Shown here: one piece after another, positions 1 through 55,239 of the stretch
Numbering within the stretch: the first letter of the stretch is position 1
Layout of the letters: each line of letters opens with the position of its first letter
Assembly (NCBI GenBank): GCA_013791885.1
Contig: VMSZ01000055.1
Span: forward strand, 1 to 55,239
Direction of reading: 5' to 3'
Origin: Sulfurimonas sp.
GTDB taxonomy: Bacteria; Campylobacterota; Campylobacteria; Campylobacterales; Sulfurimonadaceae
Length of the DNA: 55,239 nucleotides
Made by a program: the position numbers and the translations under genes
Notes under the pieces: model-generated
The model's input: the letters and a program-made list of their open reading frames with translations, nothing else
Told to the model about the DNA's origin: nothing
Databases searched by the model: none

Positions 1-1494
1 ATTCGACTAAATAATAATGAACATAGAGCTATTGTTAAAGTAAATTCTTTAAGAGAAAAAAGATTTAGAAAATTATGTATATTTTCTCATTTTGATTCAA
101 AGCAAACAATAGAAGCTTATGTTGTTGCTATGCTTAAATCATTGTATCAACTTGGTTTTGACATTATTTTTGTAAGCACATCGCATAAAATAACAACGCA
201 GCAACTTCATAAAATAGATAAGTATCTCTTAATGAGTATTGTCAGACAGAATAAAGGCTATGATTTTATATCTTGGAAAACAGGGCTCAGTTTTGTAGAA
301 GATTATAAAAATTATGAAATGATTTTGCATATTAATGATAGTATTTTTTTCCCGTTAGTAAATCCCAAAAAAATGTTTGACACTATGAAAGCTAAAAAAT
401 TAGACTGTTGGGGATTGACAGACAGTTTTAAACAAACTTATCATTTAGAGAGTTTTTTTTGGGTTGTACATCAGAGACTATTAAAAAGTCAAGTATATGA
501 AAATTTTTGGAATGAATGTCAAATACTCAGTGATAAAAGTGAAATCATACAAAAATATGAGATGGGCTTTGTTCCTTACTTTGTAAAATATGGATTCAAG
601 TGCTCGGCATATATTCCGCTTCAAACAATTTTACAAAAAATAAATTTGTTAGATTCTAAAAATGGTGCAGAAAATTTAGAACACAAACGAAGTTTCAACC
701 TTTTCTGGGATCTGATAATCAAAGATTTTAAAGCTCCTTTTATCAAAAAAAAGATTTTAATAAAATCGCATACTGAATATAACCCTACAACATTTTCATA
801 TAAAGAAGTTCTACAGCGGTACACACCATATAATGTTCGTTTAATTGAACGATTTTTACAAAGAGAAGAGAGTGCAAATCAATACGACATAGAACAAAAA
901 AGTCATGAGTTTTTTGCTAATATGGAGGCTTTTGCAGCCGTATTACAGATGCTTCAGAGGGAAAATAATTTAGTACTTTATGGTTTTGGAGAAGTTGGGT
1001 ATTTTATTTATAGTAATTTAGAGAGTAATATTGTTAAAATTGTTGATAGAAACTATATCTCTTTGAGCAGTAGATATCAAAAGATTGAGAAGTTTTGTTC
1101 TATTAAGAAAATTAAAAATTCAGAGATGATAGTTATAGCTGCTTTGGGTAGAGAAAAGTCAATAATCCAAGCTTTGCAGAATGAAAAGATAGATAATGGT
1201 AATGCAATCTTGATTGGTGATTTCTTACCTTGTGATGCTTTGAAATTTGCAAATAATATTACAAAACTTTTTTACAACATAGATGCATTGTACAGGCTTT
1301 GTGTAGAGAATAAATATAATTTCTCTTTTTGTAGTTCGAATCAAAATTTAAATAAATTAATAAAAAACTACTTGAAAATGCATCGTACACAAGAGATAGA
1401 AGTTTGTTTAATTCAAGACACGTATCAAATATATTTTTTATTATTTTATGCAGATAAACAAGTTCATCGTATTAATTTTACTTTCATTGCGTGA
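1..1494 (+). CDS. Rhamnan synthesis F-like glycan protein, 5' truncated by window edge
   Basis: The reading frame is open from base 1 through the first ATG at 130, so the gene starts outside the window and 130 is probably not its start. The visible protein begins around KLCIFSHFD and continues with LHINDSIFFP and WGLTDS, features I associate with the RgpF/rhamnan synthesis F family, which act as glycosyltransferase-like enzymes in surface polysaccharide assembly. After about residue 270 (counted from 130) a second part begins with LYGFGEVGYFIY, a glycine-rich Rossmann-like start, so the protein is probably multidomain. It is strongly AT-rich and faces the opposite way from the cluster to its right. 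Family fair, substrate unknown. Confidence 0.6.
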   Translation: MRLNNNEHRAIVKVNSLREKRFRKLCIFSHFDSKQTIEAYVVAMLKSLYQLGFDIIFVSTSHKITTQQLHKIDKYLLMSIVRQNKGYDFISWKTGLSFVEDYKNYEMILHINDSIFFPLVNPKKMFDTMKAKKLDCWGLTDSFKQTYHLESFFWVVHQRLLKSQVYENFWNECQILSDKSEIIQKYEMGFVPYFVKYGFKCSAYIPLQTILQKINLLDSKNGAENLEHKRSFNLFWDLIIKDFKAPFIKKKILIKSHTEYNPTTFSYKEVLQRYTPYNVRLIERFLQREESANQYDIEQKSHEFFANMEAFAAVLQMLQRENNLVLYGFGEVGYFIYSNLESNIVKIVDRNYISLSSRYQKIEKFCSIKKIKNSEMIVIAALGREKSIIQALQNEKIDNGNAILIGDFLPCDALKFANNITKLFYNIDALYRLCVENKYNFSFCSSNQNLNKLIKNYLKMHRTQEIEVCLIQDTYQIYFLLFYADKQVHRINFTFIA

Positions 1495-1509
1495 AACACT
1501 TATACGAAC

Positions 1510-2403
1510 TTACACATCTAGTTCTTTAAATAAATCAATAATAAATGGCTTTTTTATTTTAATTTCTTGTAGCATTGCATCTTTGTTAAATTGTGAATAA
1601 GTTTTAAAAAACTCAAAAATGACTTCGTCTTGTTGTAAATATCCATTCATGGTTAAATAGGTTGTAAACTCTTCTTTAAATTGTAAATTTAAATTTTTAT
1701 GTGTGCTGGGATATATAGGAGCAATAATAGATTTACTGTCTAGATATGTCTCGCTTAAAAGGGATTCTTCTATAGTTGGCATTTTAAGAAGAGTAAAAAC
1801 TTGATTGGCAATATGGTCAAATATAATTCCTTTTGGATGATTGAAAATATTAAAAAGTTTAATTTTTGTATAGTTGTGAAGGATATAATTGCTAATTTTT
1901 GTTTCTAAAAGATTTTCACGCCACGACAAACTATCAATAGACTCGTTTCTTATCGTTAAAGTTATAGGCTGAGAATAAAAGTTTTGATCTTGAATTAAAT
2001 CGCTAATTTGTTGTTGCGATAACCCTTTTACATATCCCAACATAATATTGTAGTCGTGTACTAAAGATAAAATTGATTTTGTTCCATGATAAGTATCTAG
2101 TTCAGGAAAATAAGCATTAAAATATGTGTAAGGAAAAGCTATCGATAGAGAGTTTATTTTTCGGTAAGCTTTTAATGAAGCAGTACGTAACGAAGGAATA
2201 TGATAAGAATTTGAGACTATTTGGTGCAAAAGTAAGTCTGCTTCTTTAAAAATAGCTTCTGCTAAATGAACTTCTTCTTCAAGAATAGTTTGAATAGGTT
2301 TTAAATCTTTATAATTGTATGTGTTGGCAAAGACTTCATTTTTAAGTAGAGTCTGCATGAGAGCTTTTGCTTGGCAGTTTCCATATATCGAAAAACTTTT
2401 CAT
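1510..2403 (-). CDS. WcbI-like polysaccharide biosynthesis protein
   Basis: A 297-residue protein opening with SIYGNCQA; the GNCQ motif near the N-terminus is the hallmark of the WcbI family of capsule enzymes, which bind coenzyme A and are thought to act in acyl modification of capsular sugars. It lies 3 bases after the tagF-like gene and is probably co-transcribed with it, making it the last gene of the minus-strand glycan block. The sequence around the start reads AGAGGTAGAGAATG, giving a usable ribosome site. It converges with the plus-strand rhamnan-type gene, with only 15 bases between the stops. Base composition is AT-rich, suggesting an exchangeable glycan segment. Exact reaction unknown. 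Confidence 0.6.
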   Translation of the reverse strand: MKSFSIYGNCQAKALMQTLLKNEVFANTYNYKDLKPIQTILEEEVHLAEAIFKEADLLLHQIVSNSYHIPSLRTASLKAYRKINSLSIAFPYTYFNAYFPELDTYHGTKSILSLVHDYNIMLGYVKGLSQQQISDLIQDQNFYSQPITLTIRNESIDSLSWRENLLETKISNYILHNYTKIKLFNIFNHPKGIIFDHIANQVFTLLKMPTIEESLLSETYLDSKSIIAPIYPSTHKNLNLQFKEEFTTYLTMNGYLQQDEVIFEFFKTYSQFNKDAMLQEIKIKKPFIIDLFKELDV

Positions 2404-2406
2404 TCT

Positions 2407-3852
2407 CTACCTCTTAATTATTGATTGTAGTACACGTGTGCTGATTTTTTGTGAAGCATCGGCATCGGCATAAAAAAAAAGTTTTGACTTCAGTTTCTCT
2501 CTTTGTACGTCAAAACTATCTGCACCTATTATTATAATCTCTTGAAGTGCTTGATGCAACTCTTCTTGGTTCATTGCATGGTAGCCGGGAGTAAACGTCT
2601 CATAATCATACAAAAACCCCTGCATATTTGCTTCGTATTCCTCTTTGTCATAATCAAAAAAGATGATGGGGCGGTTTAAAAGCAAAAAGTCAAAATAGAC
2701 CGAAGAGTAGTCGGTGATGAGAATATCGGTATATTTTAGCAGAGGGTAAACATCGCCTTGCGTGGAGTGAAAAAGGATATTGGAGTAACTTGCTTCTTGT
2801 TTATAAAGCTCTTGTACAAAGTGATGTAGCTTGAGGATGAGTGTTGTGTTGTTCTTTTGTAGTTCTGCGTTTAGTTCTTCAAAATCCAGAGGAATTTTTG
2901 CAGCCTTACTTGACTCTCTGTGCGTTGGCATGTAGAGAGCGATTTTATGCTCACTGCCAAAGTTTTTCTTTGCAAAGGTATAGATTGTTTCATCACAAAA
3001 AAGCAGGTCATATTTATCATGTGTCTCTTTCATGAAAATATCATTTCTTGGGTAGCCGAAATTTTTGTATTCTTTTGCTTGTATGACATGTGAGAGAGTT
3101 GTCTCGTTTACAAAATCACTTGTTGAGATGAGATAGTCATACGAAACAGTGGTGAGTTTGTTGAGGCGTTTAAGCGGTATGCCGTGCCACATTTGTAAGC
3201 TCTTTTGCTTTGGACTGAGCAGGTTAATCTCTTGTGTGAGATTGGCTTGGTCTTGCACGGTAAACTTAGCTTGTGCCATAAGCCAATAAGCTTGAGTGCT
3301 TTGAAGATGCGCTACCGGCATATCAAGAGTTTTAAGTTCTTTGTATTGCTCTATATTGTCGGTGAGCATACAAACATCTAAGCCTTCTTTGAAACAGTGT
3401 GTAAAAAGTGCTTTGTTGTTAGTGGTGATGGAGCTTTTGGAGATAAAAACTATTTTGTTGCGTTTAAAGCCAATCAAATCTAAAAGTGTGGCGGCAATTT
3501 TTAAAAAACTTTGTTTGCGTTTTTTACTTCGCTCTTGCACAAGGGAATTTTTAATCTCTTGCGCGGTTAAAAAATTGTACGCACCAGCTAATATCTCTAC
3601 CTTAACAAGCTTGTTTTGCGGAAGTTTTTTACTGAAATCTTCGTAAATAGCGTTGCCGTGGTTTTGTGAAAGGATAAGAATGAAGTCATATTCCTCAGTT
3701 ATTTGAGAGGGTTTTACAATTCTCTGGCCTTCTTGAAAATTATCAACAAATCCGAGAAAGGTAAAATCATATTGCTCTTGCAGTTCTGTGGCAAACATCG
3801 TCGTTTTTGGAGTGTGAGGAGCGATATAGATTTTTTTGCCCTTAAACTCCAA
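2407..3852 (-). CDS. CDP-glycerol glycerophosphotransferase-like protein (TagB/TagF family)
   Basis: The 481-residue protein has the C-terminal landmarks of the CDP-glycerol:poly(glycerophosphate) glycerophosphotransferase family: WHGIPLKRL, GYPRND, YMPTHRES and ILITDYSSVYFDF. In Gram-positives these enzymes transfer glycerol phosphate from CDP-glycerol in teichoic acid synthesis; in Gram-negatives relatives decorate capsules or LPS. It overlaps the cytidylyltransferase gene by 11 bases, and that enzyme would make its CDP-glycerol donor. The start is TTG at 3852, with a GGAG about nine bases upstream inside the previous gene. Residues 1-130 form a variable N-terminal part. The acceptor is not predictable. 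Confidence 0.8.
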   Translation of the reverse strand: MEFKGKKIYIAPHTPKTTMFATELQEQYDFTFLGFVDNFQEGQRIVKPSQITEEYDFILILSQNHGNAIYEDFSKKLPQNKLVKVEILAGAYNFLTAQEIKNSLVQERSKKRKQSFLKIAATLLDLIGFKRNKIVFISKSSITTNNKALFTHCFKEGLDVCMLTDNIEQYKELKTLDMPVAHLQSTQAYWLMAQAKFTVQDQANLTQEINLLSPKQKSLQMWHGIPLKRLNKLTTVSYDYLISTSDFVNETTLSHVIQAKEYKNFGYPRNDIFMKETHDKYDLLFCDETIYTFAKKNFGSEHKIALYMPTHRESSKAAKIPLDFEELNAELQKNNTTLILKLHHFVQELYKQEASYSNILFHSTQGDVYPLLKYTDILITDYSSVYFDFLLLNRPIIFFDYDKEEYEANMQGFLYDYETFTPGYHAMNQEELHQALQEIIIIGADSFDVQREKLKSKLFFYADADASQKISTRVLQSIIKR

Positions 3853-4267
3853 AACCGGCTCCGTGTTCTTTTAAAAAATCATTGAGCGCAATTTTGAGTT
3901 CCGTTGTTGAGACATCTTCTGTGCGTGGTAAGTAGAGTACTTCACAGTGAGATTTTAGAAAGTCAAATTTCCCTTCCCAGTCACTTCCCATAGCAAAAAT
4001 ATTAATGTCGTGCTTGAGAATATCTTCTATTTTTTGTTCCCAATTTTCTTCGGCAATCACTGCGTTTACACACTTGATATTGCGCACGATTTCTACCCTT
4101 TGCTCATAGGGAATCAATGTTTTTTTCCCTTTTGCAGCGTTAAAAGCATCAGTAGAAACAGCGACTATGAGTTCATCACCAAGCTCAGAGAGCCGGTTTA
4201 AAAGATTAAGATGTCCAATATGAAACATATCAAAAGTTCCATAGGTGATGACTCTTTTTTTCTTCAT
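3842..4267 (-). CDS. tagD: Glycerol-3-phosphate cytidylyltransferase (TagD-like)
   Basis: A 141-residue nucleotidyltransferase, about the usual length for the family. It has the cytidylyltransferase signature TYGTFDMFHIGH (HxGH) near the N-terminus and a late motif RTEDVSTTEL corresponding to the RxxxxSTT nucleotide-binding motif. It should make CDP-glycerol from CTP and glycerol 3-phosphate. The frame extends upstream to an ATG at 4282, but 4267 has AAAGAG at a better distance and gives the normal N-terminus MKKKRVITYGTF. It is coupled to the tagF-like gene, so the pair probably adds glycerol phosphate to a surface glycan. A different CDP-alcohol product cannot be excluded. Confidence 0.8.
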   Translation of the reverse strand: MKKKRVITYGTFDMFHIGHLNLLNRLSELGDELIVAVSTDAFNAAKGKKTLIPYEQRVEIVRNIKCVNAVIAEENWEQKIEDILKHDINIFAMGSDWEGKFDFLKSHCEVLYLPRTEDVSTTELKIALNDFLKEHGAGFGV

Positions 4268-4282
4268 TATTTGCTCTTTCAT

Positions 4283-5473
4283 TTAGTATAAAAACCCAAA
4301 CATCCAAAGAGGAATCTTATTTGTACTGCCGATTTCCAGTCCATCTATGGCGAGGTAAGAATTTGGAATATCTTTTATTTGCTCGAAGGTTTTTGAACTT
4401 CCGCCTATCTCAAAAGTATAGGTATCATCAACGATAAAATCACCTTTGGCAGGATAGTGCAGTGTATGTTCAAAGCCTACTTGATTGGCAAAAAATTGCT
4501 CTCGTAAGCTTCCTATCTCTCTGCCCTCACAATAAGAAAAACTCAGATTTGTATTGTGTAAATAGAGTTTTTCGGGTTTTGTTAAAATTCCGTCTCCTTT
4601 GGCTTTTGACTTGACTGTTTTTATGATAGAACCAGCTTCCAGATAGTGCAAATAACTATAGAGCGTGTTACGATTTATCTCTATTTTTGTTGCGAGTTTT
4701 GAGATGTTAAGTTCATAGGGCTTCGCGCTGCAAAGTATTGAAACAAGCTTTTTGAGTTTGAAAATATTTTTTGGTTCAATGTTGAAAACATAAGGCAAAT
4801 CTGTTTCTATCACTAAGTTAATTATTTCGGCAAGCTTGTGCGAATAGGTTTTGAGGTTCTCTTTATAAAAAGGGTAATATCCGTACTCAAGATATTTTTG
4901 CCAAAATTCATAGGGCTTTATCTCTTGAGTTAAGGAAAATGCTATGTTTACATGATTGTTCAAAAGTTCTTGAAGTGAGTAAAATGCTAATTTTTTTCCC
5001 GTTTCGAGTTCGCAAAATTCTCTAAAACTCATTCCATTTACCGTGTACAAAACCGCTCTTCTGCTTAAATCGGCTTTGCTATGAGAGAGTCTTAGAGCAG
5101 AGGAACCCGAAAAAATGACCTGTAAATCAAAACTGTCATAGATAGATTTGAGCTCTTTTTCAAAACTTTCATATTTATGAATTTCATCAATCACTAAAAG
5201 TTTGCCTCCTTGTTTGGCAAACTCTTTCGCAATAGCGTAAAGAGAATGTTCTGCAACTTCGACATGGTCGGCACTAAAATAGAGTTTTTTTTCAAACGCT
5301 AAGGGATGTTCTTTAAGATACTGCAGTAAAAAAGTGGTCTTTCCACATCCGCGAGGACCGATAATCCCGATAAGTTTATCATTCATATCCAGCGTAGTGT
5401 GCATGGAACGCTTATAGGTAGCTGTTGTTAATGTAAGGATAGAAAGAAAATTGTTTCTTAGGTTATCAATCAT
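4283..5473 (-). CDS. AAA ATPase of the AAA_14/DUF4143 type
   Basis: Residues near the N-terminus carry a Walker A motif (GPRGCGKTT) and a Walker B motif (LLVIDEIH), followed by a sensor-like FSGSSALRL. The C-terminal half has the winged-helix and nuclease-like layout typical of the abundant AAA_14 plus DUF4143 proteins. Their function is poorly defined; they are often mobile or associated with toxin/defence regions. An upstream TTG at 5503 is in frame, but the ATG at 5473 with AAGAAG upstream is more likely. It interrupts an otherwise purely glycan operon between pseI and tagD and contains no AAACGCA word, which together suggest a later insertion. No role in glycan synthesis is apparent. Confidence 0.75.
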   Translation of the reverse strand: MIDNLRNNFLSILTLTTATYKRSMHTTLDMNDKLIGIIGPRGCGKTTFLLQYLKEHPLAFEKKLYFSADHVEVAEHSLYAIAKEFAKQGGKLLVIDEIHKYESFEKELKSIYDSFDLQVIFSGSSALRLSHSKADLSRRAVLYTVNGMSFREFCELETGKKLAFYSLQELLNNHVNIAFSLTQEIKPYEFWQKYLEYGYYPFYKENLKTYSHKLAEIINLVIETDLPYVFNIEPKNIFKLKKLVSILCSAKPYELNISKLATKIEINRNTLYSYLHYLEAGSIIKTVKSKAKGDGILTKPEKLYLHNTNLSFSYCEGREIGSLREQFFANQVGFEHTLHYPAKGDFIVDDTYTFEIGGSSKTFEQIKDIPNSYLAIDGLEIGSTNKIPLWMFGFLY

Positions 5474-5531
5474 AATGCTTCTTTTGTTTACTCTGTTAAG
5501 CAATTCTAGTTTTATTTTGCTTAATTTAATA

Positions 5532-6572
5532 TTATATTTTTATATCGTTCATGCGCAGCGGCGAGGCAAACTCTAAATCGCGAGCAGCTTTTTTACCCAA
5601 AATGTCATTGAGGTATTTAGGATGCAAACCATTACTCGGACGCACGCTTTTTACATTTTCTTCAGTAAAAATCTCCCCTTTTTTTATTGGCTTGCTTACA
5701 TAAAGACTTCTGCAAAAACGGCGGTTATGGAGTTTTTTTTCACTCATGGTGTAATCCACTCTACCTAACATTTTTTCTGTGTCACGTACTGCCTGAACCA
5801 TCTGTGAAAACTCTGCCGTATCAAGAGAAAAAGCTTGGTCGGCACTTGGGATGGATTTGTCTAGAATGAAGTGTTTTTCTATTACGCGTGCACCTAAGCT
5901 CACTGCAACAACGGGTGCGATTACTCCCAGTGTATGGTCGGAAAATCCGCTTATTACGCCAAAAGTTTCAGACAAATTAGCAATCATTTTGAGATTTGCA
6001 TCTTCAAGCGGTGCAGGGTAGGCTGAGGTGCATTGAAGCAAAATAATGTCGTTGTTTCCCTCAGACCTGCAGATATCGACTGCGTTTTGTATCTCGTCTA
6101 TGGTTGCCACGCCGGTGGAGATTATCATCGGTTTGCCTTTACTCGCCGCGAAGCGAATAAGGGCATAATCGGTGATTTCAAAGGAGGCAATCTTGTAAGC
6201 CGGAGGGTTAAAAGTTTCCAGTAAATCGACAGCAGTTTTGTCAAAAGGGCTTGAGAAACATAGAATGCCTTCCTCTTTTGCTACACGAAAAAGTTCCTCA
6301 TGCCACTCCCACGGCGTGTAAGCTTCCTCGTAAAGTTCATAAAGGTTCTTGTCATCCCAAAGCTCTGTACCTTTAATGATAAACTCTTCATTCTTGGAAT
6401 TTAGCGTTATGGTGTCAGCGCGGTATGTTTGAAGTTTGATGGCGTCTGCACCCGCTTTTTTTGCCGCTCTTATTGTCTCTATTGCGTTTTGAAGACTTCC
6501 GTTATGGTTGGCTGAGAGTTCGGCAATAATAAAGGTGCCGTCTTGTCCAAAGTCAAAATTACCAATTCTCAT
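5532..6572 (-). CDS. pseI: Pseudaminic acid synthase PseI (NeuB family)
   Basis: A 346-residue NeuB-family enzyme that condenses phosphoenolpyruvate with 2,4-diacetamido-2,4,6-trideoxy-L-altrose to give pseudaminic acid in the cytoplasm. Visible landmarks are FIIAELSANHNG at the N-terminus, DAIKLQTY, GFSDHTLG, IEKHF and a C-terminal SAF/antifreeze-like domain (about residues 285-346) beginning near RRFCRSLYV. Length is normal for PseI. It lies one base after the HAD gene stop. The choice of PseI over NeuB or LegI rests on the companions pseB, pseC, pseF and pseG in the same operon. Confidence 0.92.
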   Translation of the reverse strand: MRIGNFDFGQDGTFIIAELSANHNGSLQNAIETIRAAKKAGADAIKLQTYRADTITLNSKNEEFIIKGTELWDDKNLYELYEEAYTPWEWHEELFRVAKEEGILCFSSPFDKTAVDLLETFNPPAYKIASFEITDYALIRFAASKGKPMIISTGVATIDEIQNAVDICRSEGNNDIILLQCTSAYPAPLEDANLKMIANLSETFGVISGFSDHTLGVIAPVVAVSLGARVIEKHFILDKSIPSADQAFSLDTAEFSQMVQAVRDTEKMLGRVDYTMSEKKLHNRRFCRSLYVSKPIKKGEIFTEENVKSVRPSNGLHPKYLNDILGKKAARDLEFASPLRMNDIKI

Positions 6573-6573
6573 A

Positions 6574-7251
6574 CTACTTCACTTTCAATAAATTTTTTAA
6601 TTCCAAGAGACTTTGTATCTCTGCGTGCGCATGAAATTCTTGCGGTTTTTGAGCGTCTTGAAACATCCCTTGGCATATACGAACAGTTTGAAAACCAAGT
6701 TGTTTAATACCCACAAAATCTTTGTTGATATTATCGGCAATATAGACGATTTCACTAAACGCAGTATTTTCAAGTTTTGCAATTTTAAGAAAACAATAGC
6801 TTGACGGTTTGGCGTGTATTTTACCATATCTGTGGGTGATAAAGCTTTTGCTGATAAATTTTTCAAGCCCCAAAGCTTTGATTTTATTGGCCTGGACAAT
6901 TTTGTTTCCGTCAGTCACAAGGTAAAGCGGAATATTTTGTTTTTTAAAGTAGTCCAGAATTTCTATAGACTCTTTTGGAAGAGCAACATTTGGCGCGTGA
7001 AGCCTATAGAGTGAGATGGCCTTTTTGACTGCGTTTTTTGTATGAATTCCAAAGTGTTCGAACGTGTTGTTAAAAACGCTGCCCCGTCCATGAAGCTCAA
7101 GCTCTTGGAGCATTTTTGCATATAAAAGTTCACCCTCAAGCTTGTGATTAAGAGCAAAGAAATCACTGACTGCCCGAAATCCGCTATGTACATAATCTAT
7201 CTCACTGTACAGCGTATCATCCAAATCAAATACAATTGTCTTAACTCTCAA
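6574..7251 (-). CDS. HAD-superfamily phosphatase in the pse cluster
   Basis: A 225-residue HAD hydrolase with motif I VFDLDDTLY (nucleophile and acid Asp), motif II around LVTDGN, the Lys near HAKPS and motif IV around YIADNINKD. The cap is alpha-helical, as in subfamily IA. Its start is TTG at 7251, with AGGA about nine bases upstream, overlapping the ATP-grasp gene by 11 bases. Such HAD enzymes paired with ATP-grasp ligases occur in sialic-acid-like sugar clusters, so a phosphorylated intermediate or activated acid may be its substrate. The substrate cannot be read from sequence. Confidence 0.75.
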   Translation of the reverse strand: MRVKTIVFDLDDTLYSEIDYVHSGFRAVSDFFALNHKLEGELLYAKMLQELELHGRGSVFNNTFEHFGIHTKNAVKKAISLYRLHAPNVALPKESIEILDYFKKQNIPLYLVTDGNKIVQANKIKALGLEKFISKSFITHRYGKIHAKPSSYCFLKIAKLENTAFSEIVYIADNINKDFVGIKQLGFQTVRICQGMFQDAQKPQEFHAHAEIQSLLELKNLLKVK

Positions 7252-8179
7252 AATAGCTGTCCTGCTGAGAACGTACCTGAGTGAGGCGTTTGTTTGAGAG
7301 CTTGACGTCTATTGCCTGATTGTTGGATTCTTGGAAAAACCAGTAGAAACTCTCCAGTCCCGCTTCATAACTAAGGCTTGAAGCTCCGCCAAAACGGGCA
7401 TTACACTCTATAAGAAAATAGCTGTCCTCTTGTTTTATAACCTGAGTGACGCTATGTCCTTGTATCTTGTATTTTTCTACAAAAGCTTCTACTTTTTTTT
7501 GCAGAATCTCATCTTTGACAATGGTTGTCACTTTGGATTCTCCGCCAATGACTACATCTCTTGAGCGAACAATGGCGGCTTTGCATCTGTTTGATGCATC
7601 AACATAGGCATCTATGCTGTATTCTTTACCTTGAATATAGGGTTGAAAGATGGGTTCTACAAGAGATTTTGCCCACTCTTTAGCCTGCGTTTTGTCGACA
7701 TTTATGGCTATTTTATCTGCCCCTGAACCATAGCGTTCTTTGACTACAAAATGCTGCGTTTGTATCGCATCAATATTTTCAGAAGTAAAAATCGTCCACT
7801 CTCTTTCACCCTCTTCGTAAAACTTGAGTTTGTCAAAGCAAAACGCAACAGCTTTATGTTCAGCGCTAAAGAGATGAATATTTTTTTCGAGAAGCTGCGT
7901 TTTATACTTTGAAAAGAAGAAGACATCTTCGTCACGGGTGGGGATAATATAGCCTATATTTTTTTGCAGACAATAGTCAATGCAAGCTTCAATTGTGAGG
8001 TTTTGAAGTCGTGGCATATGCCAAAAAAAGTCTGTAAAATAAGCTCCGAGGGCATGCGCATCGGCGTCTGCACCAATAATCTGCATACCAGCATCAAACT
8101 TTTCTTTTGCTGCTTGTACCCGTTGGATAAGCGAAGTTTTTGAAGCAATGCTTGTAATGAGAATATTTTTGCTCATCAC
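7241..8179 (-). CDS. ATP-grasp ligase in the pse cluster
   Basis: A 312-residue protein with a preATP-grasp Rossmann-like start (ILITSIASKTSLIQRV), an ATP-grasp core (FVVKERYGSGADKI, FQPYIQGKEYSIDAYV) and the metal-binding end motif FLIECNARFGG. It resembles the carbamoyl-phosphate-synthase-like/PylC-like branch. ATP-grasp enzymes join a carboxylate to an amine through an acyl-phosphate. It sits directly between pseG and pseI, where an N-acyl group has to be added to the 4-amino sugar, and overlaps both neighbours. It may add an unusual acyl or aminoacyl substituent to the nonulosonic acid; this is inference from position. Confidence 0.75.
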   Translation of the reverse strand: MMSKNILITSIASKTSLIQRVQAAKEKFDAGMQIIGADADAHALGAYFTDFFWHMPRLQNLTIEACIDYCLQKNIGYIIPTRDEDVFFFSKYKTQLLEKNIHLFSAEHKAVAFCFDKLKFYEEGEREWTIFTSENIDAIQTQHFVVKERYGSGADKIAINVDKTQAKEWAKSLVEPIFQPYIQGKEYSIDAYVDASNRCKAAIVRSRDVVIGGESKVTTIVKDEILQKKVEAFVEKYKIQGHSVTQVIKQEDSYFLIECNARFGGASSLSYEAGLESFYWFFQESNNQAIDVKLSNKRLTQVRSQQDSYFES

Positions 8180-9036
8180 ATGTACTCTTTAACAAGAGCG
8201 GCCAACTCTTTAGCATTAAATTTTTTGAGAACTTTATAATGTTTTTTCTTTAAAAACCTGTACATATACTCTTGGTTTGGAGCAGTTTGAATGGCTATAA
8301 AAGGAACTTTAATGGCAAAAAACTCATTGGCTAAAACGCTTGGGGTTATGATGGCAAAAGAGGACTCTCTTGCTAAAGTTGCAAGCTCGTTTGTCTCAAA
8401 AACAAGAGAGATATTTAGTCTGTCCTGTACATATTTTTGAAGTGTTGCAAGGTTTGCGTTTGCTCTGGTAGTGATAAGTGTTATGTCAATATTTTCATAT
8501 TTGTGAAGGGCTTTGAGAATTTTAATGTTTAATTTTTGTGTATCTGCACCACCCATTGCGATTAAAATTTTAAAGCGTTTTTCTTGAGAAAATTCCTCAC
8601 GCAAGAGCGTGTATTTTTCTCCGCATCGGATTTCACAGGCTTTTGGAACGAGATTTTTGTACTCTTTTTTGTGGGCGTAGATATTGTGATTGAGTAAAAT
8701 ATCGCAGCTGTGTTTTTTGTAAGTGTCGTCTAAAACCATCAGTTTTAAATCTGGATGCTTGCGTTTGAGCTCTTTTTCAAACTTATAGTCAATCTCGTAA
8801 TGGTCGATGATAAGCATCTCTATTTGCTCTTGTAAAATAAGCAAGGAGAGTTCTTCAAGGGAATTCGTCTCTAAAAGATGCGTTTTATAGGGAATTTTTC
8901 CAATAATATTTCCGCTCAAATCTCTTGAAGCAAAGCAAACGCAGTCCTCTGGAAATTGTTTTGCGAGGACAAGGTCACGCATAATATGCCCAATGCCAAT
9001 GGTATTTGAAGAGTCTGCACGTATTAGAATATTCAT
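8176..9036 (-). CDS. pseG: UDP-2,4-diacetamido-2,4,6-trideoxy-altrose hydrolase PseG
   Basis: A 286-residue GT-B-like sugar-nucleotide hydrolase that removes UDP before the PseI condensation. Its N-terminus IRADSSNTIGIGHIMRDL matches the PseG signature with the conserved GxGH region, and the later motif ILIAMGGADT lies in the nucleotide-binding half. The C-terminus (TAPNQEYMYRFL) is also typical. It overlaps pseF by four bases and the ATP-grasp gene by four. There is no fused PseH acetyltransferase domain, and none is found elsewhere in the window. Confidence 0.88.
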   Translation of the reverse strand: MNILIRADSSNTIGIGHIMRDLVLAKQFPEDCVCFASRDLSGNIIGKIPYKTHLLETNSLEELSLLILQEQIEMLIIDHYEIDYKFEKELKRKHPDLKLMVLDDTYKKHSCDILLNHNIYAHKKEYKNLVPKACEIRCGEKYTLLREEFSQEKRFKILIAMGGADTQKLNIKILKALHKYENIDITLITTRANANLATLQKYVQDRLNISLVFETNELATLARESSFAIITPSVLANEFFAIKVPFIAIQTAPNQEYMYRFLKKKHYKVLKKFNAKELAALVKEYM

Positions 9037-9727
9037 ATTTTTTGTAAAACCTCATACATCAATTCAGCACGAATCCAATCCTCTTCATCGTCAATGTCTT
9101 GAACCAGATGTCTAGGCAAAACAATGGGAATGCTCGCGTTTGCGAACATAATATCATCTGATTGCAGACGAAGATTGTTCCAGTAAAACTGTCCCGCATC
9201 CTGATAGGCCGGCTCTAAATCCTGGCTTCTTTTGCTGAAATTTTCTTTCTCAAACATTTCACAGCGTTCGTTCGCGGTAATTTTAAAAGTTCTCTGGATT
9301 GGAAAAGGCATGGAAGTGCAGGAAAAGGCGTATTTGGCAGAAGAGTCTTTGAGTTTTTCTAGGCCTAAACGCAGGTACTTTTCCTCTAAAAAAGGAGCCG
9401 TTGCGTAAATGGTGCAGAGGAAATCTATTTCGTAGCCGTTTTCTTGAAGATATTTGAGTGCATGAGCGACTACCGCACCTGTCCCGGTAAAATCATCACT
9501 GAGCTCTTTTGGACGCACAAAGGGTGTAGAAGCACCGTATTGACGGGCAACTTGTGCGATTTCTTCATCGTCTGTGCTTACTATCACTTCATCAAAAAGT
9601 CCGCTTGTGAGTGCGGCTTCAATAGAATAGGCGATGAGCGGTTTGCCATGAAAAAGCTTGATATTCTTTTTTGGTATGCGTTTGCTTCCTCCGCGGGCAG
9701 GGATGATGGCGACTGTTTTTTTTGCCA

Positions 9728-9728
<1 letters not shown>
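9033..9728 (-). CDS. pseF: Pseudaminic acid cytidylyltransferase PseF
   Basis: A 231-residue CMP-sugar synthase with the N-terminal motif IIPARGGSKRIPKKNI shared by PseF, NeuA and KdsB, then IAYSIEAAL and VSTDDEEIA. It activates pseudaminic acid with CTP to CMP-Pse, the donor used by flagellin glycosyltransferases. An in-frame GTG exists at 9740, but the ATG at 9728 overlaps the pseC stop as TAATG, the coupling seen elsewhere in this operon, and gives the standard N-terminus MAKKTVAIIPARGG. Distinguished from NeuA by the surrounding pse genes. Confidence 0.9.
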
Positions 9729-11865
<2,137 letters not shown>

Positions 11866-11871
11866 TCATTT

Positions 11872-13239
11872 TTAATTACTTGAATTAGAGTCAATAATCA
11901 TTTGAAGAGAAGAAAAACTCGAGTTGATTTGATTGATAATTGAATCATATGCAGCAAATCTATTTGCCATCGTCTCATAACGAATACGCAGGGATTCTTC
12001 TGCGGAGAGTTTGCTTTTACCGAGATTTGTACCCTCTGTTTTTAAGCTGTCTTCATAACTGCTAAAAAGATTTTTATAACCGGTATAGCTGTCTACCTTT
12101 TCATTAATTGTGTCAAAAATTCCGCTGATAGGTTCTGCGTTATCATCGTAACCGCCTGAGAAGAAGAGTTTCACACCGGCTTCATCCGCATCAAGCTTAC
12201 TCTCGAGAGTTGCCTTGCTAAAGCTCATAACACCGTACCTGTCTATGTCAATACCAAAGTTAATAAGGGAGTTTCCATCTTGAAAAGTCGAAACAACCTT
12301 GCTTAATTCCCTTGAAATAGATTTAATAAAGCTATCGCTATTGAAAACACCTTTTGTTCCCGCTTCCTGATTGACAGTTGTCATGTCATTGAGGTTTGAG
12401 AGAAGTGTATTGTAAGCGCTTACAAAATTATCCATTTCATCTGTGATGGCACTTTTGTCAAGTTTAATATTTACATTAGAGATGTCACCCTCTTTTCTGA
12501 GCGTCATATTGAGACCGTTGATGACGTCACTTATGGTGTTTGTTGAGCGCGTCATACTGATACCGTTGTATTTAAAAGAAGCATCTGAGGCAGTTTGTAC
12601 TTTTTCATAGCCGTTAGGGTTTGTGTCTACGTCATAAGGATTTAAAAGCGCAGAATCGAGCAAACCGCTTGTATCGGTAATGGTAAGCGCATTATCCGCT
12701 CCCGTCTCTTTTGAAGAGACAACAAGACTAAACGCAGAGCTCCCTGTTTGTAGGATTGAAGCTGAAAAACTATCGCCTCCTGCATCCGTAATGGCTTGTG
12801 CCAAGTCAAAAAGTTTCATACTAGCGGTGTAATTAATCTCTTTGCCGTTAATGGTCAAAACACCCGAACCACTAGCTACAGGAGTCGCATCTTTGTTGAG
12901 AAATGAGCCGAATTTTGTCACATCTTTTGTGGCTAAAGAGAGTGTTTCTAGTGTGAATGAATCTATATTGACACCCAAATCAAGAGAAACTTCCGCTTCT
13001 CCGCTTACGTCTACTGTTTTATTCTCAAAAATGACACCATCACTCAGCGCTGAAGCACTTGCTCCAAAACTCGTCATTAAAGAAGAGAGTAGGTTATAAG
13101 CTTCTTGTTTTTGGGTATTGAGAGTAATCTTTGAATCTATAGGCTTAACTATAGCAGCTTCATCAGCAGCCTTGAGTTGATCAATTACATCAGCAGTTAA
13201 GACTCCGGAGCCTACACCAAGTGAGCTAATAGCAGCCAT
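11872..13239 (-). CDS. fliD: Flagellar cap protein FliD (hook-associated protein 2)
   Basis: The 455-residue protein starts SSLGVGSGVLTADVIDQLKAADE, the usual FliD N-terminus, has the helical D0/D1 ends (C-terminal coiled coil about residues 395-450) and a Ser/Thr/Asp-rich middle typical of the exposed cap domains. It forms the distal cap under which flagellin assembles and is exported by the flagellar type III system, so no Sec signal is expected. AAAGGA lies upstream of the ATG. The promoter region is shared divergently with fliS. Coupling to pseB links filament assembly and glycosylation. Confidence 0.93.
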   Translation of the reverse strand: MAAISSLGVGSGVLTADVIDQLKAADEAAIVKPIDSKITLNTQKQEAYNLLSSLMTSFGASASALSDGVIFENKTVDVSGEAEVSLDLGVNIDSFTLETLSLATKDVTKFGSFLNKDATPVASGSGVLTINGKEINYTASMKLFDLAQAITDAGGDSFSASILQTGSSAFSLVVSSKETGADNALTITDTSGLLDSALLNPYDVDTNPNGYEKVQTASDASFKYNGISMTRSTNTISDVINGLNMTLRKEGDISNVNIKLDKSAITDEMDNFVSAYNTLLSNLNDMTTVNQEAGTKGVFNSDSFIKSISRELSKVVSTFQDGNSLINFGIDIDRYGVMSFSKATLESKLDADEAGVKLFFSGGYDDNAEPISGIFDTINEKVDSYTGYKNLFSSYEDSLKTEGTNLGKSKLSAEESLRIRYETMANRFAAYDSIINQINSSFSSLQMIIDSNSSN

Positions 13240-13271
13240 AATAAATCCTTTTTAAATCAATTTCTTAATAC

Positions 13272-13283
13272 CATATATCGTCA
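13272..13283 (-). promoter_or_regulatory. Candidate flagellar sigma-28 -10 element for fliD
   Basis: On the minus strand the bases read TTTGACGATATA about 35-45 bases upstream of the fliD start codon. The core CGATAT is the sigma-28 (FliA) -10 core known in Campylobacterota and is shared with the fliS side. A -35 element is not clear, so this is a suggestion based on the paired boxes. Confidence 0.4.
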
Positions 13284-13370
13284 AATTTTTTATATTGTTG
13301 AGCGAAGTATACTATAAGTTCAAACGCAAAATGAACACGTCCATTTTACTACGCTAAAACCGCTTGGGTT

Positions 13371-13452
13371 ACTTAAGGACTAAAGTCCAATACAGGAAAT
13401 CACTAAATGATTTCTCGTGAAAGCTTGCCTGCATGAGGCAAGAAGTCTTAGA
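13371..13452. repeat. Structured intergenic element upstream of fliS
   Basis: This stretch of the 302-base fliD/fliS gap holds three hairpins in a row: GGACTAAAGTCC, GAAATCACTAAATGATTTC, and CTTGCCTGCATGAGGCAAG. The last one, followed on the minus strand by GCTTTCA, resembles the first hairpin and linker start of the elements at 18861, 43512 and 52417, so this may be a degenerate relative. No open reading frame with support lies here. Confidence 0.45.
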
Positions 13453-13487
13453 AAATTTTCCATATTAGTTGTTAATGAATCCAAATC

Positions 13488-13499
13488 TTTGCCGATATA
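13488..13499 (+). promoter_or_regulatory. Candidate sigma-28 -10 element for fliS
   Basis: TTTGCCGATATA lies about 45 bases upstream of the fliS ATG. GCCGATAT is close to the enterobacterial sigma-28 -10 (GCCGATAA) and to the CGATAT core in Campylobacterota. The -35 region is weak. The same box occurs facing fliD, which supports a flagellar-class promoter pair. Confidence 0.5.
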
Positions 13500-13541
13500 C
13501 TTGACATGGAAAAGCAAAATGCGGATCAAAAAGGAACTAAA

Positions 13542-13913
13542 ATGTACGGTAATACAGCTCATAATATTTATGCACAAAATAATATAGGAATCGAGTCCCC
13601 ACAAAAACTTATAGAGATGATGTACGAGGGTGTTTTGCGTTTTAATGCTCAGGCGAAAAAAGCTATAAAAGATGAAAATATTGAGAAAAAAACGTATTGG
13701 ATTAATCGTGCCGTTGCGGTGATAGTTGAATTAATATCTATTTTAGACGTAAAGCATGGAGATGTTGCTCTTTATTTGGACGGCTTATACAATTATGAGA
13801 TCAAGTTGCTTATGCAGGCAAATATGAACGATGACAGTGCTAAACTTGATGAAGTGAGTAATGTTTTTAAATCTCTTTTAGAAGTATGGCGCGAAAAAAC
13901 ACATGTGGAATAA
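13542..13913 (+). CDS. fliS: Flagellin export chaperone FliS
   Basis: A 123-residue helical protein. It has the FliS signature N-terminus with a Tyr-rich YGNTAHNIYAQNNI, ESPQKLIEMMYEGVLRF and INRAVAVIVELISILDVKHG. FliS binds the C-terminal helices of flagellin in the cytoplasm to prevent early polymerisation. The frame is open further upstream to 13506, but AAGGAA sits just before the ATG at 13542, and the shorter form has the family length. It overlaps the next small gene by 11 bases. Confidence 0.92.
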   Translation: MYGNTAHNIYAQNNIGIESPQKLIEMMYEGVLRFNAQAKKAIKDENIEKKTYWINRAVAVIVELISILDVKHGDVALYLDGLYNYEIKLLMQANMNDDSAKLDEVSNVFKSLLEVWREKTHVE

Positions 13914-14157
13914 AGCTCTACAGATTGCCATTGTAGAAAAAAATGCAGACAAAATAAAGGAGTTGTTAGACACTCCTTCAAATTTTGCAACTCTTGAAGA
14001 GGTGCAAGAAGCCCGGTATCTCTTAGCGGAAGCCTCAGAATTGATGCACGAACTCAAAGATGATACAGCCAGAACGATGAAACAAATTAAAAAAAATATA
14101 GATTTTTTAAGCTCCACTCAAGCAAAAAAATCTAATAAGCTGGACATAAAGTCATAG
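13903..14157 (+). CDS. Small helical protein behind fliS, FliT-position
   Basis: An 84-residue protein predicted to be nearly all helical (heptad-like stretches around EEVQEARYLLAEASELMHELK) with a basic C-terminus. It overlaps the end of fliS by 11 bases, so the two are translated together. FliT, the FliD chaperone, is often encoded in this position in other bacteria and is a small helical protein; I see no clear FliT motif. It could be a flagellar chaperone or regulator. Function otherwise unknown. Confidence 0.6.
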   Translation: MWNKALQIAIVEKNADKIKELLDTPSNFATLEEVQEARYLLAEASELMHELKDDTARTMKQIKKNIDFLSSTQAKKSNKLDIKS

Positions 14158-14184
14158 CTTTTACCCCAGGGCAGCCTCTCTTGT

Positions 14185-14886
14185 CTAGCCATTTACCTTC
14201 TTTTTAGCAATCCCAAACTTCAAACTTCGTATGGTATAGTCGCTGATAACGGCGCCTTTTCGCATTTTTAGTATGTGCTCCACTGCATCAGCAATATCCG
14301 ATGCGAGGAGCTTTTCGTCCTCTTTACTGGAAGTCTCAAAACGCAGGGTATCGTAAAAGGCAGACTCTGTCATGTCGGGGTTGATGTTGGTGATGCTGAG
14401 GCCGCTTTTTCGTGTTTCTTCAAAAAGCGCATCAGAAAAAGCTCTTAGACCTGCCTTTGTTGCAGAGTAAACACCCGCAAACTTACTTGCCCGAAGGGCT
14501 TCTATGGAATTGATGTTTATGAGATAACCTTCGCTCTCTTTAAGTGAACGAAGCATTGCGTTTGTGAGCAGCATGGGAGCCGTGAGATTGACAAAAGTCA
14601 TGTCTGTTATAGTTCTGGCAGAAAGCTCTTCGTGAGGCTCAAATCTTCCAAAGCCCGCTGCGTTTACGAGGATGTGAACGGGTTCCATTTTTAGAATTTC
14701 ACACAGTCTGAGGGTCTCTTTTTCGTGGGATAAATCACTCTGAATTGCTGTGAAATTTTCATTTGTAAAAAGTCCGGCATCGACTCTTCGGCTAATGCCT
14801 ATGACACTGAAACCAAGTGAGAGCAATCGTAAGGCAATCTCTCTTCCTATCCCGCTGCTCGCACCCGTTACCACTGCTTTTTTCAT
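14185..14886 (-). CDS. Short-chain dehydrogenase/reductase
   Basis: A 233-residue classical SDR with the cofactor motif TGASSGIGRE at the N-terminus, NAAGFG, an active-site Ser in ININSIEAL, and YSATK. It should be an NAD(P)-dependent oxidoreductase in the cytoplasm; substrate unknown. The frame extends to 14952, but the ATG at 14886, preceded by AAAGGGAA, gives the canonical start MKKAVVTGASSG. It is divergent from the HAD gene with only 33 bases between the starts, so the promoters overlap. Confidence 0.85.
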   Translation of the reverse strand: MKKAVVTGASSGIGREIALRLLSLGFSVIGISRRVDAGLFTNENFTAIQSDLSHEKETLRLCEILKMEPVHILVNAAGFGRFEPHEELSARTITDMTFVNLTAPMLLTNAMLRSLKESEGYLININSIEALRASKFAGVYSATKAGLRAFSDALFEETRKSGLSITNINPDMTESAFYDTLRFETSSKEDEKLLASDIADAVEHILKMRKGAVISDYTIRSLKFGIAKKKVNG

Positions 14887-14919
14887 CCAATTCCCTTTGA
14901 CTTTAGCTATACTTTGTTT

Positions 14920-15741
14920 ATGAAAAATATTTACATAACAGACCTTGACCATACGTTTTTACGCAATGATTTGTCGCTGAGCGATTATACTAAAACTATT
15001 TGGAATGCAAAAGCAAATGACTCTATTTTGAGTGTCGCTACGGCGCGTACCTATGGAAGAACAGAGCGTTTTTTGGCGGGTGTGCATATAAACGCACCGA
15101 TGATTTTGCTCGATGGCGCGCTGATTGCGACGCGAGAGAAGAAGATTATCGATACCAAACTTCTTTCAAAAGAGCTGAGCGATGCGGTTATCGCCGAGGG
15201 TGAAAGATTTGGGATTTATCCTTTTGTTCTCGCACTCGCCGATGAAAATCTCAACGAGGCTTTTTTGCACTCAAGTATCCTAAACGCAGACCAGAAAAAA
15301 GTGCTTGCGCGTTACACAAAAGAGGACAATCTTCAAGAGCGCACAAACCTCAAAGCCATGGAAAAGAACTTTAAGATTGTCTATATGGGAGAGGAGCAGC
15401 TGCTTCGAGATTTAGAGAAACATCTTAAAGAAGTTTTTGGCGAAGAGATGAAGTATATTCTCGCTCCCGAGGCTTACATAGGATGTTACTTCCTTACGCT
15501 TTTACATAAAAACGCAGATAAGTCTCACGGCATACAAAGTGTGAGTGAATATATGGGTTTTGATTTGAAAAAACTCACGGTATTTGGAGATAATTTTAAC
15601 GACCTAGGGATGTTTGAACTCGCAGGAACTGCTGTTGCCATGGCAAATGCACAAGCAGGGGTAAAAGAAAAAGCGCACATAGTTTTGCCTCACACAAATG
15701 ATGAGGACGGAGTTGCGCGTTATTTGGAGAGTCTGAAATGA
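14920..15741 (+). CDS. Cof-type HAD-IIB phosphatase
   Basis: A 273-residue HAD hydrolase of subfamily IIB: motif I ITDLDHTFL at the N-terminus, a large alpha/beta cap in the middle, KSHGIQSVSEYMG (conserved Lys) and motif IV VFGDNFNDLGM. Family members dephosphorylate sugar phosphates. The ATG at 14920 is preferred over an in-frame TTG at 14914. Its stop overlaps the permease start by four bases, and the third gene is a hexose-phosphate mutarotase, so a sugar-phosphate substrate is likely. Identity of the sugar unknown. Confidence 0.8.
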   Translation: MKNIYITDLDHTFLRNDLSLSDYTKTIWNAKANDSILSVATARTYGRTERFLAGVHINAPMILLDGALIATREKKIIDTKLLSKELSDAVIAEGERFGIYPFVLALADENLNEAFLHSSILNADQKKVLARYTKEDNLQERTNLKAMEKNFKIVYMGEEQLLRDLEKHLKEVFGEEMKYILAPEAYIGCYFLTLLHKNADKSHGIQSVSEYMGFDLKKLTVFGDNFNDLGMFELAGTAVAMANAQAGVKEKAHIVLPHTNDEDGVARYLESLK

Positions 15742-17021
15742 GTGACACTTCAATGAAACGCAGCTCTAATGTTTTAGCCATGAGTATCATCGGTCTTCTG
15801 TTTTTCATCTTTGGTTTTGTGACTTGGCTTAACGGCTCACTTATTCCATTTCTCAAACTTATCTGTGATTTGAACGAGTTTGAAGCACTGTTTGTAAGCT
15901 TCGCGTTTTATATCGCTTATACGGTAATGGCGCTTCCTATGGCGTATGTGCTTGAGAGAACGGGGTACAAAAACGGGATGGCGCTTGGTTTGGGTGTGAT
16001 GGTTGTTGGAAGTCTGCTTTTTATTCCTGCGGCTCTAAGTGCAAACTTTTTATTCTTTTTACTCGCTCTTTTTACACTTGGCACGGGGCTTACCATCTTG
16101 CAGACTGCTTCAAATCCTTATGTCGTGCTCATAGGGCCAATCGAGAGTGCTGCGATGCGTATCAGTATTATGGGACTTATCAACAAAGGTGCGGGTGTTT
16201 TAGTGCCTCTGCTTTTTACGGCGCTCATTCTCTCTGATATTGCAGATTTCAGCACGCAAACGCTCTCTCAACTGCAGATAGAAGAGCTCTCAGGACGTTT
16301 GATAATTCCTTACATTATCATGGCCGCAGTACTAAGTTTCTTGGTGCTTTTAGTCAAGTTTTCCTCGCTTCCGGAGTTGGAGTTTGAAAAGAAGGATGAA
16401 TACGATAAAGAGTCAATCTTCCATTTTCCCCGTCTTATTTTAGGTGCTTTGGCGCTCTTTTTTTATGTGGGAATTGAAGTTATCGCGGGCGATACCATTG
16501 GTCTTTATGCCCAAAACTTAGGGGTATTAAACGCAACTGCAATGACCTCTTACACAATGGTTTTTATGGTTCTTGGTTACCTTGTCGGGGTTGCGTTTAT
16601 TCCTAGGTATCTTTCTCAGGAAAAAGCGCTTATCGGCTCGGCTCTTTTTGGCATACTCTTTTTGTTGGGTATTGCGTTTAGTTCCACTTCATCGCATGCT
16701 GTTAGTACGTTTTTATGGGGCTGGAGCGGTATTGCCACACTTCCTGACTCACTCGCGTTTGTCGCGTTTTTAGGGTTTGCAAATGCGCTTGTCTGGCCGA
16801 CTATCTGGCCGCTCGCACTTGAAGGTCTCGGACGTTATACAGCTAAAGGAAGCGCGTTGCTTATTATGGCTATAGCAGGCGGAGCAATCTTGCCGCTCAT
16901 TTTTGGAAAAATTGCACACTTGAGCGGGAATATGCAAATGAGCTACCTATATGGCATTGTCTGTTACGCGTTTATACTTATGTATGCCCTCAATTGGCAC
17001 AAAAAAAGTTCTTGGAGATAA
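15738..17021 (+). CDS. FHS-family sugar permease (glucose/galactose/fucose MFS type)
   Basis: A 427-residue major facilitator with about 12 hydrophobic segments. FFIFGFVTWLNGSLIPFLK and TILQTASNPYV are landmarks of the fucose-galactose-glucose:H+ symporter family (FucP/GluP). It sits in the inner membrane and should import a hexose or related sugar. It is translationally coupled to the HAD phosphatase upstream, and the mutarotase starts two bases after its stop. In a probably chemolithotrophic lineage this suggests some capacity to take up sugar. Confidence 0.85.
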   Translation: MSDTSMKRSSNVLAMSIIGLLFFIFGFVTWLNGSLIPFLKLICDLNEFEALFVSFAFYIAYTVMALPMAYVLERTGYKNGMALGLGVMVVGSLLFIPAALSANFLFFLLALFTLGTGLTILQTASNPYVVLIGPIESAAMRISIMGLINKGAGVLVPLLFTALILSDIADFSTQTLSQLQIEELSGRLIIPYIIMAAVLSFLVLLVKFSSLPELEFEKKDEYDKESIFHFPRLILGALALFFYVGIEVIAGDTIGLYAQNLGVLNATAMTSYTMVFMVLGYLVGVAFIPRYLSQEKALIGSALFGILFLLGIAFSSTSSHAVSTFLWGWSGIATLPDSLAFVAFLGFANALVWPTIWPLALEGLGRYTAKGSALLIMAIAGGAILPLIFGKIAHLSGNMQMSYLYGIVCYAFILMYALNWHKKSSWR

Positions 17022-17022
17022 G

Positions 17023-17856
17023 ATGATTACGCGTAAAAAACTTGAGAACGGTTTTGAATATATAGAAGTAAAAAATGAAAAAAGCTGTGCAAACATCGCC
17101 TTGCAAGGTGCGCATGTTTTTCATTATGCGCACAAGGAGCAGGAGCCTATTTTGTGGCTGAGTGCGGAGAGTGATTTTGAAATAGGCAAGGCAATTCGCG
17201 GCGGTGTGCCGATTTGCTGGCCGTCTTTTGGGATGAATAATCCGAATCTGCCTCAGCACGGTTTTGCCAGAACTTTTATGTTTGAGCTTATGGATTGTGT
17301 TGAAACAGATGAAAATAGCAGTGAGGTCAACTTGCGTTTGTGTGAGAGCAAGGAGAGTTTTGCATTTTGGCCTTACAAGTTTGAACTTAAAGTTAAAATT
17401 CGCATAAGCGACACCCTTGAAATTTCACTCACAACGACAAACAAAGACCAGAACAGTTTTACGCTTACTTCTGCTTTGCACTCTTATTTTAATATTTCTC
17501 ATATTGAAAATATCAGTATTGAGGGGCTTGAAAATAAGCCTTATCTTGATGCTTTGACAGGAAAAACGCAGCTGCAAAACAAAGAAATTCGTTTTAACGA
17601 AGAGTACGACTGCGTTTATCAGGAAGTGGACGGGGAGATTGTTTTAAAAGATACCATAAGAAATATCAGTATAAAAAATGAAGGCTCTTCAAGTGTGGTT
17701 GTCTGGAACCCGTGGATTGACAAATGCGCAAGAATGAGCGGAATGAATCCTGAGGCTTATAAAGAGTTTGTTTGTATTGAGAGCGCGAACGCCTTTGATG
17801 ATTTTAAAATCTTAAAACCAAATGAGAGCCACACGCTTAAGGCAACTCTATCTTAG
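17023..17856 (+). CDS. D-hexose-6-phosphate mutarotase (YeaD-like aldose epimerase)
   Basis: A 277-residue galactose-mutarotase-fold protein. Motifs include IRGGVPICWPSFG, LPQHGFARTF (catalytic His region), LTSALHSYFNI and VCIESANA (catalytic Glu region), all typical of the glucose-6-phosphate 1-epimerase group. It equilibrates anomers of hexose phosphates. GGAGATAAG precedes the ATG at 17023; the open frame upstream of that runs inside the permease gene. It ends convergently with the lytic transglycosylase gene, overlapping it by 20 bases. Confidence 0.83.
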   Translation: MITRKKLENGFEYIEVKNEKSCANIALQGAHVFHYAHKEQEPILWLSAESDFEIGKAIRGGVPICWPSFGMNNPNLPQHGFARTFMFELMDCVETDENSSEVNLRLCESKESFAFWPYKFELKVKIRISDTLEISLTTTNKDQNSFTLTSALHSYFNISHIENISIEGLENKPYLDALTGKTQLQNKEIRFNEEYDCVYQEVDGEIVLKDTIRNISIKNEGSSSVVVWNPWIDKCARMSGMNPEAYKEFVCIESANAFDDFKILKPNESHTLKATLS

Positions 17857-18823
17857 CAAGCCCTTTGTGGGCGTCGTAGGCTAAACGCATAACACCTACA
17901 GAGTAGTTTGAAGAGTTGTTGTAGCGCATAATTTTTTGCACATGTGCTCTTGTGTAATCAAGTTCACTTCTTCCACAAGAGTAGCAGTTGTAGGTTTTGT
18001 CGCTTTTTTTACTCTCGGCGTAGACAAAAGAGGCGTTGTCATTGGCAAAGTCGTAGTCGTACCACTCCTCTTCTATGACATCCATATTCCCCACCTTTTC
18101 CCAATCCATCAGTTCACTCCACTCTGCTCTTTGAGAGAGAAAATAACTCGCAGAGACGATAGCGTCAGACATATCGCTTAAATCGCCGATTTCACTTTTG
18201 TAGCCCTTTGCATACGCAAAGTTGTTTGGCATAAACTGAGGAATTCCAACAGCGCCGGCATAAGAGCTTTTGAGGTTACACTCATCGGGTGCGAGCTCTT
18301 TTTTGTAACAGTAATCTATGACGGCTATCATATTTGTTTTAGAGAGTTTTTTAAGCCATTTTTCTCTTGGAGTTTCATCTGTGACACGGGTTAAAAGGGT
18401 ATTAAATACAATAAAAGCATCATGTTTTGGCTCAATTTTTCCAAGACGCGTCTCTTTCATAAGAATGGAAGCGATAATCTCACGGTTCACGCCGTAAGTT
18501 TTTTCTGTATAGTCATACACTTCCTGATAGTCACGAAGATGTTCTACAATAACGCTCACATATTTTACAAGACTATTGTTGGCTCTTTTTTCATTTTGTG
18601 CATGTGCCTGTATCTCTTGAGGCTGAAAAAGTCTCCACGACTCTTCATCAAATTTTTTGGTTTTAAAGTAAGAAAGGAGAAATTTATTTGCATATTCATA
18701 AGAAACGCCGCCTTTGACGACACTCTCACAAATCTCTTCATAATCTTTATTTGCTAGTTTACAGTTTGTATATTCTGCGTAGAGCGAGCCGCACAGAAGC
18801 AGGCTTAAAAGTAGTTTGTTCAT
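17837..18823 (-). CDS. MltB-like lytic murein transglycosylase
   Basis: A 328-residue exported protein: signal peptide MNKLLLSLLLCGSLYA, then an SLT_2/MltB-type catalytic domain with the catalytic Glu near residue 124 in MKETRLG, and AGAVGIPQFMPNNF. Lytic transglycosylases cut glycan strands and form 1,6-anhydroMurNAc ends in the periplasm. The ATG at 18823 has AGGAAA upstream; the longer frame to 18877 is not needed. It follows the recycling operon on the same strand after about 108 bases containing a repeat, so it could feed that operon with anhydro-muropeptides. Confidence 0.85.
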   Translation of the reverse strand: MNKLLLSLLLCGSLYAEYTNCKLANKDYEEICESVVKGGVSYEYANKFLLSYFKTKKFDEESWRLFQPQEIQAHAQNEKRANNSLVKYVSVIVEHLRDYQEVYDYTEKTYGVNREIIASILMKETRLGKIEPKHDAFIVFNTLLTRVTDETPREKWLKKLSKTNMIAVIDYCYKKELAPDECNLKSSYAGAVGIPQFMPNNFAYAKGYKSEIGDLSDMSDAIVSASYFLSQRAEWSELMDWEKVGNMDVIEEEWYDYDFANDNASFVYAESKKSDKTYNCYSCGRSELDYTRAHVQKIMRYNNSSNYSVGVMRLAYDAHKGLAKIELP

Positions 18824-18860
18824 TTTTAATTTCCTAATAAAGTTTATATACAATTTTTTC

Positions 18861-18928
18861 TGCCTCGAATGAGGCAAGCTTCAGTGCCACAGCGGCTAGC
18901 GCAGCTTTGTGGGCTTTGCTCATAAAGC
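18861..18928 (+). repeat. Two-hairpin intergenic element, copy 1
   Basis: Hairpin 1 is TGCCTC-GAAT-GAGGCA (18861-18876), then a linker AGCTTCAGTGCC and CAGCGGCTAGCG, then an imperfect hairpin pairing CTTTGTG with CATAAAG. The linker is shared almost base for base with the copy at 43512 and, on the minus strand, with the one at 52417. It fills the gap between murU and the lytic transglycosylase gene. Confidence 0.7.
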
Positions 18929-18931
18929 GTT

Positions 18932-19579
18932 TCAAATATTGTTTATCTCATCTAATCTTTGCGGAGTGCCGATGTCGTGCCACACTCCTGTGTATAATTC
19001 TCCGTTAAGCAAATTCTGTGCTATTTTTTCACGAAGCAGTGGTGCGAGGGCAGATTTGCCTTTTCGTAAACCCATAAATATTTTTGGATTATAGTAGGCT
19101 ATGCCTGAAAAAGTATATTTTTGTCTGCCTTCATTGTAAACACAAGAATCCTCTAAGGCAAAGTCTCCTTTTAAATTATGCTCAGGGTTTGGCACTAAAA
19201 TGAGATGTGCAAGTTTGTCTTTAAGCTCGAAGTTCGAATTAAATTCATAGTCACAAAAAACATCGCCGTTTACAACTAAAAATGGCTCCTCACCCAAAAG
19301 AGTCAGTGCGTTTAGTATGCCTCCGGCGCTCTCAAGCGCTCCAAATTCGGACTCGTCTGAGTAAGTGATTGTAATGCCCCATTTTGAGCCGTTGCCGAGA
19401 GCTTCAGGAATTTTATGTCCCAAGTGTGCAAGGTTGATGATAATCTCACTAAAACCACTCTGTACGAGTTTTTCTATATGCCAGACTATGAGTGCTTTGC
19501 CGTGAACTTCCAAAAGCGGTTTTGGCAAGACATCGGTAAGCGGTCGCATTCGCTCCCCGCGTCCTGCGGCTAAAATCAT
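18932..19579 (-). CDS. murU: N-acetylmuramate alpha-1-phosphate uridylyltransferase MurU
   Basis: A 215-residue sugar-1-phosphate nucleotidyltransferase with the signature ILAAGRGERMRPLTDVLPKP at the N-terminus and VVNGDVF as the metal-binding Asp region. The short length and its coupling to amgK (four-base overlap) point to MurU, which makes UDP-MurNAc from MurNAc-1-phosphate and UTP. This route returns recycled MurNAc to precursor synthesis without the fosfomycin-sensitive MurA step. Alternative sugars cannot be excluded from sequence alone, but the context is strong. Confidence 0.85.
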   Translation of the reverse strand: MILAAGRGERMRPLTDVLPKPLLEVHGKALIVWHIEKLVQSGFSEIIINLAHLGHKIPEALGNGSKWGITITYSDESEFGALESAGGILNALTLLGEEPFLVVNGDVFCDYEFNSNFELKDKLAHLILVPNPEHNLKGDFALEDSCVYNEGRQKYTFSGIAYYNPKIFMGLRKGKSALAPLLREKIAQNLLNGELYTGVWHDIGTPQRLDEINNI

Positions 19580-20523
19580 TGCTTTGATGTCAGCTCCTCT
19601 AAAAGTTTTGCGAGTTCTTTGGTCTCTTCGTATCTGTGAGCTGCTTCTAAAGTGTATTTGAGTGTCAGCGGAATGTCTTTGAGATAGCCTTCTTTGCCAT
19701 CACGCAGATGCAGTCTTGAGAAGATACCGAGTACTTTTATATGGCGTTGCAAGCCCATAAAATCAAACCATTTGATGAAGTCTGCATCACTTGGGTTTAG
19801 CTCTTTTTTATCTCTAAAAAGAAGCACAAGTTCTTCTACCTCTTCGCGTTTAAAAGCAATATAACAATCTTTAAGAAGCGAGACTAAATCGTAAGTAATT
19901 GCTCCGCACATCGCATCCTGATAATCTATGACACCGATGTTTCCGTCATTTTGAATCATGATGTTGCGCGAGTGGTAATCACGGTGGACAAAAACATCTT
20001 GCGGTTGAGACAAGACAATTTCGCTGATTGCGTTGAGGGCTTCTGAGAGAACTGTTTGCTGCGTTTGACTGAGCGTATGGCCAAGTTTTTTTTGCAGGTA
20101 CCACTCCTGCATCAAATCCATCTCAAAATGTAAAAAAGCTTTGTCATAGAGGGGCAGAGCTGAAGCATCTGCATTTTGCATCTTGAGAATTTCATCTATT
20201 GCGTTTGTGTAAAGTTCTTTATAATTTTCTTGATTTAAAACATTGAGGTAGTGCGTGTTTCCAAAATCTTCTAAAATCAAAAAACCCTCGTCTAAGTTTT
20301 GCTCATAAATGTGAGGTGCGTTTACGCCTGCGTTTAGGAGACGTTTTGTTACATCTAAAAAAGGTTTAAGAGAGTTTTTTTCCAGAGAAGAGTCCATCAG
20401 TAAAACACTCTCATCACCCTTTGTGAGCCTGAAATACTGTCTAAAACTTGCATCTGCCGAGGCTATGGTAAGAGCATAATCTTTGTAAGGCGTAGATGAG
20501 AGCCAAGTGTGTAGTTTATCCAT
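19576..20523 (-). CDS. amgK: N-acetylmuramate/N-acetylglucosamine kinase AmgK
   Basis: A 315-residue aminoglycoside-phosphotransferase-fold kinase. The catalytic loop is FVHRDYHSRNIMI (HxDxxxxN) and the metal-binding Asp is in VIDYQDAMCG. AmgK phosphorylates the anomeric hydroxyl of MurNAc to give the substrate of MurU. It overlaps anmK by eight bases and murU by four. The assignment comes from the family pattern together with the murU neighbour. Confidence 0.87.
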   Translation of the reverse strand: MDKLHTWLSSTPYKDYALTIASADASFRQYFRLTKGDESVLLMDSSLEKNSLKPFLDVTKRLLNAGVNAPHIYEQNLDEGFLILEDFGNTHYLNVLNQENYKELYTNAIDEILKMQNADASALPLYDKAFLHFEMDLMQEWYLQKKLGHTLSQTQQTVLSEALNAISEIVLSQPQDVFVHRDYHSRNIMIQNDGNIGVIDYQDAMCGAITYDLVSLLKDCYIAFKREEVEELVLLFRDKKELNPSDADFIKWFDFMGLQRHIKVLGIFSRLHLRDGKEGYLKDIPLTLKYTLEAAHRYEETKELAKLLEELTSKQ

Positions 20524-21598
20524 AGATTCCGCCTAAAATAGAGTTTTTGCTTGCCCCTGTAACAGAGCTGAGATTGACCTCTTCTCTGTGAATCCGTTTG
20601 TATGCAAGCCAGGCAAAAGCCATCGATTCAAGTGCGTCTGCGCTAAAGCCGAGTGCATCGCTTGTGAGAACTTCTATTTTGCACAACTCTGAGAGTCTCT
20701 GCATTAAAAAGCCGTTTTTTGCCCCGCCGCCGCAGACTATGAGTAGTTCTGCTTCACTGCGTTTAACGTCATTTGCAATACTTCGGGCGGTGAGTTCTAA
20801 AAAAGTTGCCTGAATGTTTTCATCTTTTATGGTGTTGAAAATCGGCAGATGCGAAGCAAACCAGCTCTCGTTAAAGTACTCTCTGCCTGTACTTTTTGGC
20901 GGTGTTTTTTTAAAGTAGGCATCGCTTAAAAGAGAGTCTAAAAGGTCCTCGTCTGCTTTGCCGCTCCTTGCAAATTCACCGTCTCGGTCATAGTTTTGCT
21001 TCTTGCATTTTTGTATCCACATGTCAAGCAGGACATTCCCCGGACCTGTGTCCCAACCTTTGAGTTCGTCATAAAGTAGGCTTATATTCGCCATACCGCC
21101 GATGTTGATAACCGCAGTTTTTTTCCCAAGAGATGTAAAAGCAAACTCATGAAACGCAGGAGCAAAAGGCGCACCTTGCCCTCCGTTTGCTATGTCCATG
21201 CTTCTAAAGTCTGCGACAACACTTATACCTGTTTTTGCGCTTACAACATTAGGGCATCCAAGCTGCATAGAAAATGAGAAAGTGGCATTTGGCTCATGCC
21301 AGAGTGTTTGGCCGTGAAGTCCTATTGCAGTTATGTCTGTAGTATTGATGCGTTTTTCAAGAATAAACCTGTTGATTGCCCGTGCAAAAAGATACCCGAG
21401 TTTAGAATTAAGCGTACCGACTTTCTTGAGGGTGACGACACCTGAAATACAGGTGAGAATCTCATCTTTTAGCTCTTTTGGAAAAGGGTATTCATGCGAA
21501 TGCAGGAGTTTGCAAGAACTCTCGTTTATCTCACATAAAACCAAATCAATCCCGTCCATACTTGTTCCAGTCATTACTCCGATGTAAAGTTCACTCAT
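20516..21598 (-). CDS. anmK: Anhydro-N-acetylmuramic acid kinase AnmK
   Basis: A 360-residue ASKHA-fold kinase with the family signatures GVMTGTSMDGIDLVL, GLHGQTLWHEP, VINIGGMANISLL and WDTGPGNVLLD. It opens the anhydro ring of 1,6-anhydroMurNAc and phosphorylates O6 to give MurNAc-6-phosphate. It is coupled to the symporter (eight-base overlap) and to amgK. To feed AmgK/MurU, the 6-phosphate would need a MupP-type phosphatase; none is in this operon. Confidence 0.95.
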   Translation of the reverse strand: MSELYIGVMTGTSMDGIDLVLCEINESSCKLLHSHEYPFPKELKDEILTCISGVVTLKKVGTLNSKLGYLFARAINRFILEKRINTTDITAIGLHGQTLWHEPNATFSFSMQLGCPNVVSAKTGISVVADFRSMDIANGGQGAPFAPAFHEFAFTSLGKKTAVINIGGMANISLLYDELKGWDTGPGNVLLDMWIQKCKKQNYDRDGEFARSGKADEDLLDSLLSDAYFKKTPPKSTGREYFNESWFASHLPIFNTIKDENIQATFLELTARSIANDVKRSEAELLIVCGGGAKNGFLMQRLSELCKIEVLTSDALGFSADALESMAFAWLAYKRIHREEVNLSSVTGASKNSILGGIYG

Positions 21599-23060
21599 TG
21601 CTGCCTCCTTGCATGATTATAAACGCAACAAAAGTGCCCGCGCACATTTGCCACGAAAAGCTGATGTCTATGCCAAAAATATAAGGCTGAAGCGCTAAAA
21701 CAGTGAGAAATCCGCCGCCAAGCGCTAAAGGAACTGTGGTTGCGTTTCCTCTGTCTGTAAAAATTGCCGCAAAGTAAACACCCAAAAGTCCTGTGTATGC
21801 AAAGGTCATAACACCAAGGGCAAAGCCTATGAGCGAGAGTTCACTGTTTCTTTGCCAAAAGTAGCTCAGCATTGCCATCAGCGAGAGAACGACAGCAAAA
21901 AAGAGGACAGCATTTTGCGAAGCTTTTACAAAATGAAGTTCATCCACAGCGCTGCGTTTAAGCCTCCACGGTTTGTAAATGTCTTCTATGGCGACTGAGG
22001 CCATGGCGCCCAATACAGAGTTCGCGCTTGAGAGTGCCGCGGCAATTGCCCCAACGGTTACAAGCCCGCGAAGTCCCTCGGGCATCTCGTTTAAAATATA
22101 GTACATAAAGATGGTAATCTGCTCGCCGTCAAAACTTTGCACAACCGAGGCTTGTTGGTAATGAACAAACAAAAGCGCACCGATGGTCAAAAAAACAAGT
22201 ACGGTTGGAATGGTTAAAAGTACAGCCAAAAGAAGCGATTTTGCCGCCTCTTTTTCGTTTTTGCACGAGAGTACTCTTTGCGTCATATCCTGGTCAAGTC
22301 CAAACGCGGCAATGTTGAGCAGAAGCCAACCGGTAAGAAGCCCGAAAAGATTGAACTTTCCATCGAGCGAAGTGTCAATAAACGCAAGTTTGTTATGTTC
22401 GCTGAGTATCTCAAATATGGCTACATTCTCAAGCGAGTAATATAAAAATATGAGTACGGCAATGGCCGCGACCATATAGGTAAGAGCCTGAATGACATCA
22501 CTGAGGATGATGGACTTAATACCCCCAAAGTAGGTGTAAGCAAGAGCTCCAAACATTAAAATGGCAATAGCAATGCTTAGATGCACAAAAGAAACATCCC
22601 CAAAAAGTATCATGGAAACAGCGATGGCACCAATGTAGAGCCTTGCTCCGCTTGCCATGACGCGGCCTATGAGAAACATAATTCCCGCTTGCTTTTTTGC
22701 CGCTGCGCCATAGCGATTTTCCAGAAGTTCATAAACTGTGACGGCTCGCATGGCGTAGAACTTTGGAAGCAGTACAAACGCAACAAAGAGGGCTGCTAAA
22801 AGGGCGGAAAAATAAAAACCGATGAAGGTGAAATCGTTAGCATACGAGTACTCTGGCACCCCCAAAAAAGTCGCGGCAGACTGGCTTGTAGCCAAAACAG
22901 AGAGAGCGACGGCGTAAATCGGCATAGTGTTTGCACCCACAAAGTACTCTCTTGAAGTGCTTATTTTTGCCTTGCTCCAAATGTAAGAAGTGATAGCTAA
23001 AATGGCAAAATAGCCACCAAAAACGAGCCAGTCGAGCAGGGAAAAGTTGCTTTGCATCAT
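21591..23060 (-). CDS. Sodium:solute symporter (SSS family) of the peptidoglycan-recycling operon
   Basis: A 489-residue protein with about 13 hydrophobic segments and SSS-family landmarks such as WSKAKISTSREYFVGANTMP, SQSAATFLGVPEY and TYFGGIKSIILSDV. Family members couple Na+ influx to uptake of sugars, amino acids or sialic acids. It starts by ATGATG overlap with the stop of nagZ and overlaps anmK. Between an exported muropeptide-cleaving enzyme and a cytoplasmic anhydroMurNAc kinase, it is a good candidate importer for anhydroMurNAc or MurNAc, replacing AmpG; this substrate is inferred. Confidence 0.85.
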   Translation of the reverse strand: MMQSNFSLLDWLVFGGYFAILAITSYIWSKAKISTSREYFVGANTMPIYAVALSVLATSQSAATFLGVPEYSYANDFTFIGFYFSALLAALFVAFVLLPKFYAMRAVTVYELLENRYGAAAKKQAGIMFLIGRVMASGARLYIGAIAVSMILFGDVSFVHLSIAIAILMFGALAYTYFGGIKSIILSDVIQALTYMVAAIAVLIFLYYSLENVAIFEILSEHNKLAFIDTSLDGKFNLFGLLTGWLLLNIAAFGLDQDMTQRVLSCKNEKEAAKSLLLAVLLTIPTVLVFLTIGALLFVHYQQASVVQSFDGEQITIFMYYILNEMPEGLRGLVTVGAIAAALSSANSVLGAMASVAIEDIYKPWRLKRSAVDELHFVKASQNAVLFFAVVLSLMAMLSYFWQRNSELSLIGFALGVMTFAYTGLLGVYFAAIFTDRGNATTVPLALGGGFLTVLALQPYIFGIDISFSWQMCAGTFVAFIIMQGGSNE

Positions 23061-24730
23061 GGTTTTTTAAGCCCCAAATCTTTTATATTATTGCGTACAT
23101 CTGCCATAAACGCAGCGCCGGGGTCGACCTTTGCGGTTCTGTAATTTTTGTCTTGTTCAAGCCAAAGCGGGGAATCCTGCATTTTAAGATACTCATGATG
23201 ACCAAGAAGATACTCAATGTTAGGGTACTTTTGTTTGAGATACCGTATGAGTTTTATATTCGCTTCTACCTGTTCCGGTGTTAAATCTTCCTCTTTATTG
23301 TCCTGACCGCCAATGTTTTCTATGCCAATGCTTGAATAGTTGAGCCCGATAGTATGTCGTGCCATAAGGTTTTCGGGCATGAGTTGGTAGATTGTGCCAT
23401 CGCGATTGACTAAAAAATGTGCGGAGACATTTAATAAACTGGCTTTTTCTATGTAAGCCCGGCCCGCAACTATCTCTTCTGCTTTGAGGCGCTCGTGACA
23501 CAATTCAAAATTCATAATGCTTGTCCAGTGAAGTACTATGGATTTTGGCTTAATGTCTATGTTTTTTACATCTAAAGCGTAATGGTTTTTGATGTACTCT
23601 TTCGTGAGATTTATGCGTTTTTGCGAGAAAAGAATGGGTTTTTGAATAATTGCGTTTTTGGTATGGAGGTTGGCAATGCGTGCGTTTGCTTCTTGAATTC
23701 TAAGCTTGGAAATTTCTCCGTTTTGTACACTCTCATAGATTGCGTTTATGATATCTTTGACACTGTTTCCTTCAAGCTGATTGCCAAAAAGGAGCATATC
23801 CACTCCCGAATTAATGGCTAAAGCAACTCTTTCTTTGAGGCTGTAGTGCTGTGATATTGCCCCCATCTGCATATCGTCGCTGATTAAAACACCACGGTAG
23901 CCAAGTTGCTCACGCAGGAGTTTTGTGTTCGTGTTGTAAGAGAGAGTTGCAGGGTATTTGCTGTCAAGATGAGAGTTAAAAACATGCGCTGACATAATCA
24001 TATCAACTTCATTTTTTTCAATGAAATATTTGTAAGGCTCAAGTTCTTTTTCGCTCCAAGTATTGCTGACATCGACAAAACCGGCATGAGAATCACCTAA
24101 AGAAGAGCCATGTCCCGGAAAATGTTTTAAAACGCTGATAATATTTTGTTGCGAGAGTTCCTGCATAAAAATACCGGCATATTTTGTGATGGCGTCAGTA
24201 TCTCCGTAAGAGCGTTCAAGTCCAACAATCACTGTGTTTTTTGGCTCGATAGCTAAATCCACAACAGGTGCAAAGTCACAGTTTATGCCGTTGTCTTTGA
24301 GCATTTTCGCCTGTTTTTTATAGATTGCTCTTGCTTCTTCTTCGGGCATTTGAGCAATTTTTTGTGCTGAGGGGATTGACTCAAAACCATAGAGAGGCTT
24401 GAGTCTTGCAACTTTTCCGCCTTCTTGGTCGATAGAAATCAGCAGAGGTTTGGCAGCAAAACTTTTGAGCTGTTTTGTAAGGTCTTGGAGCTGAGCGGGT
24501 GAGCTGATATTTTTTGTCTGCGTTTTGTCGCTGTAGAGTCTATCGAACAAAATAACGCCGCCGAGTTCGTACTCCTGCAAATCTTTTACTATCGAAGAAT
24601 TTTCGTCTATTGACGCTCCATCAAAGCCGACAACAAGCATATGGCCTATCTCTTTTTTGAGAAGTGAATCATTGTCGACGGCTGCGTTTAGGCTCAAAAA
24701 TGTGAGTAAAAGTAGAGTGAAATATTTCAA
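23057..24730 (-). CDS. Exported NagZ (GH3) fused to an AmpD-type amidase
   Basis: A 557-residue two-domain enzyme. Residues 1-17 form a signal peptide (MKYFTLLLLTFLSLNAA). Residues about 20-350 are a GH3 beta-N-acetylglucosaminidase of the NagZ type: ISIDQEGGKVARL, KHFPGHGSSLGDSH (acid/base dyad) and ISDDMQM (nucleophile Asp). Residues about 385-550 are an Amidase_2 domain with zinc ligands in VLHWTS, GHHEY and KVDPGAAF plus the SIGIE motif. It would remove GlcNAc and the peptide from muropeptides in the periplasm. The start is TTG at 24730 with AAAGG upstream. NagZ and AmpD are usually separate cytoplasmic proteins. Confidence 0.88.
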   Translation of the reverse strand: MKYFTLLLLTFLSLNAAVDNDSLLKKEIGHMLVVGFDGASIDENSSIVKDLQEYELGGVILFDRLYSDKTQTKNISSPAQLQDLTKQLKSFAAKPLLISIDQEGGKVARLKPLYGFESIPSAQKIAQMPEEEARAIYKKQAKMLKDNGINCDFAPVVDLAIEPKNTVIVGLERSYGDTDAITKYAGIFMQELSQQNIISVLKHFPGHGSSLGDSHAGFVDVSNTWSEKELEPYKYFIEKNEVDMIMSAHVFNSHLDSKYPATLSYNTNTKLLREQLGYRGVLISDDMQMGAISQHYSLKERVALAINSGVDMLLFGNQLEGNSVKDIINAIYESVQNGEISKLRIQEANARIANLHTKNAIIQKPILFSQKRINLTKEYIKNHYALDVKNIDIKPKSIVLHWTSIMNFELCHERLKAEEIVAGRAYIEKASLLNVSAHFLVNRDGTIYQLMPENLMARHTIGLNYSSIGIENIGGQDNKEEDLTPEQVEANIKLIRYLKQKYPNIEYLLGHHEYLKMQDSPLWLEQDKNYRTAKVDPGAAFMADVRNNIKDLGLKKP

Positions 24731-24789
24731 ATTGAGCCTTTATTTTCTATGTTTTTTTAGTCAAGCATCCCTCATTCCAAAGAAAGAAT

Positions 24790-25332
24790 TTAGAAATTTA
24801 TGACCGCGTTTATCTCTTCTAAGCGTTTAAAAAGAAGCATCTTTGCTCCGTCTTTGCTCACTATTTGCGGCTGGAAATGGTCTGAGACTACTTTAAAAAT
24901 AAAGTAATTTTTAATGGCTGGCGAGTGTGTCACCGCATCGTAAAAACCAAAAGATTCCATATCCGCTATTTCATATTGTTCATCATAAAGCTGCTCATCC
25001 ACACAGGTGAGTGTTTTGCCTTGAGTTTGAGTAAGTCTATAGAGATGGTTTTCGTATTCAATGGCGTTTATTTCTAATAACTCTCCAATAGCATACTCAG
25101 GTCGTGCCGCACAAATACCTACATTGAGATAAATATCTTCATCTGTAATGTCGTAAAGGTTAATAAGTGTCTGTGTCGCAGCTCTTGCGTTTTGGACACC
25201 CATTCCGCTGATTATGAGGCAAAACTCCCGGTTGCTAAAGAGAGTGAAGCCGTGCACGCTTTTTTTGGAGAGTTTGTATTTATCAACAAAAGCCTGAGCC
25301 TCGCCCTTGAGGGCCACCACTATATAAATCAT
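24790..25332 (-). CDS. Nucleoside phosphorylase/nucleosidase-superfamily protein
   Basis: A 180-residue protein of the PNP/UDP (MTA/SAH nucleosidase) superfamily: IVVALKGEAQAF at the N-terminus, SGMGVQNA, VGICAARPEYAIGEL and ADMESFGFYDAV, where Met-Glu contacts the ribose. It is shorter than typical members (about 230), mostly in the middle. It should cleave or bind a nucleoside; specificity unclear. It lies 59 bases upstream of nagZ on the same strand and could be transcribed with it, but there is no overlap and no functional link is obvious. Confidence 0.72.
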   Translation of the reverse strand: MIYIVVALKGEAQAFVDKYKLSKKSVHGFTLFSNREFCLIISGMGVQNARAATQTLINLYDITDEDIYLNVGICAARPEYAIGELLEINAIEYENHLYRLTQTQGKTLTCVDEQLYDEQYEIADMESFGFYDAVTHSPAIKNYFIFKVVSDHFQPQIVSKDGAKMLLFKRLEEINAVINF

Positions 25333-25385
25333 GTAAGATTATAGCAAAAAGAGAAAAGATATTTGAGTATTTAAAAATTTTTGGC

Positions 25386-25391
25386 TATAAT
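25386..25391 (+). promoter_or_regulatory. -10 box of the SRP RNA gene
   Basis: TATAAT seven bases before the expected 5' end of the SRP RNA. The preceding bases are AT-rich without a clear TTGACA, as is common in Campylobacterota, where the -35 is poorly conserved. Confidence 0.65.
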
Positions 25392-25396
25392 TCCAC

Positions 25397-25503
25397 CGCT
25401 TCTCTTTAGACCTGTGCAATGGTGACTCAAGACAATGTGTCAGGGTAGGAATACAGCAGCACACCTTGTTTTGCTATGTGCCGCAGGTATCTGGGGAGAA
25501 GTC
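25397..25503 (+). ncRNA. ffs: Signal recognition particle RNA, small bacterial (4.5S) type
   Basis: The segment contains the universally conserved domain IV pattern: GTCAGGGTAGGAATACAGCAGC (symmetric and asymmetric loops that bind Ffh), shown here at 25439-25460, flanked by arms that pair as CTTCTC at the 5' end and GAGAAG at the 3' end. Length about 105 nucleotides fits the small form. It is transcribed alone on the plus strand between minus-strand genes, from the TATAAT just upstream. Ends are accurate to a few bases. Confidence 0.88.
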
Positions 25504-25509
25504 TTTCAT

Positions 25510-26196
25510 TTAACAAAAATCAAAAAAATCTAATTTAACCCCATGATTTACTTCCGTGGTAATAAACTGATGTTTGAATTTACCTCTGAGTCTATAAATA
25601 AGTGTTCTTAATGATGATGCACTCGGTATATTGTCTCTCCATAGTTCATCTTCTATTGTTTTAAAGCTCACGACATTCCCCTTTGCTTCGACAAGCAGCG
25701 ACAGCAGGGCTGTTTCTTTTTGGCTGAGTCTTAGAAAAACATCATGGTGAAAAAGCTTTTTTTCATCCATATAAAAACAATATCCTTCCCCCAAATCTAT
25801 AAGAAGCTGGTTTGTCTGCGGACTACGATTTTCTATTTTATATTCGGCAAGTTTAAGCAGGGCAAAGAGTTCACTGTCATTATGCGGTTTGGTCAGGTAA
25901 CCAAGCGGGTCAGTCTGAATGGCTTTGGCAATCGTTTTTTCATCTATGTACGCTGTGAGATATATGAGTAAAGAATCTGGATTCAGGCTTCTGTATAGAT
26001 CTATACCATCCATTTTTTCGTTGAGGTTTATGTCCATAATGATTAAATTTATACTCTTCTCCTGCAAAGTTTTTACCAACAAATGAGCTTTGGAAATATA
26101 ATGAACTTCAGAGTAGCCATAATTCTTTATGGAAGTTGCAAGTTCAAGAGCCAGTAAACTTTCATCTTCTACAATGAGTATTTTTAATTTAGACAT
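25510..26196 (-). CDS. Two-component response regulator with winged-helix output
   Basis: A 228-residue protein: receiver domain with acidic pocket ED at residues 10-12, phosphoacceptor Asp near residue 55 in LIIMDINLN, the Thr in YLTAY and the Lys in YLTKPH. Residues about 150-228 form an OmpR/PhoB-like C-terminal helix-turn-helix (LSQKETALLSLLVEAKGN, SLRTLIYRLRGK). It overlaps the kinase gene by eight bases and is its cognate regulator. It probably binds DNA; the divergent adhesin promoter at 28016-28126 is a nearby candidate target, which is inference. Confidence 0.9.
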   Translation of the reverse strand: MSKLKILIVEDESLLALELATSIKNYGYSEVHYISKAHLLVKTLQEKSINLIIMDINLNEKMDGIDLYRSLNPDSLLIYLTAYIDEKTIAKAIQTDPLGYLTKPHNDSELFALLKLAEYKIENRSPQTNQLLIDLGEGYCFYMDEKKLFHHDVFLRLSQKETALLSLLVEAKGNVVSFKTIEDELWRDNIPSASSLRTLIYRLRGKFKHQFITTEVNHGVKLDFFDFC

Positions 26197-28009
26197 CTTC
26201 TCTCCATGTTATAGTCGTTGTACACCCTGAAATAGAATCTATATGCATTTCTCCCTCAAGTTGTTTTGTAACCAGAGTCTCGACGATGGTCAGACCCAAT
26301 GAGTTGAAATTTTCTTGCTTGAATCCTTTCCCGCTGTCTTGAACTCTTAGAGAAACAATTCCCCTATTCTTGTGAATATTGATGTGTATTTCTCCATCAT
26401 CTTTAAACGCATGTTTGAAAGAGTTTGTCACCAGTTCATTCAAAATAAGACCACAGTAAATCAGGTTCTGGACTTTGACATCATGAGTTATCTTATAGTC
26501 AATTGTGATGTTTTTAGAGAAGTTTTCTTTCACGCTTTGTACAATCTTTTCAAAATATGGCAGAGTATTGAAATTTACATTTTCTTCTCTGAGATGCAAC
26601 AGTTCGTAGAGTTTGGTTATGGAGTGGATTCTATTTTTAGTGATGTTGAGCTGTTCTTTTGTTCCTTGTGCGTCAGTTTGATTTATTTGAAGTTTTATGA
26701 GCGATAAAATCATCTGCAGGTTGTTTTTAACGCGGTGGTTGAGTTCTTTGTAGAGTATCTCTTTTTCTTCAAGTGCCGAACTTAAATCTTTTGTTTTTTC
26801 TTCAACGAGTTCTTTGAGTTCCTCTTTTTGTTTTTGTCCTATGGCGAAAAGTCGTGCATTTGCCAACTCTTTTTCTTGGTTGAGAATATTTATTCTGTGG
26901 GCTAGGGCCACAGAAAAAAGCAGGGCTTCGCTGGCAAAAGCAAATTCGTTGATATACGCAAAATAGACGGAAATGTCAAAAAAATTCATGGTTCTGAGGT
27001 TTGTGAGTAAAAGAGAGACGATGACAAAACTCCAGCCAATGACATAGAACTTCGCCTGTTTAACACCGTTAGAAAGAGCATAAAAACCTATAAAAAGAAC
27101 AAAAAATCCAAGTGGGATGAAAAACGCAATGATGTTGAGGTTGAAAAGAAAGTTGTCATAACTCAGAAGTGCCACTATGGGAGTTATGTACAGATATGCC
27201 TTTAAAACTGTATCGAGTTTTTTGAATTGTGAAGTGTTTAAAAACTCTCTCGTAAAGAGAACAATGGAGATGATGAGAAACGAGATGTATAGCATACTCG
27301 TTTTTGTTATGATTTCTGAAAGCTCGTTTGAAAGAAGATAGAGTTGTATCACGCCGACATATACTGCCTGGAAAAAGAGTACACCTATGAGATATAAAAT
27401 ATAGTAAAAATAGGCTCTGTCTTTTGTAAATATCCACAACATGAAGTTATAAACAAGCAGTGTGGCAATAATGGTGAAAAATATAAAAATATAACTCTTA
27501 TGTTTATAATCTTTTTTTAAAAAGTCCTCTTTGTTCCATAAAACAAGATTTGCTATGAGGGCGGAGATATGGGAGTGTGCCTGAATGTAAAATGTTTTTT
27601 CTTCATGGGCATTTAAAATAATCTCAAAAGAAGGGTGAAGGCTGGACCTCTCTTGCGGCATCTGCAACATGCCATTAAGCTGCGTTTCATTGCCGTCGTA
27701 GAAAGTGAGATATTCCGCCATTGGATTAGCATATTCCAAAAGCTTACTGATGCTTTTGTCGGAACTGTTTTTAAGAGTGAATTTAATCCACAAAGTTTTA
27801 TTCGGCACAAAACCAAAACCTACAACACTTTGTGTATTTGGGAGAAAATCTTGCTTAAGTACTTCTGTTTTAGAGAGTGAACCGCTCTCATCCAAAAAGA
27901 GATGGGAATGCGACAAAACATCCAAGTTTGAACTACTTTCATCAACTTCAAGAGCATAAAGATTTAGGCTGAAAATCATAATAAATAATATTCTAAAAGC
28001 TACTTTCAT
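26189..28009 (-). CDS. 7TMR-DISM sensor histidine kinase (HisKA_2 type)
   Basis: A 606-residue membrane kinase. It has a signal-anchor start, an extracytoplasmic 7TMR-DISM extracellular domain of about 130 residues, seven hydrophobic helices, a coiled coil, and a HisKA_2/HWE-like core with the phospho-His in LNHRVKNNLQMIL, then HATPase motifs LNELVTNSFKHAF (N box) and DSGKGF. Periplasmic domains of this class are thought to bind carbohydrate-like ligands. The frame extends to 28057; ATG at 28015 or 28009 gives a normal membrane start, and neither has a clear ribosome site. It is divergent from the adhesin gene. Confidence 0.88.
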   Translation of the reverse strand: MKVAFRILFIMIFSLNLYALEVDESSSNLDVLSHSHLFLDESGSLSKTEVLKQDFLPNTQSVVGFGFVPNKTLWIKFTLKNSSDKSISKLLEYANPMAEYLTFYDGNETQLNGMLQMPQERSSLHPSFEIILNAHEEKTFYIQAHSHISALIANLVLWNKEDFLKKDYKHKSYIFIFFTIIATLLVYNFMLWIFTKDRAYFYYILYLIGVLFFQAVYVGVIQLYLLSNELSEIITKTSMLYISFLIISIVLFTREFLNTSQFKKLDTVLKAYLYITPIVALLSYDNFLFNLNIIAFFIPLGFFVLFIGFYALSNGVKQAKFYVIGWSFVIVSLLLTNLRTMNFFDISVYFAYINEFAFASEALLFSVALAHRINILNQEKELANARLFAIGQKQKEELKELVEEKTKDLSSALEEKEILYKELNHRVKNNLQMILSLIKLQINQTDAQGTKEQLNITKNRIHSITKLYELLHLREENVNFNTLPYFEKIVQSVKENFSKNITIDYKITHDVKVQNLIYCGLILNELVTNSFKHAFKDDGEIHINIHKNRGIVSLRVQDSGKGFKQENFNSLGLTIVETLVTKQLEGEMHIDSISGCTTTITWREDV

Positions 28010-28015
28010 GGACAT

Positions 28016-28126
28016 ATAGTAACATTTTAAAATATAAAAAGTGCATATGTGACACAAACTGTGACGTGGTTTTTGTAGTATCAGGTAATAGGTATTTTCG
28101 AAAAATCAAAAAATAGGGGTGTAAAA
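28016..28126. promoter_or_regulatory. Divergent control region between kinase and adhesin genes
   Basis: A 111-base AT-rich gap between two divergent starts. It contains the imperfect GTGACACAAACTGTGAC, with GTGACA and TGTGAC as near-direct/inverted halves, which might be an operator. AGGGGTG provides the ribosome site of the adhesin. No clear sigma-70 -35 is seen. Confidence 0.35.
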
Positions 28127-31100
28127 ATGAAAAGTTTTATGTTGAAAGCATCAATGCTTTCAATCGCAACGGCCGTGCTTATAGGTACGGCAGGATGTAG
28201 TGGAGGCGGCGGCAGTGATGCAGCAGCAACAGTGACATACAGTGGAGGCGCGGTTGATGGTTATTTACAAAACGCAACCGTATTTGTTGATTCAAATGCA
28301 ACAAAGGCTTGGGAAAGTGACGAGCAAAATACAACGACGGATGCAAACGGTGACTTTACTTTAACAGGACCTATCGCAGATGGAACAAGAATATATGCTT
28401 ATGGCGGGATAGACCGCAGTACGGGATATCCGTTTGAGGGAAGACTTGCGACTATTTTTAATGCAAATCAAGAGACAATAATTTCACCTTTGACAACTTA
28501 TGTTGCGGCGCTGGTTGATAACAACATGACCCTTGAGGAAGCAACAGCAGAGGTAGCAAGAGCCACGGGAGTAAACGCAGCAGATGTTAATAAAGACCCG
28601 ATGACTCAAGCGGATCTTTTCTTTGCATCTCAGGAAGTGCAAAAGATGGTAGAAATTGTAGCGACTGCTATAAATACGGGTGATTTTAATACAGCCTATG
28701 AATCGGTTTTTACTTCTATGGTTGATAATAATAGTAGTTCTGCAGAAGAGTTTTTAACCGATTTGGGTGTAGCGAGTACTCTTACAGCTGCTATAAAGGC
28801 ATCTTTGGATGCACTTCAAGATAAAATAAATAATCTTGAGGATCAAAATCTTTCACTCTCTGAACTCGATGGTGCCGGTGCATATTTAAATGCGTATAGC
28901 GACTCTATAGAAGGTGTGTTAGAGAGTAGTTCAACTACAAAGAGCGATGATATTATGGCTATTCTTGGCGATTTTAATTCGACAGACCTTAACACAAGCA
29001 CTATAGTTACAGACCTCGCAGAGGTTACGAGCTTTTTAGATAACAATATTAGCTACTTGGGCGTAAACAGTGCGGATAACAATATTACAAGTGATTTGGT
29101 TTTGACACAGAATACGGGTGACTTTAATGTGAGTTGGGGTACAAGCGACAGTAGTGCCATAGATGCAGCAGGAGTTGTAACAAGAAGCGACACGGTAGCT
29201 CAAGCAGTTACTATGACGGTGAGTGTCAAGAAAAATCTTGCAACTAGCAGTAAATCATTTAGCTTGAATGTACCCAGAGTGGAACATGCTCCGGTTGCAA
29301 CGGGCGCTTTATTAGAGATTGCCGAAGATGCAAACGCAACGCAGGTGACTTTGACATATAGTGATTTAAATGGCGACGAGTTAACGGTAACGGCTGTTTC
29401 TGCGGCTAGTCACGGTAGCGCAACAGTAATAAACGGAGCTGTTGCATACACTCCGGCTGCAAACTTTAACGGCAGTGACTCCTTTACTTACACGGTGAGT
29501 GACTCTACAGGCCTAAGTGCAACAGCGGATGTAAATGTAACAGTAAACGCAGTGAATGATGCGACAGTATGGAACACACCGGCAACACTTCCTGGCGTTT
29601 TAGAAGACTTCGGAACGTTTAATGTTGAGTTAAACGCATCAGATGTTGATGGAGCCGTAACTTATGGGCTTGTATCAAATTCAGCAGGCATAAACGCAGC
29701 TCTTAATGGCGAAACTTTAACAATCTCTTCTGTAGCAAACGCAAGCGGTAATGAGACAGTAGTTGTTTCGGCAAGCGAAGGCGGAGTAGATACAAATCTT
29801 ACGCTTTCTCTTGTGGTAGCAGCAGTGAATGATGCGCCTACAGCGGGAACTTTTACGCCTCTTGCAACGATAGCTGAAGATTCTTCATATAGTTTCACGG
29901 CAATAGCAAGTGATGTGGATTCAGTTAATTTAACCTACTCTTTGGCAAATAATCCTACTTGGATGAGTATAAACCCAACTTCAGGAGCGGTAAGTGGAAC
30001 ACCTGCAAACGCAGATGTCGCAACGACTTCAAATGTGCAAGTTTTAGTAACAGACGGCGTTATTGCTTCTCCTGTATCTATCGCAACATTTAGCGTAACG
30101 GTCACAAATACAAATGATGCTCCGGTTGCTTCTGCTTCTTCTGTTGGGACGCTGAAAAATACACTCGTCACAGGTACTCTGGTTGCCAATGATGTGGATG
30201 TCGGAGATACTTTAACATACGCCATTGTGAGCCAAGTAGGTGCAAACGGTACGGTCACTATTACAAATGCCAGTACGGGTGCATTTTCTTATACTCCGAC
30301 AACGGACTATTTGGGTGAGGGAAATTTTACTTTTAAAGTGACAGATGCAAACGGGACGGATTCAAATATTGCAACAGTTTCTTTGAGTATTACTGACGCT
30401 ATTATTAGTATTGTGGCTACGGATGATATTGCAAGCGTTGAAGAAGATGCTAATGTAACCATAGATGTATTGGGCAATGATGTTTTAACAAATGAAACAG
30501 TAAACGGCGGTGCAACAAACGGAACTATTATCTCAGCTGTTTCAACTCCAACAAGCGGTACAGCTACAATCACTTCCGGTGCTATTTTGTATGTTCCAAA
30601 CGCAAATTTTAATGGAACAGACAGTTTTACATATACGGCATTGACACTTAGCGGAAACACAGATACAGCCACAGTAAATGTAACAGTGACAGCAGTAAAT
30701 GATGCAATAGTATGGAATACGGTAGATACTCTGAGCCCTGTAGATGAAGATTTTATTCAATTTACGGTTGAGTTGAATGCAACAGATGCGGATGGCGCGG
30801 TAACATATGCTCTTGTTGGTACAACAGGCATTGTAAACGCAGTCGTAAACAGTTCAACTTTGACAATTTCACCAATTGAAAATGCAAACGGTGGGGAAAC
30901 AATTACGGTTTCAGCAATCCAAGGTACGGAAACAGTTAATCATACTATTGCGTTTACGATAAACGCAGTAAATGACGCTCCGGTAGCAAATGCCGATGCT
31001 TTTTCTGCATTACTCAATACTACTAATGCAGACGGTTGGAATATTTTGGCAAATGACATTGATGTAGAAGGTCCATTGAGTATAGCAAGCTGTGAAACCA

Positions 31101-32947
31101 CTACTACCGAGTCAGGCTCTGTAACTTATGATACAGCTGAAGTTATATCTTATACGCCGGCAAATGAATTCGTTGGTACAGATACATTTTCGTGTACTAT
31201 TACAGATGGTGACTTAAACGCAACAGCCTTAGTAAGTGTTGTTGTATCTGGAAACCACGCTCCAGAAGCTTCGGGTGCAAATATTACGATGGTACAAGGC
31301 GAGAACATCACCGGACAAGTGATAGCGTTTGATGCAGATGATGATAATCTTACGTTTAGTTTAGCCGGCGGAGATTTGACTAACTTGGTAGGAAGCAATC
31401 TTAATCCGGATGGTACATATAATATTACCGCTTCAGGTGTTGGCTCAGGGTATATCGTTGTTAGCGTTGCAGATGATGGGGAGCCGTCAATGAGCACAAC
31501 TACTACTTATAATGTTACTGTTATAGAATCACAGGCACAAAATAGTGCGTATGACTTCAGTGATGGTGGAGAACTAACTGAAGCTGAGTGGGATGCAAAC
31601 GCAACGCTTGATATTCCTGCTGATGCAAAGCTTTACAGTATTTGGGGAACAGATACAGATGAAAACAATGTAACAACACTAAATATGGACTATCTAGAGT
31701 TTATATCTGATGGTTCATTTATTGTATCTGAGGATAACAGCAGTGATTATTCACATGACGGTGTTATTGTAGGAAGCAATGTAACAGATGGCAACAGCGA
31801 TGGGATGATAGCGGTATCTAAAGGTACGAGTTATAATGCTGGCTTAAAAGTTGCAGAGCTGAAACTATTGGAAGTATACGAAGGAAATGAAACTGCAACA
31901 GTATTCCCTGATATCACAATGCCAAACAGTGCAGTAGTTTATAAAACAGCAGTTAAAATGGCAGAAGCCAGCTATTATTTAGATCGTCCGGCAGATGATT
32001 GTACACAAAATAATGAGTGTGTTGCGTATCCTACATTAAACGCAATGATAGATAATAATGCACACGGAATCGTAGGATACAATCAAGAAAATTATAGACG
32101 TTTACTTGTTTTTGGAAGTGAACAAAATCTTTCAGACACAAATGGAACAGTGATGGAAATTGATATGACAGATGTGTACGCTAACGGCGGAGAACCTTTT
32201 GTTATCAATGCAAACGCAGGGACATGGAGCGTAGGAACATACACAGATGAAGACGATGCAAGTAATATGATGGTTACAGTAACACTAGCCGATGGCGTGA
32301 GCGGTTTTGATAATAAACATATTATACTCGTTGCTCCTGGGGCTATTTTGAACGGAATGCCGACAGACACTGTTTTCAAAGGAAGCTATGACCCTGTCGG
32401 AACAATAATGGTAGATTACAGATTCAACGATGTTGCATCTGCGGTACTGCAAAATGTTTATAACCCTGTAACAGCTGCAGAATATATGGCCCTGACAGGC
32501 ATTGCTTATGATATAACTCCGGATGCGTTTAGTGCCGCTACAGGTATTTACGATCCAAGAGATTTAAATTATACGGTGAACAATACTGTATACAGTTTAG
32601 AAATAGATCCAGGGAGCGGTTTTCTTGTATCAGAGATGATATACGAGAATACAATTGTGACAAGAACAGAATATCTAAATGGTGTAGCGGGTACACCAAT
32701 GGTACTGAGTCATGATGCGGCTAACGGCATTAATCCTTTTACTATAGATGGTACTTATGAAATTAAAATTGCCGGTCTCATAAGTGGTGCTGAATATAGT
32801 GCTCTTACAGGTTTTGCAATGCCGGAAAGTGCTTATATTTATCAAGTTTATTCACATGATACAGGTACGGGCGATGCTTATTTTGAACACTTTGCCAATA
32901 CTATTGCTAAACAAATAATGCAAGTTAATTTTATGAATCAGCAATAA
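28127..32947 (+). CDS. Large lipoprotein-like adhesin with cadherin/Ig-type repeats
   Basis: A 1606-residue acidic protein rich in Asn, Thr, Ala and Asp with few Cys. A signal peptide ends in GTAGC, with the lipidation Cys at residue 24, followed by a Gly/Ser linker. Residues about 40-95 resemble a carboxypeptidase-regulatory-like beta domain; 100-260 are helical. From about 385 to 1130 there are Ig/cadherin-like repeats of about 95 residues, with boundaries of the AVNDAPV kind near residues 471, 565, 661, 854 and 944. The last 450 residues are a non-repetitive domain I do not recognise. Likely surface-anchored or secreted; it lies directly upstream of the type II secretion operon and carries many AAACGCA copies. 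Confidence 0.8.
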   Translation: MKSFMLKASMLSIATAVLIGTAGCSGGGGSDAAATVTYSGGAVDGYLQNATVFVDSNATKAWESDEQNTTTDANGDFTLTGPIADGTRIYAYGGIDRSTGYPFEGRLATIFNANQETIISPLTTYVAALVDNNMTLEEATAEVARATGVNAADVNKDPMTQADLFFASQEVQKMVEIVATAINTGDFNTAYESVFTSMVDNNSSSAEEFLTDLGVASTLTAAIKASLDALQDKINNLEDQNLSLSELDGAGAYLNAYSDSIEGVLESSSTTKSDDIMAILGDFNSTDLNTSTIVTDLAEVTSFLDNNISYLGVNSADNNITSDLVLTQNTGDFNVSWGTSDSSAIDAAGVVTRSDTVAQAVTMTVSVKKNLATSSKSFSLNVPRVEHAPVATGALLEIAEDANATQVTLTYSDLNGDELTVTAVSAASHGSATVINGAVAYTPAANFNGSDSFTYTVSDSTGLSATADVNVTVNAVNDATVWNTPATLPGVLEDFGTFNVELNASDVDGAVTYGLVSNSAGINAALNGETLTISSVANASGNETVVVSASEGGVDTNLTLSLVVAAVNDAPTAGTFTPLATIAEDSSYSFTAIASDVDSVNLTYSLANNPTWMSINPTSGAVSGTPANADVATTSNVQVLVTDGVIASPVSIATFSVTVTNTNDAPVASASSVGTLKNTLVTGTLVANDVDVGDTLTYAIVSQVGANGTVTITNASTGAFSYTPTTDYLGEGNFTFKVTDANGTDSNIATVSLSITDAIISIVATDDIASVEEDANVTIDVLGNDVLTNETVNGGATNGTIISAVSTPTSGTATITSGAILYVPNANFNGTDSFTYTALTLSGNTDTATVNVTVTAVNDAIVWNTVDTLSPVDEDFIQFTVELNATDADGAVTYALVGTTGIVNAVVNSSTLTISPIENANGGETITVSAIQGTETVNHTIAFTINAVNDAPVANADAFSALLNTTNADGWNILANDIDVEGPLSIASCETTTTESGSVTYDTAEVISYTPANEFVGTDTFSCTITDGDLNATALVSVVVSGNHAPEASGANITMVQGENITGQVIAFDADDDNLTFSLAGGDLTNLVGSNLNPDGTYNITASGVGSGYIVVSVADDGEPSMSTTTTYNVTVIESQAQNSAYDFSDGGELTEAEWDANATLDIPADAKLYSIWGTDTDENNVTTLNMDYLEFISDGSFIVSEDNSSDYSHDGVIVGSNVTDGNSDGMIAVSKGTSYNAGLKVAELKLLEVYEGNETATVFPDITMPNSAVVYKTAVKMAEASYYLDRPADDCTQNNECVAYPTLNAMIDNNAHGIVGYNQENYRRLLVFGSEQNLSDTNGTVMEIDMTDVYANGGEPFVINANAGTWSVGTYTDEDDASNMMVTVTLADGVSGFDNKHIILVAPGAILNGMPTDTVFKGSYDPVGTIMVDYRFNDVASAVLQNVYNPVTAAEYMALTGIAYDITPDAFSAATGIYDPRDLNYTVNNTVYSLEIDPGSGFLVSEMIYENTIVTRTEYLNGVAGTPMVLSHDAANGINPFTIDGTYEIKIAGLISGAEYSALTGFAMPESAYIYQVYSHDTGTGDAYFEHFANTIAKQIMQVNFMNQQ

Positions 32948-32965
32948 AAAGCTGATTTCCTCAAC

Positions 32966-32992
32966 GCGTTTCCACGCTATGTGTGGGAACGC
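32966..32992 (+). terminator. Hairpin after the adhesin gene
   Basis: GCGTTTCCAC and GTGGGAACGC form a 10-base-pair stem with one G-U around a seven-base loop, starting 19 bases after the stop. There is no strong T-run after it, so it may be an mRNA-stabilising hairpin or a weak terminator. Confidence 0.45.
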
Positions 32993-33067
32993 AACTATTC
33001 AATATTATTAATTTCAACAAAACCAAACAATAAAGCCCCTCATAACCTAATTGTAATAATCTTTTAA

Positions 33068-33073
33068 TATAAT
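33068..33073 (+). promoter_or_regulatory. -10 box of the type II secretion operon
   Basis: TATAAT lies 28 bases before the gspG ATG within an AT-rich run; AAAGG near 33091 is the ribosome site. It gives the secretion operon its own promoter apart from the adhesin gene. Confidence 0.5.
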
Positions 33074-33100
33074 ATACGACTAAAAAATAAAGGCAAATTT

Positions 33101-33532
33101 ATGCAAAAAAAATCAAGAAGTGGTTTCTCACTTATAGAACTTATGATAGTTATCGTCATCTTGGGGCTCTTGGCAGCGATGGTTATGCCGAGTTTAACAG
33201 GTAAGGGCGAAGAGGCAAAACGCAACCTTGTATGTGTGCAGATGAAGAGCATCTACAACAGCTCACTTGACATGTTTAAAATAGACAACGGCATGTATCC
33301 GAGTACGACTGAAGGGCTTGAGGCTTTGGCTGTAAATCCTGATGCAGAGCTTTATCCGAACTATTCGGCAAGCGGTTACTTTAAAGATGGAAAAATTCCT
33401 AAAGATTCATGGGGAAATAAGTTCATATATGTAAACGATGAAGGAAAAATAGAGATTGTTTCTCTAGGCGCTGACAGAAAAGAGGGCGGTACAGGCGAAG
33501 CTGCCGATATTAAAATGAGCGAGTGTAAATAA
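33101..33532 (+). CDS. gspG: Type II secretion major pseudopilin GspG
   Basis: A 143-residue prepilin-like protein with the cleavage site G/FSLIELMIV at residues 8-9, followed by the long hydrophobic helix. The C-terminal domain has the GspG pattern: MYPSTTEGLEAL, KDSWGNKFIYV and VSLGADRKEGGTG, which forms the calcium-binding loop. GspG builds the periplasmic pseudopilus. It is the first gene of an operon in which almost every neighbour is a type II component. The leader peptidase GspO is not in the window. Confidence 0.93.
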   Translation: MQKKSRSGFSLIELMIVIVILGLLAAMVMPSLTGKGEEAKRNLVCVQMKSIYNSSLDMFKIDNGMYPSTTEGLEALAVNPDAELYPNYSASGYFKDGKIPKDSWGNKFIYVNDEGKIEIVSLGADRKEGGTGEAADIKMSECK

Positions 33533-33535
33533 CAC

Positions 33536-34054
33536 TTGAAAAGAGCAGCTTTTTCGCTCATTGAACTGATGATAGTCGTGATGATTATGGGGGTTGTTTA
33601 CTCTCTTTCCATTAATGGACTTCAGCGTTCAGCCAAAGGTGCAGAGAATGTAACGCTTATGAATCTAAAAAACTACATGCTCTCTTTAGAGTATGAAAAA
33701 AACGTCAGACTTTTATGTTTGGACGAGTGTGAGAGCTGTGACATTTTGGTCGATGGAGTCAAGCAGGAAACCTTGGAAAAGTTCTTAGACAAGAGTGTAA
33801 AAACTTACAGATATGAGTTTTTGCAGGGTGTTCATGAAGTCAAGCATGAACTCTATTTCAACCAGGAAAATGTAGAAGAAGATGTCTGCTTTTCTTACAG
33901 CATCGATAAACAAGGAGTAGGTGAACAAGTGTTAGTAGAGTACAAAAAGGCAGTTTATGACTTCACTCCTTACTTTTCATCAACTATAAAATACGCATCC
34001 ATCCAAGAAGCTGTAAACGCAAGAGAAAAACTTATTCAAGAAGTGCAAAAATGA
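33536..34054 (+). CDS. Minor pseudopilin, GspH-like
   Basis: A 172-residue protein with a short leader and the prepilin motif AFSLIELMIVVMIMG. The residue before the cleaved bond is Ala, not Gly. The start is TTG, four bases after the gspG stop, with no obvious ribosome site, so it is probably translated by coupling. The C-terminal part has CDECESC, a small Cys cluster, and otherwise no recognised motif. Position after gspG suggests GspH; sequence support is limited to the pilin helix. It overlaps gspF by four bases. Confidence 0.75.
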   Translation: MKRAAFSLIELMIVVMIMGVVYSLSINGLQRSAKGAENVTLMNLKNYMLSLEYEKNVRLLCLDECESCDILVDGVKQETLEKFLDKSVKTYRYEFLQGVHEVKHELYFNQENVEEDVCFSYSIDKQGVGEQVLVEYKKAVYDFTPYFSSTIKYASIQEAVNAREKLIQEVQK

Positions 34055-35265
34055 TTTTTAAATACAAAGGCATAGATGAAGAGGGCAATAAAGTAAGTGA
34101 CAAAATTGAGGCACTCTCTTTAAGTGAAGCCAAGAGCAAACTCAAAGCCAACAAAATCATCTATGAGAGCATAAAAGAAGAAAGCGTTTCCATTTTTGAC
34201 GCCTTAAGTGTGAGTATGCGTTACAAAATCAAACCAAAAGAGCTATCCTCACTTTCGCGCGAACTTTCCATGTATATTCGTTCCGGTATTACCATCGTTT
34301 CGGCACTGAAAATTGTGCAGACACACTATGAAAAAAACAAAAAAATGAAACTTTTTTTAACGACGGTAAGCACGCATTTAGATGAGGGGAAAAACTTTTA
34401 TACTGCCTTAGAGTCACAAACAGTCGTAGTTCTTCCGGAGTTTTTTAAACACTCTATTAAGGTGAGTGAGAGCGGCGGAATCTTAGATGAAGTACTCTTG
34501 GAGTTGTCGCGTTTTTTAAAAGAGCAGGACAAAATAGCCAAAGAGATTAAGAGTGCGTTTGCCTATCCGACTTTTATGATTCTGGTTTCCTTGGTAATGA
34601 TTGCGTTTATGTTAGCCTTTGTTGTACCGCAAATAACGGGTATATTTGAGAGCATGAACCAAGAGTTGCCGACACCCACAAAGGTTGTTATAGCCATGGG
34701 AGATTTTTTCAGAGACAACATTAAAATCATTCTCGCTAGTATTGTTGTGTTTGTTATTGCGTTTATGGTGCTGATGAAAAAAAGTTACACTTTTGCTTAT
34801 GGCGTTCATAAGTTTATTCTCAAACTGCCGCTTTTTGGAGAAATTGCCCAAAAAAGTGAGCTTGCGCGTTTCGCTTACATGGCGTCACTTTTGACGCGTT
34901 CTGGTGTGCCTTTTGTGCAGACGATTAACCTGAGCGCAAACATTCTCAACAACCTTGTGTTAAAAGAGCTTTTTGTGAACGCTTCTACGAAAGTTGTAGA
35001 GGGAAAACTTCTCTCAAACGCCATAAACTCTTCACAAACAAAGATAGACAATGCCTTTGTTCAGTCCATTGCTTTGGGTGAAGAGACCTCTCAGGTTCAG
35101 AGTGTTTTAACAAATATTTCAGAACTCTATTTTGAAGAAAACCGTGAAAAAATCTCTCTGCTTTTAACTCTACTTGAACCTGCACTTATGCTTTTTGTCG
35201 GCGGCAGCATAGGTTTTATTGTCGCGGCGATGCTGCTGCCTATTTTCTCTATGAGTATAAGTTAG
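34051..35265 (+). CDS. gspF: Type II secretion inner-membrane platform protein GspF
   Basis: A 404-residue protein of the GspF/PilC family, with two repeated cytoplasmic helical bundles and about three membrane segments (near residues 170-195, 220-240 and 375-400). Recognisable motifs are LSRELSMYIRSGITIVSAL, the matching second copy FAYMASLLTRSGVPFVQTI, and LLEPALMLFVGGSIGFIVAAMLLP at the end. It anchors the ATPase and pseudopilus assembly. It begins inside the previous gene by four bases. Confidence 0.93.
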   Translation: MIFKYKGIDEEGNKVSDKIEALSLSEAKSKLKANKIIYESIKEESVSIFDALSVSMRYKIKPKELSSLSRELSMYIRSGITIVSALKIVQTHYEKNKKMKLFLTTVSTHLDEGKNFYTALESQTVVVLPEFFKHSIKVSESGGILDEVLLELSRFLKEQDKIAKEIKSAFAYPTFMILVSLVMIAFMLAFVVPQITGIFESMNQELPTPTKVVIAMGDFFRDNIKIILASIVVFVIAFMVLMKKSYTFAYGVHKFILKLPLFGEIAQKSELARFAYMASLLTRSGVPFVQTINLSANILNNLVLKELFVNASTKVVEGKLLSNAINSSQTKIDNAFVQSIALGEETSQVQSVLTNISELYFEENREKISLLLTLLEPALMLFVGGSIGFIVAAMLLPIFSMSIS

Positions 35266-35269
35266 TTCC

Positions 35270-36181
35270 ATGCCAAAACGCAGCGCAATCGCACTCTTAA
35301 TTACGGTTTTTTTCATCATAGCTATAAGTATCTCATTGGGCATTTCGCTTAAACAGGTTAAAGAAGCTTCAAACGAGGTTGAAAGTGAAGCTTTTATGTT
35401 ACAGAGTGCCCTTATTTTGGAAGATGTTTCGAATATTTTAAAAAATTCACAAGAACTTGATGCAGTTATACGGGATAACTCTATTGAGAGTTTTTTTCTT
35501 TTTCTCTCCGAAGTCGGGTTTATACCTTTTGAGAGTGACGGAATGAAAGTAAGTATTGAAATAGCAAGCGCACGTTCGAAATTTAATATAAACTCTCTGC
35601 GTGACGCAAATAGTTCAAACCCTCAAAAGACCCAAGCAATGCAGGAATATTTGGGTACTTACGCAATAAATGACGATTATGTCGGCATTTTGTTAGATAA
35701 TATGAGCCAAATTAAAGAAGATAATTCTTATAATAGCGCTATATTCAATGATAATCCCACTCTGTTTAGGGATTATATTGTTTCACAGAAACATTTGGAT
35801 GAGATAAACAATTTTTATATGCAAAATACGCATGAAAACGCCATTACTAAAGTAGATTTTGAGAAGCTGTTTTATTTTTCAAAAGACGGAGCTTACTCTG
35901 TTGATGTGAATTATGCAACCAAGGAGACTTGGCGTTTAATGCTTGGCTGTGATGAACTCAGAGCTGAGGAGCTTGCTCTTGGCGGAGGCTTCTATATAAA
36001 AGAAGAAGATTTGGCTTTGAGTGATGTTGAAAAAGAGATGCTTAAAAGATTTGCCACGAGCTTTTATGAACCTTATCTGGATGTAAAAGTTGCAATAAGT
36101 AAAAATGACCAAAGTGCGTTTATACGATTTGAATACGATATGAAAACTAAAAAGGGAAGCAATTTTGTTTACGAAATTTAA
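35270..36181 (+). CDS. gspK: GspK-like minor pseudopilin
   Basis: A 303-residue protein with an N-terminal hydrophobic helix after KRSAIALLITVFFII, the less canonical start usual for GspK, then SARSKFNINSLRD, which matches the conserved region where GspK proteins keep an Asn-Asn-like turn. GspK caps the pseudopilus tip with GspI and GspJ, both encoded later in the operon. The gene ends 17 bases inside the next gene. Family assignment comes from length, helix and gene order. Confidence 0.75.
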   Translation: MPKRSAIALLITVFFIIAISISLGISLKQVKEASNEVESEAFMLQSALILEDVSNILKNSQELDAVIRDNSIESFFLFLSEVGFIPFESDGMKVSIEIASARSKFNINSLRDANSSNPQKTQAMQEYLGTYAINDDYVGILLDNMSQIKEDNSYNSAIFNDNPTLFRDYIVSQKHLDEINNFYMQNTHENAITKVDFEKLFYFSKDGAYSVDVNYATKETWRLMLGCDELRAEELALGGGFYIKEEDLALSDVEKEMLKRFATSFYEPYLDVKVAISKNDQSAFIRFEYDMKTKKGSNFVYEI

Positions 36182-37094
36182 CAGCAAATACAGAACAATT
36201 TTTGTCGATCCGCAGATGCCAAGAGTGGAGATAAGTGAGAAAGTGAATGTCATTCTCTCACCTTCGCTCTACTGGGTGAAAAAACTCTCTTTACCGATAA
36301 AATACCTCAGAGATGTAAAAAAAATTCTGCCATCAATTTTTGAGGACGTTCTTCCTGAGGGGAACTACAACTACAGCGCCTATAAAAGCGGCGAAGAGTT
36401 TTTTGTTTTTGCCTACGAAGATAAGCTTATTTTAGACACGCTTGCCCAAAAAGGCATCAATGCGTCAAATATTGCCAATGTTTATTTTGCACAGAGTGAA
36501 TTTGAAGAGCTTGAAGGCGCACTCAAAGTAAATGAAACGCAGAACATGTACCTCAAAGACGAGATATTAATACTCGTTCCAAACACTTTTGTGAACGAGA
36601 GCAAGCCTTTGGATGCGGATACAGTTTCTTTGTCGGGCCATACAATTTCCCTTGCGCAATTTGGACACATTGTAGATACAAAAAGTCTCTATAAAATAGC
36701 CGGTGTTTTTATTGTGCTGATTGTTTTGCTTGGCGTTGAATGGTTTGTGACCGCGCAAAAAATAAATGAGATTGAAGAACTTAAATCTGCGCTTTTTGAA
36801 AAAGAAGGTGCAAAATCAACTATGTTTGAAAACAATGCAATTCTTAAAAAACAAAAAGCAATCTATGAAAAACAGACAAAACTTAGAGATGGCGTTTCTT
36901 TGGTTCTTTCTGCAAAACTTGCCAAAAATGAGACACTTAAAGAAGTGAGTTTAAAAAATAAAAGTTTTGTTGCAGAGTTTAGCACTTTGAGTCCGGCTAC
37001 TACTGCCGCGATAGAAAAAGATTTTAAAGCAAGCGGTTTGAGTTACAAAATTTCCAAGCAGAATGAATCTTGGCGTGTGGAGGTTTCTTTATGA
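36165..37094 (+). CDS. GspL-like inner-membrane assembly protein
   Basis: A 309-residue protein with an N-terminal cytoplasmic domain, one membrane helix (about residues 178-198, IAGVFIVLIVLLGVEWF) and a periplasmic coiled-coil plus small ferredoxin-like end. That topology matches GspL, which recruits the GspE ATPase. The start is TTG at 36165 with AAGGGA upstream, overlapping gspK by 17 bases. Motif-level similarity is weak, as is usual in this family. Confidence 0.68.
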   Translation: MFTKFNSKYRTIFVDPQMPRVEISEKVNVILSPSLYWVKKLSLPIKYLRDVKKILPSIFEDVLPEGNYNYSAYKSGEEFFVFAYEDKLILDTLAQKGINASNIANVYFAQSEFEELEGALKVNETQNMYLKDEILILVPNTFVNESKPLDADTVSLSGHTISLAQFGHIVDTKSLYKIAGVFIVLIVLLGVEWFVTAQKINEIEELKSALFEKEGAKSTMFENNAILKKQKAIYEKQTKLRDGVSLVLSAKLAKNETLKEVSLKNKSFVAEFSTLSPATTAAIEKDFKASGLSYKISKQNESWRVEVSL

Positions 37095-37498
37095 ATCGTT
37101 TGAATCCTTTACATGCCGGAGCAGTTTTAATTGTATTGGTGCTCTTTTTTGCGCTCAAGCTCAGCGGTGCAAAAGAGGAGCTTATCCTTGCAAAAGAAGA
37201 GTACAAAGAGACTTCAATTACCTTAAATGAACTCAGTTCACTGAGCAGCGCTTATTTGGGCAAAGAAGAGGTGAAAAAATCTTTGCAGAGAATTTTGGCA
37301 CAGCCTTCGCTTAGAGGTGCAAACATCGAGCAAAAACTCAAAAGCAACAGTATTATTTTAAATGGCTCAAGCGTGGACAAAGAAGCATTGAATTCACTCA
37401 TGGGCAAACTCTTAAACGGTGCCTATGACATTGGCTCATTTAACATCAAAAAGCTCAGTGAGAACAAAGCGAGCTTTGAAGTGGAGATACAATGGTAA
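37091..37498 (+). CDS. GspM-like inner-membrane protein
   Basis: A 135-residue protein with one N-terminal membrane helix (AGAVLIVLVLFFALKL), a coiled coil and a small periplasmic alpha/beta domain, the topology of GspM, the partner of GspL. GGAGG lies seven bases before the ATG at 37091; the longer frame back to 37070 starts inside the GspL-like gene and is unlikely. It overlaps the preceding gene by four bases and the next by seven. Confidence 0.65.
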   Translation: MNRLNPLHAGAVLIVLVLFFALKLSGAKEELILAKEEYKETSITLNELSSLSSAYLGKEEVKKSLQRILAQPSLRGANIEQKLKSNSIILNGSSVDKEALNSLMGKLLNGAYDIGSFNIKKLSENKASFEVEIQW

Positions 37499-38025
37499 AA
37501 AGATTTTTGAGATTTTTCGCATATCTTGCGTTTTTCGTTGTAGCACTGATATTTTTTGCTCCAAAACTTGGCATGTACTACTTTTTAGAGAATGAACTTA
37601 AAGCTTATGATGTCATCATCTCGGGAGAAACACTCAAAGATGAGGGCGTGAGTTTAAACATCAAAGATGGACAGATTTTTGTAAAATCCATAGAGAGTGC
37701 AAGTATCAAAGAGTGTGATGTAACACTCTTACTTTTTTACAACGCTATTAACGCAAGAGATATTACACTCTCCCAAAGCGCCAAGTCTTTTATTCCGTTA
37801 AAAGTTCAAGAGTTAAAACTCTCTTACACTGTTTTTAATCCGCTTCATATCAAAGTAAACGCTGTCGGTGAATTTGGCAGTGCGCAGGCTCAGGTAAATA
37901 TTTTAGACAGAACTATTCATGTAGATTTACAGGCTTCTGAGATGATGAGCAAAGGGTATAGAAACTCGCTTCGAGAGTTTAAAAAATCTGAGGACGGAGG
38001 ATTGACTTATGATAAAACTTTCTAA
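37492..38025 (+). CDS. GspN-like protein
   Basis: A 177-residue protein with an N-terminal signal-anchor (LRFFAYLAFFVVALIFFAP) and a beta-rich remainder that reads like the GspN/AsmA-like periplasmic fold (VSLNIKDGQIFVKSI, VQELKLSYTVFNPLHIKV). It is a common but non-essential type II accessory in some bacteria. It sits between the GspM-like and GspC genes, overlapping both. Confidence 0.6.
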   Translation: MVKRFLRFFAYLAFFVVALIFFAPKLGMYYFLENELKAYDVIISGETLKDEGVSLNIKDGQIFVKSIESASIKECDVTLLLFYNAINARDITLSQSAKSFIPLKVQELKLSYTVFNPLHIKVNAVGEFGSAQAQVNILDRTIHVDLQASEMMSKGYRNSLREFKKSEDGGLTYDKTF

Positions 38026-38821
38026 CTCAAGCTTTCTGCCCATCTTTGCCAAACTGCTTATTCTCATGGTTTTGGCAAAAAGTATTACCCTTGTCCTGCT
38101 CTGGTTTTTACCGAGTGATGGCGTGGAGCTTGCGCAGCAACACAGTTACAAACCAAAGTACCAAAGAGTAGATTTTGAAAATATGATTCAGTCACCTGTG
38201 GGTGCAAAAGGCCAGGGTGCAGCAAGCAGCTCGTCAAACGCAGTGAGTATAACGAGTATGGTTCTTAAAGGACTTTACGGAAAACAAAACTATGGTTATG
38301 TCATAGTCGCACTCAAAACTTCTTCAAACAAGACTTCCATTATTGCTGTCGGAGAGGAGTTTTCAGGATTTACACTCAATTCTATCGCCCCAATGAGTGC
38401 CACCTTCACAAAAGCGGGCAAAGAGTATACTCTTGAGCTTGAAAAAACAATGACAAGCAGTCGCGCGTCATTGTATGAACCAGAAGTTGAGATAGATGAC
38501 GGTTCACCAAAAACCGTCTCTAAAGAGGACATCCTTGCTTATGCAAAAAGTCCTCAGGATATTTGGAAAGAGATTTCTATAGTCGAAGTGAAAAACGGCG
38601 AAGAGATAGAAGGTTTTCGGGTAACAAAAATAGCCAAAAATTCAAAAATGGCAACTTTGGGGCTCCGTGAGGGTGATGTGATTATAAAAGCCAATAATAT
38701 TGAGCTTAAATCTTATAAAGATGCCATAGATATTTACAATGGCTTAGATAAATTAGACGCGGTGCAAATCGTCGTTTTGAGAGAAAATCAAGAAGTGGAG
38801 TTAGTATATGAGATTCATTAA
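38009..38821 (+). CDS. gspC: GspC-like protein with PDZ domain
   Basis: A 270-residue protein: short cytoplasmic start, membrane helix (about residues 12-35), a homology-region domain (VLKGLYGKQNYGYVIVAL, VGEEFSGFTL) and a C-terminal PDZ domain from about residue 195 (EIEGFRVTKI, LGLREGDVIIKANNIEL). GspC links the inner platform to the secretin and helps choose substrates. GGAGG precedes the ATG. It overlaps the secretin gene by 14 bases. Confidence 0.88.
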   Translation: MIKLSNSSFLPIFAKLLILMVLAKSITLVLLWFLPSDGVELAQQHSYKPKYQRVDFENMIQSPVGAKGQGAASSSSNAVSITSMVLKGLYGKQNYGYVIVALKTSSNKTSIIAVGEEFSGFTLNSIAPMSATFTKAGKEYTLELEKTMTSSRASLYEPEVEIDDGSPKTVSKEDILAYAKSPQDIWKEISIVEVKNGEEIEGFRVTKIAKNSKMATLGLREGDVIIKANNIELKSYKDAIDIYNGLDKLDAVQIVVLRENQEVELVYEIH

Positions 38822-40685
38822 GGCAATTTTTTTAGCGGTTATATTGGTTGTAAGTTTATCGGCACGAGAACAGGTCAATGTAAACTTCTCAAATCTTGAA
38901 ATAAACGACTTTATTAAACTCGTTTCAAAGATTACAAACAAAAATATACTCATAAACAATAAAGTAAACGGCACGGTGGATTTTGTAAGTTCAACTCCAA
39001 TTTACGATGATGAGCTTATGGATATTCTGATTTCAGTTTTGGAGTCTAAAGGTTTTACTCTTATAGAAGACGGTTCTTTGTACGAAATTGTGCGTTCAAC
39101 AGAAGCAGCACAGAACAATGCAAAAGTAATACGCCCGGGAAGCAGTGCAAAAGGCTCTTTGATGGTCACGCAAGCGATTGTGGTCAAGGGTGAAAATGTT
39201 GATATAGTCGCGGCAAAAATCCGTTACCTGATTTCAAAAACTGCCAAGCTCATGACAATGAAAGAGAGTAATACCATTCTTTTAACGGACTACCCGAAGA
39301 ATATTGAGACTATCAAACAGGTTATTGAAGACATAGACACAAATAACGCAATGATAGTAAAGATTATTCCTATTAAAAACACTGAGGGTAAAAAACTCCA
39401 AGCAAAACTTGCTGATATAGGCAAATCTATTTTTAATGAGAAAGTGGATGCAGAGGCTGTAAAAATTCTCCATGATGAAAGTACAAACTCCATCATTGTT
39501 GTCGGCAACACAAAGAATGTGAAAAAAGTGCAGGAGTTGATTAGCAAGCTTGATGTTGAATCAAATATTGCCAATTCTCTGCAAATATTTTCTTTAAAGA
39601 ATTCCGATTCTAAAGCTGTTATGGCAACACTGACAGACATTATCTCAAAACAGACTTTTACAGACCCTGCAATGAAGCCGAATATCTCAGCAAATGAAGA
39701 GATAAACGCAATCATCGTTGTAGGCGATCCTCAGGTTATTAAAGGGATTAAAGCCATTGTTGACGAGCTTGACAAAGAGAAGTATCAGGTTTACGTTCAG
39801 GCAAGAATAATTGAGATAAACAAAAATGACAGTGAAAATATCGGAGTAAGATATGGTTTTGCCGGAGGTGATGTATCTTCATCAGGAATTTATGCCATGA
39901 GTGCTAATTTTGGAGATAAGGATTTGACCTCTTTTGCGGCAACGGCTGTTAAAGATGCTTTAGGAAGTATTGGAAGCGGGGCAAACGCTGCGTTTGCACT
40001 TGGTGCTACAGTAGACTTCTTAGAAACTAACGGTGCGTCAAAATCTATCTCAAATCCATCTATTCTTTGTGTAAATAATAAAGAGTCATCTATCTATGTA
40101 GGTAAAACTATATCTATCTCAACAGGAAGTGTGACATCAAGCGCAACTTCGCTTCCCGGTGTGACAAACAGTTTTAAAAGAGAGGACGTTGGTTTGACAC
40201 TAAAAATTAAGCCTCGTGTTTCTGAAAAAGACAAGGTGACTTTAGATGTTGAAACTGTTCTTGAAAATGTACTCGATGATGGTTCCCTAAACGCAACAGG
40301 ACAACCGGTAACATCTAAACAAGAAGTTAAAACACAGGCAATTTTACGTCACGGTGAGAGCATTATCATCGGTGGACTTGTGAAAACCTATGAGAGAGAT
40401 TCAACAAGTAAAGTACCTTTGCTTGGCGACATTCCCCTTATTGGTGAGTATCTCTTTTCATCGAAGTCAAAATCTAATGAGCAGGATAATTTAGTTGTTA
40501 TTTTGACGCCTTACATTATTGACAAAAGTGCGCAACTCTCTCAATTGCAACAAGATTTGGGAGTTCTTTCGCGAATTCAAAAAGAGTATAACGATAAAGC
40601 TTTTGATAAACTTGAAAAGAAAAAAGAAGAGATGGAAAATGCAAAAGATACAACAAAAGTAAACCCGTTTGAGGCTATAGAGTAA
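38808..40685 (+). CDS. gspD: Type II secretion secretin GspD
   Basis: A 625-residue outer-membrane channel protein. It has a signal peptide (IFLAVILVVSLSA), N0 domain from VNVNFSNLEINDFIKLV, three repeated N-domains (such as SNTILLTDYPKNIETIKQVI and NSIIVVGNTKNVKKVQELI) and a C-terminal secretin domain with VGLTLKIKPRVS and GESIIIGGLVK, PLLGDIPLIGEYLF. The last 55 residues are a charged tail. Stop and the gspE start overlap as TAATG. No pilotin gene is evident nearby. Confidence 0.95.
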   Translation: MRFIKAIFLAVILVVSLSAREQVNVNFSNLEINDFIKLVSKITNKNILINNKVNGTVDFVSSTPIYDDELMDILISVLESKGFTLIEDGSLYEIVRSTEAAQNNAKVIRPGSSAKGSLMVTQAIVVKGENVDIVAAKIRYLISKTAKLMTMKESNTILLTDYPKNIETIKQVIEDIDTNNAMIVKIIPIKNTEGKKLQAKLADIGKSIFNEKVDAEAVKILHDESTNSIIVVGNTKNVKKVQELISKLDVESNIANSLQIFSLKNSDSKAVMATLTDIISKQTFTDPAMKPNISANEEINAIIVVGDPQVIKGIKAIVDELDKEKYQVYVQARIIEINKNDSENIGVRYGFAGGDVSSSGIYAMSANFGDKDLTSFAATAVKDALGSIGSGANAAFALGATVDFLETNGASKSISNPSILCVNNKESSIYVGKTISISTGSVTSSATSLPGVTNSFKREDVGLTLKIKPRVSEKDKVTLDVETVLENVLDDGSLNATGQPVTSKQEVKTQAILRHGESIIIGGLVKTYERDSTSKVPLLGDIPLIGEYLFSSKSKSNEQDNLVVILTPYIIDKSAQLSQLQQDLGVLSRIQKEYNDKAFDKLEKKKEEMENAKDTTKVNPFEAIE

Positions 40686-42202
40686 TGTTAAACTTAGAAC
40701 CTCTTCACAATCTCAAACTCGAAGTCAGTGAAGTAGAAGGCTTAAATACGGAGCTTTGTCTTAAAAACTACCTGCTTTTTTCTGAACTTCATGGAGAAGT
40801 GACTGCGTTTATGTGTGAGCGCTATTTAGTCGAAGCGAGTAACTATTACACAAAACTGCCGCAAAAATTTCCTCTGTATATTTTAGATGAAGACTCCTAT
40901 GACAGACTTTATAACCGCTTTTTGGAACTTAGAACCGACAGAACAATGGAGAGTATGCAAGAGGATTCTGATGAAAAAAAAGATGATGAAGACATTTCCC
41001 TTACAGACTTTTTAAGAACATCTTCAGACATTTTAACAAGCGAAGAATCTGCGCCTATCATCAAATTTGTGAATGCTCTTTTTTATCAGGCCATTAAAAA
41101 ACGTGCCTCAGACATTCACATAGAAGTGCAGGAAAAACGCGGCGAAGTGCGCTTTCGTATTGACGGTATGCTTATTAAAAACGCAGACCTTGATAAAAAA
41201 GTTGTCAATCTTATTGTCAGCCGTATAAAAGTTATCTCAAATCTAGATATCTCAGAAAAACGCATCCCGCAAGATGGACGAACGCAGATAAAAATTGCAG
41301 GCGAGTCTCTGGACGTGCGTGTCTCAATTCTTCCGACATTTTACGGTGAGCGCGTCGTTATGAGACTTTTGATGCAAAGTTCGCAAATACCGCACATCAA
41401 TGAACTCGGATTTAACAACGAACTTATAGGTGATGTGAAAAAACTGTTACGCTCTTCTCATGGAATTATTCTTGTAACAGGGCCGACAGGAAGTGGTAAA
41501 ACGACTTCTCTTCACTCATTTTTACGTGAAGTGGAATCACCTGAACTTAACCTCATTACAGTTGAAGACCCTGTGGAGTACAAGTCTGACAATATCTCAC
41601 AAATACAGGTCAATGAAAAAGTAGGGCTTACTTTTGCCTCGGCACTGCGCTCTATCTTACGTCAAGACCCGGATGTCATTATGATAGGGGAAATCCGTGA
41701 TGAGGAGACAGCGAGCATTGCTGTCCGCGCTGCGCTTACAGGTCACTTGGTCTTTTCAACCCTGCACACAAATTCTGCCGCTGCAACAATTTCAAGACTG
41801 ACAGACATGGGAGTGGAACCGTTTTTAATCTCCTCTTCACTGCTTGGTATTTTAGCGCAAAGACTTGTGCGTATTTTATGTGACGAGTGTAAAGAAGAGG
41901 ATGTGATAGCAGAAGAGTTCGCAGAAGATTACAAGCTTTCAAAAGATGTAAAAATATACAAAGCCTGCGGCTGTAAAACCTGTAATTACAGCGGTTATGC
42001 GGGAAGACGCTCCATCGGAGAACTTCTGGTAATGAACGACAAGGTGAGAGACCTGCTCAAAACCACTACGGATGAGCACTCCATTAAAACTGCTCTTGAA
42101 GCGGACGGTCTTAAAACCATAGCAACACAACTCCACCTTATGCTGCTTGATGGAGAAACATCTCTTGAAGAAGCAATACGTATCGGCTTAGGGCATGCGT
42201 AA
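40685..42202 (+). CDS. gspE: Type II secretion ATPase GspE
   Basis: A 505-residue hexameric ATPase. Walker A is GPTGSGKTTS, Asp box SDIHIEV, Walker B region LRQDPDVIMIGEIRD, His box TGHLVFSTLHTN. Near the C-terminus a tetracysteine zinc site is present (CDEC and CGCKTC), as in GspE and PilB. It powers pseudopilus assembly at the inner membrane, docked on the GspL-like protein. The stop lies eight bases inside the next gene. Confidence 0.95.
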   Translation: MLNLEPLHNLKLEVSEVEGLNTELCLKNYLLFSELHGEVTAFMCERYLVEASNYYTKLPQKFPLYILDEDSYDRLYNRFLELRTDRTMESMQEDSDEKKDDEDISLTDFLRTSSDILTSEESAPIIKFVNALFYQAIKKRASDIHIEVQEKRGEVRFRIDGMLIKNADLDKKVVNLIVSRIKVISNLDISEKRIPQDGRTQIKIAGESLDVRVSILPTFYGERVVMRLLMQSSQIPHINELGFNNELIGDVKKLLRSSHGIILVTGPTGSGKTTSLHSFLREVESPELNLITVEDPVEYKSDNISQIQVNEKVGLTFASALRSILRQDPDVIMIGEIRDEETASIAVRAALTGHLVFSTLHTNSAAATISRLTDMGVEPFLISSSLLGILAQRLVRILCDECKEEDVIAEEFAEDYKLSKDVKIYKACGCKTCNYSGYAGRRSIGELLVMNDKVRDLLKTTTDEHSIKTALEADGLKTIATQLHLMLLDGETSLEEAIRIGLGHA

Positions 42203-42641
42203 AGGTTTTACTCTCATAGAAGTGATGGTTGCGGTGATGATTGTCTCCGTGGTCATTTTAGGGCTGCTGCAGCTCTTCGCCAACAATACCCATATCTTTT
42301 TTGGACTTGAAAAAAAAATGCAAAACAATCAATATCTCTCTGCGTTTTTGGCAAGTCAAAAATATGGCTTTGAAGATAAAAAAACAACGCTGTATGAACT
42401 TTTTAGTGACTTTGAGATGAATGATGACTTACGACGCCAACTTAAAAATAAAAAAGTTGAAGTAGTGTACCAAGAACTTGAAGTGATAGATTTGTCAGAA
42501 TTTCAGGCAGAAAAAGAAGAGACAAATCCGGAAGTGGAAGCTGCAAAAGAGACAAATTCGGGCATGGTTTTTGAGATGGGGAAATCTGTGTTGAAATTTG
42601 AAGATGTTTCAGTCTCACTGACTCGGGTGAAACTTCAATGA
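42195..42641 (+). CDS. Minor pseudopilin, GspI-like
   Basis: A 148-residue protein beginning RKG/FTLIEVMVAVMIVSVVILGL, a canonical prepilin cleavage site and helix with the conserved Glu at +5. The VMVA stretch is frequent in GspI. The C-terminal part is acidic. Gene order (after gspE, before another pseudopilin) fits the GspI-GspJ tip pair. It overlaps its neighbours by four to eight bases. Confidence 0.75.
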   Translation: MRKGFTLIEVMVAVMIVSVVILGLLQLFANNTHIFFGLEKKMQNNQYLSAFLASQKYGFEDKKTTLYELFSDFEMNDDLRRQLKNKKVEVVYQELEVIDLSEFQAEKEETNPEVEAAKETNSGMVFEMGKSVLKFEDVSVSLTRVKLQ

Positions 42642-43174
42642 GAAAGGCTTTTACCCTCATTGAGATGATGATTTCCATCACAATCTTGGCTATTATGATG
42701 ATTTATTTGTATCAAAGTTATTCTTCTCTTAATATTTCCAACACTGTTTTTAAAAAAGCAACAGATGAGATAAAAGAGATTGAGCTGAAAAAGAGAGTCA
42801 TTTTTTTAGATTTCTCTTTGGCTCAAAAAGGTGATGCGAATGCTTCCTTTAAGATTCTCAATCAAGAGATAAACGAGGATGTAGTCTTTATGCAAAGTGC
42901 ACACTCACTGCATAAACGCCACAATCCTTATGTAGGTTATTTAGTTAAAGATAAAAAGCTTTACCGCATAGAGTCGCTCAAGCCTTTGCGTGAGTATCCC
43001 TTAGGTGTAGAGAGTGAATTTGTAGCTGATACATTGGGAGAAGTGAATAGTTTTCGAGTCTATAAAAACCAGCCAAAGAGTGATGATAATGCCTCTGAAG
43101 CCTATTTAATTCACATAGACTTCAAAGATGAGGAAGATATTTTAATAAAAACAAAGCTGCTTAACGAGAGTTAA
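42638..43174 (+). CDS. Minor pseudopilin, GspJ-like
   Basis: A 178-residue protein with N-terminus RKA/FTLIEMMISITILAIMM; the pre-cleavage residue is Ala instead of Gly. The remainder is beta-rich with motifs such as YVGYLVKDKKLYRIESL, which fits GspJ. It is the last gene of the secretion operon. No terminator with a T-run is obvious behind it. Confidence 0.72.
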   Translation: MRKAFTLIEMMISITILAIMMIYLYQSYSSLNISNTVFKKATDEIKEIELKKRVIFLDFSLAQKGDANASFKILNQEINEDVVFMQSAHSLHKRHNPYVGYLVKDKKLYRIESLKPLREYPLGVESEFVADTLGEVNSFRVYKNQPKSDDNASEAYLIHIDFKDEEDILIKTKLLNES

Positions 43175-43215
43175 TTAAAACGCTTTCGTATTTAGTACTT
43201 CGCTTATAGTGGACT

Positions 43216-43440
43216 TTAGTCTCTGTATTTGGAGATGCCGCAAGGCTGATTAGGAGTCGGCGGATGCTCTTTGAGGTACGTTAAATCCTCCAGTGTTTGT
43301 ACTAAGACTTTTTTTTGCTGCAAAATTGGAAGCATAAGATTATCTTTCTCATTTAAAGGAATACTCCAGTCTAAAAGTATGGTTTGTACCTCGGCATCTA
43401 GCTCGTCTAGGGCGTTTTGTATGTGTTTAAGTGAATTCAT
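43216..43440 (-). CDS. Small hypothetical protein
   Basis: A 74-residue soluble protein with an N-terminal amphipathic helix (LKHIQNALDELDAEVQTIL) and a Pro/Cys-containing tail. I do not recognise it. TACAAT, a good -10 box, lies only about seven bases upstream of the ATG, so the message might be leaderless. It faces the rpmI promoter divergently. Codon use looks normal, but the call is tentative. Confidence 0.5.
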   Translation of the reverse strand: MNSLKHIQNALDELDAEVQTILLDWSIPLNEKDNLMLPILQQKKVLVQTLEDLTYLKEHPPTPNQPCGISKYRD

Positions 43441-43475
43441 GCGGATATTGTAGCAAAAATTTATAATAGTTTGGG

Positions 43476-43481
43476 TATAAT
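43476..43481 (+). promoter_or_regulatory. -10 box of the rpmI-rplT operon
   Basis: TATAAT within GGGTATAATCCC, about 138 bases before the rpmI ATG. A second TATAAT lies at 43462-43467. The long leader carries a structured repeat. Confidence 0.5.
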
Positions 43482-43511
43482 CCCATTCCCAAAATAGAGA
43501 GATAGATTATC

Positions 43512-43583
43512 TGCCTCTATGAGGCAAGCTTTAGTGCCTCAGCGGCTAGCGATTTCTTTGTGGACGTGTTCGCAAAGAAAATC
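43512..43583 (+). repeat. Two-hairpin intergenic element, copy 2, in the rpmI leader
   Basis: TGCCTC-TAT-GAGGCA forms hairpin 1, followed by the linker AGCTTTAGTGCC and CAGCGGCTAGCG, then hairpin 2 pairing TTTCTTTGTG with CGCAAAGAAA. The linker matches the copy at 18861, while stem 2 differs in sequence but keeps pairing. It lies inside the expected 5' leader of the ribosomal protein operon. Confidence 0.7.
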
Positions 43584-43618
43584 AAAATTGAAGCAAAAAT
43601 TTTACAAAGGAGCCATCG

Positions 43619-43810
43619 ATGCCAAAAATGAAATCGGTAAAAGGCGCTGTAAAGCGTTTTAAGGTAAAGAAAAACGGTACTGTTAAACGCGGAACTGCAT
43701 TTAGAAGCCACATTTTAACTAAGCAAGATGCACAAACTCGTCGTGACCAAAACACTCCAAAAGTGATTGCAAAAGTTGACGAAGCAAACATTAAGGCTAT
43801 GATTAACTAA
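43619..43810 (+). CDS. rpmI: 50S ribosomal protein L35
   Basis: A 63-residue basic protein, the usual L35 length: start [20 protein letters not shown] and conserved [15 protein letters not shown] lies eight bases before the ATG. It is followed by rplT, the conserved pair; infC, which often precedes them, is not upstream here. Confidence 0.97.
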
Positions 43811-43831
43811 TTTTAGTTATCTCATAAATCT

Positions 43832-43867
43832 CCAATTTTTTAATTGGGCAAGTCCATAATATTATGG
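43832..43867 (+). promoter_or_regulatory. Two palindromes between rpmI and rplT
   Basis: CCAATT-TTTT-AATTGG and the perfect palindrome CCATAATATTATGG stand in a row in the 101-base gap. They could form the mRNA structure through which L20 represses its own translation in other bacteria, or a processing site. The sequence does not show which. Confidence 0.45.
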
Positions 43868-43911
43868 CACCTTGAGCACAGAAAGTGACTGGGTAAAGAA
43901 AAAGGAAAAAT

Positions 43912-44271
43912 ATGCCAAGAGTAAAAACAGGTGTTGTTCGTAGAAGAAGACACAAAAAGATATTAAAATTAGCGAAAGGTTTTTACAGCGGACGCCGTAA
44001 ACACTTTAGAAAAGCTAAAGAACAAATTGAACGTTCATTGTATTATGCATTCCGTGACCGTAAGCAAAATAAACGTGAATTCCGTAAATTATGGATTATC
44101 CGTATCAATGCTGCTTGTCGTTTAAATGGAATGAACTATTCAACATTCATGAATGGACTTCACAAATCTGGTATCGAGCTTGACCGTAAAATTCTTGCTG
44201 ATATGGCGATGAATGACGCAGCTGCGTTTACTGCAGTTACTGAAGCATCAAAAGCAGCACTTAGCAAATAA
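43912..44271 (+). CDS. rplT: 50S ribosomal protein L20
   Basis: A 119-residue basic protein with the L20 landmarks [32 protein letters not shown] and [19 protein letters not shown]20 is an early 23S rRNA-binding assembly protein. AAAGGAAAA precedes the ATG. A terminator follows directly. Confidence 0.97.
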
Positions 44272-44275
44272 GTTT

Positions 44276-44296
44276 AAAAGACCTTTTGGTCTTTTA
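44276..44296 (+). terminator. Terminator of the rpmI-rplT operon
   Basis: AAAAGACC-TTTT-GGTCTTTT, an eight-base-pair stem with T-rich 3' side, starts four bases after the rplT stop. Being symmetric it could also end the minus-strand transcript, but the facing gene ends at 44312. Confidence 0.8.
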
Positions 44297-44311
44297 GCTT
44301 TGCTAAGCTTT

Positions 44312-45592
44312 TTAAATCTTATGAATATATAAGACCGAATTTCCCTTACTGTTGTAGTAAATCCCCAAAGAATTTTTTCTTGATACAAAAACTCCCCGTC
44401 CATTAAAAGTCTGCCCATTTCTAAAGATTGTACTTAATATTTGCGTATCAAATCCCTCGCCCTCATCTGATATTTTAGTCACCATGTAGTTGTTGTTCGC
44501 ATATTCTATTATGTTAAGTTGTACAAAAATTTTTTTATTGCAGTTTAGGCTGAGCTCTATAAGCTTGTCTATATATTTATCATCTTGAATGAGAAGATTT
44601 TTTGAAGAGGAATCAATGCCCAGATTTCCATGCTCATACGCGTTCATAAATAGTTCTGTAAAGACAAGGTTTGCCTGAGTTCTTGCTTCTGAATTTTGTG
44701 ACAAATTTTCAAATTTTTTTTCATACCACTCACTTGCATCTTCGACCGCTTCAAGAGAACTGCTAAACTCTTTTTTATGTGCTTTGTTGTCAAAAGATGG
44801 AAGTTTATTGATAAAAATGAGTGTCAGATCATCCTCTTGAGCCTTTATCTTTTCAAATATTTTCTCTCTCAAATCTTCTTTCGTAAAGGAGTTTGCAAAA
44901 TCTTCCTGAATAAAGTCTCCATAGAGTCTCTCGTTAATACAGGTTTCATTTTCCACTAGGCCGTCACTGTAAAAAAGAAACTTTGAAATATTTGATACAT
45001 TGTAAGTGGAAGTGACGTATTCTTTTTTATATTTGTTCATTGGCGGATTGTTGGATTTTATTCTAATGATGTCGTTATTGTTTGATTGCAACAGCATGGC
45101 AGGCATAGAGAACTTTGCATACTCCATGGAAAGAAAGTAGTTGTTTATGAGAATGTAGTCTATTGCCAGGGCTTCTTCTTCCAGGAGAATTGGCTGAATA
45201 TACTCTAATGACTCTCGAATGAGAATATTTAAATCAAAGCTGTCATGTGTTTTCATCTTGTCAATAAGATGGTTAATAAACGCACTCATAAGCATAGCCG
45301 TAAGAGAGGCTGAAAGACCTTTCCCCATGCCGTCTATCACAAGGTAAAAAGTTCTGTGCTCATCTATTTCTCTTGCCGTATAGGCATCGCCGCTCATAAT
45401 ATCCAAAGGTCTGTAGAGAAAATCAACCAGCCAGGAAGAATCTTTCTCTATCATTTTGTAGTAAAAGTCATTTCTTAGGATATTTAACTCTTTAGCAAAA
45501 CCCAACTCTTCCTGATAAGAGTTATACTCCTCTTTATCCTGATATTTTTTGAGTTTTTTATTTATTCCTAATTTAGTTTGTTGCAATGTCAT
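44312..45592 (-). CDS. SpoIIE-type serine phosphatase fused to an RsbW-like ATPase domain
   Basis: A 426-residue protein. Residues about 50-270 form a PP2C-like SpoIIE phosphatase domain with metal-binding DIMSGDAY and VIDGMGKGLSAS, and LFYSDGLVE. Residues about 310-426 form a GHKL ATPase with TELFMNAYEHG and ISDEGEGFD, as in anti-sigma kinases. It probably acts in a partner-switching cascade: phosphatase and kinase toward a STAS protein. It lies five bases after the STAS gene. No sensor or receiver domain is attached, so the input must come from elsewhere. Confidence 0.85.
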   Translation of the reverse strand: MTLQQTKLGINKKLKKYQDKEEYNSYQEELGFAKELNILRNDFYYKMIEKDSSWLVDFLYRPLDIMSGDAYTAREIDEHRTFYLVIDGMGKGLSASLTAMLMSAFINHLIDKMKTHDSFDLNILIRESLEYIQPILLEEEALAIDYILINNYFLSMEYAKFSMPAMLLQSNNNDIIRIKSNNPPMNKYKKEYVTSTYNVSNISKFLFYSDGLVENETCINERLYGDFIQEDFANSFTKEDLREKIFEKIKAQEDDLTLIFINKLPSFDNKAHKKEFSSSLEAVEDASEWYEKKFENLSQNSEARTQANLVFTELFMNAYEHGNLGIDSSSKNLLIQDDKYIDKLIELSLNCNKKIFVQLNIIEYANNNYMVTKISDEGEGFDTQILSTIFRNGQTFNGRGVFVSRKNSLGIYYNSKGNSVLYIHKI

Positions 45593-45597
45593 CCCGC

Positions 45598-45885
45598 TTA
45601 AATACTTCTCACTTTAAATGCAGCAGTAAGGCTTAAGTCGTCAAAAAGTTCAATAAGCTGTTTGCTTGCAACATTTAGTTCTAAGTCTATATTGTCTTTT
45701 AAGATGAGTTTGTTAAAGTAGCCAATAACAGATGATGTAATGGAAATAGAGTCATTAATATTGACAACAAGCTTTTTGTGCTTAGCGGCGATACTGTCCA
45801 TCGTGTTTTTTATATTTTGAAAATCAGAGATACTTTTAATATTTCCATCTATATTTACGAGATTATCATGTGATGATATTTCCAT
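45598..45885 (-). CDS. STAS-domain anti-anti-sigma-like protein
   Basis: A 95-residue single-domain protein with STAS-like layout. The segment NINDSISITSSVIGYFNKL corresponds to the switch helix, with Ser residues that could be phosphorylated. Sequence similarity to classical SpoIIAA is modest. Pairing with the phosphatase/ATPase gene (gap of five bases) gives the best evidence. The target sigma factor or effector is not in the window. Confidence 0.72.
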   Translation of the reverse strand: MEISSHDNLVNIDGNIKSISDFQNIKNTMDSIAAKHKKLVVNINDSISITSSVIGYFNKLILKDNIDLELNVASKQLIELFDDLSLTAAFKVRSI

Positions 45886-45955
45886 TTCTTCAAGTCCTTT
45901 TTTTGTTTATAATAAATGTTAGCAGAAATTTACTGAAGGATTTAATAATGAAACT

Positions 45956-47137
45956 TTAGAGATTCTCTAAAGCACTGTGCCACTCTTTCATTTTCTTCTC
46001 GTAGCCAATATCTTTGAGCTCAACAAATTTGAGCGGTTTAGCTAAATACTGTTGTTTTACATAACCGCCAAAGTCGTGCGGATAAAGATATTTGCCGTCA
46101 CTTTGCTGTTTGAGATGTTTTGGAATCTCAAGATGCACACCGTTTGCAATGGCTTGAAGTGCTGCGTTTATAGCGAGATAAGAGGAGTTTGATTTAGGAG
46201 AAGCACAAAGATAAATAACAGTCTGAGCCAAGATTATTCTTGCTTCCGGATAACCGATTTTACTGACACTGGTTAAGCATGAGGTACAGAGTGTAAGGGC
46301 TTGCGGATTGGCGTTTCCTACGTCTTCGCTTGCCAAAATGACAAGGCGTCGGGCAATAAAATCTGCACTCTCTCCGCCATCAATAAGCCGTGCCAAGTAG
46401 TATATAGCAGCGTCCATGTCGGAGCCGCGAATAGACTTTATCATCGCACTTGCCAAATCATAATGCACACCGGCTTCGGAGCTTCCTGCTGAGAGTGCAT
46501 TCGGTCGCAGGGCTTTGAGATTTTTGATTGTTATATTTGTGTCAAGGTTGGAACAGAACTCTAAAAGTTTGAGCATAGCGCGTGCATCTCCGCCGCTGCT
46601 TGCTACGAGATACTCGGCCGCTTCTTCATCTAAACGCAGCTTTGCATTTGCTGCTGCTTTTTGAAGAAGTGTTGCTAGAGCTGCGTTTGTAATGTAGTTG
46701 AGCTCAAAAAGCATCCCTCGTGAGCGAATTGCCGAAGTGAGAGAAAAAAATGGGTTTTCCGTTGAAGCGCCTATGATTAAAACGCTGTTGTTTTCCATGA
46801 CTGGAAGCAGAACTTCTTGCTGGTTTTTTGCCAAACGATGTACTTCATCAATGAAGATGAGAGGTTTTTCAAGAGCATTTTTGTGTGTGTCAAATACTTT
46901 TCGGAGCTGTTCTATTTTGAGGGAAGTTGCGTTAAATTCATAAAAAGGCATCTGCATTGTTTTGGCTATGATACGTGCGAGAGAGGTTTTACCGCATCCG
47001 GCAGGACCATAGATAAAACTATGTCCTAAAACGCCTTTTTCGCATAAAACGCGAAGAGGAGCATTTGGGTTGCTGAGATGTTCTTGACCTATAAGCTCAT
47101 CAAAGGAAGACGGGCGCAGAACTTGTGTAAAGTCCAA
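45956..47137 (-). CDS. rarA: Replication-associated recombination protein RarA
   Basis: A 393-residue AAA+ ATPase: Walker A YGPAGCGKTSLARI, Walker B LIFIDEVHRL, sensor 1 IIGASTENPFF, then the MgsA C-terminal region (VLASEDVGNANPQALTL and the end motif YLYPHDFGGYV). RarA remodels stalled replication forks. The start is TTG at 47137, directly after the rluB-like stop (TAATTG), with AGGG upstream. Length is slightly short of the E. coli protein. Confidence 0.93.
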   Translation of the reverse strand: MDFTQVLRPSSFDELIGQEHLSNPNAPLRVLCEKGVLGHSFIYGPAGCGKTSLARIIAKTMQMPFYEFNATSLKIEQLRKVFDTHKNALEKPLIFIDEVHRLAKNQQEVLLPVMENNSVLIIGASTENPFFSLTSAIRSRGMLFELNYITNAALATLLQKAAANAKLRLDEEAAEYLVASSGGDARAMLKLLEFCSNLDTNITIKNLKALRPNALSAGSSEAGVHYDLASAMIKSIRGSDMDAAIYYLARLIDGGESADFIARRLVILASEDVGNANPQALTLCTSCLTSVSKIGYPEARIILAQTVIYLCASPKSNSSYLAINAALQAIANGVHLEIPKHLKQQSDGKYLYPHDFGGYVKQQYLAKPLKFVELKDIGYEKKMKEWHSALENL

Positions 47138-48226
47138 TTATTTTATCCCTTTGCCTCGTGAGCCGGATTTTGCCCCTGCTTTGGAGTCTGCTCTGTTTTT
47201 AGGTTTCGGACCGGCCTTTGAGTCTGCTTTTGGTTTTGGTCCCGCTTTTGAATCTGCTTTTCTTTTTGGGGTATCTGCCAGAAGTTTTCTGAGTCTTACA
47301 CTGTCGGGATTGTTATACCCTTTTGTGGCTGTTTCATCCTCTTTATAGCGTGATTTTGAGGCATCTTTTGATTTATGGGCATCTTTGTTTTTTGGTTTAA
47401 AACCCTCTTTCTCTTTGGAAAAAGTTTTTGGTTTTTTCACAGAACCCTGTGTCTCTTTTTGCTTTTTCTCTTCGTCTTTTAAAAAGGTAAAAAGAGCAGA
47501 ATATTCACTTCTTGTTAGGTAACGAGACTTTCCAAGAGGAAGGTTGTTGAGTTTTATCTCTGCAAAACTTAAACGCTTGAGGTCAGATATTTCCGCACCA
47601 AAGTGGGCAAAAAATCTTCTGAGCTCACGGTTTTGTCCCTCTTTGATGGCAACTTTGAGCGTAGAATAGTTATGTGCGTTTTTAATGACCTGGTAGCCAA
47701 TAAAAGGAGCAAAAGTCATAGATGTCACTTTTGAGTGTGAATGTCCGCCTGCCGTTGCATCGTCAAGCGTAAGTCCGCCAAGCATAGCTACTTCCATCTC
47801 TGGAGTAACTTCGCCTTTGATTTTTATTTTGTAAATTCTCTCAAGGTCTGAGTTCATTAAAGCAGTTGCAACTTTTGAAGCGTCTGTAAGGAGTAAAACA
47901 CCCTCAGAAGCGTAGTCAAGTCTTCCTACGGGAATAAAATGTTTAAACTCTTTTTCGAGTGAGTCATAAATGGTTCTTCTGCCTTTTGGGTCGCTTTTTG
48001 TAACAAGCTCGCCTTTGGGCTTAGAGTAAACTATAACAGTATATTTGTCTCTTGGTGTGACCTGATTTCCGCTGATGTAAACTATGTCCGAAGCTTCATC
48101 AACTTGTGTAGCCGGGTTTTCTTCGATTTCACCGTTGATCCTTACATAGCCTTTTAAAATTGCAGCATCTGCTTCGCGGCGAGAGTAACTTGAGTAGTGT
48201 GAGATGTATTTGTTTAAACGCATCAT
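47138..48226 (-). CDS. RsuA/RluB-family pseudouridine synthase with Lys-rich repeat tail
   Basis: A 362-residue protein with an S4 RNA-binding domain (MRLNKYISHYSSYSRREADAAI), the catalytic motif PVGRLDYASEGVLLLT containing the essential Asp, and NRELRRFF. It probably modifies 23S rRNA like RluB. Residues about 250-362 are a Lys/Ser/Ala-rich disordered tail with tandem ADSKAGPKPK repeats near its end. Its ATG overlaps the kdsD stop (TAATG). The tail is longer than in typical RluB. Confidence 0.88.
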   Translation of the reverse strand: MMRLNKYISHYSSYSRREADAAILKGYVRINGEIEENPATQVDEASDIVYISGNQVTPRDKYTVIVYSKPKGELVTKSDPKGRRTIYDSLEKEFKHFIPVGRLDYASEGVLLLTDASKVATALMNSDLERIYKIKIKGEVTPEMEVAMLGGLTLDDATAGGHSHSKVTSMTFAPFIGYQVIKNAHNYSTLKVAIKEGQNRELRRFFAHFGAEISDLKRLSFAEIKLNNLPLGKSRYLTRSEYSALFTFLKDEEKKQKETQGSVKKPKTFSKEKEGFKPKNKDAHKSKDASKSRYKEDETATKGYNNPDSVRLRKLLADTPKRKADSKAGPKPKADSKAGPKPKNRADSKAGAKSGSRGKGIK

Positions 48227-49188
48227 TATGATATGCCTTTTTCAATCAGCGTGTGAATATGCAGCACGCCTTTTATTTTTTTATTTTTGTCTGTAATTAC
48301 GAGAAGCTGAATCTTTTTCTCTTCTATAAGCACGAGTGCTTCGCTTGCGAGCATTGTTTCATCATCTATGCTTAAAGGGTTCAGGGTTGCATATTTTAAA
48401 ACACTGTCTTCAAGACTAAAATCTTCACACATCAAAGCACGGCGAATGTCTCCATCGCTCAGTAGAGCTACAAGAGCCCCGTTTGCATCTTCAATGAGAA
48501 CTGTTCCGATACGACCTTCGGAGATCTTTACAATCGCATCTTTTACTTTCGTCTCTTGCTTAATAATCGGCAAGGCATCAGTTCGCATAAGATTGGAGAC
48601 TTTTACAAAAAGTTTTTTGCCCAAAGCACCGCCAGGGTGAAAGGAAGCAAAGTCGCTTTTTTTAAAGTCTCTGGCTTTCATTAAAGCAACAGCGAGTGCA
48701 TCGCCAAGAGCCAAGGTTAAAGTCGTTGAACTTGTCGGCGCAATATCCAGAGGGCAAGCCTCTTTTTCTACGTCAATCTTCACAAGTACATCGCTGTGTT
48801 TTCCAAGTGTGGAGGCTGCATTTTTTGTCATGCCAATAAGCGGCGTTGCAAATCTTTTGATGTGAGGGAGAATAGAACTCAGTTCTTCACTCTCTCCGCT
48901 GTAGCTTATAGCAATCACTACATCTTCTTTAGAAATCATTCCCAAATCACCGTGTAAGGCTTCTGTAGGGTGTAAAAAGAAGCTCGGAGTTCCCGTGGAT
49001 GCAAAAGTTGCAGCCATTTTGGCACCGATAAGACCGCTTTTACCTACACCTGTTACGATGAGTTTGCCTTTGCATGCGAGAATAATCTCTATCGCTTTGT
49101 TGAAATCATCGCTGATACCCTCAGAGGCACGAAGTAGCGTTTGCGCTTCTATTTGCAGAGTTTCTTTTGCTATTTTCTTGTAATCCAT
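48226..49188 (-). CDS. kdsD: D-arabinose-5-phosphate isomerase (KdsD/KpsF)
   Basis: A 320-residue protein with an N-terminal SIS sugar isomerase domain (VTGVGKSGLIGAKMAATFAS, STGTPSFFLHPTEALHGDLG) and two C-terminal CBS domains (about residues 205-320). It makes arabinose 5-phosphate for KDO in lipopolysaccharide. Length matches KdsD. It is the first gene of a minus-strand run with rluB-like and rarA. Confidence 0.92.
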   Translation of the reverse strand: MDYKKIAKETLQIEAQTLLRASEGISDDFNKAIEIILACKGKLIVTGVGKSGLIGAKMAATFASTGTPSFFLHPTEALHGDLGMISKEDVVIAISYSGESEELSSILPHIKRFATPLIGMTKNAASTLGKHSDVLVKIDVEKEACPLDIAPTSSTTLTLALGDALAVALMKARDFKKSDFASFHPGGALGKKLFVKVSNLMRTDALPIIKQETKVKDAIVKISEGRIGTVLIEDANGALVALLSDGDIRRALMCEDFSLEDSVLKYATLNPLSIDDETMLASEALVLIEEKKIQLLVITDKNKKIKGVLHIHTLIEKGIS

Positions 49189-49263
49189 GGCGTGATTATA
49201 CCGTTTTTACTGACAATATGTTTGTACTAATCTTATTGTGAATAGCATTGCGCTTCTTTTTGC

Positions 49264-49269
49264 TATAAT
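49264..49269 (+). promoter_or_regulatory. -10 box upstream of the P-loop protein gene
   Basis: TATAAT, 30 bases before the ATG at 49300, with AGGAAAG as ribosome site. It lies in the 111-base divergent gap with kdsD. Confidence 0.55.
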
Positions 49270-49299
49270 AATGCCACTCCAAAAATAGGAAAGATTCAC

Positions 49300-50040
49300 A
49301 TGGTAAAAAATATAAGAGACGTAATTGGAAGATATGAGAGCAGTATAAACATTTTGAGACTTGAAGAGAGAATGCTGAAATACAACACGCTCATTTTGGC
49401 AGAAGAGGGAGCGGGAAAAACAAATCTTGCATGTAAAATACGCAACTATGTAATCGACATGGAAGTACCGACACTTTATGTAGATTTTGCAGACTCAAAG
49501 ATTGAAGAGATTGAAGAGCGATATAAAGATGAGCATTTCAACTATATTCAGTTTGATGAGAGTGATGCTTTTCAAGAAGAGTTGGACAAACTTATAGCTG
49601 AAAAAAAACATATTTATATGGCAGTAAATCCAAACTATTTTGCAAGCAAAAGAGATGTAAAAAGTAAGTTAACACAGACACTCCAAAAACAGGCGTTTTT
49701 AGACGGCTACTACTACTTTTTTCACGACATTAAAAATCTCGATGGATTCCATAGTAAGTTTGAAGACTTTTTGCTTTATATGCTTGGCTTTTTAAATATG
49801 AAAAAATATGGACTTACATTCCTTGCACAACCGCATTCGACTTTTGAGAGTCAGAATGTGAAATTATTGTTTACATTTTTATATATCGGAAGATGTTCGA
49901 ACTTAGATTATTTCAATACTTCTCAGCTGAAAAATCTTCAGAAAAACCAATTTTTCTATCAATACAGAACAGCACACAGAACGCTTCTTTTTAACGATAT
50001 TATAAGCAACACTGTAAAAATAGACGAGTATAAATTCTAA
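49300..50040 (+). CDS. P-loop ATPase-like protein of unknown function
   Basis: A 246-residue soluble protein with a Walker A-like ILAEEGAGKTNLA near residues 31-43, followed by a short acidic segment and a putative Walker B-like HIYMAVNPN. It resembles a stripped-down AAA/STAND-type NTP-binding module, rich in Phe and Tyr in the second half. I do not recognise the family. It lies nine bases before nnrDE in the same direction, so it is probably co-transcribed. A metabolic link to NAD(P)HX repair is not evident. Confidence 0.65.
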   Translation: MVKNIRDVIGRYESSINILRLEERMLKYNTLILAEEGAGKTNLACKIRNYVIDMEVPTLYVDFADSKIEEIEERYKDEHFNYIQFDESDAFQEELDKLIAEKKHIYMAVNPNYFASKRDVKSKLTQTLQKQAFLDGYYYFFHDIKNLDGFHSKFEDFLLYMLGFLNMKKYGLTFLAQPHSTFESQNVKLLFTFLYIGRCSNLDYFNTSQLKNLQKNQFFYQYRTAHRTLLFNDIISNTVKIDEYKF

Positions 50041-50049
50041 AGAGGAATT

Positions 50050-51450
50050 ATGCAAAAAATATTTGATGAGGTTGGCTCTTTAGACCAAAGATGTTATGAA
50101 GAGTTCGGGTTGAGTGAAGATATTTTAATGGAACATGCTGCAAGCGGCATGGTTGCGTTTATCTGCAAGAACTTTACAAAAGATGCAAAAATAATTATCG
50201 TCTGCGGAAGCGGAAACAACGGAGCTGACGGCCTTGCTTTAGCCAGACAACTCCACGGCAACTTTAATGTTTTTGTTCTGCAGGCGAAAACTCCCTCATC
50301 GGAAATGGCACTTTTACAAAATGCAAGAGCAAGGAAAATAGGTGTTAAAACTGTAAACGCCATTGAAACCTGCGATGTTTTGGTAGATGCTCTTGTCGGC
50401 ACCGGTTTTAAGGGTGATTTTTCCGCCCAACATGAGGCCTTACTTTCTCAAATGAATCAATCAAATGCTTTTAAAATTGCTTGTGACGTTCCCTCAGGAC
50501 TTACGTCAACGGGTGAATGTGCTCACACAACTTTTGTGGCAGATGTAACGCTTACTATGGGCGCACTCAAACGCAGTATGTTTTTAGACGAAGCAAAAGA
50601 GTTCGTTGGAGCTATAGAAGTTCTGAGTCTCGGTGTATCACGCAGTGTTTATGAAACGCAGTCAAATTGGCATCTTTTAGATTTAGACGATTTGAAACTT
50701 CCTTACAGAACAAAAAAAGATTCACATAAAGGAAGTTACGGCCACTTGGCTCTGGCTTACGGCTCAAAAGCAGGTGCCAGCGTTATGAGTGCGAATGCTG
50801 CTCTGCGTTTTGGAGCGGGATTAGTGACACTTGTCGGGTATGAAAATGAGCAGGTTCTTAACATCCCGCCTATACTTATGTATTCTCATGACCTTCCCTT
50901 TAACACAACGGCAATAGCTCTTGGTATGGGACTTGGTGAAGAGTTTAGTGATTTGGAGCTTGAAAATTTCTTGGACAACTGGTTGCCGATAGTTGCCGAT
51001 GCAGACATTTTTACTATGCCAATCCTTGCAAAGATTCTTAAAAGAGAGAAGGTGGTTTTAACACCTCATGCAAAAGAGTTTGCGGAACTTTTAAAAAGAG
51101 CCGGCATTGCTGACATCAGTGTGAGTACGTTGCAAAAAAACCGTTTTGAGTATGTAGAGGCTTTTTGTGAAAAGTTCCCACATGTAACACTTCTTTTAAA
51201 AGGTGCGAATGTTATCATAGCTAAAGGCGACGAGTTTTTCATAAATCCTCATGGAACACCGTCTTTGGCAAAAGGCGGAAGCGGAGATGTCCTCAGCGGT
51301 TTAATCGGTGCGCTTTTAGCTCAAGGGGAAGAGCCTTTTTCCGCGGCTAGAAATGCCTCTCTTGCGCATACAAAACTTGCTCAGCTTTATACGGGCAACG
51401 ATTTTTCGCTGACTCCTTATGATTTGATTGAAGCTATAGGCAAGTTGTAA
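50050..51450 (+). CDS. nnrD: Bifunctional NAD(P)HX epimerase/dehydratase
   Basis: A 466-residue fusion. Residues 1-200 are the YjeF_N epimerase domain (MEHAASGMVAF, VCGSGNNGADGLALARQL, DALVGTGFKGD). Residues 220-466 are the ribokinase-like ADP/ATP-dependent dehydratase with KGSYGHLALAYGS and AKGGSGDVLSGLIGALLAQG. It repairs hydrated NAD(P)H. The order and length match the YjeF fusion (NnrE plus NnrD). AGAGGAA precedes the ATG. Confidence 0.93.
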   Translation: MQKIFDEVGSLDQRCYEEFGLSEDILMEHAASGMVAFICKNFTKDAKIIIVCGSGNNGADGLALARQLHGNFNVFVLQAKTPSSEMALLQNARARKIGVKTVNAIETCDVLVDALVGTGFKGDFSAQHEALLSQMNQSNAFKIACDVPSGLTSTGECAHTTFVADVTLTMGALKRSMFLDEAKEFVGAIEVLSLGVSRSVYETQSNWHLLDLDDLKLPYRTKKDSHKGSYGHLALAYGSKAGASVMSANAALRFGAGLVTLVGYENEQVLNIPPILMYSHDLPFNTTAIALGMGLGEEFSDLELENFLDNWLPIVADADIFTMPILAKILKREKVVLTPHAKEFAELLKRAGIADISVSTLQKNRFEYVEAFCEKFPHVTLLLKGANVIIAKGDEFFINPHGTPSLAKGGSGDVLSGLIGALLAQGEEPFSAARNASLAHTKLAQLYTGNDFSLTPYDLIEAIGKL

Positions 51451-51463
51451 CAACTTGGTTTTT
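51441..51463 (+). terminator. Terminator built on the nnrDE stop codon
   Basis: CAAGTTG-TAA-CAACTTG followed by GTTTTT: a seven-base-pair stem whose three-base loop is exactly the stop codon of nnrDE, then a T-run. It is a compact intrinsic terminator overlapping the coding end. Confidence 0.65.
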
Positions 51464-51465
51464 CT

Positions 51466-51545
51466 CCCGCATCCCTTCAGATGCGGGTAGCTTTAGGGGG
51501 TTGTAGGGACGTAAGTCCCTGCCACTGAAACGGACTTGTTCGTTT
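51466..51545 (+). repeat. Hairpin-rich element between nnrDE and thiG
   Basis: CCCGCAT-CCCTTCAG-ATGCGGG, then TAGCTTTAG, then GGGACGTAAGTCCC, and a final region CACTGAAACG. The order hairpin, AGCTTTAG, hairpin is like the elements at 18861 and 43512, though the CAGCGGC part of the linker is missing. Possibly a divergent member of the same family. Confidence 0.4.
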
Positions 51546-51628
51546 TGGTGTTTAGCATAAAGTGTAAGTTTCGTTATAGAATGCTTATGTTATAAAACAA
51601 AAAAAATAAAATAATAGGAACAAATAAT

Positions 51629-52408
51629 ATGGATAACATTTTAAAAATCGGAAAATATGAATTAGGTTCGCGTTTAATCGTTGGCAGTGGGAAATATAAA
51701 GATTTCCAGACAACGAAAGAAGCAACTTTGGCGAGCGGAAGTGAACTGATAACAGTTGCTGTTCGCCGTTTAAATATTACAGACCCGGACAAAGAGAATC
51801 TTCGTGATACTTTTAAGGGCACGAATGTAAAATTTTTACCAAATTCTGCGGGTTGTGTAACTGCAGAAGAAGCAATTACGACGTTTAGACTTATGCGAGA
51901 GGCAACGGGCATAGATTTGATAAAACTCGAAGTTATCGGCGATACGCAAAAAACACTTTACCCGGATGTTATAGAAACCATTAAAGCGTGCAAGATTTTG
52001 GCACAAGAGGGCTTCACTATCATGGCTTACACTTCAGATGACCCGATTATGGCAAAAAGACTTGAAGACGCAGGTGCCCATGCTATTATGCCTCTGGCAG
52101 CACCGATTGGAAGCGGTCTTGGGATTCAAAACCCATACAATATAGTTTTCATTCGTGAAGCTGTAAGCGTGCCTGTAATTGTTGATGCCGGTATAGGGTG
52201 TGCAAGTGACGCGGCGTACGCCATGGAGCTTGGTGCTGCCGGTGTTTTAACAAATACTGCCATAGCTCAGGCACAAAACCCGATGATTATGGCTGAGGCT
52301 ATGAAGCATGCGGTTATTGCAGGAAGAATGAGTTACCTCTCAGGAAGAATTCCTAAACGTCCTTACGCAACTGCGTCAAGTCCGATTGACGGGATGATAC
52401 AATTCTAA
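51629..52408 (+). CDS. thiG: Thiazole synthase ThiG
   Basis: A 259-residue TIM-barrel enzyme with [26 protein letters not shown], the Schiff-base Lys in IKLEVIGD and [16 protein letters not shown], plus [12 protein letters not shown]. It makes the thiazole phosphate of thiamine with ThiS/ThiF/ThiH or ThiO, none of which is adjacent. AGGAAC lies upstream of the ATG. It stands as a single gene between repeat-bearing gaps, without a visible TPP riboswitch. Confidence 0.95.
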
Positions 52409-52416
52409 TTAAAACG

Positions 52417-52492
52417 CAGTGAGGAAGTAATTCCTCACTGCTTCGCTTGCGCCGCTGTGACGACTGAAGCTTTGGCACTCTTTCGGAGTGTC
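52417..52492 (-). repeat. Two-hairpin intergenic element, copy 3 (minus strand)
   Basis: Read on the minus strand it begins with GACACTCC-GAAA-GAGTGCC, then AGCTTCAGT and CACAGCGGCGC as linker, then the perfect hairpin CAGTGAGGAA-TTAC-TTCCTCACTG. The linker matches the copies at 18861 and 43512, whereas both stems have other sequences. It lies between thiG and the small gene at 52552. Confidence 0.65.
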
Positions 52493-52551
52493 AGAGATTT
52501 TGAGGAAGTTACTCTTTCTCTTTTCAAATATGAGAGCTACTCTTAAAGTTT

Positions 52552-52827
52552 CTACGCTTCCAATTTCTCTGACAAATGTGTCATGAGCAGTAGTTGCCCC
52601 ATTCCCTGAAAAAACTTACTTACTCCAGTTTCTCCCGCTTCGAGAGCTTTTTGTAAAGCCGCAACAAATACAAGCTGTGACTCAGTTGAGGCTTGCATAA
52701 AAGTTTCTATAATATATGTGTAGCTGAGTGTATGAATCTTCCCGTTTACATCAAAATCAATTTCCGAATCGCTGTCTATATTGTCTTGCAGTAAAAGTTG
52801 TCTGCATTTTTTCTCAAGGGCATTCAT
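52552..52827 (-). CDS. Small hypothetical protein behind the NSS transporter
   Basis: A 91-residue soluble, mostly helical protein beginning MNALEKKCRQLLLQD, with no membrane segment. Its ATG at 52827 lies one base after the transporter stop (TAACATG) with GGGAG upstream in the transporter end, so it is coupled to it. The longer frame up to 52860 lies inside the transporter gene. Some bacterial NSS transporters have a small partner, but those are membrane peptides, unlike this one. Function unknown. Confidence 0.65.
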   Translation of the reverse strand: MNALEKKCRQLLLQDNIDSDSEIDFDVNGKIHTLSYTYIIETFMQASTESQLVFVAALQKALEAGETGVSKFFQGMGQLLLMTHLSEKLEA

Positions 52828-52828
52828 G

Positions 52829-54166
52829 TTAAAAAACTCCCATAAGACTGAGCATAACAATAAACATTGCTACGGGTGTGAGGTAACGCAAAGAAAAATA
52901 CCAAGCCTCAAACGCAAAGCCAAGCTGAGGTTTCATAATGGCTGAAACTTTTGATTTTGGAATAATAAAGCCTACAAAAACAGCCATAATAAGACCTCCG
53001 GCAGGAAGCATAATCGCAGCTGTGACATAATCAACCCAATCAAAAAAGTTTTTATCTCCCCAGGTCAGATATTCTTTAAACCCGTCTATGTTAGATAGCA
53101 GGGCGACGATGCCTATAAGGTAAAAGAATAATCCCATAAGTATGGAAGCTTTGACTCTGCTCCAATCAAATCTGTCTATGAAATACTGCACCATCGGTTC
53201 AACTAAAGATACTGATGATGTAAGTCCCGCAAACGCAAGTGCTAAAAAGAATAAAACTGCAAAAACATTTCCAATAATCCCCATTTCATAAAACGCAGCA
53301 GGCAAAGAGATGAAAACGAGTCCCGGTCCTTTTGCCGGTCCGGCACCGTATTGGTACAAGAAAGTAAAAAGCATAAGTCCGGCAACCAAGGCTATAGTCG
53401 TGTCCAAAAATACAACCCAAAAAGCATTGCGGACAAGATTGGAATTTTTTTCCATGGAAGCAGAGTAAGTCATAATGGCGCCCATACCAAGAGAGAGTGT
53501 AAAAAATGCATGTCCGACAGCTACTACAAAAGCTTCAGAGTTAATTTTAGACCAATCAGAGGCAAACATAAAATCAAAGGCTCTGCCGAATGTGTCAAGA
53601 GAAAGCGCATACATAAACATTCCTAAAAGAATTATCATCAGTGCAGGCATCAAAACCATATTCATTTTTTCAATACCGCCCTTAATTCCCTTAGTCAAAA
53701 CATAGGTAATCCATATAAACGCAGCAGAATGATAAAAAAGTTGTGTCCAGATGTCTGTATGGAGCATTAAGTTAAATGTTGTTTCCGCTTCTTGTACACT
53801 TGAGGGTAAATAAGTGAGTGAGGTAACTATATAATGAAATATCCATCCAATGACTACAGAGTAAAAAATCATGATGAAGAGGCCGGCTAAGGCTTGAAAT
53901 CCACCATATTTCCATAGATGTTTATTTGTTGGCGCAAGATTTTCAAAAGATGTCACCGTGTCTTTTCGTCCCATGTAACCTATGAGCATCTCCGCGATCA
54001 TGATAGAAAAACCTATGAGCAGAACCGTTAAAAGATACACAAGTACAAAAGCACCACCGCCATATTCACCTGTAATATATGGAAATTTCCATATATTGCC
54101 AAGTCCAACAGCACTTCCGGCCGCCGCTAAAATAAATCCTACCCTACTAAATCTAGCTATTTTCAT
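52829..54166 (-). CDS. Neurotransmitter:sodium symporter (NSS/SNF family)
   Basis: A 445-residue protein with about 11-12 hydrophobic segments and the NSS signature RVGFILAAAGSAVGLGNIWK plus FPYITGEYGGGAF in TM1. Bacterial members move amino acids with Na+ (LeuT, TnaT, MhsT). The ATG at 54166 has GGGGAG upstream; an in-frame TTG at 54172 is less likely. Substrate not predictable. The gene is followed by a coupled 91-residue protein. Confidence 0.92.
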   Translation of the reverse strand: MKIARFSRVGFILAAAGSAVGLGNIWKFPYITGEYGGGAFVLVYLLTVLLIGFSIMIAEMLIGYMGRKDTVTSFENLAPTNKHLWKYGGFQALAGLFIMIFYSVVIGWIFHYIVTSLTYLPSSVQEAETTFNLMLHTDIWTQLFYHSAAFIWITYVLTKGIKGGIEKMNMVLMPALMIILLGMFMYALSLDTFGRAFDFMFASDWSKINSEAFVVAVGHAFFTLSLGMGAIMTYSASMEKNSNLVRNAFWVVFLDTTIALVAGLMLFTFLYQYGAGPAKGPGLVFISLPAAFYEMGIIGNVFAVLFFLALAFAGLTSSVSLVEPMVQYFIDRFDWSRVKASILMGLFFYLIGIVALLSNIDGFKEYLTWGDKNFFDWVDYVTAAIMLPAGGLIMAVFVGFIIPKSKVSAIMKPQLGFAFEAWYFSLRYLTPVAMFIVMLSLMGVF

Positions 54167-54237
54167 GTGCAAAGCTCCCCTTATTGCGAATATTATACTG
54201 AAATTTGAAAATATATAAAAGATTATTCAAAAAGGTA

Positions 54238-54266
54238 TTGACATTTAGAATCTAATTGACTATAAT
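54238..54266 (+). promoter_or_regulatory. Sigma-70 promoter of the tRNA cluster
   Basis: TTGACA (54238-54243), 17 bases, TATAAT (54261-54266): a perfect consensus promoter, ending 43 bases before the first tRNA. It is by far the strongest promoter match in the window. Confidence 0.85.
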
Positions 54267-54309
54267 TTCGCCTCATTAATCAGCGTAATAACTGGTTTAA
54301 TGTGTAGGT

Positions 54310-54387
54310 CGGGGTGTAGCTCAGTATGGTTAGAGTACCTGGTTTGGGACCAGGGGGCCGAAGGTTCGAGTCCTTTCACCCCGACCA
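54310..54387 (+). tRNA. tRNA-Pro (anticodon TGG)
   Basis: Acceptor CGGGGTG pairs with CACCCCG, followed by A and encoded CCA. The anticodon loop TTTGGGA gives TGG, and the T-loop GGTTCGAGTCC is canonical. First gene of a five-tRNA cluster behind the consensus promoter. Confidence 0.95.
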
Positions 54388-54416
54388 CTTTTTTTACAAC
54401 TTTTATATTTTAGTAT

Positions 54417-54494
54417 GGTGGGATTAGCTCAGTTGGTTAGAGCACTGGTTTGTGGTGCCGGGGGTCACGGGTTCGAGCCCCGCATCCCACCCCA
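54417..54494 (+). tRNA. tRNA-His (anticodon GTG)
   Basis: Acceptor GTGGGAT pairs with ATCCCAC; an extra 5' G (54417) faces discriminator C, the tRNA-His hallmark, followed by CCA. Anticodon loop TTGTGGT gives GTG. Confidence 0.94.
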
Positions 54495-54532
54495 TAGAAA
54501 AAAATATAAAAAATTGATAATAACAAATATTA

Positions 54533-54609
54533 GCGTTCGTGGCTCAATTGGATAGAGTTTCGGACTTCGGATCCGACGGTTATAGGTTCGAATCCTATCG
54601 GGCGCACCA
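54533..54609 (+). tRNA. tRNA-Arg (anticodon TCG)
   Basis: Acceptor GCGTTCG pairs with CGGGCGC (two G-U pairs), then ACCA. The anticodon stem TCGGA/TCCGA encloses CTTCGGA, so the anticodon is TCG. Confidence 0.93.
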
Positions 54610-54623
54610 TAACGTCGATAGAT

Positions 54624-54700
<77 letters not shown>

Positions 54701-54741
54701 CTTAGTTAATGTCTGAAGAGACATAAAACACTTATCTACAT

Positions 54742-54826
54742 GCGGATGTGGTGAAATTGGTATACACGCCAGACTTAGGATCTGGTGCCGTAAGGTGTGG
54801 AGGTTCAAGTCCTCTCATCCGCACCA
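54742..54826 (+). tRNA. tRNA-Leu (anticodon TAG)
   Basis: Acceptor GCGGATG pairs with CATCCGC, then ACCA. The anticodon stem CCAGA/TCTGG encloses CTTAGGA, giving TAG. The long variable arm (TGCCGTAAGGTGT) marks a class II tRNA. Last gene of the cluster. Confidence 0.95.
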
Positions 54827-55130
54827 TCGACTTTTAAACCCCTAAAATACGACACTTCAAAGAATCTTTCAAACTCATTGTTTACCCTTTTAAATCCCTA
54901 TAACAAGAGCTTTCAAGTACGAAAGACTATCACTATAAACTTTAACGTAAACTTAATCATAAATCATTTCATTATCTTTTGGTGTATCTAGGTGTACCTG
55001 TTTGGTATATCCTATTGTAAAAACAAATAGGTAATAGTACAAGATGTCAACAGCGGAGTTAAAATAGGCAGTATGGAAGCTCCTTCAAATAAGATAGTTC
55101 GCCAATTCAAATAGTAAGTGCAACACCTGA
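54827..55130. other. Non-coding AT-rich stretch between tRNA-Leu and the IS30-type element
   Basis: About 300 bases without a supported gene. The minus strand at 54950-55030 has short open frames ending in stops soon after, which may be decayed coding sequence, but I cannot name it. The right part (about 55085-55130), with ATAGTAAGTGCAACACC, probably contains the terminal inverted repeat of the insertion sequence. A tRNA-Leu 3' end is a frequent integration site, but no duplicate of it is visible here. Confidence 0.4.
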
Positions 55131-55239
55131 TTAAACTGCTACATAAGATTTCGTAATTGTATCGAAAAACACTTCTGCAGGTGTTTGATAGCCAAGTACT
55201 TTTCTAGGTCTGCGATTTAGTTTGTTCTGAACTTCAACA
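55131..55239 (-). mobile_element. 3' end of an IS30-family transposase gene
   Basis: On the minus strand the sequence from the window edge is open and ends with TAA at 55131. The translated C-terminus contains NRRPRKVLGYQTPAEVFF, the conserved end of IS30-family DDE transposases that bind and cut the terminal repeats. Only 35 residues are in the window; the rest of the gene lies to the right. Completeness cannot be judged. Confidence 0.8.

Follow-up and report, generated by a model that had tools for sequence, protein, structure and literature searches.

A probable AmpG-free route of peptidoglycan recycling in Sulfurimonas, with predicted periplasmic breakdown and sodium-coupled import of anhydro-MurNAc

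An operon in the window, the 55,239-nucleotide stretch of Sulfurimonas sp. DNA analysed here, probably serves an anabolic form of peptidoglycan recycling that dispenses with AmpG. Wall fragments would be broken down completely in the periplasm, and the resulting anhydro-MurNAc would then be imported together with Na+.

Organization of the operon

The operon occupies positions 18932-24730 of the minus strand and consists of five genes, which encode, in order, a NagZ-amidase fusion, an SSS symporter, AnmK, an AmgK-like kinase and MurU. Successive genes overlap by 4, 8, 8 and 4 nt, and all five overlapping genes of the first-pass annotation were recovered. The genes and their neighbours are the following.

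24790..25332, minus strand: short nucleosidase-like protein, encoded immediately before the fusion gene (weak family matches only)
23057..24730, minus strand: NagZ-amidase fusion, 557 aa (signal approximately 1-17, GH3 24-355, Amidase_2 394-538)
24680..24730, minus strand: predicted Sec signal peptide of the fusion, MKYFTLLLLTFLSLNAA (in-house rule)
21591..23060, minus strand: SSS-family sodium:solute symporter, 489 aa, candidate anhydro-MurNAc importer (PF00474, 89.3 bits; SiaT likeness; AnmK co-occurrence)
20516..21598, minus strand: AnmK, anhydro-MurNAc kinase (NF007139, 455.2 bits, cut-off 367)
19576..20523, minus strand: AmgK-like MurNAc/GlcNAc kinase (best NCBIfam match NF045759, 266.3 bits, below the cut-off of 550)
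18932..19579, minus strand: MurU, MurNAc-1-phosphate uridylyltransferase (NF045761, 293.4 bits, cut-off 250)
17837..18823, minus strand: SLT_2 lytic transglycosylase, MltB-like, with predicted signal peptide (PF13406, 102.4 bits; signal rule)
17023..17856, plus strand: aldose-1-epimerase-like protein beside the NagP-like gene (PF01263, 154.2 bits; the start is our reading of an ORF listed from 16951)
15738..17021, plus strand: NagP/GluP-like MFS sugar transporter, candidate GlcNAc importer (NF046060, 509.4 bits, cut-off 625; TIGR01272 gluP, 233.2 bits, cut-off 202.55)
14914..15741, plus strand: Cof-type HAD phosphatase, candidate MurNAc-6-phosphate phosphatase (TIGR00099, 137.2 bits, cut-off 137)

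An MltB-like gene had also been placed after murU. An SLT_2 gene does end at 17837, and by our reading of the listed ORF it probably starts at the ATG at 18823, which leaves a gap of 108 nt to murU instead of an overlap. Its product scores 69.3 bits against the MltB equivalog cut-off of 281.4, and assignment as MltB proper was therefore rejected. Promoter and terminator scans gave counts near those of shuffled sequence (21 versus 17.2 and 9 versus 8.3, respectively).

The NagZ-amidase fusion and its predicted export

The amino-terminal part of the fusion is a GH3 domain (PF00933, 211.2 bits) that scores 183.5 bits with the NagZ equivalog NF003740, under the cut-off of 207. The motifs KHFPGHGSS, DSH and SDD, which we take to be the His/Asp dyad loop and the Asp nucleophile of GH3 NagZ enzymes, are invariant in an alignment of 10 of 10 fusions. 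The carboxy-terminal part matches PF01510 with 76.4 bits and resembles AmpD in structure comparison (Z 16.1; best chain Z 17.0). Residues H401, E471, H511, K534 and D536 are invariant in the fusion alignment, and H401, H511 and D536 are presumably the zinc ligands. The AmpD equivalog NF008758 is the sole family match in all 13 amidases examined. Here it yields only 36 bits, or 39.6 bits in the comparison of those 13 with the domain from the window, against a cut-off of 143, so that AmpD proper was rejected and the name expresses likeness rather than membership.

The fusion gene begins with a TTG codon preceded by AAGG, and its signal peptide was called by a crude in-house rule in which the start codon is freely chosen. 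All 10 fusions, all 27 NagZ homologs and nine of the 10 SLT_2 proteins gave positive calls. Calls were few in the comparison sets, which served as cytosolic controls (AnmK 0/24, AmgK 0/23, HAD 0/9, epimerase 0/5, response regulator 0/1, MurU 3/22, nucleosidase-like 1/9). Because membrane proteins can also pass (NagP-like 5/5, SSS 1/26), the rule cannot decide between a signal peptide and an initial membrane helix. These calls support the prediction that the fusion carries a signal peptide and is periplasmic. NagZ with a signal peptide is also found in relatives without AnmK, and thus export alone is not proof of recycling. The exported NagZ-AmpD fusion of the first-pass annotation is accordingly retained as a GH3/Amidase_2 fusion with a predicted signal peptide, and its amidase half is not assigned to AmpD.

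Search of the genome for AmpG, a second NagZ or amidase, and MurQ

The host genome is 99.99% complete. No AmpG was detected in it, the best score with TIGR00901 being 12 bits; an AmpG elsewhere in the genome is rejected at the sensitivity of this model, for which two of 14 control genomes yield a match above the cut-off. The fusion is the only match in the genome to GH3 and the only match to Amidase_2, and both activities are consequently predicted to lie in a protein with a signal peptide. The proposal that a symporter takes the place of AmpG, with no cytoplasmic NagZ or AmpD alongside, agrees with both searches. A MurQ etherase was likewise not found in the genome (best 28.2 bits, cut-off 302). 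The marks of E. coli-type recycling, namely AmpG, NagZ or AmpD lacking a signal peptide, and MurQ, all appear to be missing, as far as the crude rule can judge signal peptides.

The symporter and its likely substrate

The symporter carries an SSF domain (PF00474, 89.3 bits, threshold 22.8), and its closest PDB entry by both sequence and fold is the sialic acid transporter SiaT (5nv9, TM 0.85/0.86), with 26% identity in the fold search. Residue roles in SiaT were taken from the available text of PMC5931594 and mapped by alignment. The Na2 residues Ser342 and Ser343 correspond to S344 and S345, of which S345 is invariant and position 344 is Ser or Thr across the 26 symporter orthologs. At Na3, Asp182 and Ser346 are kept as D188 and S348, whereas Ser345 is replaced by N347. 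The carboxylate contacts Ser60 and Thr63 are retained as S61 and T64, whereas Arg135 and Gln82 have become A136 and Y83. Two arginines, R133 and R140, probably lie near the lost Arg135 position on the same helix. Anhydro-MurNAc and sialic acid both possess a carboxylate group, and we infer from the sequence and its context that anhydro-MurNAc is the substrate. In a tree of the symporters, 9 of whose 23 inner branches are open, those adjoining fusions are split rather than forming one group (three changes).

Co-occurrence and gene neighbourhoods

Among 298 genomes of the class, 26 encode a symporter ortholog and 27 encode AnmK: both are present in 26, AnmK alone in one, the symporter alone in none, and neither in 271. 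This co-occurrence spans five of 58 genera in two families and does not amount to 26 independent events. The one genome with AnmK only is in 240 contigs. AmpG-like matches, none of them at the cut-off, occur in 18 of the 298 genomes, and none of these 18 has AnmK. However, a match (E 1e-10) is also lacking in 253 of the 271 AnmK-free genomes; with AmpG so uncommon throughout the class, its exclusion from AnmK genomes is not significant (p 0.39).

Neighbourhoods were named for the best 80 of 565 confirmed symporter relatives; these 80, judged by record title, all come from Campylobacterota. Directly before the symporter (same strand, gene end within 300 nt) lies a fusion in 30 loci, NagZ in 24 and an amidase in 18 (72 of the 80 together); seven loci have none and one meets a contig end. 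On the downstream side, the first labelled gene to start within 1.5 kb is AnmK in 55 loci, AmgK in five and an epimerase in one, with none in 10 and a contig end in nine. NagZ, an amidase or a fusion is present in 77 of the 80 loci, AnmK in 68, AmgK in 58 and MurU in 49. As the same genes recur across the sampled genomes, a chance gathering of unrelated genes was rejected. Homologs of the nucleosidase-like protein occur in 25 of the loci. A NagP-like match of at least 65% identity was found in all 16 AnmK genomes of the window's family (one of them over partial length) and in none of the 11 of the other family.

The phosphatase step

AnmK produces MurNAc-6-phosphate and the substrate of AmgK is MurNAc, so a phosphatase is required between them. 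In Pseudomonas this step is supplied by MupP, according to the available text of PMC5371407. No phosphatase gene is present among the five genes, and for this reason the operon is not self-contained as had been claimed. Three Gph-like HAD proteins in the genome were picked up by the related model TIGR01449. Their matched stretches, 193, 186 and 204 aa long, reach 87.7, 52.1 and 37.1 bits, respectively, far under the MupP cut-off of 359. Some ORFs between the symporter and AnmK recur in three to four loci, but none does so in most, and on this count a conserved extra gene at this position seems unlikely to be the phosphatase. All 27 AnmK genomes contain the Cof-type HAD, compared with 25 of the other 271, and in several Sulfurovum-type loci its gene lies beside MurU in the opposite orientation. 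This co-occurrence and neighbourhood make the protein encoded at 14914-15741 a candidate MurNAc-6-phosphate phosphatase.

Proposed route and alternative readings

Lytic transglycosylases yield GlcNAc-anhydroMurNAc-peptides, and would release them here into the periplasm. The fusion, judged by its signal peptide and motifs, would then strip the peptide with its Amidase_2 domain and GlcNAc with its NagZ domain. Free anhydro-MurNAc would enter with Na+ through the symporter, as suggested by fold, Na+ residues, neighbourhood and co-occurrence. AnmK, by family membership, would open and phosphorylate it to MurNAc-6-phosphate, which a phosphatase, perhaps the Cof-type HAD, would convert to MurNAc. 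AmgK (a best-match assignment) and MurU (a family member) would complete the synthesis of UDP-MurNAc. In Sulfurimonas, GlcNAc may re-enter via the adjoining NagP-like transporter.

SSS members transport many solutes, and the sodium symporter superfamily member MurT of Tannerella carries MurNAc in the available descriptions (PMC5790795, PMC7670621). The present symporter could thus carry another digestion product (for example GlcNAc, MurNAc in free form or the stem peptide), with anhydro-MurNAc entering elsewhere. The name of the AmgK model (MurNAc/GlcNAc kinase) and the loss of SiaT Arg135 and Gln82 favour this, yet we consider it unlikely: the co-occurring partner AnmK acts on the anhydro sugar, the carboxylate-holding Ser60 and Thr63 are kept, and GlcNAc has its own NagP-like carrier in the window's family, though not in the other. 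The symporter may also transport both MurNAc and anhydro-MurNAc.

It is similarly improbable that the system chiefly scavenges wall debris of other bacteria, a source that Tannerella exploits according to the available text of PMC7670621. Enzymes outside the cytoplasm could meet foreign fragments, but behind an outer membrane they would mostly encounter the cell's own. Moreover, the operon ends at UDP-MurNAc and no MurQ was found in the genome, which suggests that the sugar goes back into the wall instead of being burned. Scavenging and recycling of the cell's own wall are compatible. In Rhizobiales, ABC import stands in for AmpG (PMC9790009, available text), and a peptide ABC transporter might similarly import whole muropeptides, as YejBEF-YepA does in Agrobacterium, leaving the fusion another role such as wall remodelling. 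This seems very unlikely, because the sole GH3 and sole Amidase_2 of the genome bear a predicted signal peptide and imported muropeptides would meet no cytoplasmic counterpart of either; the gathering of NagZ, amidase or fusion genes (77/80) and AnmK (68/80) near the symporter also speaks against it.

Relation to known systems

The route of periplasmic breakdown and symport can be compared with several systems, each as given in the available text of the source cited. The Pseudomonas anabolic route to UDP-MurNAc employs AmpG, NagZ, AmpD, AnmK, MupP, AmgK and MurU (PMC5371407, PMC13041923). The end product is shared, and AnmK, AmgK-like and MurU genes lie side by side here; in contrast, the genome gave no AmpG match, none of its three Gph-like HADs is of MupP type by score, NagZ and amidase are fused behind a predicted signal peptide, and an SSS symporter is part of the operon. 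In the MurT-MurK-MurQ system of Tannerella, the MurNAc transporter sits with a muramic kinase (PMC5790795), a likeness drawn from published description; T. forsythia AmgK and MurU also serve as tools (PMC13041923). However, MurT is reported for MurNAc, and T. forsythia possesses AmpG, with no AnmK ortholog predicted (PMC7670621). Some Gram-positives and mycobacteria have their NagZ outside the membrane (PMC6572805), and the solved proteins closest to the GH3 part include Bacillus NagZ (YbbD) and mycobacterial LpqI. These are Gram-positive or mycobacterial proteins, and LpqI, a lipoprotein of one domain, has no amidase (PMC6572805). Agrobacterium YejBEF-YepA, an ABC muropeptide importer, also replaces AmpG by another carrier, but with cytoplasmic NagZ and AmpD (PMC9790009) instead of a symporter and signal-peptide-bearing enzymes.

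The layout is different from the usual one, as had been proposed, in that AmpG was not found, the fusion has a predicted signal peptide and the symporter tracks AnmK. Its single parts have precedents in exported NagZ (PMC6572805) and Tannerella MurT (PMC5790795), and it is the combination that looks new. A search to which most subscription papers were inaccessible returned no literature joining Sulfurimonas with peptidoglycan recycling. The fullest version of the claim holds that, in a gram-negative lineage, the whole breakdown is periplasmic, bare 1,6-anhydro-MurNAc enters through a Na+ symporter dedicated to it, which would be the first carrier of this kind, the Cof-type HAD is a second MurNAc-6-phosphate phosphatase unrelated to MupP, and a NagP-like protein carries GlcNAc; for this whole set we judge the case evenly balanced.

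In textbook gram-negative recycling, disaccharide-peptides are imported and can be sensed inside the cell. If monosaccharides are instead cut free outside, no muropeptide would enter the cytoplasm, and the usual cytoplasmic sensing of wall damage through muropeptides could not work. The sodium gradient would pay for sugar uptake. The analysis also names testable candidates for two steps, the carrier of anhydro-MurNAc and a phosphatase other than MupP.

Organization of a putative recycling operon

Five overlapping genes followed by that of an SLT_2 protein lie at 17837-24730, as the first-pass annotation had described, and all are on the minus strand of the window. Open reading frames and family matches give:

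23057-24730, minus: fusion of NagZ (GH3) and an amidase (Amidase_2)
21591-23060, minus: SSS-family sodium:solute symporter
20516-21598, minus: AnmK
19576-20523, minus: AmgK-like protein
18932-19579, minus: MurU
after MurU, down to 17837, minus: SLT_2 protein

Neighbouring genes from the fusion to MurU overlap by 4 to 8 nt at each junction. The genome carrying this contig is 2.52 Mb in 75 contigs and is 99.99% complete. Immediately upstream of the fusion, 24790-25332 (minus) encodes a 180-amino-acid nucleosidase-like protein that is barely matched by models (NF005522, 23.9 bits versus 161; Pfam PNP_UDP_1 matches one of nine homologues, E 0.0032). An apparent histidine kinase and response regulator (25510-28057) adjoin a lipoprotein-like repeat protein of 1606 amino acids (28127-32947, plus), cadherin-like going by its translation.

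Gene neighbourhoods were counted in 80 named loci, the best 80 of 565 confirmed symporter relatives, among which Sulfurimonas loci are the nearest (symporter identity 85%). Directly upstream of the symporter, these best 80 of 565 carry a fusion (30), NagZ (24), an amidase (18), none of these (7) or a contig end (1). NagZ, amidase or fusion occurs somewhere in 77 of the 80, the other three being contigs of 3.2-4.1 kb; AnmK is present in 68, AmgK in 58, MurU in 49 and the nucleosidase-like protein in 25, and many of the contigs are short. The first gene is a stand-alone amidase in Sulfurovum-type loci, and in Sulfurimonas loci it is a stand-alone NagZ in part and the fusion in the remainder. Because NagZ and the amidase are fused in some species and alternate beside the same transporter in others, they point to one pathway. 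We hold with high confidence that the operon serves recycling.

In a tree of 26 symporters, the amidase-type sequences and that of G234, a genome with neither NagZ nor amidase beside its symporter and with AnmK on a different contig, stand opposite the fusion and NagZ types (branch support 89/91); the fusion-type sequences do not form one group. DNA methyltransferase-like ORFs, judged on sequence starts alone, follow the symporter in loci L100 and L161 (probably one contig), L156 and L226, and in the last two they sit between the symporter and AnmK.

Co-occurrence with AnmK and search for an AmpG route

Symporter orthologues (identity at least 55%) were found in 26 of 298 genomes sampled from the class, and AnmK in 27. 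Both are present in 26, AnmK alone in one (G284, in 240 contigs), the symporter alone in none, and neither in 271. The count of 26 leaves out G050, which has only a 28% relative; G288 holds two further symporter matches. As the carriers are confined to 5 of 58 genera in two families, these co-occurrences are not independent events. The window's own genus is represented by 18 sampled genomes; the two genes are found together in 14 of these and are both absent from the other four.

A search for ampG had been named as a check on the proposed layout, and the AmpG model scored at best 12 bits in the window's own genome; the best MurQ score there was 28.2 bits (cut-off 302). The fusion is this genome's sole GH3 match and sole Amidase_2 match. 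Across the class, AmpG-like matches occur in 18 of 298 genomes, none reaching the cut-off, and in none of the 27 AnmK genomes, an exclusion that is not significant alone (p 0.39) because few genomes of the class have an AmpG-like match at all.

Export of the fusion protein

Translation of the fusion starts at a TTG codon with AAGG ahead of it, and its first residues read MKYFTLLLLTFLSLNAA. A single protein spanning the entire fusion occurs in 10 of 298 genomes, the window's included, and all ten have a predicted signal peptide by a crude rule; 120 of 298 match the fusion in some way, and this survey covered part of them. With the start codon left free, the rule is also passed by 27/27 NagZ homologues and 9/10 SLT_2 proteins, by MurU in 3/22 and the nucleosidase-like protein in 1/9, and by AnmK (0/24), AmgK (0/23), HAD (0/9), epimerase (0/5) and response regulator (0/1) in no case. 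Since membrane proteins pass as well (NagP-like 5/5, SSS 1/26), the rule does not distinguish signal peptides from first membrane helices. When it was applied more widely, to 49 loci, 18 of 21 distinct stand-alone amidases passed, as did the NagZ homologues of all 35 loci that have one, relatives from other families included; NagZ with a signal peptide is therefore not peculiar to this operon. We consider, with fairly high confidence, that cell-wall fragments are processed in the periplasm.

The amidase part, annotated initially as AmpD, has a zinc amidase fold (best match Clostridium LysC, Z 17.0; AmpD, Z 16.1), but reaches only 39.6 bits against the AmpD model (cut-off 143). That model is the sole NCBIfam match, a weak one, of 13/13 amidases. 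In G254, of the window's genus, genes for nucleosidase-like, NagZ, SLT_2 and SDR proteins follow one another head to tail (L087, 9161-12406). Matches to the symporter, AnmK and the amidase are all absent from that genome, and NagZ therefore either outlives lost recycling or came before it.

Substrate of the symporter

By sequence, the nearest solved relative of the symporter is SiaT, which is also the nearest fold (5nv9; TM 0.85/0.86, 26% identity) to its AlphaFold model (mean pLDDT 85.2). In SiaT, according to PMC5931594, Na+ is held by Ser342 and Ser343 at Na2 and by Ser345, Ser346 and Asp182 at Na3, and Ser60, Thr63 and Arg135 hold the carboxylate of sialic acid. Alignment with SiaT places S344 and S345 at the Na2 positions, N347, S348 and D188 at Na3, and S61 and T64 at Ser60 and Thr63; Arg135 and Gln82 are without counterpart in this alignment, being replaced by A136 and Y83. 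R133 and R140, invariant in 26 orthologues, lie about one helical turn either side of the Arg135 position. These features fit, and do not prove, Na+-coupled carriage of an acidic amino sugar; the main substrate is probably anhydro-MurNAc.

A candidate for the missing phosphatase

AnmK yields MurNAc-6-phosphate and AmgK acts on MurNAc, steps linked in Pseudomonas by the HAD phosphatase MupP, as described in PMC5371407. Contrary to the earlier proposal, the operon is consequently not self-contained, since this step is missing from it, and the genome's three Gph-like HADs, the only ones scored, reach 87.7, 52.1 and 37.1 bits against the MupP model (cut-off 359).

The Cof-type HAD at 14914-15741 (plus) is a candidate for this role. 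It occurs in 27/27 AnmK genomes (identity at least 49%) and in 25/271 without AnmK (37-52%); within the window's genus the figures are 14/14 and 0/4. At most about 1.3 kb separates it from MurU, on the opposite strand, in four loci (L083, L111, L112 and L116), and in seven (L205, L206, L212, L214, L218, L221 and L224) it is the next labelled gene to MurU, again on the opposite strand. We give even chances that it is the missing phosphatase. In the window and several other Sulfurimonas loci, a HAD-NagP-epimerase cluster faces the operon, HAD first. Its NagP-like protein may be a GlcNAc carrier, a tentative assignment that we rate somewhat below that of the HAD. Among genomes with AnmK, all 16 from the window's family have this protein at an identity of at least 65%, and none of the 11 from the other family does. 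A glucose role for the cluster is possible, the NagP-like protein also scoring above the gluP model cut-off.

Relation to known systems

Our literature search returned nothing pairing Sulfurimonas with peptidoglycan recycling and, among the matches listed, no description of a periplasmic NagZ-amidase with a symporter. Single elements of the proposed different layout have counterparts elsewhere: NagZ acts outside the membrane in some Gram-positives and as mycobacterial LpqI (PMC6572805); Tannerella MurT is a MurNAc transporter of the sodium-symporter superfamily, in an organism with AmpG and no predicted AnmK (PMC5790795, PMC7670621); and an ABC carrier replaces AmpG in Agrobacterium (PMC9790009). 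With no earlier description found in this literature, the layout appears to be a new variation on known peptidoglycan recycling.
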